Shown here: piece by piece, positions 1 to 64,000 of the stretch
How positions within the stretch are numbered: the first letter of the stretch is position 1
How the letters are laid out: every line of letters begins with the position of its first letter
DNA from: Apostichopus japonicus
Taxonomy: Eukaryota; Echinodermata; Holothuroidea; Aspidochirotida; Stichopodidae
DNA length: 64,000 nucleotides
Assembly: GCF_037975245.1 (NCBI RefSeq)
Contig: NC_092565.1
Span: forward strand, 19,633,999 to 19,697,998
Direction: 5' to 3'
Program-made: the position numbers and the translations under genes
The notes under the pieces: model-generated
Database searches by the model: none
What the model was told of the DNA's origin: nothing
Seen by the model: only the letters and a program-made list of their open reading frames with translations

Positions 1-627
1 AGGATACCTAGAGATTAAAATTATAAACAAACTTGAATTAAGCAGAGAAATGTTTGGCTAGAGCAGGATTCCAAACCTGGGACCTAAGGCTCGCAAGCCA
101 CGTGCTAGTCTGAATCCCGTTCTAGCCAAAAATCCTCTTTCCTCTTTAAAGTCTACCATTAGAAGATAGTAGACAAGAAATTGAAATGAAATTTGAATGG
201 AACAACGAAACAACGAAAGGATTTCAATGTGATTAGGATGCTGTTGGCTAAGGCAAAAATCAATTTCTGTTGACCTGTTGTGTATAAATCAAGTAATTTT
301 ATTGCCCATTCTTTACCAAAGGGCTACTTCTCGTCGACAAGAAGTACCTCATCGTGATAACGGGATGGTCGTGAACCCCTCAACGCTGAAAGTGATCGGC
401 ATCACTTTGTACTCCCCAATGTCCTGCCCCTCTATTTCCAGTTAAACACACTCCCTCATCCAACCCCACCCCCTACAAATTAATACTCCCCGAACCCAGT
501 TCTCTGATAATTCTTACATGATGGAAAGAAAAAAACTATCAAAATAAAGGTGTCATTTTTGAAAGGATGAAAAAAAATAATAACAATATTTTAAAAAGGT
601 TTCAAGCAATACAGCCAATTCACTTAC
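1..627. other. intron sequence of the MFSD10-like gene, left edge
   Basis: No coding exon is visible on either strand. It contains an imperfect inverted repeat at 52-130 with arms of about 18 bases (ttggctagagcaggattc against gaatcccgttctagccaa) around a GC-rich loop; this may be a degraded small repeat. Confidence 0.5.
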
Positions 628-819
628 TCTTTTATCAGCCGGGAGAGATTCCTTCAAAAACAGAACGACTAATAGAATATCCAGCAGAGCTAGACTCAGT
701 GCCAATATCGCTGGCCTGTTGACGAGGGAATCTGCGTCGAAAGAACTGCCTCTTGCAAAATATGCTCCAATCATCGGACCAATGATGAAGCCAACTGAGA
801 AAGCCATGCCAATGAGAGC
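628..819 (-). CDS. MFSD10: MFSD10-like exon 5 (TM5-TM6), last one in the window
   Basis: 192 bases, 64 codons, residues 202-265. Two hydrophobic segments (about 202-222 and 238-254) are followed by the KESLPADKR end typical of the cytoplasmic side after TM6. Donor AGA|gtaagt. I saw no further coding exon in 1-627, so the next exon lies left of the window. Confidence 0.85.
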
Positions 820-3800
820 CTAAAACATCATTGACAGAAAGAGGAACCAATGTTCCAGATTTAGAAATGTGAAATTAAGAAACGTCTCTTTTAACTTTTG
901 TTTCAGTTTATAAACTAGACGGCTTGAAAGCCAAAAAGCATTAAGATCTTCTACGAATGAAAAGTTTACTTGTCTTTAAAGAATCTGACGCATACTATTA
1001 GGTAATCTGAAGATGTAGTCTTCTTCAGTGAAGATAAGAAATGTTTTCTTGTTCTGGTCCCACCTAAATATTTTTATCATGGTTTCAGAAAATTTGGTAC
1101 AAGTACAATATGGGTACTGAGCTCCGAGCATGGGTACCAGTTCTTAACCTTGTGCTATCAGGCTTGTAGTGAGTCCCCTACTTTGTACTCATATTCGAGC
1201 ATAGTTACCTGTACTCGTCTGAATGGACTTGTACTCTAATCACATTGAGAGAAACAAATACACTTTTCATTACCAGTCTATGCTTTATACTGATATTTTC
1301 CCGATGAGATTTTTACAGCATGAGCTAACAAATTGCAACTTTCAGACACCTTTTTCTCTTCTACAATGATCTAGTATGGAACCACTCAATCCAATACAAA
1401 CTTGGCTTTCAGATAATTTTGCATAGTGGTACATAAGAATCTGCCAATAAACACTTCAAATGCAACACAATTTTTCGATCATAAATTTGTTTGTAAGAAT
1501 ATCAATTCTCAGAGGTTTCATTATTGTGAGAGTTTGGTTTACTTTCCTACACTGTACAACCAAACCAAGAGAATGATTGATATTAAAGATTTATATTTCA
1601 TACTGTGGTGAATGACCTTTCCATGCACAGTTTTAATTACACTACTTTATTTAAAAGCCTTATAGGGCACACAGAAACCCCACACCGTTCATACCTACTG
1701 TATTTCTATAATACCAGCTTGTTTTCATGCCGGCCATCATATGTGGTGTCAAATTCCTATCATTTTTGTTGCGCATTTCTATTAAAAGACACTGTTTGTT
1801 ACCTACGAGAATCTGCAATGACGAATAACTCAAACCTGTATTCAAAGTTAATAACACAGTGACAGGACATAGAATGTTGAGGTTTAATGCTATCTGCAAG
1901 AAAAGGGAGGTCTCCTAGGACCCTGCTTTGCAGTACTCTGGTCTTTTTAGAGAACAAAGAGTCACATTTTCTGGGCCATCAAATTAGAATGTATATTCTA
2001 AGAGACTGACCTCGGTCAGTTTGTGGCTTTCAAAGCCAACAAGGCTTCTTTGCTAGTTCCTGCTTGTAGGAGGATCTAAAATACATTCATATCCCACAGT
2101 CAGCATGTGACTCAATGGTACAAAATCAAGTCGATCATAATTGAAAAATTATGCCTACTGGAGAGACTTATTTTCTTAAATTTTAAATAAAAATAGTGCA
2201 TTACCTCCCTTGTTTGTAAATAGGTATTACTTTCAAGCAGCTGGTTGCAGCTAAGATTCTCTAATCATCAAATAATTTGAATATTTAACAACTGGCCTTA
2301 GAACCTACCACACTTTCCACATGGAAGCTAACTAGCCTAGCTTTATAAGTTTACATGTATAGGTTGAGGGCTGCAGCCATTACTGCCACTGACTGTAGTG
2401 GATAACTGTTAGTTAATGTTGTCATATTTTTTTGGGGTCATAAATTCAAGGATGTTTCTTCAAAAATGTAGCAACAATTTTGGGGTTCTCCCAGTGACTA
2501 ATATTTATCTATCATTTTGCGAGAAAACTTTACCATTCCTCTTCCTCTATTCTTAGTCGATGAGACATCTGTCACTATCGTTGTACTCAAACTGACATTC
2601 CCCTTGCTGATTCCACCAATGATCCTTGCCAGGACAAACAGGGGAAAATTATAAGAAAGAGCCCAGACAGCATAGGAAATGGCGATCCCAACCTAATGGA
2701 AGGATAGGAAGAGAAAAGATATATAGTGGAGAACTGTATAGTCATTACCTAAAATACAACCAAAGAATTTTTAAACAGCTAATTAGGAATGAAATAAATG
2801 CTTTTGTTTTTCTAAGGAACAATACACTGGACTAAGAAAAATCCCATTATTAAAATAAATACAATTAATGTTCTTTTGTTCAAAATTCTAAAGGTTAAAT
2901 GAGATTTGGGTGATAATTCTGTTGTGATGATGCAATATCAGAATATAAATTACCGATCACTTTCTGATTGAAAATGGGACAGTACTAAAGTTCTCCATTC
3001 TTTCTATAACATCTCATATTCACTCGATGTCTAATCTAGTCCCTTTCTGAACTGTTAACTGTTCTTTTGCAATGTTATTATGGATCATTTACAACACTCT
3101 ATAATTACATTGTTATTACAAACTATCACTGTACTTGTAAAGCATTATTACAGTTTACTGATATGCAAGACCATTATATAGCTGATGACACTGGATGCTT
3201 TTCATGAATGGCAGAGAAAATCTAAAGCTGTACCGTTGTGATGATCATTAGAGGTCGTCTCCCATATTTATCTGACGCGGCTCCGATGACAGGACTCGCC
3301 AAGAATTGAAGGAAAGAAAATAATGATCCGATAATACCTGTAATCAAAGAAATCATGGAAATGGTTTGGTCTTAATGATACAACACTAATTTATGACATG
3401 GTAACAGTAATAATTCAACAGATAATTTTTTTTCCTTTTCTTCCTCCTCTTCTCTCTCCCCCCCCCCCCTTTTGGTTTGTGACATTTATTGCAACAAATT
3501 AAATCAAATAAAATTACAGCGATTTACTAACATTATGGTAAGTCTGTTGGCAAGGGATATTTTATGTGAGAGAGTAACAGAAGTTCACAATATGCCAAGG
3601 GAAAGCACCATCAGATTACAGCAATGAAAGCTGTACTCAGTAAACAATACCACAGTTAGTAATCAGAGTGGGGGGAGGGGGAAGAAGTGGGGAGAGGGGG
3701 AAGAAGTGGGGAGTGGAAAGAATTGGGGAGTGGAAAGAATTGGGGAAGGGGAAGAAGTGGGTGAATGGGAAGAAGTGGGGGAGTGGGAAGAAGTGGGGGA

Positions 3801-6800
3801 TGGTGAGCGCTTATTCAAACAAACACTTCAGTTTGTTGATTTGTTGTTCAGAATGTTGATTTGTCGTCTTGATTTGAGTCACTATTTGAACAAATTGTAC
3901 ACATACCTCCAAAAAGTACTGAGTTGTTTTTCTCTGTATCAGGAATACCAAGAAGATTACGAAAACTATCCACGGAGGACTGCATCCGCAGAAATAAGCC
4001 AGTCTGAAAGAAAAGGTACAAACGGTAAGAAATGTGTCTATAAAATTAATACATAGGTCAACAATATGATTATCTATTTAAGTGTATGAAGGTGGTGGCA
4101 TTAGAAGCAAGGGAAATAAACACCGGGATAAATAAAGTAAGGAGTAATCCACCCTTTTCTCTATCTGAAATAATCTTCAAATAAGGTTCTCCAGCCCAAA
4201 ATATCAACAGAGGGCGCTGTCATATCATTCCTATCGAGTTCCCCGAAACTTGCAGGCTGCAGTAGCTGACTTCAGATCATAACAGTACAGTGAATTAATC
4301 AATATCAATACAAACATAAACATGTATTATACATTCGTAATTATAGAAGAGATCTGTTGAAACATAGATTCAACTTTCAAGGCAGACTAATTGTTTAAAG
4401 CATGGTAACCGAAAATTAAATTCTAAAACAATGTTTTTCGTTTTGGCCAAACTGCACAACCTTGAACTAGTCAATCACCAAGCACCTCTGTATATACAAG
4501 TTCACCCAATGTGTTCACATGTTTGTGAACGCTTTCACATGTGATCCTGTGGCATTAATTATGAGATCTGTATGAAACAGTACAGATTATGCACAATATG
4601 ACAGTGCCAAGGCTAATCTTCCCCATAATTGTTATTAAAAAACATAGGTTGTAAATGTAATCATAATTTTAAATGTAAGAATTATCATGTAATCAGATTA
4701 TAAACAAAAATTTAAGCAGATAACTTAATTATGTCAATGAATAAAATGTAAACAAATAAAATGAGCCCATTGCAAAACTTTGCACGTAAACTTGCCAAAA
4801 CGTATAAGGAATACAAAATAATTAGATAAATAAGGGTATAATGGACAAATATAAGCCCATTGAAAAAACATATACATATACAGTAAAATAGGTAAGATGT
4901 TACAGAGCACTGTAAATATCAAAAAATGTGCATAAACTATGATTATAAGTATAAAATTCATTTCACAAATCGTTTAAAAACTGCTAAGATTGTGTGCATT
5001 TCTGATATGTTGAGGCAACTCATTCCATTCTTTTGTGGCAATAAATCTTTTCTTGTAAATAATTTATATCTATTATGATCACTCTTCCAACAATCTACTG
5101 CACTTTGCTTCATTTTAATGTGTCCTTTTTCTTTTCTGTTTCATTTTGCTTTCATTAAATATATAATTAAATAAGGAGTATTTTACATTTGTAAGAACCA
5201 TCCAAATTCAACTTTTACGAAACAAATGATCATTTCTGCACATTTTGAGCTGACCAATTTACATACAAGCCCAGCAAAATTGCTTTTACACTTTCCAATC
5301 GCATTTTATTTAAATTAATTCCCAGACTCTCATGAAATAAACATTAATTAATTCACAGTCAACAGAGAAGGATATTTTCATGAGATTTTAACACTTGTCA
5401 CTATTTTCATGAATTAATAAAACTTTTCATTTACCAACTTAAAGCATCAAATTAAAGAAATAAACATATTCATATTCCAAATTCCATTGAAATACACAGG
5501 ACGAGAATACAAAAATAATTTTCATTTTCATAATTTTGTTTGATTTTGTTTGTCTATTTTAATTAGAATTGTAAATAAGCTGGAGAAACATAACCCTTAC
5601 CCAACATCTGGTACATTTTCTTTCAAAATGATTTTTTTCCTTCTATTTACAAGATCTATAATTCCCCAAAGTACTGAATTATTAATAATCTGAATGAGGA
5701 CTCCAGATGTGAAATCCAGAGCACTTTTTACCATATTAGACTACTTCTTGACAGGCAACATATTATAAATATATTTATATATTTCACTGCTAAAAGTCTC
5801 TTGAGATGGCATTTGATTTACTACACAACATTTTGAGTAGCATCAATTCGTTGGTAACAACATGAGTTACCATACCAGCAACTTTCTAAACACCAGAGTG
5901 AGAAAATCTATCAAATTCAAACACAAAATTTTTGGCTGTCTTCTTGAGTTACTGGGAGATTAAAGGATATCAGTTTCAGTTTGAGAGAATGGAATGATAA
6001 ACCTCGAAAATGGCAGTTTGATAGGTTTTGGTCTAAATAAAATAAAACTGTTAGCAAACTGCTCATCCACTAGAGAGCCTGTGTTGGAGAATGTGTGAAA
6101 GTAAGTTGGCCTGACGTTTCGATCCTATCAGGATCTTCTTCAAAGGCTAAATGACAAGTAACAGTAACAGAAGGGACAAAAACACGCACAGGTTTTAGTC
6201 TACCAGACTAACATGGACTTACCTGTGAAGATGTTGGTATCAACCAACAGACAGTGGCTTGCATAATATTTAAGTGGTGGGAGAGGGGGGGGGGGGAATT
6301 CTAACTTCTCCCAACTGATTTAAATTGGGGCATGAACCTTTACGGAAAGGCCAGATGTGACTCAAGAAATTTATAAAGGAGGGGTGTGGCCCTGGGGTCG
6401 TTGTAGGCAACTCTTACATAGGGGGAGGGGGTGCAAATTTTAGACGTCAAAGGGTGCATTCTGAGCTAATAAATACTCTTTTTTGTGAGAAGTTGAAAAG
6501 TGGGTGCTTCTCGAAAGGTTCTGTTCTTCAACATTATACCAGAAATTCAAGAGTGATAAATAAAACATCTCACTGTCTCAGTGTAGCAAAATGCACTGAG
6601 GGTAGTACTAAACATGATGTTTGTTTAAGTTTGAAAATGAGTGACCATTTCTACACTGTCTGGCATATTTGCTGGGCAATATGAATGACAAATCTGTTGG
6701 AATGTCGGCTTGGAATACAACCTCTACAAGAACCATCGACAGACGAGACAAATCCCCAATGTGAACCTTTTCTACTTTTTCGTGTCCTGAACCCTATCAC

Positions 6801-8311
6801 CCCTTAGAAGGTTATCGGTATTGTCTGCGAAGTTTAGCATGCTAACAAAGAGGTGCTGAAGAGTATTCTTCTAGACGTTGCTACCCTCTCAAGTATTTTA
6901 TTTTCAGAGAGTGAAGAGTGTTTAATTTCAGCGATACAAATTCTCAATGATTGAAAACTGCTTTGAGCATGGCAATAAAATACTTAAATCATGGTTAAAA
7001 TATGATTGGCCATTATTTCACTCTCTCTTCTACATTTTAGCATCAATACTAAAGGTAATCAACCTTTTTTATTTCCTTGTTATTTTTGGCAAAACAGTTG
7101 TGGCCAGAAGGGCCTTCCAAGGAAACACAGAAGTTTAGCAAGTGCTGTATTAATGTAGTATATGACACATACTGTAGCTAACACTTGTTGAACCATTTGC
7201 TGTTACAGCAATTCCTATTTCCCACCTGCTGTGACCTTTCTCATACTACTAGTATTAATATCGTAACCTTCCAAGGCCCTTTGTTTTCTGTTTTTGGTGC
7301 AATGTTATTGATTAAGCTCAAAAGATGATGAAATATCAATAGACTACTCACTGGTGATAACAAAGGATTATTTCCCCTCTATTATTCGCAAACGTAGGAA
7401 CAGGAAATACTTTGTCCTTTCCAGCTTGTGGGTGTTAAATGGCAGAGTGCAAATATATATTACCATACTCTAGGCTACTGGTATTACTACAATAGTAACA
7501 TCCTAAAATTCAGTCTTCTAATAACCATAACCTTCCATTCATTGTAGTCATTAGGAAATTCAAGTATGTTTTTGCTTTCCCTTCATTACTCAAAATCGGG
7601 TTGTAATTTATCAAAGTTAAGACAACCTTCTAAAGTTTTCCACCACCAAGTATTAGCTTATCAAGTGAGCTATTAATGAACTTGATTCAATTCTCAACAT
7701 TTTTAGGAAACATTTCATAATAGGTATTAACTGTCTAGATCATGCAAACAGGAATTTGTGACTTTAATCTCCTTCTTTCAAATGAAAATTGACTAGACAA
7801 GTCTGCCAATAAATTACAATGCTGTGTGATACTGGAAACATTCAGCTCCCCCACCCTCCTCCCCACCAAAATTTCTCCAACATCAGCTCAAAGATGCTTT
7901 ACATTCAGTCGGGAAGGATTAGACCAACCCTCCAGGCCCAAGGACAGCCTACCACGACGGTTCATGCTCCTAACCAAATCAGTCTGTTCAGGGGACTTGA
8001 GTATTTGGCCCCCACGCCCTTTGCACATCACTGGTCCAATATGTAAGCAGACTCGACGGGGCTCTTACCTTATCATTCTGGCTATAGTAATCTAAAAGTG
8101 AGGGCAGCAGAGGCAGAATCATCGTGAAGGCCAAGAGGTCGACGATGAGGGTAACGAATACAACCGCTTGCATGGATCCTGAATCGCTTCTTTCTTCTCC
8201 TTTGCCTGATGAATCTGTTGTGTCAGCTGGAGTGTTGCCATTGGCTTCTTTTCTACCACTCTTGTTGCCATGGGAACCATCCCTAGATCTCAGATTGTAG
8301 TGTGATTTCAT
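628..8311 (-). CDS. MFSD10: MFSD10-like major facilitator transporter (5 coding exons; 3' end outside window)
   Basis: Minus-strand gene with coding exons 8069-8311, 3907-4003, 3234-3337, 2534-2692 and 628-819. All junctions are GT-AG and join in one frame, giving 265 codons before the gene leaves the window. The start is firm: an in-frame TAA lies two codons upstream of the ATG at 8311, in a GCCATGA context. Residues 1-46 are polar, glycine/serine-rich and probably cytosolic. TM1 is about residues 47-76. Residues 132-142 carry the MFS motif A loop (GAASDKYGRRP), and residues 170-185 (ARIIGGISKGNVSLST) match the MFSD10/TETRAN family closely. The family consists of 12-TM organic-anion or drug transporters related to bacterial tetracycline exporters; the substrate here is not inferable. 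The remaining C-terminal half (roughly TM7-12) must lie to the left of base 1. Family assignment is confident; exact orthology is inferred. Confidence 0.88.
2534..2692 (-). CDS. MFSD10: MFSD10-like exon 4 (TM3-TM4)
   Basis: 159 bases, 53 codons, residues 149-201, phase 0 at both ends. It carries the family signature RIIGGISKGNVSLST. Acceptor ccattag, donor ATG|gtaaag. Confidence 0.88.
3234..3337 (-). CDS. MFSD10: MFSD10-like exon 3 (TM2 and MFS motif A)
   Basis: 104 bases, residues 114-148. It contains TM2 followed by the conserved motif A, including D136, G139, R140, R141 and P142, which is the most diagnostic part of the gene. Donor ACG|gtacag, acceptor gattacag. Confidence 0.88.
3662..3802 (+). 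repeat. G/A-rich minisatellite in MFSD10-like intron
   Basis: Tandem, imperfect units of about 17 bases (GGGAAGAAGTGGGGGAGT type) about 100 bases from the donor side of the 3907-4003 exon. Reading frames across it are low-complexity artefacts. Confidence 0.75.
3907..4003 (-). CDS. MFSD10: MFSD10-like exon 2 of the coding sequence
   Basis: 97 bases, residues 82-113 plus one base of a split glycine codon. It encodes the loop between TM1 and TM2, ending in a stretch (residues 100-113, GIPDTEKNNSVLFG) that resembles the vertebrate protein just before TM2. Acceptor ctttcag, donor G|gtatgt. Confidence 0.83.
6100..6165. repeat. dispersed repeat fragment with GATCCT/AGGATC palindrome
   Basis: Contains the string cctgacgtttcgatcc followed by atcaggatcttcttcaaagg. 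Sequences of this kind are common interspersed repeats in marine invertebrate genomes. Only one copy is seen in this window, so this is a recognition call. Confidence 0.4.
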
Positions 8312-8331
8312 GGCTTAATAACAATCCTGTT
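8069..8331 (-). CDS. MFSD10: MFSD10-like exon with start codon
   Basis: Coding part is 8069-8311 (81 codons, phase 0). The acceptor at 8332 (ttcacttatag) places 20 bases of 5' UTR in this exon. The donor is AAG|gtaaga. It encodes the polar N-terminus and TM1. Confidence 0.85.
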
Positions 8332-8945
8332 CTATAAGTGAAAATGTAAAAAAAGGTATGTACAAAGTTTGAAAAGAGTGTAAATATTTCAAGTTCAAAG
8401 GTTGCTTACAAGATAATGTTGTATACGATCATAAATTTAAAAAAACACAAAACCCACAAATTCCATTGATAGAGTTCAATACCAGTGCAACACAGTAAAA
8501 TAGTACAATGTAGTCACAGTACAGCAGTATGCTGAAATTTAGTAGAATACGGTTAGCCAGTAATTACATCCAGTTCCTTACTCTGTTCCGTTGCTTACTG
8601 ACTGGGATGTTTATATCCATGGAAGGCAAAACTGGTACTCATAGCACATGAAACGCTACTTTAGACTTGAGTAGAGTAGAGGAGTGGAGAGGAGAGAGGA
8701 GATATATATTCATTCATTTGCCTTTGTCGTTTACCTCCATTTCATTAACAAAAGTCTGTTCAAAGATCAGGCTTTAGGAATCACAAATGATTTCGAGTTG
8801 CTTTAGCATCATGTTTGATCTCTAGAGTAAGGCCAAATATGTCACCAGAAACAGAACTAGTAAATATTGTTTGATACAGGTGACAAACGCCTGCAGTGAA
8901 ATTACGACCTTCCTACCGGTTTTGAACCTCTGGACATACAATCAG

Positions 8946-9260
8946 CGTCCATAGCCTAGTGGTTGGGGTGTCTGCATATAAAGCGGGAGGCCTGTGTTCG
9001 AATCCCAGTGGAGGCTGGAAGTTTTTTCACTGTTCTGGATTTTCTAACTCACTACGATTTCAATCATATATCGATATACAGTATATGTATGTAGCTACTG
9101 AGATTGGTTGAATGCAGTGGAGAATATTTGACAGCTAAATGGGCACATCATGGGACATCTACCTACCAACCATGACATGGACTCAAATTGTGCTTCTTGA
9201 AATAAAGTGTTAACAAGCTGGCCTTCACATACACACACACACATGCACACACGCACACCA
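8946..9260 (+). repeat. tRNA-derived SINE-like element
   Basis: An A box (TAGCCTAGTGG, 8952-8962) and a B box (TGTTCGAATCC, 8995-9005) are spaced as in a tRNA gene. The flanks do not form an acceptor stem. An unrelated tail of about 200 bases follows, ending in AATAAAG and then a (CA)n tract. This is the layout of a tRNA-related SINE, lying in intron 1 of the MFSD10-like gene. The 3' limit is approximate. Confidence 0.6.
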
Positions 9261-9499
9261 GCACGATTGTAAAGGTTTTAACCAAAAGGAATGCTTCTGA
9301 AGAACATTTGCTGTGATGACAACACAGACCAACTACTGTGATCTAGTCCATGAATGAAATGAAATTTAAATTGCATTCAATCAACCATATCTTGAGCTAG
9401 GGATAAACTATTGAGATGAGGCATTCAATTAACAATATGAAATATTGTATGCAGGGTGACATTGTAGGCCACAGCAATATCCCTATTAGTACCACAAAA

Positions 9500-9821
9500 C
9501 AAGGGCGTAGGAACCGGAGGGGCTGAAGTATCATTCCGCCCCCCGCTTCGCAAGTCAGAAAACCCCTTTTTCATTTCCAAATGAGAAAAAAATCTCATTT
9601 GGAGCACCAAATTGCATCTAAGGCCAGGTGAAAATGCAAAATTATTTACAAAATGGAGTGGGTGGGTTGAAGTATGCTATATTGCACCAAATTGCATCTG
9701 AGGCCACCTGGAAATGCAAAAAAATCCAAAGGGGAGGGGCACACCCCCTCCCCTTAGACCCCTCCCCCAGGCCGGCCATCAGTCCAGCCCCCCCACTCAA
9801 AAGTACCTTCCTACGCCACTG
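9500..9821. mobile_element. hAT-type MITE (322 bp) with 8-bp TSD
   Basis: The ends are CAAGGGCGTAGGAACC and CCTTCCTACGCCACTG, inverted copies of a CAGTGGCGTAGG-type terminus. Both sides carry the identical 8-base direct repeat CCACAAAA (9492-9499 and 9822-9829). An 8-bp duplication with CAGTGGCG-like ends is typical of the hAT superfamily. There is no transposase, so it is non-autonomous. Related in its ends to the element at 47408. Confidence 0.85.
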
Positions 9822-11103
9822 CCACAAAAGATGACAACATCTAACATGCTTAAACACATATACAAGACATGGTGAAGTAATAGTTATTTCTATTACTAGA
9901 ATTTACTATTAATTTCTATTAATTAAATATTAACTACAACATTTTGCATTTGACTTTTCATTATTACATTTCAAAAACCCCATTGATTTTAACTATACAG
10001 TTTGATACGTGCATGAACAGGAAAACTAAAAAATGAAGAAATATGTTTTATCAATTTCTAATATACTCATTGGAAGTCTACTGAGACTCACCTGAAGACA
10101 ATGATACTTCTTAGGTATAGTAAGGAACTAAGTCATGCAACTAACAATGAAATTCACTTCTTGATGCTACAAATTTTACAGCCAGAAATTCTTAGCATTA
10201 ACAACAACAAAGTAATCATATTTAAAGGGCATGTTCAACTTCAGTTTGAAAGATTTCATTGCTGCTAATCCCCCCATCCACCCCCCCCCCCTCCCAAGAA
10301 AATAGAAAATAAATGAATATGTATGCCAGTAGGTCACATTGATAAATAGTTCCTCTGATTGTTTGAGTTGTTGATCCAACCTTTAACAAGAGTCCAGGAA
10401 GTCCAATGAGGCTACAATGCAGTAGTGTCAAAGGTTTTAAGTTTAAACAATACCCTGTAAGATGGTTTTATGTTAAAACAATACCCTGCGAGATTGTTAT
10501 CTTTTTCTTTTAATTAAACCTTGGTCAACGTGCAATAAACTTATAGTTGTGATACCCCCATGTATAATTACAATACCATCTCTATGTCCCTACACTGTTT
10601 CAATGCTGACAAGTTGATGTGAGTGACCCCTGTGAGTGACTCCTGTGAGTGACCCCTGCGTGGACAGATACTGACCACCTGCTTTGGACTGTCCTATATC
10701 TTATCTCTGTCTAGCTTCACACATACTGTTAATATTAAAAAACAAGGATTTGTGCAAATAAAAGTATAGAGTGAGTAACATTGTGTGCCATTTAAAGGCT
10801 CCTTTATGTTAATGGAGAGGGAATACTTTTGTATTGAAATGTTGAACAGCAAGCTCTGAATATTGTATATATAAAATATAAACTGTCCCTGTACAAAACT
10901 GCTATACATCTTTGACTGGTATAGCAAGTTGCCCATTTTGCAATGGGATAACAGATAAATCAGTCACTGATTTGTGATACCATTTAAAAGTTTTTTTAAT
11001 TTTAATACCAAGTCAAATATTTGAAGAATAAAAGATAGAATAATTAACTCTCAGTTATTGACATTGGAACAATCGCAAGGAGTTACTTATCTGGAATAGA
11101 CAG

Positions 11104-11136
11104 CAAAATGCTATGCAAAATGGTCAGTTTGCTATA
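11104..11136 (+). repeat. isolated copy of the ATGCAAAATGGTC minisatellite motif
   Basis: About 1.5 units of the same sequence that forms a long array at 45231-45600, here in intron 1 of the MFSD10-like gene. Confidence 0.6.
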
Positions 11137-12877
11137 AAAATGCTACAGTGTGTAACAGTTTTTGTAAATAGTCGGAACCCAAATATTCATAATCTCAGTC
11201 AAAAGCCCTGGCGACACAAACTCCAAACATTCAATTGTTCCCTGACATTACACTTTCACAAAGCTGGGGTTGTATGTGAACTGAATACTTCCAAACTTTC
11301 CAAACATTTTTTTTCCCCGTTTACCAGTCAGTTTTTCAATGTTTATTCATCTTATAAGTTGGCCACATTTTTTGCACATCAAACAAAGGCAAAACAAAAT
11401 TTAATGTATGATACATATGTTTTTATCTAACAGTGAGGACTTTTCATTGGATCCTTGAGAAAGTGAGGGCTTTTCATTTGTTGTTTGATAAAGTGTGCTC
11501 TGCCTATAGGTCCCATGTATTCAGAGAACTGAATGTTCTAGCCAAATGTTCTTTGCCCTTGTCCATTGTTATAGTTTTCCAGTCAATATTCTGTTGTACA
11601 TTAACCTTTTAAGTTAGCAACTTTTATAGTACAATACTCAATATTTAAGAAAAAAGGAATAAACTGCTAGGTCTAACATAAACATAGTGAGCTTCTAAAA
11701 TGAGAATGCCTAAAATAAAGTCTAGCTTAGGCCTGGTCAGTTCGAAACCTGATACCACTTCATATACTTACATATAAAAGGAATGTTGACCGATCTTTGG
11801 GCCAGTCTCTGACTTTCAGGCTTGGCTTTTGGACTAATCAGATTTGCAATGCTCATCACATGTTCCATTAGGCCTAGGTCAATTAATTATGCAGATTTAG
11901 TCGTTAAAACTTGATAAATCTGGTCAACCAGCGTTACAAAGTAACTTGAGGTACCTGGTACTGTCTTACCTTTTTAATATCTACAATTACAAGTTTGGTT
12001 CGCCTCTGGAAATTTATGTTCTGACTTCCAATATCTAAAATCTGCAAACTTCAAAGCACCAATTCTTCTAACTCTTTGTCATTTGCACTGTAGCCTACGT
12101 ATGGCAGCTATTGTTACCTTTTACTTCCTTAGTCTGACCCTCACTGTTGATCTCAATTTTCAAGGTACCAAAGTACCATCGGTATGCTTATTAAAGCTCA
12201 GGCTGTTATTCACATTTTTGTGTACGTTAAAAGCATAGCCATCTTTAATGAAGTACCTGTTGCGTTTATATTAGCAGTAAGGAACGTTAGTATCAGCAAC
12301 CATTTTAAGCCTTTATTCAGCAACAAATGCGGAAGTTTACTGCATACAAATATATCCTAGACCTATTCAGCGAAACGTTAAAAGATTTCGTGGAATCACG
12401 GTTAAAATACGTACTCCTGCAAAGTCACTGCATGACTAAACAATTCTTGTAGCATATATTATTATCAAACCTTCTTACCGATATAAGTTTTTATGACGAC
12501 TAAGATATTTCAATCTTCAGACTTGGACTTGGTGTTTGTGGTCTTTGCTGCCAATGTGGGTTTCGAGTTATGTGCGCAAAACAATGGGAAGTTTGTATAA
12601 TCAGTTATTCAGTAGCAGAGGCCTGGACGTAAAGCCGCATATACATACACTGTATAGCACCATGGCTACATATCTAATAGGAATTCGTGACTTATGTTTC
12701 CATGATACAGAGAAATATAAATACATAGCTGTGTAGGATGTACTAAATTTGTACAAAAACATGATTTGCTCTATCTCTATTGTGAGAACACCATGATATA
12801 TTCGATAATGGGAGAATATTCGCTACACGCATATATGTACACCCCTCCTAGAAGATAGAAGAGTCTCATATACTCAC

Positions 12878-12960
12878 CGCGTGATCTTGGAGGAAAGTTT
12901 TCTCAAATACCGCCGCCAATTAATTTGAGTATAGAACAGCGGCCCGCGAAATTATTTTTC
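12878..12960 (-). promoter_or_regulatory. MFSD10: probable non-coding first exon and promoter side of the MFSD10-like gene
   Basis: A strong donor (GCG|gtgagta) lies at 12877/12878 on the minus strand, 4.5 kb upstream of the acceptor of the start-codon exon. The preceding DNA is relatively GC-rich (GCGGCCCGCG around 12940). This fits a short 5' UTR exon, but the transcription start cannot be placed and the right end given is only a guess. Confidence 0.3.
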
Positions 12961-12979
12961 CCACTTCGACGCGGCCACA
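12946..12979 (+). repeat. left arm of a 34-bp perfect inverted repeat
   Basis: 34 bases identical, in reverse complement, to 15839-15872. It begins GCGAAATT and ends GCGGCCACA. Similarity continues inward in broken form (TGGGCGTGG, then ACGTCACAG in both arms). Confidence 0.85.
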
Positions 12980-14439
12980 TGGGCGTGGCTTATGAAATAC
13001 GTCACAGGCCGGCAAGTTTGTAACTTCGACTTCGAGCTCTTACGTCTAGCTCTACTCAGCTAATATACTCAGGCCTAATATACTCAGGCCTAAGACATGA
13101 CTTCATGAGAACCATGATGATGTGCGACTGCTCCTCCCAGTCAATCGGGTCTTAAGGAGCTCTTGAGGTAAATTCCATCACAAAATCAAACTGTGTTGTT
13201 CTGATATTGATAAGCTAGGCCTAGGCTAACGCTGAAACAGTTAAAGTTAGGCCCAACCTAATGTGCTAGACACAGCACAGGATGGTTCAATCAAGGTAAG
13301 AATTAGGCCTAGGCTAAGCAATGTCTGAGGACATTGGAGTAAATTGGCCCTTGTTCAAGTTGCTGACCCTTTGGTTTGTTTGGCTTGATTTGTAAATTGC
13401 ACCCAGCTAGGCCTACCTTGACTATAATGACTTACCATTCCATGGGGCCACCCTCTTGGTCTTTTCTCCCATCCCCTTTCACATTCCACAACCCCCCCCC
13501 ACAACCCCCTCCCCGTCCCCAACACCGCAACACCCTCCTCCACCCCCAACACCCTCCCCCACCCCCAGAAATATTTGTGATTACATATTCTTACTACTTG
13601 ACAATTTCATTTGACAGGCATTACTTCCAGCTCCATTGCTTAGTGGAAATCAACACAGAGTATGTCGCTTCAAAGAAACGTCACTACACTGTTTTGAAGC
13701 TGTTCTGCGTCTGCCATTTACTACGAAAGATGAAGCTTGTGGCTGGCTCAATGACTTTGAAGAATCATCCCACAGTACATGGAGAGTGTCACAGACTTTC
13801 CCACATTCTGGATTGAAGAATACGTCATATGAGTGGATTGCTGGTGGTGTGTGTATGGACGATAGGGGGGGGGGGGGCGGCTTGTGCAATGATTGGTTCA
13901 CAGATTATTTTCAGTAAACAGAACTCACACGGTTTATTTATTTCATGGCCTGCTCTTATTGTTCTCCGATTCCGAACATAAACATTCAGTGAGGCAGCCA
14001 GGGGGGGGGGGCACAGGGGGGCAAATTTTACCCACATAAATTATGGGGACGCAATTTACAATTTGTAGAATGAAAAAAGGTAGATTGAAAAAACTTTGAG
14101 AGTTGGGAACTGAGGTGGGTAGTCATGTGAATGGGTTGACTTAACCTTGATTTTTCTACTTATATTCCTGCATATTATAAATAATAAATCTTGTTGGAAA
14201 ATACCCCACCTTTTAGCATTTTTGTCCATATCTGTGGTATGGCTCTTATATTTTATGAAAGGCAAACCCTATTACAGGTGTTCCAATAGGCCAGTCAGAA
14301 TATACGACTGTCAGTTCCATAAAATGTAATTTGTTATAAAAGAAAGGTAGTGATTATGCTCATATTTTTATTTAATGCTTGATAATGGTTCAAAATTGTT
14401 GAATCTATGAATATATCCTGCACTAATTGTTTTCATTCC

Positions 14440-14800
14440 TTGACTCCAGTTGAGGAATCTATGCAGTCATGTCAGTGTGTGTGTGTGATGCCTGGCTTGT
14501 TAACACGATAACTTGCCCCCACTTAGATATATGAGGCTCATACTTGGGATGTGTGTTCGGTGTTCCCCATAATGAGTACATGATCCGTATCGTTTTGGGG
14601 CCAGGTCAGAGATTTTCTGAGGTCAAATTATGGAAATCTTGTTAACACGATAAGTCCCGAATGCTTGGTCCGATCAGGCAGAGATTTGGTATGTAGTTTT
14701 CTTATGGGAGATCAAGAACCCTCTTGTTTCTGATGTAGACCAGTGGCCAGTTTTGGCCTATGTTGGCTTGCTAACACAATAACTTTAATTGGGACTTCAA
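14440..14800 (+). repeat. degenerate tandem repeat of the 'aacacgataa ... ggtca' family
   Basis: The start (tgaggaatctatgcagtcatg, then a TG tract, then ttgttaacacgataact) matches the starts of the repeats at 22460, 28100 and 41910. Two or three diverged units follow. It is an interspersed family with internal tandem units. Confidence 0.65.
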
Positions 14801-15598
14801 TCAATATTTGGAGTCTTCTGATATCGTGTCTCTCACAAGCTTTCACAATTTGGACCTCTCCTGACCTTGAAAGACCTTTAACTGATACCAAAAAAACAAG
14901 TATTCTTGCCATCTACATGGATAATTAAGCTCATATCGCTGCCGCTTGCGTTTTCTAGTTAAATCGGGAGGAGACAGAAACATGACTAAGTGGCGTCAGC
15001 AGAATGTTTAGAGAGTTACATGCTCTCTGAGACGTTGGGGGCATTGGTGCCCCTCCGAGGACCATTCGCCCAAAAAAGTTTTCGATGTATGAGTCTCGAC
15101 AACATGCACGTAAGAGCATCAGATCAGAGTGCATGCAACCCCCCCTCCTCGCCCCTCCCCCCAATGCTTTTTGAGGATTTGTGCTCCGGTCGTGACAGCA
15201 GGGTCTGGAAAAGTTATAAATGAACCTCCCGTGGTATTGATTATCGTCCTTGACAAGTTCTGGCGAAAAAGTTAGATGTGTCACTTCATATTAAACCAGG
15301 TAGGCCCACTGACCTTTCAATGCTAAAAACCTACAAAGATACATGTATTGTGCCCCATATTGTTTTATCCATCGATCTCAATTATTTGTTCATCTATAAA
15401 TGAACGAGTAAACAAAGTTTCAAACGCCGAAAAGGGTAAATTCATTCTCAATTTTCGACTTGAAAAATCAAGTTTTAAACTGGCAGATTGGTTGATACAT
15501 GTTCTAGAGAACATTCTTTGATGGATCCCAAAAATATAGGACTTTGAAATTTTCGTGTCATGGCCACTTTAAACAGTTGTCACTTGCGTCTGTATTAA

Positions 15599-15647
15599 CT
15601 ATAACCAGGGAGCTGCTACTGTTAGAGTAGCAGCTCCCTGCTATAAC
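15599..15647. mobile_element. 35-bp perfect hairpin with 7-bp flanking direct repeat
   Basis: 15606-15640 has two perfect 15-base arms (CAGGGAGCTGCTACT and its complement) around gttag. It is flanked on both sides by CTATAAC (15599-15605 and 15641-15647). It has the same ends and similar flanks as 37777-37815. Transposon-like, but far smaller than ordinary MITEs. Confidence 0.6.
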
Positions 15648-15838
15648 TGTGCCTAAATAGCAATGTCCCTCTGAACTATACTATTTATTATACTGGTACG
15701 TGCACTAGAAACCCTGACATGTAACTTAATTGAGAACTTTCAGCACCCAAACAAACACCCGAGTGATATCACTGCATAGTCTGTGACGTGGACCAATAAG
15801 CCGTAACAACGACCGATAGTCCACGCCCATTATGCTAA

Positions 15839-15872
15839 TGTGGCCGCGTCGAAGTGGGAAAAATAATTTCGC
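15839..15872 (-). repeat. right arm of the 34-bp perfect inverted repeat
   Basis: Partner of 12946-12979. The pair brackets 2.86 kb of non-coding DNA and may be the ends of a decayed element or a duplicated promoter segment in inverted orientation. I could not find a convincing TSD. Confidence 0.85.
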
Positions 15873-18750
15873 CAGCGGCCCTTGGCTTAGGACCAAGTCA
15901 TTTTTGCTTCTCGGCCTTAATTAAATTTGACTTTCATCATATGCAGTGTATATTCTTTCAACTCAGAGATACACAGCACACTGTTGGAAGCTCATATTCT
16001 GGGACCCTCATACAGTCTTTTCGGCAGGACTTTCCAAAATAATCCTATCGTCCCTTTCATTGCGACACTTTCCACCCAACCCTGCCCCTCCCCTCCACAA
16101 CACACATACAAATCCATGGGAATTTTGTACTTCTCTGCAAAACATACACCTGTATCTGACCTTATAGAAAGTTTCCAGAATATGATTTGTTCTTGTAGTT
16201 AACACGTACGTAGACCTAGATTTCTTCAAGTTAAGAAACTATACTTTACGTATAATTTATTTTGAACAATCTATAATAAACTGGCAATTGAGCTGGTTAC
16301 AGATTTGCACGAGTTTTTACCGCAAAAGCATCCTCCTACATAGGCCATAATATAGTTTACTTTGTTTTGGGGTAGGTGATGAAGTAGGGGACTCTCCGGC
16401 TGCTGAAGAATCAAGAGATATTTTCATCTCGGAGGAGGAGCTCGGATTTAGGAAATTCAATTTCAGCTTTTACAAAATCCCTCCCGCTACCCAAAGAAAA
16501 GATGATATCAATAAATAAATTTTTAATTAGAAAAAATAACTAACTTTTTTTTATTGATTCTTCTACACTTAGATCTACGGTAAATTCAACGAGGTTTTAT
16601 ATGACATATACACTTAGCTGTACCTTCTTCGGAATCTGGTGTCTGAATTTCCCTTCGTGAGATAGGTGTATCATGCTATCAATGTTTTTTTTATAGATTA
16701 TAATTCCAATAAAGTCATGAGAAATTTCTCATACGGAGTGCGACATTCCACCCAAACTTCCCGGGAGCGTTATAACGTTTTACAAGGTTGTCAGACTTTG
16801 ACCTGTGCTGAACTTTGACATATATACCCTAAAGAAAATAAAATACAATGGAACCAATTTAACTAAGCCTCCTCATTCTTAGCATGAAATGTCATCCAAG
16901 TTTCTCTTCTCTAGAGGTATTTAAATTTACACCTTGTCTGACCTCAAATCGCATATGACCTCCAATAAAAATTAGGCAATAAGAATCTGCTCAATACTGT
17001 GAGGCAATCATATACTACATATTAGATTCATCCAAGTTTCCCTTCTTGAAATATATTGTGTTTTACAAGGTTAGTTCAGTTTCTGACCACTGGTGACTTA
17101 TACTGACCTTTGACATTAGTTATAATAGCATTATGGTTAATTAACTCAAAACGGAGCATCCACATACCGGGGCCTTTTTTTAACATACTAACTGGGGCAG
17201 GGGGATCAATAGGTGGAATGGATATCAACAAATTCTGCATGTGTACATGACATTGGGTCAATTTAGAGAAGGGGCATCTCAATGCCCCCTCCCACCAAAT
17301 GTTGTTCTTGCCACCCCCCCCCCCAATACAACAGCCACCTCTATAGTTCCCATGAAAACAAATTCAGGAACTTCCCATGTCCAAAAATAAATAAGCAGGA
17401 TTACCGTATAACTCGTTGAGTATAATTTACTTGCATCTAACTCGAAAATTCTACTGTTTTGAAGCTATCTGAAGAGGAATGAAAACCGCCAAGATTCGCT
17501 CCTCGACCCCCACCTCTGTGGCTCTGTGGCGGGTCCCTGGACCCCACGCCAGCGTGACTTAGCGCTCCAGGCCATCCTCTTTTGACGTCAGCTTGCATTA
17601 ATCGCATTATGTGCTCATCAAGCTTTGATCTCATTTTGCTGTCCCCTTCGGGCCCACTCGAGGTTCCTGCATTGTAATAATGTGATATTTAATTAGTTCT
17701 TCTCATAGAAGAATAAACTTTAGCAAAGACTTTGTGTAAAGTTTGTTTTGTTAAGACTGTTAAATTAATTGGGATAACAGTGGTAAAGCATAATTTCATG
17801 TTTTTACACAAGTTCTACAAGTACTACTTGACTCAGACTCGACTTTCACTAGACTCGAGTCAAATGCAAGGAGCCCGGGATAGGGGGGGGGGGTGGGGAC
17901 GAACGGGGGTAAATACTACCCAGTATTTGTTTTTAAACATCAAAAGCGCCCCTATAATTATAAACGAACTGACACCTTTCCGTAGTAAAATCACCCCGTT
18001 TCCATTTTTGTAATTAAGGAGTGACCATTTGTTATTTCAAAGTGCCCTGTTGTTGACCAATTAAGTGACATTGTAATCAAGAAGTGCCATGTGGTTGAAA
18101 ATGTAGAACATAGTATAATTAAAAAGGAAAAGGACGCTATTGATTAAAAACGTTCAAATGCTGATAGTACGGAATGCACATATGATGAAAAGTCGGTGCC
18201 CCCCGGGCAAGGGGGTTTAGCCAGTCCCCTGACCCCTCAATCTCGTCTGGCCTGGCCCCTGCATTTGTTTTTATCGGTTTTCTGTTGCAGTGAAAGAAAA
18301 CGACTCGAGAAGAAAAATCACAGCAATCACGGACGGTTGTGCTGCTGCTCATTCCTGTCATAGTTTAATTGTTCCATTCCTGAGCAAATATTTCCAGTCT
18401 AAACATAGGATTTCCCCGTTCTAAAACCGGATCCTTCCAGAATCACATCACTCATGACTGGTTTTCTAGAAAATCGGGAAGTGGTGTTCAACGGGCAGTC
18501 AACCCTTTGTAATAAGTGGTAGAAGCCAACCACATCGAAGTATTATGCAAGGACAAAAGTACACGGTACGATTACTTAGTACGTACATGTGTTTCTTACA
18601 ACGTGAAGATCATATGCTATAGCATTTACACACCCCATACATATGAGGACGTTTATGTACGACTACGCAGTGAAACATTTGGAATGGCAGTAGGCTTTTA
18701 TGTACATTCATCATTTGTGAAGTCACCAACTATCCAAATGCTAGATCGAT

Positions 18751-19026
18751 ATGCCAACTGATACTGTGGCATTATCTCGCATGGCAGAAATATCGTCACC
18801 AAAATTACGAGGTGCAATAGGTGTTCCACCTTCTCTTCCAAGGATTCCAGATCATGGTTTCAGAGTTCGGATAAGTGATATGGACAATCCTGAATCTGAA
18901 CATGCTGCAGAAGAATATGATTACGAAAGTTTGCCCGAAACGTCATCATTTACCACATTTATGATAGCCGGGGCTATTGCAGGAATCATGGAACATTGTG
19001 TCATGTATCCTGTAGATTGCGTCAAG
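18751..19026 (+). CDS. SLC25A37/SLC25A28: mitoferrin exon 1
   Basis: 92 codons. Disordered N-terminus, then TM1 with [10 protein letters not shown] (His82) and the first PVDCVK motif. Donor AAG|gtaagg. A second in-frame Met at residue 11 is an alternative start. Confidence 0.93.
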
Positions 19027-22000
19027 GTAAGGTGTTGCAAGTTGGAGAAAATCGCAATCTACTCCTGAAGTACCTCTCGAAAGTAATTCCCCTTCGCGCA
19101 TTCTAATGAAGTTGAGTTGTTTGCAACGTGTATGTTAGGCTACCACTTAGGCTACAATAGTTCACGACGTTGCAAACGAATGTCACTGTGGTGTGTATAG
19201 TGCAGCCATGATGAACGTAGACGTAAGCATGAAACTTAATGGATCCTTAACAATATTAGCAATATGCAACATGAGGTGTAGGCTGTAAACGTAACCCAGG
19301 TTTAATCCTCATGCGAAATTGCATTTAATTGTTATAAGTAGGTCTGGGCTACCTCTCCATTTCCGTTCTTGCTTTTGTCCTTGGTAAACTAAAACTACTG
19401 TAGGCTGCAGTATAGGTGCATTGCACAAGTTTTTAAGAAGCCACAAGTTGTGTTGCATGGGTACCGTTGTTTTCCGCACACGTTACTTTCCGCTGAAACA
19501 AAACGGTGTTTTCCGCAAACAAATTTGTCAGCGGAAAACAACGTTTTTTTCAGCGGAAAGTAACGTTTTTTTTTGGAGGGACAGAATAACTCACTGAATT
19601 GATTAGGCACATGGAATGATTTAGGAAGGTGGAGAAGATAGGATTTAACTGTAACAGGATAAATCGGCCATGATTTTAGATGTAACTCGTAAGAAAGGTG
19701 GTGCAAAATGCGTGTTCGACTATTAAAACAGCCCTTACTTATACAGCCATTTCCAGCGAAAATCAAAGATACCGCCTTTTACAATTTTTTTTTTAAACTA
19801 TCATTACGCGGACCGCAGTTTTAATACTTTATTAGATTGTCAATCCTTCATAACGCGGGTGTCCCTTTGCCCTTTTATCGGCCGACCACCACATACTTCT
19901 TTAATAATCCCTAATTACACACCCCCCAAGCCTCCTCTGTATTATAAGCAGCTTAACTTTTCTGACATGAACTCAGTCTAACCAACCTTTATCGACGTTC
20001 TTTGATACTTTCTCATGTTATTTTAATCATCCTGCCCGAATTTGGTATCCTAATATATGCGGAAAATATAGTATACAGGAAGGTGAAAAAAAGGTGTTTT
20101 CCGCAGAAGAATTTTTTCATCGGAAAGTAATCAGCGGAAAGTAACGTATGCGGAAAACAACTGAAACCGTGTTGCATAGCCTAATGTTACTGTTATGGAG
20201 GTGTACCTAACGAAAAGTGGAGCCAGGCTATGTCTTACTTAGAGCTAAGCTGATGTTTGGGACTGACAATGGTTGATTTGCTGACAGGATATAGTTACAG
20301 GATCTGATGAACATCTCAAATTTCCTTCTGCCAAACAATGATATTAGTATTTGAATATATAATGCAGTTGCAACTGTGCAATAATAATAGATGAAAGTCC
20401 TTGTTGGTGTTGGTTATCCTATGAAGTTGTGTTTTCATTATTATTTTGTCTTCTTTGATAACTTTAGGGAGTCAACTAGGGAAGATTAACGGCTTAATTG
20501 CAGAATACCCCGCAACACAAAGCTCCACGCACTACTGACGGTGTAGACAGTTTAGCCACAGCAGCATAATACATTGAACTTATTTTTGGCATTTTACATC
20601 GTATTGAACTTTTTAACACTGTTTATAGAAAGAACATATATGTATATGTAATCCATAATGAATAATTAACAGTATACATTTGGAATACATGTTTTGTAAA
20701 AAGGTAGGCAAAATGATGCTGTTTTGGTCTGACAATTTTTGTTGCTTTCTCTTTTATGTTTAAACTAGGCAAATTTATGCAAATCTGGCACTATTTAAAG
20801 TTCTACTATTTCTTTCTCAATGGAATGATGCTGACTAGTCAAGCAAAGTACAAGCCTTGTTCTCCCATCGCTCACATATTGAAATTCCTTTGCCATTTGG
20901 GCCATATAAAGCTATGTCAGTCCCCATAGCAACATCTGCCATGGTAATGATTAATTTTCCTGAGTAGCTGCTCTTGGCATTGCCACCCTTGGTGGGGTAC
21001 TCCAGGGTGACCGGAAGCCCATGACTGAGGGAGGGGTCAAAACTTGTCTGTGTGTGTGGGTGTGTCCAATTTATTGTCAAATTTAGTTAAAAGTTTTAGT
21101 TTTTTGGCTATAACTCCAAGTGGAAACATTGAAATGACATAGAAACTTCACAGTCCTAATAACAATTTGACAAGTACAATAAAAATATGTGGTTGCCATG
21201 GAACCGAGGTCAAAGTTTAAGTGGTTAAAGGCCCTCTTGTTTAAGATGTGATTCTAGTATTGCAGTTCCATAGTATCAAAAGTTGACCAAAATCAATTCA
21301 AAACCCTGCTTTTTAAAAAGACATTAACTTAAGTGATTATTTGCGACAATTACCAAGTTGTTTTGTTGCATACATACTGTATGTTCAACTTAGGTTAAAA
21401 GGCTGAGATGAGGTATTTTTAATTTTTCCCATTGAGTGACAAACTATGTAACGTTTACCTCACAAACAGGTTTCCCTTCTTCCTTTCGTAGCATGCATTC
21501 TCTGAATTGCGATTACTAGATAGAATAGATTTATGCTTAAATGAGCTACAAAATTATCATGTACAGATAAAATTGTATTTCTGAGCCATGCTTTTTGCTG
21601 AAATGTTTCCCCTCTACTGCAGTTAGGAGATGCAAATAACATCATTTATAAATTATTTTTCAATAAAGGACATTTAGATGGTAGAGTGTATTAGTATAGT
21701 ACAGCAATATACACCTTTCTGTTGATTGAAATTTGCTCCGTACCATATGCTCTTGAGTGATGTTCGTCGGTACCAGTAATAATAATACGGTACACATGTA
21801 TGATGTGGGCAGTAAGAGGTTACGTTACTACTCGACTCTTTCGTGCCATGCACAGTAGCACCTGCCCAAGTGATAAATATCCTGTTGGAAATTACGATAT
21901 CTGTTGTTCAGAAAACAGCCTACCTTTTGCGAAAAATACAGATAGTTATACAAGGAACTGACTGTTTGCTTTGTCCTTCAGAAGCCATGTTTGTTTTGGG

Positions 22001-25000
22001 TAGGCTTTATGATCTATTTAAAACTCTATCTTGATAGTGACCGTTAAATGTTTGTTGCCAGCACTCTTGTAATATAAAATACTGTGTATATACTGTACAC
22101 ATACACACAAATTGCTGTACAGGCAGAATTGCAAGAGCAAAGAAATTGTAAAAGAGTAACTAGAGCGCTCTGTGTTTCTGTCAATGATTTAAAAAGTTGA
22201 TCCGTTTCTTGTCCATGTTTGCCAAGTAGTGTCACAGGGAAATATCTTTGTGATTATGACTAATGTTGGTGTCATTTGTTGCATGTTTTATCTAGTGCTG
22301 CAAGTTTTTTGTAACCAATAAATATGATAATGCACCATATGCAATGCTTTAAATTTTGTAAATTATCTCATTGTTGGTGGGGGTGAGTTTAGGTTAACAA
22401 AGTTTTGATGAGTTTGACAGATTTAAGTAACAGACCTGCTTTCAATACCTTGGTGTTAGGTTCCCTGCTGGAAGTAAAGGAACCTATGCAGTAATGTTGG
22501 CATGTGTGTGTGCGTGCGCTTGTGACACTTGACTGGGTCCGCGATCAACAACGGAGTGATGGATATGTGTCGTACTTGCTATGTAGATGCATTATAGTGA
22601 GGTGTGCCCTTTGGATTTTGGCTCTGACCTTATGAATATGAACAAGGTTATAGTCAAACGTAAAAACCTTTACATTGCAATAACTCTAACCTTCAGTCGG
22701 ATTTTAGCCTAATTTAGTGTGCAGTTGGGACCATCTGGGCCCAAAAAAGTCTGGGTCCATTTTTGGGCCAAGTTGGCCCTAATTTTATTTCCACCTCAAA
22801 TGCATTCTGGGAAACATTCTTTGGGTGCAAAATTGTGAGGCCCAATAGTTTTGGGACCATTTAGGGTCCGAATTTTTGGGGATCAATTATTATTGGGTGT
22901 CAAATGTATCTGTGAGCCACTTTGTTTTTGACAAAACACTAATCATGTTGGTATTATGGCTTTACCTGAAAGAGAAACAACGAATCGCTAAGCCTACTGA
23001 AAGAGAAACAATGAATTGCTAATGCTAAGCCTGTTTGCGTTTTGGTTTTATCTGTTTTTAACTGATTTTCTTTCATTTTCATTGTTTCTGTCCTAGACAC
23101 GGATGCAAGCGCTGTCCCCAGCACCAGGAACACCTCATTACAGAAATGTTGGCAATGCGTTGAAGACAATTGTTCGTCAGGAGGGCCTCTCCAGGACTTT
23201 GCGGGGGCTGCCATTGGTAGCCACAGGGGCGGGACCTTCCCATGCCTTGTATTTTGCATGCTATGAGAAATTGAAGACAGTACTCAGCGCCCATCCTGGC
23301 AAAAATCCATTCGCAAATGGTACTTCAGTTGTTATTAGGAATATGAGTACCATAACTGTACTACAATTGTTTATTTTGTCCAGGACCTTGTCTGTTTGTT
23401 TGTTTTTGTTAAATGTTGTTTTTTTTTCCTTTTGCCCTTTTGCTAAGCACATTTTTTCACACTATTTCACATAAATAATCATAAAATATTTATCCCTTGA
23501 CCAAACAATTACAAAAGCAATTGGTTTGAGAGGGTTGTATGAAGGGGTGAGGTGTTTTTAAAATATCTTGGTTAATAACTGCATTAATTAACAGACAGGT
23601 CTTAAAATTCTGAGAATGGTTGGGTACCCTCCAGTGAGAATGAGGAGGGGAACCCTCTCATAAACCACGTTGCTTTGTCCACGCTATTGCACTTTCGATT
23701 TTTCTTAGTTTCATCTGAATACACATCTACTTTAACATTTGTTCAATTTCAGGAAACTAAGCAAAGCCATAATATAAACGTCCTTCAAATGTAAGTAACA
23801 TTGCTGGTCTGTGTAAACTATGTACTCCAGTTTGTGTGCTTTTGGTGGTAAGTTTGGCAAGAATATGCAAGTCAACAGACCAGCATATTCAAGCCTACAC
23901 AAAGTCATCTAACCGACGCAAGATTTCTTCACACCTGGAGTATTAGTAGTAAAGTGCACATTTGTCACAATGTTCATTTTGTTTATCTTTCTCTTTTTCA
24001 ATCTATTACAGCCGTAGCTGGAGGTGTGGCAACGATCGTCCACGATGCTGCAATGAATCCAGTGGATGGTAAAGAACTTCCTCATCATTAACATTTGACC
24101 TGTTGCCTATTTAAACATAAATATTCGCAAAACGATTCACTGATATTTGTGTCACATAGTATTGCTTATGTACTGTTGCTACTAGAGACTTTAAGCAGTC
24201 ACTTCAAAAACAGTTATCTCTCAGCTGTCATTGCATAACAGTCATACTCCATGTATCAGTCTAGACTGAACTGATGGCCTTTTAGAACTGTGCACCCTCA
24301 AATATAGAAAGTCTTACATGTCCAGTACCAAGACTGGGATAATGTTCAGATTTATTGTACATGGCTGTCAGTACTGCTTCACATATATTATTGTAACTTA
24401 AGTTTGCGGTGGTATTCCTTCCTGTCTTAATCTATTTCGAGCATATAAAGAAATTCTTGAATGATGTACATTCTGCTCTATCCATCCATGCAAAAAGTGG
24501 TAACATTTAGAGCTGATGTAATATGAGGGACTTGGTTTCCACGTGAATTCACATTTGGAAAGAAGAGTCCAGGAGTTGACAGGCAAATGTTTAGTTGATT
24601 GTTGTACTAATTTTGTTTATTATTATGATTTTTTTTTCCTGTTCCTGTTTTTGCACTACTTAAAATGATTGTGCACGGCTGCAGGAAAAGTTTTTGAAAT
24701 TTCAATATCTTAACAACATAATAATCGGCATGTAGATATTACTAAATAGGAGGTTTAAGAAGATAATAATAATAATACATAATTTTTATATAGCGCCAAA
24801 CAAACTATGAAATAATTATCGTAGCGCTTAACAAAATAATAACAATTATAACATATATGCTTTGGTGAAGAGATACATTTTGAGTGCTGATTTGAAACTG
24901 TTCACAGTATTGCACATTTTTATATGTTCTGGAAGTGAGTTCCACAGGCACAGTGCACTGGATGCAAACGTTCTCAAGCCGATATATCTCGATAGGAGGT

Positions 25001-25835
25001 TTCATAGAGTATGTTCCAGTGCACAATATTAAACATGTCAATCAACTTGTCAATGAAGATTGGAACCATTGATTTCGAGTGATTTCTCTATAATCGTTTT
25101 TATGCATACTTTCTTTATGTGTAATTTCTGGTGGAAACGTTTGCTAATTTGAAACTTTCTTGATTTTTTTTTCTTTTCATGTCTGTCTTGGATCTATGCT
25201 TGGTTGCCCTTTTGAAAATTTGGTTCGTGTTATTTCCCTTTTTACCTGTGGATCATGATGCTTGCCGCTGGACCGTATTTTGCCTGTGGAATAATACAAA
25301 AAAATGATGGTCATTAAAATTTAAAGTGATAAAGCAAAGACTACAAATGTACCATAGCCCCTTCACAAGTGCCGTGCAGTGTATCAAGCATGTGTACAGG
25401 ACCGAAGGCTTGGGTGCATTCTATCGCAGTTATTCAACACAGTTGACAATGAATATACCATTCCAGTGCATGCATTTTGTGGCCTACGAATTTGGACAGG
25501 AGTTCCTGAATCCTACGCGAAGGTACAACCCCGTCTCGCACGTGGTAGCGGGAGGTCTGGCGGGGGCCGTGGCTGCGGCCCTCACGACCCCGTTGGACGT
25601 GTGTAAGACACTCTTAAATACCCAGGAGGCCTGCATTGTGACGGAGAAGAACGGCATAGCAATAAGTGGAATGAAGAATGCATTCAGGACTGTTTATCAC
25701 AAGCAAGGCTTGAAAGGCTACTTCAAGGGTCTGCAGGCCAGAGTCATATTTCAAATGCCTGCCACAGCGCTTTCATGGTCCGTTTACGAATTTTTCAAGT
25801 ACTCCATTAGCCGGCAGAGAGCAGGAGGTTGGTAA
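18751..25835 (+). CDS. SLC25A37/SLC25A28: mitoferrin, mitochondrial iron importer (4 coding exons, 354 aa)
   Basis: Exons 18751-19026, 23097-23319, 24012-24068 and 25327-25835 join in frame (1,065 bases). An in-frame TAG lies three codons before the ATG. After a polar N-terminus of about 65 residues come three mitochondrial-carrier repeats, each with PX[DE]XX[KR]: PVDCVK at 87-92, PVDVIK at 183-188 and PLDVCK at 274-279. The sequence around residues 178-240 and the end ([17 protein letters not shown]) are diagnostic for mitoferrins. His82, His177 and His235 sit where the three functionally important histidines of yeast Mrs3 are reported. Mitoferrin carries ferrous iron across the inner mitochondrial membrane for heme and Fe-S synthesis. 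Vertebrates have two paralogues; this gene probably represents the single invertebrate form (inference). A candidate AATAAA lies at 26657-26662. Confidence 0.95.
19459..20169. mobile_element. 711-bp MITE with 8-bp TSD and repeated subterminal motifs
   Basis: Flanked by identical TGTTGCAT (19451-19458 and 20170-20177). The terminal regions are inverted copies built from GTTGTTTTCCGCA and TCAGCGGAAAGTAACG, each repeated several times within 110 bases of the ends. No transposase frame. An 8-bp TSD suggests hAT or a similar superfamily. It lies in mitoferrin intron 1. Confidence 0.8.
22455..22960 (+). repeat. degenerate member of the 'ggaatctatgc' repeat family
   Basis: Starts ttccctgctggaagtaaagg aacctatgcag, followed by a TGTG/TGCG tract, as at 28090 and 41910. 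It lies in mitoferrin intron 1. Confidence 0.5.
23097..23319 (+). CDS. SLC25A37/SLC25A28: mitoferrin exon 2
   Basis: Residues 93-166 plus one base. Starts with TRMQ directly after the first signature motif, and contains [20 protein letters not shown] (TM2). Acceptor ctgtcctag, donor G|gtactt. Confidence 0.93.
24012..24068 (+). CDS. SLC25A37/SLC25A28: mitoferrin exon 3 (57-base micro-exon)
   Basis: Completes Ala167 and runs to Asp185, covering TM3 with [16 protein letters not shown] (His177). Too short to show as an open frame by itself; found from the acceptor ctattacag, the donor G|gtaaag and phase agreement. Confidence 0.9.
24764..24990 (+). repeat. interspersed repeat with (ATA)n head and 'tatatagcgcc' core
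   Basis: The string ataatttttatatagcgcc, then tagcgcttaac, then ttctggaagtgagttccaca resembles a dispersed repeat found widely in marine invertebrates. Recognition only, with no second copy in the window. It lies in mitoferrin intron 3. Confidence 0.4.
25327..25835 (+). CDS. SLC25A37/SLC25A28: mitoferrin exon 4 (last coding exon)
   Basis: Residues 186-354 and TAA. TM4-TM6, with [10 protein letters not shown] (His235), the third signature PLDVCK and the C-terminus. The acceptor (aaaatttaaag) lacks a proper pyrimidine tract, but it is the only AG that keeps the conserved VIKQRLQMY frame. Confidence 0.93.
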
Positions 25836-28089
25836 GTACATGCTAACAGGAAGCCATTATTATGATAGGTCTCAGTCCTGATTGGTCACTCACTGTTGTA
25901 ATGAAGACTAATATTAATCAGTGATGTTGTTTCATTACCAGGTTTGTTTGTAGCATCTGTGCTATTCCTGTACCATAACATGACTACTACTGAATTGGCG
26001 ACCTTTGACCCTCTAACATCTTGGGTATTAAACCTCTTTGCTCTGACTAGAGTACAGTAGTTCTACCCAAATGCCACTGAAGACATCTTCACAATATTTC
26101 TCCAATACTTTCAATGCTAGCCAAAATTGTCCTCACTGGCCTGTTTGACTTCCATCATCTCAGCTTCTGATCTGGAAAGGATATTACAATAGAGACCGTA
26201 GCAATACAAACAAGGATTGGACTTCTCAATGAACTTTGATTGAGGAATCATGGTCTGTAGTGATGGGTAGCTGCAATAGCTTGGCATGTATTGCTGTTGT
26301 AGAGTAACAGCTTCCTCATTACATGAGACTCACAAAAAGTGAAAAGATGAACAACGTCGAATATAGGTACAGTGTGTCACAGTATCTTACAGTGTTAGGT
26401 TGTCTTATGTGAGGTCATTGTTGTAAACACCACTTTCTACAGATTAAAGTTCTTTGTGTATATATATGTTGCTATGTCATCTACACATTAAGAACATACC
26501 CTATTTTGATTTTTATAAACTTCATATTCATGTTAAATATCAAATGAAATTACTGATCAAGTGAGAGTTTACTTGGCCATATGTAACTTTAAAGGTTATT
26601 TTTTTGCCAAGCTTTCTGTTTACTCCCACATTCTGTGTTAAGTTTCAGTACCATTAAATAAACATGAAGGTTACTGTATACATGGAAACAACAGATCATT
26701 ACAATTAACATTGTGAGACATCAATTGTTAAGTTCTCCAGAATGAAAAACAAAATAAAACAGTTAACATCTCTAATGACTAACGAGTACCAATTGATCAA
26801 ACAGTTGTAGTCTCATTGCAATTGCCTTAGAACTTACAGTATATTTAGTTATGTGTGATTATCTCCATGTATTTCACTATAAAACACATACTTGACTAGG
26901 TGATGCCTTGTCTTGATGGCCTAAAACATCCGTTTCAGTGTGATGGTTCTCACATGAAAGTAGACCCTAGCACACTAGTTGAAAGATACAGTCCTTCCAA
27001 AGTCTCACAGACCATCATGCAATGTTGTTCCTCGCAAAAGAGCTAATTCTGTGGAAAAGAGTATCGCATGGTAATGAGCATAATAATGTGATCAATTGTA
27101 GGGACCCTGTCAAAGCAGAAAGCAATGATGTAGGCAGTTACGATATGCATCTGATTATGTAGAGTGCAATGATACCAGTGCTGTTGTAAGCTATCACAGT
27201 ACTGTACTTACATACCAAGGATATTCAGGGAGTTAACAAAAGGCCAATTCTGTAGGTCTTTGCTTTCTGTAAGTAATGACTATATAAACACACTGCTATT
27301 TCTGTTAGGATGCAATGTTTGCAATGACTCAGCAGTTCTTATGTTTAAAAGTCTTTCTTCACGACATTTGTGAGAAGAAAAAAAGAAAAAGAAGAATTTT
27401 ATACACATGTGCAGTATATACTAACATGTCATTCTACACATGTAAGTTACATTTGACAGGATTGTGGGGATGTACATACGTAAAAGAAACTCTGTGTTTG
27501 TTCCCACTGAGTGGGATTAAAGCAAGTGAAAATTCTGCTTTTGGCATTATGAGATTCTCACAAAGTGAAACTACAGTACTAGGTTGGTCTGCTTCCTGAA
27601 CAGTACATGCGCATGTAGAGGCATTAGCCTTCAAAACCAGAAACGCAGGAATTGGCAAAACATTCAGAAGTGTCACCCTGAAACAGAATACACCAGTAAT
27701 TGCCAACCCCGTTGTCATGGTGATGAATGTCTGTAATGTCAAGCTACCTGCAGTGCACATATAACATTCACTGTGTACATCCTTTGTCGAGACTTGGATA
27801 GATATGCGAGTAGTATTGGACTTAAAAATGCATTTCACTTGTTGTCTGAGCATTGCAAGTAGTTAGGCTACATTATATACAATATCTGGGCTTGTGTGTG
27901 TTGTTGTTTGAGATATATCTTGAATCCTGAATTTTTTAATTGCCTATTTCAGTTTTAACAGATATGCCAGTTTGAAGGGGTCGGAAGGGGGCGTGGACTG
28001 GGTTTAGAAGGAACAAAGTTAACTATTGTTTAAAGTTTTTACATTATTCAATAGGAGAATGTACATATCTCAGAATTTGAAGATGCATT

Positions 28090-29050
28090 AATTTATTGAT
28101 TCCTTGCTGAAGGCCGAAGGAATCTATGCGATGGTGATGGCGTGTGTGTGCATGTGTGTGTGTATGTGATGCTTTGCTTGTAAACACGGTATCTCAAGAA
28201 GTTTAAGTTGTATGAACTTCAAACTTGGTGTGTGGGTAGCCCTTAGTAAGTAGATGATCCCAATTGTTTTTCATGGAGTTTAAAGGTCATTTGAGGTCAA
28301 TAGAGGTCAAAGTCTGAAAAACTTGTAAGCACAATATCATATCTCAAGGAGTAAAAGTGTTTTAGATTTCAAACCTAGTATGTGGGTAGCCCTTAGTGAG
28401 TAGATGGTCTCTATCTTTTTTCATGGAGGTCAAAGGTCATTTGCGATCACCAGAGGTCATAGGCAGAAAACATTGTAAACACGGTATCTCAAGAAGTACA
28501 AGATGCTAGAACTTCAAACTTAAACTGTGGATTGACCTAGAATAGCAGATGATCCCTATTGTTTTTCATGGAGGTCAAAGGTCGTTTAGGGTCACCAGAG
28601 GTCAAAGGCTGAAAACCATGTAAACACGATATTTCGATGAAAAGTTTAATGAACTTCAAACTTAGTGTGTAGATAGCCCTTGGTATGCAAGTAATACCTT
28701 TTGTTTTTCATGGAGGTCAAAGGTCATTTGGGGTCACCAGAGGTCAAAAGGTAAAAACCTTGTAAACACTATATTTCAAGAAGTAAAAGATGCTTGAACC
28801 TTAAACTTAGTGTGTTGATAGGCCTTGGTGAGCAGGTAATCCCTATGGTTTTTCATGGGAGTCAAAGGTCATTCGAGGTCACTAGATGTCAAAAGCTGAA
28901 AACCATGTAAACACAATATCTCAAAAAGTAAAAGCTGAATTGAACTTTAAACCTAGCAGTTGGTAGCTCCTAGTGATTAGATGGTCTCTATTGTTTATCA
29001 TGGAGGTCAGAGGTCATTTGGGGTCACCAGAGGTCAAAGGCTGAAAACAA
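28090..29050 (+). repeat. tandem array, about six units of 144-148 bp, with AGGTCA half-sites
   Basis: Each unit runs from 'gtaaacacgatatctcaaga' through 'cttcaaacttagtgtg' to 'catggaggtcaaaggtcatt' and 'ggtcaccagaggtcaaagg'. Unit starts lie near 28180, 28325, 28474, 28620, 28763 and 28907. Perfect AGGTCA-n-AGGTCA direct repeats occur at 28427-28439, 28714-28726 and 29004-29016. Confidence 0.88.
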
Positions 29051-30250
29051 TAACACCCATTGACAGGGTCAGATATGATTGTTATTGTGGTACTAGTTGT
29101 AAATGGGGTAGGGGATCATTTTCAAAAATAACAGTTGTGTGATCCAAGGTCAAGAAAGGTCAATTAGGGTCAAAAACTAGTATTTTTGCGATAACTTGAG
29201 AACAAAATGTCTGACAAGGTTGGGAGGTACGCTATTGTAATCCATTAGTCAACCCGCATCTTTATGACCTTTGACCTTAGGTTGACCTCTGGTGACCTGT
29301 ATTAGTTTCTTTGGTTATTTGAATTTTTGTGGCCATATTCAGATCTCAAATGGTCTTCCAATCAAAATTGTCCATGGTACACCCCTGTGCGACCTTCAGG
29401 TGCAAAGTCATCAGAGGTTACATTTTTTTCATAAATATGCTCATTTTAGGAGATACAGGGCAAAGAAAAAAATGTTTGTCACTATTTTAATATATGATAG
29501 CTCTGTGTGCTCTATAGACGAAACTAACTCCCCCTTCGATCGGACACCTGGTTCTTAAGTTATGCGGTGCCAAAGGTTGGATTTGATACCTTTTTAGCAA
29601 TAACATTTTGTATGTACATTGGAGTGCATATCAATTTTAGGATGGAGTGCACTTTATCAAGGGGAACATTTTCCATAAAAACCGTCATGCCATCCAAGGT
29701 CATTCAAGGTCGCTTATGGGCAAAAAACTGCCCACTTATGTTAATTTTTGCAAAAACTTCCAGTGATGAAGTCTGACATGGCTGATATATTGGGACAAGT
29801 TGTAAGTGAAGTAGGTGCATGTTTTTTAAATAACCGTTATGTAATCCAAGGTCACCAAAGGTCAATTATGGCTCAAAATGTATTTTGGGGCAATAACTTG
29901 TGAAACTTCCACTGATGGGATCCAATATGGTTGACATTTTGGGACTAGTTGTGAATAGGGTAAGCGATTGTTTCCAAAGTGTAATGGCCATGGGAGCCAA
30001 GGTCAACAACGGTCAATTATGGGTCAAAAACTCAACCTCCAAACTGATCAAAATTGTCCATGGTTGACCCCTGTGCGACCTTCATGCGCAAAGTTATCAG
30101 AGGTCAAGGTTTTGAGAGGTGTACCTCTGTTGACCTCACATGACCTTGGAATAGTACCTCCAGTGACCTGCATTAGTTTTTTTTAAGTTAAATATTTGAA
30201 TTTTTGTGGCCCATACTTTAATTGTCCATGGTTGACTCCTGTCCAACCAA
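29051..30250 (+). repeat. continuation: longer degenerate units of the same family
   Basis: A second, longer unit (…gggactagttgtaaatgggg… then tccaaggtcaccaaaggtca) recurs near 29070, 29770 and 29930, with intervening fragments rich in ggtca/tgacc. Confidence 0.7.
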
Positions 30251-30675
30251 AATTATTAAGTACAGTTAGGATGATTCTGCAAGTTCTTATAAACAAATTT
30301 ATACAAAAGTCAACAGATTCTCAAAAGGACCAATCAATGATTTGTGATATTTATGGCAATAATATTGTATACATTAAACCTGGAAATAACAAATTTTGGA
30401 TAGTTTTTAGTCCTTATTTATAAACAAGAAGCAATAGTGCCCTTGGGCTTTTGTGTTTTCCATGGCGCTCAAAGGTCGTTGAATGTCAATTGTTGGTTAC
30501 AGTCATAATAAGTCTTATTATGCAGAAGTGAAGTTTGTTGGACCTTCGACCCTATTCGCATAGGTTTGCATTACTCAATTCTGCAAGACTTGCCTTTTCT
30601 GCTCAGCAATTCAGATCGTTAGAAAATCTTGTATCTAAAAGTTTCTTCTCATATTGGCAAGGAATCACTAAGTCA

Positions 30676-31270
30676 CGTGACTTTCTGGTTGGACTGGCAG
30701 TGGCTTAAATATTTGTTTCAAAAGCAATAAGATGAAATAGAGAAAACTGTCCCTCAACCCCTCTCTTGTCCTTTTTCTCTGAAATTCTGTACCCAGAAAA
30801 TGTTGCAATAATTCAGGCACTATTCCGTTGCCTTTATTTTGAGGATATCCTCTTTGACTTTCTGAACATTTACATACTGTAAGTGTACAGCCTACATATA
30901 GACCATTTACATACTGTAAGCGTACAGCCTATATGGTCCATTTACATACTGTAAGTGTACAGCCTACTGTACATATACGTGACTTTCTGGTTGGACTGGC
31001 AGTGGCTTAAATATTTGTTTCAAAAGCAATAAGATTAAATAGAGAAAACTGTCCCTCAACCCCTCCCTTGTCCTTTTTCTCTGAAATTCTGTACCCAGAA
31101 AATGTTGCAATAATTCAGGCACTATTCCGTTGCCTTTATTTTGAGGATATCCTCTTTGACTTTCTGAACATTTACATACTGTAAGTGTACAGCCTACATA
31201 TAGACCATTTACATACTGTAAGCGCACAGCCTATGGTCCATTTACATACTGTAAGTGTACAGCCTACTGT
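30676..31270 (+). repeat. direct tandem duplication of about 302 bp
   Basis: The segment beginning cgtgactttctggttggact at 30676 is repeated at 30978 with only a few differences. The duplication includes part of the 37-base repeat array. Confidence 0.9.
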
Positions 31271-31362
31271 ACATATAGACCATTTACATACTGTAAGCAT
31301 ACAGCCTATATGGTCCATTTACATACTGTAAGCGTACAGCCCATATAGTCCATTTACATACG
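30867..31362 (+). repeat. 37-bp tandem repeats (catttacatactgtaag…)
   Basis: At least eight copies of CATTTACATACTGTAAG followed by YRTACAGCCTATAT, split into two clusters by the 302-base duplication. Confidence 0.85.
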
Positions 31363-32799
31363 TATTTGGAGTATGAATACAATCTCATGCTTTGTACAGT
31401 ATGTGATTCTGAAACGACTGGTTTAATAATGTTTACATAATGTCAAATCATGTTCACTCAACTGTTAGTCATTGGACCAACAATTCTTTTCCCTTTAAAC
31501 TGTGCTTTGTTGCTACAGTATCATCCCCACAGGATGTTTTGCAATCAGCTAGAATGACTTTGCAAATCTTCTCTTCAAAGTTTGATAGTACCGTATACAT
31601 AATGTACTTTCTAATCTGTACAGTGCTGCCATACACAGATCTATATGGGGAGACTGCATGTCAAGAATGCAGTAGATATTGATTAGAGTAAATAGTTCGT
31701 TAATTATAAAAAGGTACATTTGTTTTGTTTAGTGGCACCTACCAGTATATTTGAGTTACATGTGTACTGTACTCTGAAATATAGTTTCTAAAATATCTTT
31801 GTTGAAAATAACCCATCAGTTTTTCGGGAGTCTTTGATGAGAATCATATTTAAAACCCGATGCAACTACAATGATGTGTTTATTGATGTGTGTGTGTTGT
31901 TTCATGGAAGTAGTTCAGGAAACTAATACATCATCATTCCTGCCTCTAGTAAATTTTAATGTAGCAGTGCACATAAAGTATGCTCCTAATATTGATGGAT
32001 GTCATCAAACTATATATATGGACACGATTGAGATTAAGATCTCATAGTACTTAAACATTGTGACTGATTCCAGAGGACTTTTCACATCTCCTGTGAAGTC
32101 GTGATTGCATGTGGTCTTTCTCACAGCTTAATTCGATATGCCTCGATACTTCATCCAGATAGCATGCAGTATTGTAGATCTATATATGAGCAATGGCATA
32201 AGCCGTCAGCTAGTGACCCCATTCAGCTGTCTGATGGATATTGTGACCATTTGATGACCAATAAAAGGAAATTAAGGAAGGAATTAAGAGAGTTAAAAGG
32301 AAAAGAAAAGGAACGGAAATGTTATCGGACATGATCATGTATTCTTGAATAAGGATGAAATCGTCCACAGCAAAGATAGCAAAATATTGCTGATACATTG
32401 CCTTCAGATCTGTCATCTCATACATATTAATAGAGTAAACCATGAATGTAACCTTGTATGCATTACAGACCACTTGTCTAAGTCGCCACTGTTGCATTTT
32501 CTGTTGTTTTATATCACCTATATGTACAGTAGAACCTGTTCTAATCATGTTTTCTCTGTTGTTCATTTCAGAACCTGTGAAGTGAGATATATCTGTGCTC
32601 GCAACATGGTGGAGGGTCTGCCGTGCTCTTATTTCTGAGATGTTCTGCACTGCCACTGTTGCTACTGGCAACACGTTATGAAAGCCGTAAGAGGACGACA
32701 AAGATTTCCTATTGTCTGCTGCTTCTGTTTCCTTGTAATCTTGCAGCCTCCCTCTATTTTTTAGAGATAATTACTTTGAACTGTAGAATACAGATACTG

Positions 32800-32802
<3 letters not shown>

Positions 32803-32895
<93 letters not shown>

Positions 32896-32920
32896 AATAT
32901 ATATACATAAATATATATAG
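32803..32920. repeat. (TA)n microsatellite
   Basis: About 43 uninterrupted TA units (32804-32890), then two acataaatatatat variants. Open frames across it are artefacts. Confidence 0.95.
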
Positions 32921-35789
32921 CAAAAAGATGACATGTATGTAAAAGTAAACAGTATACATCATTCCAAAATCCTGCTCATGAAAGTTGGAATTTATATAAG
33001 GTGTAACCATGAATTTATCAAAGTTTTGTGTTTTGGGGGTTGGGTTGTATCTGTTGGAGATCTAATTGGGTAAAAGTCTCAAGTTAAGTCTGGTACATTA
33101 CAATAAGGTTTGTGTCCCGGCACAGTTAATTTAGTCATCAAGGAAGAACCACATCTACCCATTGAAGGTCCTCTAAGGGCAACCAGTAGATTGATGCAAA
33201 ATAGACTTATCGGCAGGTAACCAGGAGGTAACCGTACTCCCCTGACGGATTTGAGCTAGAAAGGTGTTTCAACGAGACACTTGGCTCTGTTTGAATGCCC
33301 TGCTCTGCAGTATGTCTCATCTTTCAGTTATAAGGTTTTCTAATATGAATATGTATAGATCTCAGCACAAAGACCAATCACAGAGATTGGTATATTCTGG
33401 CATTAAAACTGCTGTGGGGGTCTCAGCACCCAGCAATGTGTGTGTTAAAGTGTGTTGCTTTTTTCCTTTCTATGCTACTATCCATGAAATCTTTTGAAAT
33501 CTAATTTGAAATCAACCACAGTCTTGTACGTAACAGTCTCTGTGAAGCACTCTAGCTATGTTACTGAATATTCAGTGCATTATCTCGTGCATTACCGCAT
33601 TACCGCTCCTCTCTATACCTATTCGGACTCCGGTCTTGAACTTTCCCGTTGACTGTGCCTCAGGTCTATTATGCCAATCACCTCTTTCTTTTCAAATCTG
33701 CCATTCATGATGTCTTTAACAGTAACATTGTGCATGCTATTACCCAGCATCATTTTGTGTTAGAAAGCAGATTTGGAATCAAGTGGCTTGTAGCAGGCCT
33801 TTCATTTACCCTGTCGTGTGGAAGGAAACGAAGTGTGCTAGACAGGGAACTGTTTTCTGCTGGAAGGCAAAATTTTCCACGGATCACCCTTCCCAAAAAT
33901 AACGTAGAATTGGTGGGTGTAGTTTTAGATGTAGAAAGTATGTATTCAGTGGAATAAATATGATAAATGTAACAGCCCCAGTAACATTCACTTTTTCACC
34001 CACATAAGGAAGGAAGAGTCACAAATTTACATATAAAATTGAGGACTAATTTATTATCTAATTCAATGTGAAAGTGCAGTACAGCTCTGCATTGAACTTG
34101 TCATTGTCAGATGAAAAACTTTTTGGGACAAGAACAGGCAATAGTCTGTCTACCAGGTATTGTATTGCATTATGCTACACAAAATACTACTTTACTACAT
34201 ACACTTAACAACATATAGCAGTACACACAGAACTGTATTCACTATAAAGAAATGATATTTTGCAAATCTCAGAGTACCCTAAAATATGAGACCAAGCTTA
34301 AATTGGAGACATTACTCAATTCCCTGAAGAAGGAATAAAGTAATTTAGCATTTTACAAAACCATAGAAATAGTCACAAGAGTCCGTAAGTGATGAGTTTG
34401 GTGGGAAATTTGACTGTCAAGGTTGTGCATTTATGTCATTTGAGTAATGACATGGGACTAACTGCTTATTCCAAACTTAAGTTTTTTTTTTTTAAATAAG
34501 TATGTTATGACAGTTATTGCAACATCATCTACTTATGCAGTACATTACAGCTTTAAGATGCATATTAACTACAGCAGTCAAGTTGTTTGCCATTGTAAAA
34601 TCTGTTTGCTCTGAACTAATATCGTACTGGGCGACGGTCATGTGGACAGTTAACGTTTGACCTTTGGATAGACATGTATGTTGAAATGGCTTATATCACC
34701 AATCTTGATGTTGGTTAATATTCATACATTTACTTGTTAGGTTAGTTTCATATTCTGTGAATAACTTGGGTGATTTTAAATGCACATCTGGTTATATGCT
34801 GACCTCTGTAGTAAATCAGTATTTCAAAGTTTTGTAACCGATTATAGCAACTGTAATTTGTATTATCGCTTGTGCATATACTCGATTTTGCTTTGTTTAT
34901 ATTTTCGATAGGAATGATAATATTTTTTAACAGAAAATATCCTGCTTACAGTATGATAGGTAAAGCCAAAGTCACCACAAATGCTACTCCCCTACTCAAT
35001 TTAATGGAATAATCCATCAAGGTATACTGAAGGTTGGTATATTGAACTACTGTAGGTATCGGCTGACAGTGTATGTAGCTATGTACCGGAAAAATAATTG
35101 AGTGAAAACTGCTTAGTCATGTCCAGCAGGCAAACTGTGTTTTGGCTTGTCTATCATCACTGCAGATTAGATAAAAAGCTGTTTTTTTAGCTTGTCCATC
35201 ATCACTTCAAATTAGATATACTTATTTACCATAATCAGTCAGATCATCACTAAGATATATTTACCAAAATCACTCAGAACTCTGAGCCTGACCCAGACCA
35301 ATTCAAAAGCCTTGTTTCTTCTTCTCAAGATGTGTCCAGGTTTTTTTTACCGAACTTTAACGATAACGATGTTAAACCATATTGATATGGAGATAGTGTT
35401 CTAGATAATCTACCATGTACCTCACTCTCCACGTACCATACCTTACTTCACAAGTCCCTCATTAATTTCCTAATTTACCTCATTTCTGAATAATTGAGCC
35501 CTTGTCTCTGAGGTAATGCGTTAGCGTTGACCACGTGAATCGGTCTTTGAGAGTTCACCTTCTAGATTGATGACACATTGAGCATTTGCTGTGGTACTGA
35601 GTTTTCATATAATATTTATAAGTAACAGGGTCAGACTGTTCTCCTATGCCTTTCACCTTTCTCAGCTGCCAACCGTATCTTGTAGTTTCGTACATACATA
35701 AAATGAGAGACAGGAATTACCAAGAGATGACAGGAACAGTTTTCAGACGACAGGAAATAAAATTAAAGAAAAAGTAAGCAGATCTGGTT

Positions 35790-35851
35790 ATAATATATAT
35801 ATATAGTCTCTGGTTATATATATAGTATCTGGTTATATATAAAGTATCTGG

Positions 35852-35884
<33 letters not shown>
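35790..35884. repeat. compound TA microsatellite with tctggttata spacers
   Basis: Short (TA)n runs separated by repeats of 'gtctctggttata' or 'gtatctggttata'. Confidence 0.85.
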
Positions 35885-35887
<3 letters not shown>

Positions 35888-37776
35888 TCTAATTTTAATA
35901 TACTCATGCTTGTCCGATCTACAGATGTGTGTTTCCGTGGTATATTCTCTGTGTATAATCTTCAAGTAACTTAGTGTGACAGTTGAGTGATATCACTGCT
36001 ACAGTATGCATTTAAGCTTCTTAAAGTTCCTTTAGTTTCTGCTGTCACATGAGTTATGTAGAGATAATTTTCCTAGAGAATTACATTTTTACAAGTATTT
36101 ATTACTTCCATTGTACCGTATGACCTACTGAAGTGTATCACCAGGATACGTTCGTGCAAGTGAAAAATGAGACGACCGGTCTTGTAGCATTTAAGTGAAT
36201 CATCAGATTAGCATCGATTGATGCAAATTTAAATTTATTTTAATCCGATATTGATATGTATAATTTTGATTAAGTAAGGTGTTTTCTTGTCCTAGCACAA
36301 AGTCTGTTAAGTTTAATATTCACAGCAATCTATACAGAGACAAATACATCCAGTTGCCCACTATCAGATACCTTTGTCAATGAATAAACTATGCGAGATA
36401 AACTAAGGGCACCGACGTTTGTTCTTGATACGATAATCAGCTTGTTGTGTCAGGGTTACATTGTTGGACTTTAGTCTGTCAACAAAGACGTTTTAATTAC
36501 ATAATGGCCGCACAATCAGGCTGGAGTGGAAATGTCAGGTTAACTGTTAGATTTGATTTGATATCTGGTCTGGGAGCAACAACCTTTGTTCTACACTCGA
36601 GCGAGGATATTACGTTAACATAATTTCCCTTTTTTGCCAAAAAAGTTTTGAGATTTTGTAGTTTTACAAGATGTAATGTGCATTTCAGGATATGATGAAT
36701 CATGGAGTTGTTCCTGGATGTATTATAGGGAAAGAAAAGTCAGTATATTTGTTAGCTCTTTAAAATGTGCCTTATATCGATTGTTTGATTGTATCAAATT
36801 TAGTTTGAATATATTCCAATTTCGATTTGCACCAATGAGGTGTTGAATTATAATCCAAGTGAAATGAAAAGTTAGAGTTTTAAACACATAGAAATGTCTT
36901 TTGTATATCCTGTCACAACAGATCCATGACATTACAGGGTTGTCATAAATGAGCCTTTGTGGCATAATTATATTTCTTAAATTCTACATTGTTGCCAGAT
37001 ACATTCATGAAAACTTATCAACTTAAAGAATCTTTACAAAAAAAAACATCTTTAACCATGATGCAGATTTTTCCTGTACCTTACAAAGGTAGAATTTCTG
37101 TAGTAAACTATTTAAAAAGTGGTTCACCCTTCTGTTATGGGACGATCCATTTGACCAGAGTGTGATACCTAGTCTTGTTTTTAAATTAGTTTAGTTTTAA
37201 TGTAAAGTTAGGAACACTTGTAAATAAACAAATAAAAAAGTCTATCATTAATTCAGTAACAATATATATCTATATCAACTTTTTCCCCTTATTATTTTAT
37301 ATTTCTTGAAAGGGTTGAATTTATCAGCATAAGGTGATAATTAGTTTAACAACGTTATAATTATGCATGTCAAGTGTCCTCTCACTGGTTTTTAAGGGTA
37401 AATGACTGGAGTCGCTATATATAATCTTTTGGACAAAGACACTATTTACAAACTTAATTTAAGTCATAGCATGTTGCACTTTAAGGCAACATTTTGCGTT
37501 TGGTCGCCGTTTTCCACTTTTTTGACATGTCCATCAAGTTTTTTACATATATCAATCACAAAACAGCAAACTAAGATATAAGCCAAGTTTTTCCCTGCCA
37601 ACAACGTTAATTGGCGACTGATTAAGGATATTTGCAGATAATGAGAAAATGACAAATTCCACATTTAAAATTAATCGCATGCAGTTCCCCCAAACCCTCT
37701 AGTTTGAATTCAACCAATCAGAGATGCAGGTTTAGTTATGAGCTGTTGCTAATAATAGATTCAAAACTTTGCGTTG

Positions 37777-37815
37777 GTACAACCAGGGAGTTGTTATGGA
37801 ACTCCCTGGTACAAC
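37777..37815. mobile_element. 25-bp hairpin with 7-bp flanking direct repeat
   Basis: 37784-37808 reads CAGGGAGTT, gttatgg, AACTCCCTG, flanked by GTACAAC on both sides (37777-37783 and 37809-37815). The ends and target type are shared with 15599-15647. Confidence 0.6.
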
Positions 37816-39575
37816 TGCCATATAGACTACACAAATCGAGCATGGTGTTGTATTACGTATTGGCCAATGACGTTCGTAGTGTTTAAATATTCATATTATG
37901 AGGTTTAATGGGATCCCAACGGAAAATATCTTGGAGAAAAACAAAGTTGAAAGTTGCAAATTTTCGACTTTTATGCCACCATTTAGATAAATAAGCTAGT
38001 TATGTATGTCGTTTTGGCATTGTGGAGTCAGTGAGGTTGAGAAAAATCATAGAAAAGGACGCAAAATGCTGCTTTTAACTTTAATGACTCTAGAACTCTG
38101 ATAATTTTATCCCTCATGTAGAAATTACTTTGTCCCTGATCTCCTCCATTGTTCAGAGATCTGAAGTATTCTATGTCTGTAGTTACTTGATGTTCTTTTT
38201 TAGAAGAATTAAGGATGAGGATAAGGAGAAGGAGGAGTTCTTTTTAGAAGGATTAAGACAAACCTTATAGTCTCATATCCTTTCTAGATAGGAAATGCTT
38301 TTAGCAAGATAATTCAAGTATTAACTTCACTCCTTCTGTCTCCAACAACACTAACTAAATCCTAATTTAATCTTGGTAGATAAAGAGAGTGCAGTAGTGT
38401 AGTAGGAGGGAGGTGAGGGAGAAGTCGAGTAAATACCCAAACCAGTAAGTTATGGGGTGTCAATTTTCTTCTCGAGGTGGGGGGGGGGTGGGGTCGGAAT
38501 CGGTTTATCCGATCGATACCAGTGTGCTGCAGGGTTCAAGGCACTAATGGTGCTGCCAGGTTGGTTGTCTTTGTTGCCGATGTTCTCTTTGTTGTAAAAG
38601 GGTGCTAGTTTTGTGTGAGGAGCCCGATATTTTGCTCGTTTTGAAGGCCCCTCTGTTTGCTTTGTAACACCGTGCCTGACGCAATTTTCAGCCCTGACAG
38701 CCAATGGAGCTGATGGTGGTAGGAGGGGAAGGGGGGGGGGGGTGGAAGGTATGTAATACTGGAGAGGCGTATGTATATATAGAATATTGAGATGGAGGTT
38801 TAAATCTACATTATAAATTGAGGAAATGTTGAGAAATTGTATCTTTTCATCTACCTCATTGTTGAGACAAGCAACTGGCATGAATTAAACAAATTTGTTC
38901 TGATTAAGTCTTTATTCTGGTATGAGAGTTTAACCAGCTCTGCAAATATATTTTACTACATACAGTAAAACTACTTGCTGCCTAACCTAATTTGGACATT
39001 TCATCCTACGATTCAATCAAATTTACTTCTGTAGACACCAATGTGGGTTCTACTCTTTTCTTGAATAAAATAGCAAAACCCATTTTTAGCAGATAGCTAG
39101 CCTAATTCTTGATCTTCAATGTAGGCTTGGCGAAGATACCTTTGCAATAAATGTGTGGTAGGCTGAGTGTTGTTGTTTATTTTGAAATGTAACAGACTTC
39201 CCTCAAGAGTATAGACACTTGTTCAGACAGTAATACAACAAAGTAACAAAACTTTGGCAAAATTATGAAACAGAAGGAACAGTTTTTTTGATAGTGTGAG
39301 AAAATATGCTGCTTTTATTGTTGTTAAGTTTGGGAGAAGAAGTCTTCAGGTTCTGAAGTAAGAAATATATATGACAAGTCTTTTGAGTAGCACATTTTGT
39401 CATTTTCATTGAGGTTTGTTTGTCACAAGAATATTTACTGTAGTACATAAATATGGGATCTTGGTGTTATTTCATGGTTGCCTATGTCAAGAGAAAAACT
39501 CCGTACTTGTTCTTAACGGAGACACAAACCCAACCATCATCCTTAGCTTAGCTTAGATGGCAGAGATCTAAGTTT

Positions 39576-39738
39576 CAGGCATGAGCTTTTTCCGCGAATT
39601 CGCGGAATATCCGTGATTTCTTTTCTACCTCGGGGACAAAAACTATTGTCCTAACACACTGTAGTATACGCAAACGAGAGCCTATACCGCAATTTTTACA
39701 AAGTTCCGTGATTTTTTTTTATGCCGGGCTCATCCCTG
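39576..39738. mobile_element. 163-bp MITE-like element with AAGTTT direct repeats
   Basis: The ends are CAGGCATGAGC and GCTCATCCCTG (inverted, 10 of 11). AAGTTT flanks both sides (39570-39575 and 39739-39744). Inside is an 18-base perfect palindrome, TTCCGCGAATTCGCGGAA. The TSD length of six is uncertain. Confidence 0.6.
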
Positions 39739-41909
39739 AAGTTTGTGAAGAACAAATTTCAAAAACATCTACCAAAAAAAAAATACTTGCTCCGTTTGGG
39801 ACATATTCTCGTTGTATCTGGGAGCTCTCATTGTGTCACTAAGATCTGACACCCGTTACTTTCTCTTCAGTTTTTTCTCTTCATATTTTCAAAGTAAAAT
39901 GTTAGCAGTGTGGATAGTGAAACCAATAGCATCATTTAGGTAATTTTAAGTGCTTCAACAATTTTAGATTCAGCATTAGCAAAACCTCATCTCCATTTCA
40001 GAAAACAAAAACAACAGAAATTGAAGCACACATAGCTCAATGATGTCATATTTTAGACTTGATCAAGTCTTCAACCTTGTGTGTGCAGAAAAATTAAATC
40101 TATGACATCTCTCAAGTGGAATAAAAGTTTTGGGAAGATGTTTATAACAGTTATCTTTATCACATAGGCAAGTGATTTTGGTCGGGTTTGTATCTCATTT
40201 AATTTGCTGTGATATCTTATACCTGCTCACGCGTAGTATATTTTCTATTGCTTCTGTCGATTTTGTTTTCCAACTAGTTCTTCCACCCCCCCCCCCTCTC
40301 CTCCTTTCCTTTTTGGTAACCAAGACTTCTCTCTTTACTGTGTGTAAGATAGCACAGCACATGCTGCACACAAAGGTACAAACTATGTCATTAAAATGAG
40401 ATTTGCTTTCAAAGAAAAACTTTTTTTTTTTCTTCAATTGCATACATTTTAATTGTCTGCTGGCACCAACCTCTACCAGTTTAAACCAAATACATTTGGT
40501 GGAGAACCGAAATTTGCCAAAGAAATTGAGACCTTCCTCTGTAAATTCTACATCAACATTTGTCTGAAAAAGTCATTTTCCATCGTCTACTGCTATTTAT
40601 CTTTCTTTGTCATTATTTATCTTTCTTTAAATACAGTAATTATTACTTAGACGCACAAGTTTTTTTTGGTACAAGTTACATTTTAGGTATTATTGAAAGT
40701 TGTAAATAGTTCATCATCATGTTATTATGATGGATATATATGAAGTCTTACAACTATTACAGTTTTAAGAACTATAAGAACTTTTTTCTCTCTTGTTTCA
40801 CTCCCCCCCCCTCCCCCAGCTTTATGTTTGTTTGACCCACCCATTTCAGGATAATCATTCTTTGAGACTTGCTCTACGTAAATATCCTAAGTAGAGTATT
40901 GTATTTGGTTGCTAATTTCAAAATCAAACCAAATTAGCTAAACCTTAATGCTAAAAATGAAACCACAGTTGATGAAACTAAGATAATTTTCTAGAATTTA
41001 ATAAATTGGATATCAAGTTTTGAATAATCAAGGCTTCTTTTGGAGGCCAAACATTTTCTTCGCCTGGACAGTAGATTTTGTTAAAATCATTTCGGACATT
41101 TTCAATAATTTTGAATTATTCTCTATTATATTTACGGCATGAAATTGGACTAGAATAGTGGCAAGCATCATTTTCAAACATTTGCCAAAATGAACTCAAA
41201 ACAGCTGCTTTAAAGACAGAGCTCTCCACATGTTGGGCCTTGCCTCCTTTAAGTTGTAAGTTCAAGTAGGTGTATGTTGAGTTAAAGCTCTGAGTCAGAA
41301 AGAAATGCTGCAACAGCTGCAAATTACCTCTGCAGCTTGGCTGAAACATCCAATAATAGTTTTCCTACAGACCAGCAATGTGAAATGGTTAGCAAAATTT
41401 TAATGATTGCATCCTGCACAGCCTGGCTGCAGTGTTACTGCAGCTCCCTCATCGTCTGACCGTTGCCACGGCGCCTAAATGGAATTCATATACCTGATAC
41501 TATGTGAATGTTGATAGGTGGCCCTTATTTTCCATTTACAATGAAGATTACATTTTATAGCATTGCAAGTTAAAAAATAGTATAATATCCTTTTTAAACA
41601 CCACTATTCTTTGTGAGCTTGCTCAATCTGTGTAAGAAATGCAACCAGTTTTCATTGCCATTATAACAGCAATGAAGAATATGTTTGGATTATGTATGTA
41701 TGGAATAGATTAGTGTTTTGTTTACTCTGCAAGCATTAAAAGTAATCAACTTTTAGTGACTGAGCATGTTGGGTGTGACTATTCTTTGTATGAGTTATTG
41801 TGCTGGTATAGCTATTGAAAGTTTATTCTTTTTCTAAACAAGGTATAATTTGCATTAAAAACAATCTTCATTGACTCAAACCAAATTTTGCTTGCTTTGT
41901 CATTTTGAT

Positions 41910-42010
41910 TCCTTGACAAAAGCTAAAGGAATCTATGCGATGGTGTGTGTATGTGATGCTGCTTGTGAGCACGATATCTCTAGAAGGTTAATGATGAGGG
42001 ATCTTGCACT
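41910..42010 (+). repeat. fragment of the 'ggaatctatgcgatgg' repeat family
   Basis: Matches the first 100 bases of the 28090 array (ttccttga…aaaggaatctatgcgatgg, TG tract, gcttgtgagcacgatatctc), then diverges. Confidence 0.65.
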
Positions 42011-43349
42011 TGGCTTTCCCGCCCTTTGACATGGTAAACCACAGCCAATATGTATGTGGATGCTTGCATTAACTCTGCCATATAGTACAATAAGATGGGG
42101 GTGAGATGGGGGGGGGGGATGGGTTGGAAATCATCATTGAGAGTGTAATTTGGTTATTTTCAGATCAGACCTTCTAGTAACTGTTCTTCCTGTATCATGT
42201 TCTGAAGTAACCTTTGAAAGATATTATTTAAAAAGAATGCAATGATACTTCAACAACTGTAAAGGTAGGGTGGCATTTCAGGGTAAATGTTTTATTTCAT
42301 TATCTTCTTGTGGTCTATACCGTTACTCCATACAGATAAATCCTCCAATCTTTCCAGAGAACACCTACGTCTGAGAACTTGCACATTTTAATTGCTTATT
42401 AGGTTTTCAGATGCTACATGCTACAAGTTAAATCTCTCACCAACATATCTCTGTTTGCTGTTTTCATATTTTTATCTTTTTTTTTGTTCTTTTTTTGGTA
42501 TAGATTGAAACAAAAGGGATTCATTTTTCACATGAATGATTTCTTCAGGATTGAAAACTTGAAGTCATTTCCCGTCATTCGAAAACACTGGTCCCCTCCC
42601 CACCCCAAAATAAATAATTTTAAGGTAAATAAAGACCAGTCATGGATAAGTTATTGATAATTTCAAGGCTTAATGACCTCAATTTCCACGTCGTGAATAT
42701 GGACGATAATAAGTATTGGTCCCTTTTTAATAGATAGGTTGGGAAACGTGTAGTTTTTTCTCAAAATACATTCGAAGTGTGTTGTTAAAAATATGTTGAT
42801 TTGGCTTGATGAGATGAAAACTATATTAAAAGCTTTTCTTTAATTAAATCTACAAACTTTTTTAATCTGATATTGAATTTAACAATAAAATACCTGATAT
42901 CTATAACATTAAATGTTTTGTGTTATTTGCTCCTTTTTTGTGTGTATGTTATTTGTTATTGGGTGTTTTGCAACTGTCCCAGTTGTGAAATATTAATGGT
43001 TGATATCATCTGCATAAACTTGAGATCTTCCCTAAGTGCTTTATAATCCTACAGGTTAAGTTTGCTTCATCTTTTTTACAGTGAATTTTATTTGCTTCCA
43101 AAGTATGATCACCTTTTGCTGAAAGTTTGGCTGGGTCAGAGCATAAGGTCACAAAAAGACAACCACAAAAGAGACCAATTTAACGATGAAAATAAATCAT
43201 TTTGGTTAAAAAAAACAGTAAATCAGCACAATGAAAACAAAAAACAAACTGTTTGTTTATTTACTTTATTTACAAACTTAACATGGAAAGGTTACTTTGA
43301 TTGTGTATGATGGGCCTTACAATCTGTGAATTAAAATCCTGACCTGTAT

Positions 43350-43867
43350 GACATATTACTGCAGGTAGTTTCATGGAAATGAAGAATAGGCAATGAACAG
43401 AATCGCTATTTTCAATTTTTCAAGGATCATAAATCAAATATTGCACCATTATGACACAAAATTCTTGAATGCAAAATTTTTAAATACCAAAAATACAAAA
43501 TAGGTATACCTTTAAGAGGAGAGATAGTCTCAAAAGGCTCACTAGTATAGTCTGACATGATACACTGTGTTTAATAGTTGACGTCAACTTAATGACATAT
43601 CTTTAACTTTCGAAGAGTATGACTATTAAGTGACATATTACTGCAGGTATTGTAATGGAAATAAAGAGTAGCTAATGAACAAATAAGCTTTTTTCGATTA
43701 CAAGGATCATATATCAAATATTGCACCATTATGACACAAAATTCTTGAATGCAAAATGTCTAAATACCAAAAATTGGTATCATTTAAAATGGAGAGTCTC
43801 ACAAGGCCCACTAGTAAGTCTGACATGATACACCATGTTTAATAGTTAATGTCAACTTAATGTCTTA
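43350..43867 (+). repeat. two tandem copies, period 282 bp
   Basis: The segment from gacatattactgcaggta at 43350 recurs at 43632. The core (tcaaatattgcaccattatg and beyond) is identical; other parts have drifted. Confidence 0.85.
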
Positions 43868-44451
43868 TACATGATATGTCAAATTACCATTGCTTTATGC
43901 TTGGTATGCACTGTGTGCCAGAACAGTAGCTGAGGGGGGGGGGGAGGGGATTTCCAGATATTTCACAAGGCCCACATTGTAAATTTGTTATACTCTGGCA
44001 ACATTTGAACTTGTAATACACAAGTGTACTTTAACATGATAGAAACCATTTTGCATCTACCCCTCTGACCTCATCCAAACATGGCTACAGGTCTGTTGCA
44101 CACTGGGTGACAGATTAAATGATTGATTACGATTTACTGGTAAATTATGCCTGCCATCTCAACTAAATTTCAGTCATTTTTACCTTTCAAGAAATAATTT
44201 TCAAGTACTAACAATTTGCATTGCTGTAGTTGTTATCAATTCAACTTTTCCTTCAAGAAAGTGTTCTCTTCAAAAAATGTTTAATATCTCAAAAAACTAC
44301 CGCTTAAATCTGTCTGCATATCAAATCTTTCAGATTCTTTTACATTTCTGCGTAATAAATCTTTGAAACCCTAAGTGCATTTCGGCATTTTCTTCTTCCT
44401 AGTGTTGACAAACAGGACCCAGAAAGGTAATTTACCTCTATCACCTTTTCT

Positions 44452-44750
44452 TCACCTCTCTGTTTTGGCTTTTGTGAGTATTTCATAAAGCCGATCAGCT
44501 TGCTTCAGAGCTGTGTCGGAGCCCTCGCAGAGTTTCTGCCATTGTTCGGGTATCGATTCGATGCCGTGGAAAGCTCCAGCGATGGCACCTGCCATCGAGG
44601 CAATGGTATCCGTGTCCCCGTCAAGAGAAATTGCATACAAGATAGTTCTTTCCATTGGACTCTGTACATAGAGGCCCTCCACCGGATTCAGACATCTAAG
44701 AAACGAATACAAAGCACTGCCGACTGAGTTGTGGGCTGATATACTATTAC
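44452..44750 (-). CDS. ADPRS: ADPRS exon 6 (last exon)
   Basis: 299 bases with TGA. SFLRCLNPVEGLYVQSPMER, then SLDGDTDTIASMAGAIAGA with the second pair of metal aspartates. Acceptor tcattcgcag. Confidence 0.95.
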
Positions 44751-47700
44751 CTGCGAATGAAGCAATATGATGTGCTATTTACAACAACAATAATAACAAC
44801 AACAGCTGTGAAAAGGTACTTAAGGTGGATGGAGGGTGGGGTGGGGAGGCAGGGTGGTCATGCTGGAACGAGTTACCTCATTACCTCCAAGCGATTTAAA
44901 TTATTTCGTAATTTGTCATCATTATAAAGTAGGAGCACCTTTCCTGCATCTCTCATCCATTCCACAACAGTGCCCCTTCTTACCACATACCTTCTCCTTT
45001 TAACCAGACAAACATATGATTCTAAAGTGATAACAATTTTATCCATGACAACGACCAAGACATTGACCAGGTACTACTCAATCTGTATCTAAGGGAGGCC
45101 AAATATGCAACAAGTCTGATGCAAGACTAGCGTAAGGATATTGACAACAACTGAACAATAAGCTTGCACTAAAAGTCATTCATATTGATGTACAATGTAT
45201 GGAATGAATATCTGGTATCGCAAACCAAAATGCTATGCAAAATGGTCAAGTTGCTATGCAAATGGTCAAGTTGCTATGCAAAATGGGCAAAATGCTTTGC
45301 AAAATGGTCAAGTTGCTATGCAAATGGGCAAAATGCTATGCAAAATGGTCAAGTTGCTATGCAAAATGGGCAAAATGCTATGCAAAATGGTCAAGTTGCT
45401 ATGCAAATGGGCAAAATGCTATGCAAAATGGTCAAGTTGCTATGCAAATGGGCAAAATGCTATGCAAAATGGTCAAGTTGCTATGCAAAATGGTCAAGTT
45501 GCTATGCAAATGGGCAAAATGCTATGCAAAATGGTCAAGTTGCTATGCAAAATGGGCAAGTTGCTATGCAAAATGCTATGCAAAATGGGCAAGTTGCTAT
45601 ACGAGTGTACAGATGTATCGCAATTTTCTATGCAGGAACACTATGAGAGAGAAAAGAGTCACAGCCTTCAAAACTGCTACACAAAATTTGAACAGTAAAG
45701 GTTTCCCTGCAATGTTATAAAAGGTACAACGAGTACGTGCCATAGATTACATTAATCTATTTACCCTTTCCTGAGAGGACGCAAATTTTACAGGTTGTCT
45801 TTAATGGCAATATAAGTAGGATGAATGCAGGGGGAGGGGGGTCCAGGATTTGAGGAAGGAGGGGGATGTGGCCTTCAGGTTGTAGAAGTGTACCCACACA
45901 TGGGAGGTGGGGAAAGTGGGGAAACACTAAAAAATTTAAAATGTGAAATGGTGCATTCTTAGGCTACAAATTAGGACTATATGTCAGGTAGTGCTAATAT
46001 AACTTCTGTCATTTTTTTTATGTGTGGATGTAGGTGGCTGGGTGGGGTGGGGGGCGGAGTGTGTGTGTACATAAACACAATAACATCATAAACACAAACT
46101 TGTTCCATTTTCTCTGCAGCAAAAGTCAATCCACAAATGCTAAATTATGTAAAATAAAAGGAGGTACTTGCCTAACACTGAAGCTACTTCCTCAGCAGGT
46201 GGATCACTTTTCAAAAATTGGCATAAACTTTCAAGCCTTTGGCAATAAACATCATCTCTCTCCACTTTCCTGCAATGAAAGAATGTTGAATAACTTTCAG
46301 CAACATTAACAAGGAAATTGCAAATCCCTCAATCCTCAACGGCAACTAATAATTAACTTTATTTGCATCATTGCTTCACAAAATATGAAAATTTGCAGGA
46401 TTTCCTTACTGAGTATATTTTTGTTTATTTATTTGTAATCTACCTTTGTATTTGTACATATTATTGTGATGTCATTTGTGATCGATGGTTGAGATAATTA
46501 TCTCTCTCTTTGTCACTGCCTTTCCTTTGGGTGGAACTTTATTTGAGAATGCTGCATTTAGTAAACAAAATTATACTAGTGTGAAGTAGGAAAATTTAAT
46601 ATTCTATCACCAAAAGAAACTGATGATCATAGTAAAACAAGTTGCAGAATGATTAATATGCAGCTTGTCCTATTTTGTCTCTCAAACAATTCTAAAGAAC
46701 ATCAGCAAAAATGCCTACTAAGTTAGCTTGGCTTCTGTAACATTTGGGCTACTGTAGCACTACCTAGGTGTGTGCAGGTACTGTAAGCCTATACAGTATC
46801 TCACTGCAACTTTGAGCCGATTCTTAATTTTATGCAATTGCGCAAGTTGAGATAAGAGAGAGCCGGCCAGATGTAAGTTTCACTTGCCCCTGCAACCGGG
46901 CAAATGTTAATGTACAGCCCTGGGAATGAACTACTATTTCACCTCAAGAGCCAGGTCAGTCCCAGGGGACAAATATATCACCGGGCCCCCCTTTTTTTCT
47001 GAAGTCTTCATTTTGCCTTGGGATTATTATGAAGTTGAGAATACATTATTCTGGATCCCATATTGACCTGGGCCCTCATATTGATCTCGGATCCCAGGGC
47101 CTCCAGCCCTCCTGACCCCCCCCCCCCCACCCCTCATGAGGCCTGATGAAGTGTACAAGTTAAGTGATAGATTACCAGCTACCTATTGAATATGGACAGT
47201 AATAGAACAGTTATGTATTTATACTGCTGAAGGTCAAAGCTGAGGAGGGCTGTTTACTCCGTCCTATTTTTGTTACGTATTATTATTCCAATGCAAATAA
47301 ACGTTTGTACGGCTGTTGGGAAGTTATACAACGGAAAATACCTGACACTATACTTCACCGAAGTATCTTTTGTAATCTGGTGAAAAATTATCTCTCATAT
47401 TCACAAGCAGTGGCGGTGCCAAGGGGGGGCTTGGGGGCTTTAGCCCCCCCACTGAAGTAGTCAGCCCCCCCATTAGCCCCCCCAACTGAAATAGGCAACA
47501 ACAAAAAAAACCTCATTGAAACAATATAGCCTACCCAAATTTTGTCAGCCATAACGCAGTGCTACAATGGTCAATGGAAATTTTGATGAATTTTTCACAT
47601 GATAATAGTCAGTGACTCAGTTGTGGTGCAGGAAGCCTTGTTTTGGTGACTGATAAAAACAATTCAGATTCCAGCTTTATCCGCCAGGTGTTGATGAGTT

Positions 47701-50472
47701 GTTTCTCAGGATTGCAAGCATAAAACACTCTACAATGGTGGCGCAATTCACCTTCAAATATTGTGGCCATTGGCCAAACATTCCATCAGCTCTTGTGTTC
47801 TAAATTTTCAATTTTTTTTTTAAAAATGCATATTTTTTGAAAAATTTTTAGGTGACAAAAGCCTCGCTAAATGCCACCATTTTGCAAGTAGGCCTTTCCA
47901 GGATTGGGAAAAATTTACCCCTCCCCCCAGGACGGCGATCACTCAATCTTGTAAGCCACCCAAAAAATTGGCTCAGCCCCCCCTTAGCCTCCCCAACTAA
48001 AAATTCCTGGCGCCGCAACTGTTCACAAGTATGACATTAGGAAGTGGAGCATGGCGTGGACAGTTGGGAGTAAATAAGAACAGCAGTTATGCATAAAAAG
48101 TATAAAAGAATTGCCAAGATGAAGTCATGATTTAAGTTCTGATAATTTTCTAAGGGCTTCGCAAAGAATTACTTTACAAGATTTTCCAGAGACACTTAGA
48201 GTTAAAAAATGATCTTCATGACAGGCCAATTGGTTAAGTCTCGTCTTAGACTTTAGGTAGCATTATTTAAATGGTCATATGGTAATTCGTCCTCTCAAAT
48301 CCCTGTGAAGTGTATCTTGTGAAATAAAACCTTTCAGAATTTGGGACATAATAACCAGCTTGTTTTGGGATTTCAAACCTTAAACAAAACAGCTAACCAA
48401 AACGGACCATACTTCCCAGCATAACAAATATCTTACGAAGACCTACGAGTTTGTGAATCTTACATTACAATGATGCATTCCATGTAGCCATGGAGATGAA
48501 GGAGATATTTGGTTTTTACCTTTTTTTGACTTGACTCATTAGAGTTGTAAGTTTCGCTTCCTTTTCGTTATCATTTGCAGTACCTTCGTCAGACGTCTGA
48601 CATTCCACTTTTTCTCTCATAGTATTCAGAAGGTTCTCAGCAAACTTTTCGCGATTCATCTTATCTGTAGCTGTATGCAGGGCTTGATGAACAGCTAGAG
48701 CCTGCAGGACTGCACCGTTATAACCGTTTCTGTTGGAATGGGTGAGAAGCGCACTGCTCTTTGCATTCTGAAGAGACCAAAAAAAAAAATGGGACGGTGA
48801 AAAGGGAGCTTTGAGACGAAAATGCAATCACGAGAATGTACATTCTGCAAATACGAGAATGTTCATGGTGCAAATAGACTATTAATAGTTTCTGGAATCA
48901 TAGAATGAAAGTAATGATTAAATTTATATACCTGGATGACCCTTTCTACCTCATCTTCACCGCACAGTGCGACTGGTGCAACCCTCATGGCACCCCCGTT
49001 CCCATAGGAACCGCCTCCATCGAACTGATTTCTGGCAGGCGCAAACACATCTGATAGATCACGATCTCCCAGTCTCTTAAGTACCGTTACTACGTTATAG
49101 CCATATCCTCGCGTGGGATGTGCCATATATTCATCAGCAAATCTAACAGAAATAGAAACAAAAAAAACAGGAACATCTCAAAGGTGGTAAAGAAACCACA
49201 TGAAACTCTAAGTACAGAAACACTTAACTATTTATTACAAAATATTGAGCAACCATATTAGGCCACTCAGGATGATTTTACTCTTGATCATGGATTGGGG
49301 GGGGGGGGGTGAAGAGTTCAAAAGAGTGAAGTGATTATTCTGATCATAATACAAGGTTTGTACACATCTGACGATTCTCAATTCCCCGACTTTTCCAGAC
49401 TTTCCAGGACATCAACTGAGATACTCAAGGTGCTTTAGACACACACGTATTATGAATGCAGCTACTTCCCACTTTAGTTTCCATTGTCAAAGACATCCAT
49501 GTGCATTGCAATAAAAATTGTGTAGGCTATTAAAGGCACTGTACTGTGGGTACACTAGCTCTTGAGTCACTCGAATTTGTCAACATCTGTAAATTTGGGC
49601 AAATTATGATCAGTCAACTCTGTTGTGAATTACCTCCTTTTTTTGGGGGCCAGAAAAATACCAACCTTTTCGCTAAATCTTTTGCTTCCAGCTGGCCATT
49701 ATTAGCAATCAATGATTCAGCCACACACCTTGCCATTGCAGTATCATCAGTATATTCCAGTTTTCCTAATGAATGAAGGAAGGAAAATGATTCAAACAGA
49801 ATCAGTTTTAATATCTCCTGTAATTTATTATCAAATAATATATTAAAAAAACAGTTCAAGCCTTTTTCCATCAACACATGAGGCTGGAATGTAATATGAG
49901 ACTTAAATATTATGATAACATACTTTCACTTATTATAGTATTCCACTTATAGTGGTGGTATTAATATTATATTATAACATACTATTTTGCATAATATTCC
50001 ACTGCTAGTTGTGGTAAGTCCTCAATATTACCAGAAGTGCAGAGTATTTGTAATGTTTTGTGAAAAGGTGAAACAACAGGAATTTGTTATTTAACAGTAG
50101 TAGCCTTTCCTCCCACCAACCTCCCCTTCTCACCCCTCCCTTTCTTGAACATAAGTTCTACAGTGCACAGGTATATTACTACAGAATCAGATATATGTTT
50201 GCATTTTTTAATGAATAATCAGCCAGAACACAAGAAGTTCTCAGACCATGACAGTTATATATAATAATCCAGTATGAAATGGTAATCAATAGCAATACTG
50301 AACCTGGACCGTCAATTTCCACGTCAAACTTGTTAACAAAATCTTGAACGTTATCATAACTTCCAGGTCCTCCAACACCTGTCACTTCAAACGGTGCTCC
50401 GATACAGTCTCCTACAACAGCACCAACCAAACATCCTCGAAACCTTGATCTCAAAGTTGGACTCAGAGTCAT
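44452..50472 (-). CDS. ADPRS: ADP-ribosylhydrolase 3, ADPRS/ARH3 (6 coding exons, 374 aa)
   Basis: Exons 50304-50472, 49666-49765, 48932-49142, 48520-48767, 46172-46269 and 44452-44750 join in one frame (1,125 bases with TGA). ARH3 removes ADP-ribose from serine residues and degrades poly(ADP-ribose) in nucleus, cytosol and mitochondria, using two Mg ions. The metal and catalytic residues are kept: Glu29 in GDCIGAPFE, Thr62-Asp63-Asp64 in YTDDTA, and Asp321, Asp323 and Thr324 in GDTDTIA (human E41, T76-D78, D314, D316, T317). RGYGYNVVTVLKRL, GSYGNGGAMRVAP and GYNGAVLQALAVH are also family-typical. The length is close to human ARH3 (363 aa). The start at 50472 follows the family length; an upstream in-frame Met (50511-50513) exists, but the tract before 50495 looks like a splice acceptor. 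The enzyme is probably active. Confidence 0.95.
45231..45600 (+). repeat. minisatellite of about 18 units of 20-21 bp, with octamer motifs
   Basis: Units alternate between ATGCAAAATGGTCAAGTTGCT, ATGCAAATGGGCAAAATGCT and hybrids. ATGCAAAT, the POU octamer, occurs five times. The array lies in ADPRS intron 5. All three forward frames stay open because the unit has no stops; they are not genes. Confidence 0.93.
46172..46269 (-). CDS. ADPRS: ADPRS exon 5 (ends in a GC donor)
   Basis: 98 bases. CQRLESLCQFLKSDPPAEEV. Acceptor cattgcag. The only donor that keeps frame and homology is TTAG|gcaagta, a GC-AG intron. Confidence 0.88.
47408..48021. mobile_element. hAT-type MITE (614 bp) with 8-bp TSD
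   Basis: The ends are CAGTGGCGGTGCCA and TGGCGCCGCAACTG (inverted). The TSD TTCACAAG is perfect at 47400-47407 and 48022-48029. Subterminal poly-G/poly-C blocks (gggggggcttggggg / cccccc) are part of the element. It lies in ADPRS intron 4. Confidence 0.9.
48520..48767 (-). CDS. ADPRS: ADPRS exon 4
   Basis: 248 bases. THSNRNGYNGAVLQALAVHQAL, then a lysine/glutamate-rich variable helical region. Acceptor ggtctcttcag, donor AAAG|gtaaaa. Confidence 0.92.
48932..49142 (-). CDS. ADPRS: ADPRS exon 3
   Basis: 211 bases. FADEYMAHPTRGYGYNVV through the glycine-rich GGGSYGNGGAMRVAP. Acceptor tttctgttag, donor CAG|gtatat. Confidence 0.93.
49666..49765 (-). CDS. ADPRS: ADPRS exon 2 (YTDDTA metal site)
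   Basis: 100 bases, residues 57-90. Contains EYTDDTAMARCVAESL. Acceptor cattcattag. The donor AAAG|gttggt is weak, but the frame and homology require it. Confidence 0.9.
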
Positions 50473-50495
50473 TCTTATTGGCTGATCTTCAAATT
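50304..50495 (-). CDS. ADPRS: ADPRS exon with start codon
   Basis: Coding 50304-50472 (56 codons plus one base). It carries RFRGCLVGAVVGDCIGAPFE with the catalytic Glu29. An acceptor-like sequence (tgtcccctttcaccag) ends at 50496, suggesting 23 bases of 5' UTR here and an unplaced upstream exon. Donor CCAG|gttcag. Confidence 0.85.
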
Positions 50496-50556
50496 CTGGT
50501 GAAAGGGGACACATGATAAATGTTGACTTTTGGAGATATCTTTGACATGTTAACAA

Positions 50557-53500
50557 ATTTCTTCATGCAAAATGAACTTTTCTCAGAGAAATTATACCGT
50601 TACTCTTTGGCCTGTCTTTATGGGCCTCAATCTTAGGCTAGTTCTAAATGTACAACGATGTTTCAATTTGGCATGGTACTATACAGTATTAGGCGTTAGT
50701 TGCAAATATTATATGCTTTGTTAGACCTGGCATAACTCACAGAATTTTAGGCCAAATCTTGAACAAGGTATACCTAAGTCACCTGACTATCAGGTCTAAG
50801 CTTATGTAAGTAACTTTAGTAGCCCATGCTTGATCTATATAGACCTAGACCTATGTAGGCATGTCATTTGATCTTACTTAAGCTACATTGTAGGTTACAG
50901 TATGTTAATCATGCTATTAACTACTATATGCATACTGGGTAGATGGGAAAGCCACTGCCTTGTCCATATTACCCTATTGTTAATTATACCTATGATACTG
51001 GGTAGACAGAAAGTATATGTAATACTAAGAATAGCTAAGCCTACGTAATACTAATTATATTGTACTCTATGTGTAATCTCTACATGCAGGAATGTCATCT
51101 GTCTCTGTGACAGATGAGAAGATGAGAGTAATAAATCAGTAGAGCATGTTTACACTACCACGGTGTGAAGTTGGTTTTTCTTGAGTTGTCTCTACAACAA
51201 CATACATGTAGGCCTAGGCTAAGTTAGGCCAAATCCTAGTCTACATGTAGGCATAGACTAAGTTAGGCCAAACCCTAGTCTAAGTTGTACTGGAATGGTG
51301 TGACTGTGAGCTGGTAGCCTAGTAGTAGTACATCTTTAAGACATGTAAACTGCAAATGAAATTATATATATTTACTTCAGTATTCGTGGTGTCACTGAAA
51401 TTGTGACGTGAATGACAGCTACAACGGCAGGAGAAGCATAAACGTACGGAAGCACATATTTCTGTGATATGAAGCCGATTGGGTGCATGAAAATATAATA
51501 ATAGTAGCACCGATTAACTAACACATCTGTGCAGACTGTACTGTCCCGATATTTTAGAACGAGTCACCCTAGATGACTTAGTTAATGGAAGTAGTTTATG
51601 AGAGGTTGTAGTACCCCAAATTACTCCCAGATATCGACGAGGGACAAATGAGTCAATTAAAAGTGCCATAGCAGTAAATCACCAGTTGGGGGGGGGGGGG
51701 GGGAGTGGGTCCATGGTTACAGCCATGATAAGGGATGCATCCAGGGTATGATGCTGGTTAGAAACGTCTGAAAAATTTACAAGAGGACACAACTATGCAA
51801 TAAGAAATAACTTTAAACTTCAACTCTAAATGGAAGGTGTGAAAAATTGGGAGAGAAAGAGACAGGAAAAAGTAAAGTAAGATGCCTAAATGTGTTAAAA
51901 ATGGTTTTCTGTTTTATTATTCTTCATGATGCTCTTAAGAAATGTCTCACAAATACATTCAAAATATTTGCATGAAAACTTTTATTTGAAAGTCAGTGTA
52001 ACTAAAAACAAATGGGCATTAAAAGGAATACTTTCATACCACAAACAGAACCAATGAATTCTTACAAATCGTGGTTGTAGTGTGTGTAGCTGTACAGCAT
52101 AGGGAATTTGCATAGGGAATGAATACTGATGGCTGTAGTGATGTCACGAATAACAAACAATGGTTTATCCTACACAGAAGGCATCCAACAGGCAATACAA
52201 GGCATCCAATAATGAAGGCACAATTTAGCAATAGAACTAAAGCACTATGTAACTGGTTGCCTCCACCCCCCCTCCCCCCTCCCCTCCATCTCCACCTATA
52301 TAAGCTTACAATTCTTTGTGGAAGAAATGATATGGAATGAAATGGACAGAGAAGCATTTAATATTGAAATTACCATAAAGCACACATGTAAATATTATTA
52401 CTCAGTACTCATAATAGTAACCTACTAATCTGAGAACTTGCACCGATCCAAATCAAAGGATAAATAATGGTCACAGTGAAAACTAAACAACTGCAAAGGT
52501 TAGGAGGAATACTCAGAATAGAGAAAATAAAACTATGATGTTGAAACAAGAAAAGTGTCAGGCTCAATGAACAAGAAATTGTCCAAGTATTAAAAATGGT
52601 TTTATGTATGTACTTGGCCATAGAGGACACTCACTAGCTGGATGGACTAAGGAAAAGTTGCTTACTGTGATAGGACATTTCATTTGAAATCAAGTTTGAG
52701 GCAAGAGCTTTAAATTTTGCTTCTATGCAAAAGAGTTCTTAGATAAGTAAAATTAAAACAACGATTTTCTTTTATAACAATTTTTTTTTTAATTTCCTGA
52801 GATGTGGACATTCTTACAATTGTGTGGGATTATCAAACTATTGGCCAAATTATGGAACTGTTAAGGTGCCATTAAAATGTTAAAATTTTCACATAATTAT
52901 GTTAGCAACTTTGTGCAAAGTATTGAATTGCTCTGAATGCTCTCTTATATTTCACCAAAACTGTAGAAATTCTCACATTGATCACTTCTTGCATTTAAGT
53001 AATAAATGATTTATCATTTTACTATTTTTTTACAAATTTTGATGATTCTTTAGCAAAAATACACAACTTAATAATTTAATCATATCGATCATAAGTTTAC
53101 TAATGTTTCAGTGATTTGTTATCATTAATTCTAATGAGCTTGCATTACCTCATCATTCTTATTATTATTAAATTCCATTTTTAAATGCTTACATATGAAG
53201 TTGTAAAATTTAATCAAAAGAAAAGAAAGAGAGAGAACATTTAAACACTTCTTAGGCACACAGTGAGATAAGCTGCCTCAATGCTATCACATAGGAATTA
53301 CCCCATTCCAATAACAGTACCAATTTACTAATTCATATAACAGCATATCCTTATACACAAAACAATATGGTTTCTTGGATGAAAATTGTAATCTATCTCC
53401 ATTAATATGACGGTATACCACTGAAGAGTTTTTACTGTATAACAGCAAGAATAATCCTTTAAAAATTGCCCAACTTCCAAAAAATAGGACAAAACAACAG

Positions 53501-55467
53501 AATGGCGGCTAAAATAAGAGAGACAGCTGCTGTCATTTCCAATTTTTGGACCTTGGTACATATCAATCAAAAGCTTCCAAAACATGCTACAGAATTGGTT
53601 AAAAAATGAAGATTTATCAAAATGATGAGTCTGTTTGGGAAAATGAACAGATTAGAGTAACATTTAATAACATGTTGACAACGATGAACATGGACTGCCA
53701 TGTGGTTAATTAACAATACAAAACATAGCAATATTACAAATTCTACAATAGAGCAAAACAAAGGAAACAAGGTTGTCTTAGCACCTAATTAATATCTACC
53801 GTGTGTTTCCAAAAATGAGAGGAAGAAATATGTCACTGGAAATTATGTAAAACTTTGACAGAATAACCGTAAGGATTGAACAGAAACTAGTAAATTAATG
53901 TTTCCTTTCTTCTCAAAAATTACAGTTATGTGATTTATGGTATTTTAATAATTAAAGCATATAGCAACGTTTACTACCGCCAAAAGTTACAAAGGGACTA
54001 CTGTTTTGTGTAAGCACTGAATTTGTATTTACCAAGTGTTTTCTGAAATATTAAAACTAGAATAACAAAACTTTGAGAGGTAGTCGCTTTGAATAACAGC
54101 AAGGATGAACAGAATTTAGCCAATTAATTTTGAAATTCCATTCATATGGTTATGGCATTGCAGCAACATTTTTAACCATTGTTACTTGTTAGTTCAATTG
54201 AAATGCATTAAGGCCAATAAAGAAGCACACATTATTACATCACATAAATAACATACCCACAACAATACAAAAATCAATAAATTAGCAGAAAAACTGTGAA
54301 GAGCAATTTTCTGCATTGTTAAAATAACCTCAGAAGTGGAAAATTATTGTGTACTGGAAATAAGGCAAACAACTCAAATGGCATTATTAAAGGCCAACTG
54401 TTTGGAAATCCAATCAATGCTATCGACAGGCATCAAGGATAGAGAAAAAACTAATTAAATCATTAGATATTGTATGAAATTAAAAGAGGTAGCAAATTTG
54501 AATAACAAAAGTAATGCACTGAGAACTGACATTCATTTTATTTCTTTGTGTGCTTATTTTTATCACGGAAAACGGAGGTCATTTCGCTGCAAGAAATTAG
54601 CTACTTCCTGAGTGAGTTACTGAATATTCAATTCTGCAGAGAAATGTCAAGACCGCAAGGAGCAAACTGCCCGGCTTGTTGGTACTGCTACCTTCAGTCG
54701 ATTGTAACTTGCTGGTCTACTGGTAAACTTAACACCATGACTGTAGGTTAGCAAATCAACTTACTGATGATATCTGTATTGGTCTCAAAATAACATTTCT
54801 GGCAAAATTCAATTTGTCAATGTTGTTCTTGGAGGCTCTGTTGGCAGCTGAAAGAACTTTGTTTATTTACTTATATCTGTAAGAATTTATAAAACAATGG
54901 ATTAAAAACTTTAACAAATCATGCCAAATTTTGACTTTCTTCACCAAGTTTACCTACTGGCATTATAGACTGGCAAACTAGTGATGTAAATATCAAAATA
55001 ACACTAGAACTTCATCTGTAATTCTAACGTTCTATTTCAGTGCATAGTAACACTAAAATTTAAACCTCAAGGGCTACTTTCATCAAATTACTGTCAGAAA
55101 TGCACACACACACCCCCCCTCCCCCTACAATGTCTCATACAAACAAACAACTTTTTTTTTTATCCTTCAAGGTTAACTTGCAATGAATATAGCATGAAGT
55201 GTTGCACCAACTCCTTTTGTTCCAAAGCCTTTTATTAAACATGTAATGGGAAGCCAGTTCGGGTCACTACCCTTCGTTGCCAAGATGAAACCCCCTTCAC
55301 TTCATAGCACACCTACATCACTACTGCACTGCCACATACTGCTTCATTCTTGAAATAACCCCTTTTGTGTTAGGGTTCTACATTCCTGAAAGAGTGCCTA
55401 TGTCCTTTCTATTCACAGAAAACAATTGACACCCACAATGCACTGTGTTGTGACAAAACGAGATATA
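50557..55467. other. intergenic region between ADPRS and ferritin
   Basis: No gene supported. The left 1 kb probably contains the ADPRS 5' UTR exon and promoter, with a local cluster of 'taggcctaggctaagttaggcc' repeats at 51210-51290 and a 15-base G tract at 51688. The right end is ferritin 3' UTR and flank; a tttatt near 55232 could be the complement of a polyadenylation signal. Confidence 0.45.
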
Positions 55468-55605
55468 TTACTCTGCCAACTCCTTATCGAATATGTATTC
55501 ACCAAGTCCATCACCGGCTCTTGACAGTTGCTGCTTAAGGTCTCCAAGCCGTTTAATATTTTCCACATAAGGAGTAAGAAATTCTTCCTCGATCCAGTCC
55601 ATTGT
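55468..55605 (-). CDS. ferritin exon 4
   Basis: 45 codons and TAA: helices D and E, with Asp130, Glu133, Tyr140 (Q141 position) and GLGEYIFDKEL. Acceptor cttgcag. The C-terminus is about ten residues shorter than vertebrate H-chain. Confidence 0.93.
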   Translation of the reverse strand, partial: TMDWIEEEFLTPYVENIKRLGDLKQQLSRAGDGLGEYIFDKELAE

Positions 55606-58600
55606 CTGCAAGAGAAGATGTATAAGGATTTGTTAAGACCCCATAAAACTTTGCGACAGATTGGCTGCACAATGTTGATTCAATGTGGTTGAAGCCTGTG
55701 CACTAAAGCATAATATTTGCATGTGGTCATTGTTTTTTACCAAACCTATCGCTTACTGAAGAAATCAACTGATCAAACTTAAGACAACTTGATCATAGAT
55801 CTTGTTTACCATATGGAAGTTAACAAGCAAGTACTTGATTCTGTCCGTCCTCAACAAGTCGTAGCCCAGATGGGGATTTTCATATCGGCATTACTCACAT
55901 GTAGAAATGAAAATTGAAAGCTTCAAAAAATTACAAAATTGGTTCATTATTTGAAATGAAACTTAGAGATTGAATTTGATTAACTACATTGATATGGGAT
56001 AAAGGCACTGAACAGAATACAAATTTGGATCAAAATCCCAATGAAAAGGCTGTTTTGCAGTCTCATTGGCACAGACGTAGCATGTTAGACTTCAAAATCC
56101 CTTCAATAATGAAATAACAAGTAACCAACAGAAGAAGAATGAGGGAAAAAATTAAAATTGTGAAAGGAATTACATGCTTATCTTCATGAGTCTCGGCAAG
56201 ATTGTGGAATTTCAAAAACGTTTGGTTACTATTTATCTCGGCTTCCATCGCTGCAGCTAATCCCTCACTTCCTTTACCCCAGTTCGATCTAGAACTAGCC
56301 TGGAAAGACAGCAAAAAGATAGGATAAAATGATTAGCCAGTGGATTATGAGAGCATAAGGTGATGTGTCAAACACTACAGGAGGGGGGGGGGAGGGTCAT
56401 GGGGCTCATCCTATCTGCAGTTGGGCTACAAAAGACAATCTTTTGTGCTCTGCCTTTCACACAGTAGGCACTGCTGGTCAATAAAGATGAGCTAAATTCC
56501 ATCAAAAATGTCAAACATACAGTTATCCAAAATAAACCAGCATAATAATACACTCAAAACAATGGCATTTTTTCATGCAGCATTCAGAAAATGCAAATTA
56601 TACAAATTTACCATGCATGCAGTAACATTCCCTGAAAATATCTTAAATTACATCTTGGGTTATAAGTGTTGTAAGGTGTGTGATTGCATATTGCAGCCTC
56701 AACCGGACTGTTTTCAGTTTGTGTAACCCCAACAATCACCTACTCAAAGTCTCCTTCTGATGATAACAGACTTCATTAAGAACAATAAATGAACCATAAA
56801 AAGAAACATTGCTTGATGGTACTGAACTTTAAGGGAACATTGTCCATCTCAACCTGCAGAAGTACAACCCTATGAAAACAAAGGTTCCATTACTAAGTTA
56901 AAGGCATTGAAGACTCGCCCCAAACCGTGTGCGGCCATCTGAAAAAGTTAACTTTCCGTTGCTTGCAAGTAACGTTTTGTTCGTGTCGCTAGAAAATGCA
57001 GACAGTGATGAAACGTGATACCTTGTTATCTTTAACTTGACCTGAGATGTCTATCGCTGTTTGTTTGTACACTGTGCTATGGGTATTGACCGCAGCTGTA
57101 TTTACTGACTGTACACTAGTGTCTAATTACCGACGTTAGCAAGATGTGTGTCTATTTTCTGGGATCGATGGTGGTGTCTAACACTTCTGTTACACCTCAT
57201 TTGAAACTAGGTCAGATAACTGGCTTTAGATGTTTCTTTTTGCGCGAGTCTTCACACCCTTTCAGAACACGCCATAACATTCATACGGGTGTAATTAGCT
57301 TTAGAAACATTGTGGTCATTTTACTATCTTTTTTGGGAGGGTTGGGGGGGGGGAAGGGTTTCACTAAGTCTTCACTTTAATGACTCTTGGAATTTATTTG
57401 TTCTTCACCTGAACATCCTGGAAAGTCACACGTCCTCCCCTCTTGTTCTGCTTCTGCATCAATTTGTCTGCATTTTCTTTCTTCTTTTCTGACATGTCCT
57501 TCAGAAACTTATGAAAACCTGAGAGTGCAACATCATCCCTGTCATAATGTGTCGACTGCATAGGAAGTTGGAAAATAATGATGGAATGATCATATCAAAT
57601 CTAACATAAAGTCATACAATCTGAAAAAAATGTAATAATGTTATTGGGTACAAATCTCTTATTAACATTAATTCATTAATGTAAATAAGGGATATAAATT
57701 GTGATTCTCAAATTATTTTGTGTATGACCAAATTTACAGCAACAGAGTTGTTGTATATATATTCAACTTTGTTGCTGTAAATTTCACCAGATCAGCAATA
57801 AAGGGTCACACTAATTAGCGTCAACAGGCCGATTTCACGACAACTCACGACAACTCAAGACAACAAGTTTAAAATACCATCAAATACAATTGATGTTATC
57901 AGAGTATATCTGCAAACACGTTTAAACTGACTGGAACCAGCGTGCATACATATTTTTCACGGGAAAAAATGTTTTTGTCGTAAAAATCGCCAACTTTTTC
58001 CTAACGTTGAATTGGACGACGTGATGCTATTGCGCTTGCGCAATGACATTGGACCGAACCATTACACTACAGGTAAGTGCAATTTTTCAATCGAGAATGG
58101 TGCCCACACACTGGTGTCAATGTATGATTGACTTGGCAAAAGGTGACCAGCGCCATCTAATTTTACTTAACTACTTTTTATGAGAATCATTCGTTACTAT
58201 ACTACTACTAGTGTCAGTGAGTACTACTACTTTTTGTGAATGGTCTTCTATTCATTTTTACAGAGCCATTCCTATGTTTAACCAGATCGTGTTATATTCA
58301 GGGTAAGCTTTAATTCATGATTGTGTGATAGGATTTAATTGCAATAAGAAATATTCATTATTTTAAAAACATTCAATGATTTGACAGAGAGAATAATAAA
58401 ACCAGGCAAAATGATAGTTAGCAAGACTCTGTAAAGTTGATAATCATGCACATATGTAAATTACAATGGAAAAACAATAAGCAATATTCATTATTTTTAA
58501 AACATTAAATAATTTGATTTGGAGTTCATTCACCATACTTTGGTGCTTTATTACTACGTCAACCCACCTTACCGACACTGTACACAAGGCAGTTCCCAAA

Positions 58601-59755
58601 CCTAGCACAAACCCACCGATATTATAATGGTTCGGTCCGATGTCATTGCGCAAGCGCAATAGCATCACGTCGTCCAATTCAACGTTAGGAAAAAGTCGGC
58701 GATTTTTACAACAAAAACATTTTTTCCCGTGAAAAATATGTATGCACGCTGGTTCCAGTCAGTTTTAAACGTGTTTGCAGATATACTCTGATAACATCAA
58801 TTGTATTTGATGGTATTTTAAACTTGTTGTCTTGAGTTGTCTTGAGTTGTCGTGAAATCGGCCTGTTGACGCTAATTAGTGTGACCGACAATGAATGGAA
58901 TAATGCTACCGGTGTAAGGGGGACCCTCTCAGTGGAAGGCATTGCATCTCATGTAATTTGGCGATGTTTATTAGATGGTTTCTCCAAGTTATATCCTTCT
59001 TGAAACTATAACCAGTATTATAACTATTATTAATAGGCCGTGGCTATTCTTACGACTAGTCGTAACAATTATTTATAAACTATTCTTACGACAAAGGCGA
59101 ATTCAAGCACAGTTAAGTAAATAAAGCAACTGCGCATGTAGTAGGGGTAACCCTAACCCTAACTTTAACCCTAAACCCCAATCCTAACCCTAACCGGAAA
59201 TTATGGTTACTCCTGGTTGTAAAAAATAGTACTCCTGTCATAAAAATAGCAACTGCGCATGCGTAATCGAAAATTATTCTTACGAACAGTCGTAAGAATA
59301 GCCACTTTGTTATTAATAAAATATGTGGTTCCTGCATGTTTGTGCACTGAATGTTTGACTAGGCCTTTATGACTAAATACTTTCACTTTGTAATGCTGAC
59401 ACAATAAATCATCCAACGTGATTGCAAGCTCACGATAAATCTGATAGATTAGGTACAGCTAAATTATTTGACTGAGGTCGACAGTGTTCTAAACTTCTAC
59501 CTGTACATATAGCCTAGGGGCCTAGCTAGACCTGCATGATAAAGTGATAGTGATACTAACAGTAACACAAAAGCCTAGGCTTCAGTACAATCAAGCTAAG
59601 AATTCGCCATTGCCGATTAGCCTATGCAATACAGATCGTTAATTTACCATCGCTAAGTAGCCATACGACGACGTGAGCTCCAATTGTATCAGGGTATTGA
59701 TAAATGTCTCTGTCTCTGCGTGAAAATTCTGCTTGACGTTCGAATTCGTTGCCAT
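55468..59755 (-). CDS. ferritin subunit with degenerate ferroxidase centre (4 exons, 172 aa)
   Basis: Exons 59648-59755, 57409-57555, 56174-56299 and 55468-55605, all phase 0, at the same three intron positions as vertebrate ferritins. An in-frame TGA lies four codons before the ATG. No signal peptide, so a cytosolic cage subunit for iron storage. Family marks: DRDDVAL (41-47), KLMQKQNKRGG, KRLGD, and GLGEYIFDKEL near the end. Of the human H-chain ferroxidase ligands, the equivalents of E27 (Glu26), Y34 (Tyr33) and E107 (Glu106) are kept, but E61, E62, H65 and Q141 are Lys60, Lys61, Asn64 and Tyr140. The three-fold channel acids (Asp130, Glu133) remain. It therefore looks like an L-type-like or otherwise non-catalytic subunit. 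I saw no canonical iron-responsive element in about 350 bases upstream, but the 5' UTR may be spliced. Confidence 0.93.
56174..56299 (-). CDS. ferritin exon 3
   Basis: 42 codons, residues 86-127: helix C, with Glu106 and NQTFLKFHNLAETH. Acceptor ctttccag, donor CAT|gtaatt. Confidence 0.92.
56902..57260. mobile_element. piggyBac-like MITE, copy 1 (359 bp)
   Basis: Inverted ends AGGCATTGAAGACTCGC and GCGAGTCTTCACACCCT. TTAA on the left (56898-56901) and TTCA on the right, as if one side had mutated. It lies in ferritin intron 2. Same orientation and most of the sequence shared with 62343-62699. Confidence 0.7.
57409..57555 (-). CDS. ferritin exon 2
   Basis: 49 codons, residues 37-85: helix B, with the lysine-rich SEKKKENADK that replaces the H-chain E61/E62/H65 site. 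Acceptor cctatgcag, donor CAG|gtgaag. Confidence 0.93.
57730..57784. repeat. 21-bp-arm hairpin
   Basis: Arms 57730-57750 and 57764-57784 pair at 20 of 21 positions around a 13-base AT loop. It stands 20 bases left of the foldback element, in ferritin intron 1. Confidence 0.8.
57804..58886. mobile_element. foldback element with about 261-bp near-perfect inverted arms
   Basis: The left arm (57804-58064) and right arm (58625-58886) are reverse complements with only a handful of differences and one single-base indel. They start GGTCACACTAATTAGCG. The 560-base core includes two diverged direct copies of an AT-rich 50-mer (58340-58390, 58476-58525). No protein, and no clean TSD seen. It lies in ferritin intron 1. 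Confidence 0.88.
59036..59309. mobile_element. 274-bp MITE with telomere-like core and 9-bp TSD
   Basis: TSD TTATTAATA is exact at 59027-59035 and 59310-59318. The ends share GTGGCTATTCTTACGA in inverted orientation, with an extra TCTTACGA/TCGTAAGA palindrome at each end. The core (about 59147-59200) carries five or six CCCTAA-type units. It lies in ferritin intron 1. Confidence 0.8.
59648..59755 (-). CDS. ferritin exon 1
   Basis: 36 codons: helix A with Glu26, Tyr31 and Tyr33. The intron follows Met36 at the conserved LSM/LAM position. Donor ATG|gtaaat. Confidence 0.92.
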
Positions 59756-60538
59756 TTTTCTGATTCAATTTCTTCCACTAATACTAGTACCGTGCAGTTC
59801 CAACGATCCCAGCCTAGGCTACCCCATGCGACCTGCTTCTCGTGGTGTCGGTAATCTTTGTTATGGATATTCATCTAGGGTCTTTATTTTACGGAAGCAT
59901 AGAAAGCCACTAATTCAAAACACACACATGGTAAAATTGACGAGAAAGGTGATCCGCTGTGCACTCTGCATTCTGCACACTGTGCAAACATCTATACACA
60001 CCACGTTCATTCTTTTGATTTGCATTGTCCGCATAACTTGTCGACACGGTATTTGACGAAAATGTTGACATTTTACGCGGTACAAAGCAGAGTCGTAACA
60101 AGCCACTTCATTGTAAGGCCAAGTAATTACTATCCATTTTCATGGGCCGAGTGAACAATCACTGACCCCAATCACTGTATAACAGTGTTTGAGCTACTAC
60201 ACGTGTCACGAATATTTACAATTAACGGTTGGTAATTGCAAAATGGTGACGTCACCTTCTTTTATAATTGTAGTTTATCTGTTTTAAACTGTAGATTCAT
60301 TTTTATTCTATGGCAGGAAAATAGTAATTGTACCGAATGGTATTTTTTTTCGTTTTATCATGTATGCAAGTCGTTACTCTAATGCTCTTTCTACGCTTCC
60401 GTATTTAAGTTCACCGCGGCGACTATATGGTGGCGCCTAACTGAGTTTTGAAATTCTCTAGAATATGTCAACTGCGTGGCATACGGTGTCAACACAAATG
60501 CAGAAAATTGAAGAATTCGTTACGTAGTTATTGAATAA

Positions 60539-60704
60539 GGGGTTAATCAACGGTCTAGCGTGCGTTACTCACAGGATTAATGCACGATCGGGGGATAATG
60601 CAAGCGATGCACGAGGGCGGAGCCCGAGTGCATCCAGCGATAGCATTAACACCCGGAGTGCATTAATCATGTGAGTAACGCACGCTAGACCGTTGATTAA
60701 CCCC
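60539..60704. mobile_element. 166-bp palindromic element
   Basis: The arms of about 47 bases start GGGGTTAATCAACGGTCTAG and are nearly perfect reverse complements around a GC-rich centre with its own short repeats (cgatgcac, gtgcatc). Weak pairing extends about ten bases outward. Confidence 0.8.
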
Positions 60705-62342
60705 GTTCATTCATACGCAGGCGCGTATCCAGGATTTTCTAACCCGGGGGGGGGGGGGGGGCGCGAATTACTATCAGAGCCGTATAGAGAGAGAGTTTGG
60801 CCAACCATGTAACCGATTTGGATTGGTCGAGAGGGAAAACGCCCACACAGGGTGGTAAAATAGGTCCACTTGAAAACTTTTTAGCAGGCGACACGCATAC
60901 TCACAGTGTATAGACTATCGTTTGTGTACACGAAAAAGTACGAAATTATGAAAGAAATGGTGCTGGGGATGCTGCAATCGGTCAGAACATGGATATTGTT
61001 GTTTGATTTTCCGACTGACCATAAAAGAAGAGGAATTTTTTGGAAGTAGAAAGAACAAGATGGAGATCTAATGAAAAAAAGTCTGTGTAGCCTAGGCCCA
61101 TACTAGCCATAGGCCCTAGTGTAATACGAGTAATGTACAAGCAATGCGAGAATTTTACGTTCAGACTGGTTTCTGTAATTACATGCATGGCTATTCTCTC
61201 TCGTTTTACGATCCACAAATTCGATTTCATTATGCCAGCTCTTCTACTGTAATCATAGGCATGGCAGTTTCAGTCGCACATATAGTTATCCTAATTCCTA
61301 GTTATTGTATGCCTAGGCTATGCCTAGCCTAAAAAAGTATCACTTTTAGTTTAATGTAAAAGGGTGGGCTAGCCTCTAGGCATCACGTAAAGCCCTAATC
61401 CTGAGTTAAGCCCGAAGCATAAGTTAAGCCTGGGCTTAATTAGACCTGGACCATTCTTGCTATTACTACAACTGTTATAGCACATTACATAATATGGCAC
61501 AGTATAAGGCCCAATTAAACTAGGTCTATGGAAAACAAAGTAGCCTCGGCCTAAACTAGTTAGGCTAGGTCTATACTCATTGGCAACTTGTGTACACATA
61601 CAGGCCTAATTATATAGACCCTTTTAGTATGCCATAAACAAGTGCCCAAATGGTTAAATGATCTTGGTTTGTGTTAATTGTCAGCATTGGCCTAGCCTTT
61701 TTAGGCTAACATGAATTCAGCCTAATATTTTCTTCTTCAAAAGTATAGCCTAGGCCTTGGTTTAATTTGGATGCAGTCAACTATCATTTATCAAAGTTGC
61801 ATCAGTACCTCCTTATTCCCTTAGTTGACACCCACATTGACGATTGAAGTTAAAAAAAATCTTTTTAAATTATCTTTAGACAGTAAATTTTAACTCCCTG
61901 AATTTCAGGACTTTTTTTACAAATCAAAGGTGACATGTGCTCTGAAGAAAAACTCCTAACATAAGAAGCCACAGTTAGCAGACTGTGATAAAGACAAACC
62001 TGGTGAGTGACTACTAGACTGAAATCCAGTTCCTGCAACCACAGCAATAAAGTCTTTGTTTTAATCAATGCACTTGTGTGTTTGAAACTTTCAAATGGAC
62101 ACTCAATGGCAGTTGGTTAAGATATAAGGTTTTACCTTCATCATGGAGAGTTGAAGGGAATCTGCCTCATCATCTGAATAATGGACTCAAGGATAGCAAC
62201 AAATCATGATTGGATAATGATTTTGAGCAAGTAAATATCAAGCAATTTGAAAGTTTGTATTATTTTTTTACATATTATTTAAGCTGTTTAGCTCACACAC
62301 AAGCAAATGATCAAGTGACAACAACCGATGCAGTATATTTAA

Positions 62343-62699
62343 AGGTATTGAAGACTTGCCCTAAACCGCATGGTCGCGCTCTGAAAAAGTTTACTTTCCG
62401 TTGCTTGCAAGTGAATTTTTTTTTTGTGTCGCTACAAAATGCAGACAGTAATGAAACCTGATACCTTGTTATCTTTTATCTAGACCTGAGATGTCCACGC
62501 TGCTATGTGCACTGTGTTGTGGGTATTGACTGTGATGTTTGTATTGACTTTACACTAATGTCTATTTACAGATGGTAGCAAGCTGTGTGTGTATTTTCTG
62601 GGATCAATGGTGGTGTCTAACACTTCTGTTACACCGCATTCGAAACTAGGTCCGATAACCGGCATGAGACGTTTCTTTGTGCGGGAGTCTCCACACCCT
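62343..62699. mobile_element. piggyBac-like MITE, copy 2 (357 bp)
   Basis: Ends AGGTATTGAAGACTTGCC and GGGAGTCTCCACACCCT, with exact TTAA on both sides (62339-62342 and 62700-62703). The TTAA target is typical of piggyBac. No transposase. Clearly homologous to 56902-57260 along its length. Confidence 0.75.
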
Positions 62700-62940
62700 T
62701 TAAGGAGAAGTATTTATATCCCATTAATAGAGAAAGAATTATGTTTCAATTGGTAGCATGCAACTTAAAAATTTGCAAACATTAGATACAATCAAACAAT
62801 AACAAGGTTCATTTACAAGGTAATCTATTGCCCTTTATTTCACCTTAGTCTGTCACATCAGAAGGTCACAGCTTTCAATAATTATACAAACAAATTCTCT
62901 TGATGGGTGCTTCGTTAGATTCCTGCAATTTTCAAGTTTA

Positions 62941-63593
62941 TCAATGTAATAAGTTCTGAATGTGGCAATGTGGAGAAGCTTTGGGATAATCTGTGGATAA
63001 GACTGCCAGACTATCAACAAGATTCCACATCCATGCAACTCCAACTGCTTCCTTCACCTCCTTGCAGATGTACCACATGTCCAAAGAAATGTCAGCATTG
63101 GTTAATGTAATTAAAATCTGGCTTCCTCCTGAGCTGGCAAATACACATGAATTGTCAAGTACAGAGGTCAGTGTGAAACCACTGAAAGATCTTCTCAGCT
63201 TTCAAGAAAACAAAGACTTGAAGCCAAATTGACAGAGGCCACACTGATACCATTCCACTCTCATAAGATGAAGGTATCACACACACTTCATTTTGCTTCT
63301 GTGATGCAGTGCCTGGTAGACTGTGAGGGTCACCCAATGGATGTTTTAACAACTGCCTGGTTTATAGAGCTCTGCAACAGATAAGTCATCCTAATGTCTA
63401 GTCGTCATCCTGTCATGGCCTTGAGCAAGTTGAACCCACTTCAACACAAAGCAGCTATTGAATTCTTGTCTAGGTACTGTCAAATCCACATCACCATCAT
63501 TGCTGGTTCCAGCTACGCTGACCATAATAAAAGAGTACAATGAGGGTTTTTTAATTCACCCAACAGAGCTTGCATTCCAGTACCTTTGGGCAG
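62941..63593 (-). CDS. possible last two exons of an unrecognised gene
   Basis: Minus strand: 63533 side exon 63523-63593 (acceptor cttttcag, donor ATG|gtcagc, 71 bases) and 62941-63181 (acceptor gatctttcag, stop TGA). The phases fit, giving 102 codons and stop with a protein-like composition (many Leu, Trp and Cys, e.g. GFTLTSVLDNSCVFASSGG and VGVAWMWNLVDSLAVL). I do not recognise the family. The upstream exons would lie right of the window. It could also be a chance open frame or a pseudogene remnant. Confidence 0.35.
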
Positions 63594-64000
63594 CTGAAAA
63601 GATGTTCAGAAATTGTTATATATGAGTGTGTTTGTATGCATGCATATGTGTGATTTTCTTGCTTTACAGAACAGCTCCATTTTGATAAGCTATGTAACGT
63701 GGAAACCTGCCAATCATATGTTAGAAATAGGACAGGCTGAAACGATTCTTAAATGGAAAGCTTAACGACTTCTTGCATTTTTATACATCACTGTTCAGGT
63801 AAGGCCAGTAAGGGCAGTATGAAGAATAAGTAACAATTAATAATTATCATTATGGCCATTTGCTGTCTGCATAATAACAAACTGAATGATGTCATCAGCC
63901 CTGTGCACAGTTGACAACCCTGACAAGTAGGCACACTATGTCAGTGTGATCCATGAAACCTTATTAAGGACATGACCTTATAGTATATATGTTAATGGAA
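63594..64000. other. right edge, no feature seen
   Basis: No coding exon, repeat or RNA gene could be supported on either strand. Confidence 0.4.

Follow-up and report, generated by a model that had tools for sequence, protein, structure and literature searches.

Introduction

Structural work on the ferritin of the sea cucumber Apostichopus japonicus has dealt with one protein, AjFER, crystallised as PDB 7vhr (PMC8886333), and two expression papers on the species name only 'ferritin' in the parts of their texts considered here (PMC12472340, PMC10419132). A literature search over parts of main texts found no description of a second A. japonicus ferritin, which is a weak form of absence. Among invertebrates at large, the main text of a study that collected 533 ferritins defines an 'atypical' class by the lack of a signal peptide and by <49% identity to human H or >5 replacements in functional domains; the class makes up 18% of non-insect invertebrate ferritin sequences, nearly all of them without an IRE, and atypical ferritins without iron-binding residues are reported there from many invertebrates (PMC8395497). 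One of these, HdF2 of the sponge Halisarca dujardini, carries E27Q, E61S, E62K, H65S and E134A (PMC8395497). In insects, the light-chain homologue Fer2LCH is described as part of secreted ferritin, in which a disulphide joins it to HCH (PMC4783870). The L chain has a Lys62-Glu107 salt bridge in place of an iron site (PMC11396501), and human H carrying E62K and H65G is described as devoid of ferroxidase activity (PMC4029007, PMC6929972), the acknowledgement of the first of these papers printing E62F where its methods print E62K.

Here we compare these systems with a ferritin gene found in a 64-kb stretch of A. japonicus contig NC_092565.1, referred to below as the window. Our main reading, to which we give a probability of about 0.6, is that it encodes a divergent second cytosolic-type ferritin, likeliest a minor, catalytically silent subunit able to join AjFER cages.

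Gene structure and fold

The window ferritin gene comprises four exons on the minus strand (59755-55468) that encode 172 amino acids with no internal stop, and all three of its introns (about 0.57, 1.1 and 2.1 kb) are GT..AG and in phase 0. The features below derive, for the coding exons, from the exon join and the alignment, with ligand and channel residues at their human H positions.

59648..59755, minus strand: coding exon 1, 108 nt, start codon at 59755, residues 1-36, E27 and Y34 kept
57556..59647, minus strand: intron 1, with a large inverted repeat at 57804-58074 / 58615-58886 that may be a mobile element
57409..57555, minus strand: coding exon 2, 147 nt, residues 37-85, with E61K, E62K, R63K and H65N and with D57, E60, E64 and D67
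56174..56299, minus strand: coding exon 3, 126 nt, residues 86-127, E107 and H118 kept
55468..55605, minus strand: coding exon 4 with the stop codon, 138 nt, residues 128-172, D131 and E134 kept, with E140P and Q141Y

In the intron 1 repeat, two pairs of arms are complementary at 95% and 99% and the inner arms are separated by 540 nt; it is perhaps a foldback or MITE-like insertion. The preliminary description had assigned vertebrate intron positions to the gene; exons 2 and 3 agree in length with the human FTH1 exons of 147 and 126 nt.

The protein matches the ferritin family (PF00210) over residues 19-156 with an E-value of 2e-24 and 86.6 bits, against a gathering cut-off of 24.5. A search of PDB sequences returned 243 distinct sequences at E<=0.001, the best solved relative being 6lpe (E 3.3e-49), and among the best 60 of the 243 the closest match has 82 identities over 165 positions. 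The fold is clear from the sequence, and the protein should fold as a ferritin. Its N-terminus is collinear with that of AjFER, and no leader is visible on direct reading by eye. In the viral and prokaryote collections, 10 and 47 stretches respectively matched by peptide pattern, none of which was confirmed as a ferritin relative by tblastn.

A catalytic-type ferritin gene in the same assembly

An H-like second gene, which the preliminary description had proposed to look for in the same genome, is present on contig C7 of the assembly (671,581,487 bases in 35 contigs). Its 173-residue product is identical at 173 of 173 positions to PDB 7vhr, and all seven ferroxidase ligands are present in the alignment. 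Whole-genome searches place at least two ferritin loci in the assembly (at least three exon matches in the PF00210 search and at least six in the search with the window protein). This count is a lower bound, since ferritins that are secreted or very divergent could have escaped both searches.

The AjFER gene has coding exons of 105, 147 and 270 nt. Its first two intron positions are common to both genes, and the window gene has a further intron after residue 127, in a region where the C7 gene has none; the window gene therefore did not arise as a retrocopy, and it is also no recent, unmodified duplicate of the C7 gene as it now stands. GC content at third codon positions is 0.47 in the window gene versus 0.73 in the AjFER gene, a difference that we read as pointing to lower expression of the former.

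Ligand and channel residues

The alignment set the protein beside human H, human L, AjFER and a further five chains, the human sequences being exact matches of PDB entries 4oyn (H) and 5lg8 (L). This computed alignment bears out the earlier placement, made by eye, of Lys60, Lys61, Asn64 and Tyr140 at human H positions E61, E62, H65 and Q141. The catalytic H-type set comprises E27, Y34, E61, E62, H65, E107 and Q141, of which the window protein has three; the previously stated loss of ferroxidase ligands thus holds for four of the seven (K61, K62, N65, Y141), and the retention of E27, Y34 and E107, which had gone unmentioned, has to be added to it. The three-fold channel acids had been described as kept, and H118, D131 and E134 are indeed all present, as are the cage-loop residues. 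Identity amounts to 79/171 with AjFER, 76/172 (44%) with human H and 67/170 with human L.

The loss of the ligands is genuine and informative about function, and it sits within a broader divergence. Six catalytic ferritins have 74 invariant columns in common, of which 27 are changed in the protein, and loss at four of seven ligands shows no enrichment against this general loss of conserved sites (hypergeometric P 0.21); with a seventh, possibly engineered, sequence added, 24 of 66 invariant columns are changed and P is again 0.21. The loss is in line with general relaxation and by itself is no sign of selection for silence. Among the changes at otherwise invariant sites are Y29T and E140P, and such changes could hinder folding or assembly.

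An artefact of the gene model, with a missed exon that would bring the ligands back or with four exons that stem from different genes, appears extremely unlikely. The introns leave room for such an exon at about 0.57, 1.1 and 2.1 kb, but tblastn of both ferritins against the 64-kb window recovered only the four exons at E under 0.001, the next best match having an E-value of 0.50, and no alternative ferritin exon. The genome searches likewise gave only the window and C7 loci, as lower bounds.

Relation to vertebrate L chains and other light chains

The gene had been characterised as encoding an L-like subunit. As a statement about residues this stands, since the ferroxidase centre is lost and the alignment shows the K62/E107 pair; as a statement about descent from a common L chain it is not supported, since no supported branch of the trees holds the protein. 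Like human FTL (PDB 5lg8), the window protein combines K62 with E107, has lost H65 and Q141, keeps D131, E134 and H118 and has acids at positions 60 and 64. Unlike FTL, it keeps E27 (Tyr in L) and has Lys at 61 (Glu in L), its identity to FTL is only 67/170, and kinship is without support. The acidic nucleation cluster of the L chain comprises positions 57, 60, 61, 64 and 67. Asp56, Glu59 and Glu63 fall at 57, 60 and 64 and Lys60 at 61, as the preliminary description had it, and Asp66 (position 67) is a further acid at this site; the protein thus reads D57, E60, K61, E64, D67, and the cluster is broken at 61, where L has Glu.

True orthology between the gene and the vertebrate L chain, which would make the H/L split older than vertebrates, seems to us highly improbable. 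Nine of the 74 columns invariant in the six catalytic ferritins are lost in both the window protein and human L, four of them to the same letter (Q23L, E62K, L82F, L104M), but an overlap of this size is not significant (P 0.14). A joint clade with human L is not rejected by the AU test (p-AU 0.42 with nine rows, 0.63 with eight), but neither is a clade with AjFER and 8iqv (p-AU 0.50), both branches are long and can attract each other, and the window protein enters no supported branch in either tree. The retained E27 and a lower identity to human L than to human H also argue against orthology. Trees were computed with nine and with eight rows, and neither version places the gene. The second omits 8iqv, which looks engineered to judge from its loop. 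A grouping with AjFER alone has an AU p of 0.02 with nine rows and of 0.22 with 8iqv omitted; set beside the 0.50 obtained for AjFER with 8iqv, these values lead us to draw nothing on this grouping.

Insect Fer2LCH is a light-chain-type subunit outside vertebrates, from which the window protein is set apart by having no visible leader where the insect subunit is secreted (PMC4783870).

Maintenance of the reading frame

When the C7 coding sequence was randomised to the same protein identity in a neutral simulation, none of 1000 runs remained stop-free (mean 6.76 stops). In 171 codons, the two genes differ at 71 first, 55 second and 118 third positions, giving pN 0.38 and pS 0.86; because pS is saturated, comparing the gene with AjFER yields no more than an approximate picture. 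The reading frame looks maintained. The preliminary description had allowed for an unexpressed pseudogene, and we consider such a locus, or a decaying gene, improbable: the lower third-position GC relative to the H gene, the 27 of 74 conserved sites lost and the large inverted repeat within intron 1 would suit it, but every splice site and the entire frame are intact, where all 1000 neutral runs acquired a stop, and differences are greatest at third codon positions.

An IRE-like hairpin at the AjFER gene

An IRE-like hairpin (loop at 4937-4942 of stretch L004, contig C7) precedes the start codon of the AjFER gene by about 90 nt. It has a 5-bp upper stem, a CAGTGA loop and a bulged C, and the gene also has an upstream TATA-like box. 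The hairpin is the sole match in 25,200 sense bases, versus 0.07 expected from 30 base shuffles. For the window gene, the same motif search covered 29,000 sense bases, across the gene and upstream of it, and found none; the expectation there is also 0.07. Rfam reported an IRE in no searched stretch near either ferritin gene (E<=10 for the H-gene stretch), so the AjFER hairpin is a motif call and not a family match. The 5' UTR of AjFER is given as 513 nt (PMC8886333), long enough to take in the hairpin unless it is spliced, though not near the cap.

Other features of the window

Exons of a mitochondrial carrier (PF00153) lie at 18745-25832 on the plus strand, about 30 kb from the ferritin gene. 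The sequence of this carrier resembles mitoferrin, the mitochondrial iron importer, and a mitoferrin-like carrier together with the ferritin would possibly make two iron genes in one window. Between the two, three open stretches at 44458-49925 on the minus strand match ADP-ribosylglycohydrolase (PF03747) and look ARH3-like, and a further open stretch at 50185-50562, with no Pfam match, looks like the start of that gene. A short-unit tandem repeat at 45173-45717, with no stop in any of the three forward frames (CYAKWSS, MQNGQVA and KMVKLLCK units), is a satellite-like array. The window also contains a tRNA-like gene at 8944-9017 on the plus strand (called tRNA-Tyr, anticodon ATA, 40.5 bits with the Rfam tRNA model) and, at 559-819 on the minus strand, a stretch that matches the major facilitator superfamily (PF07690) weakly, its 21 bits lying below the cut-off of 33.4.

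Proposed function

What we say here of activity, salt bridge and co-assembly, as of expression above, we infer from the sequence. With E62, the shared ligand, and its neighbour E61 replaced by Lys, H65 by Asn and Q141 by Tyr, both iron sites should be lost, and the protein is very probably catalytically silent; the retained E27, Y34 and E107 make residual metal binding possible. The E62K change together with the lost H65 resembles the engineered dead human H chain. Both letters of the L-type Lys62 and Glu107 pair are present in the alignment, and within the helix bundle K62 would most likely pair with E107, which has been retained, a stabilising salt bridge there replacing the di-iron site. 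The subunit still has its three-fold channel acids and could share cages with catalytic AjFER subunits; such mixed cages would have fewer ferroxidase sites each. The regulation of the window gene would also be unlike the IRE-type regulation that the hairpin suggests for AjFER.

The preliminary description had regarded a ferroxidase-poor ferritin outside vertebrates as unusual, a view overtaken by the atypical invertebrate ferritins already published (PMC8395497). On its sequence, the window protein appears to fit that class as the main text defines it: at 44% its identity to human H lies below 49%, and the gene also shows the usual, though not defining, absence of an IRE-like hairpin, in the 29,000 sense bases searched. 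The data set of that study may already hold the gene, since the paper cites an A. japonicus transcriptome paper (PMC8395497). The parallels with HdF2, as described there, include the <49% identity to human H, the loss of E61 and E62 with E62K, the replacement of H65 by a polar residue, the failure to find an IRE and a conservative ferritin in the same genome. The differences are E27Q and E134A in HdF2, at positions where the window protein has retained Glu, and Q141Y and E140P in the window protein.

As has been proposed for HdF2, this atypical ferritin could instead have taken on a new role outside iron storage, for example in heme or metal binding, in signalling or in morphogenesis, and form its own cages or none. 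Novel functions have been proposed for the sponge protein with its similar ligand losses (PMC8395497), and the window protein is itself divergent, with 79/171 identities to AjFER and a long branch. The retained three-fold channel and cage-loop residues speak against such a role, positive evidence for any new function is absent, and we regard it as rather unlikely, though the most serious competitor to a silent subunit of AjFER cages.

Implications

If the gene encodes a second subunit that is apparently silent and has the K62/E107 pair of L chains, the cages of sea cucumbers may contain both subunits, and A. japonicus would then be a tractable animal for testing the role of the widespread, unexplained atypical invertebrate ferritins. 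We tentatively extend this reading to an independent origin, a possibility well short of even odds: an echinoderm light-chain-type cytosolic ferritin would have evolved on its own, its K62-E107 silent subunit co-assembling with an IRE-regulated catalytic one and tuning cage activity. If this is true, animals would have come to the H/L division of labour on more than one occasion, each time through the same switch of residues.
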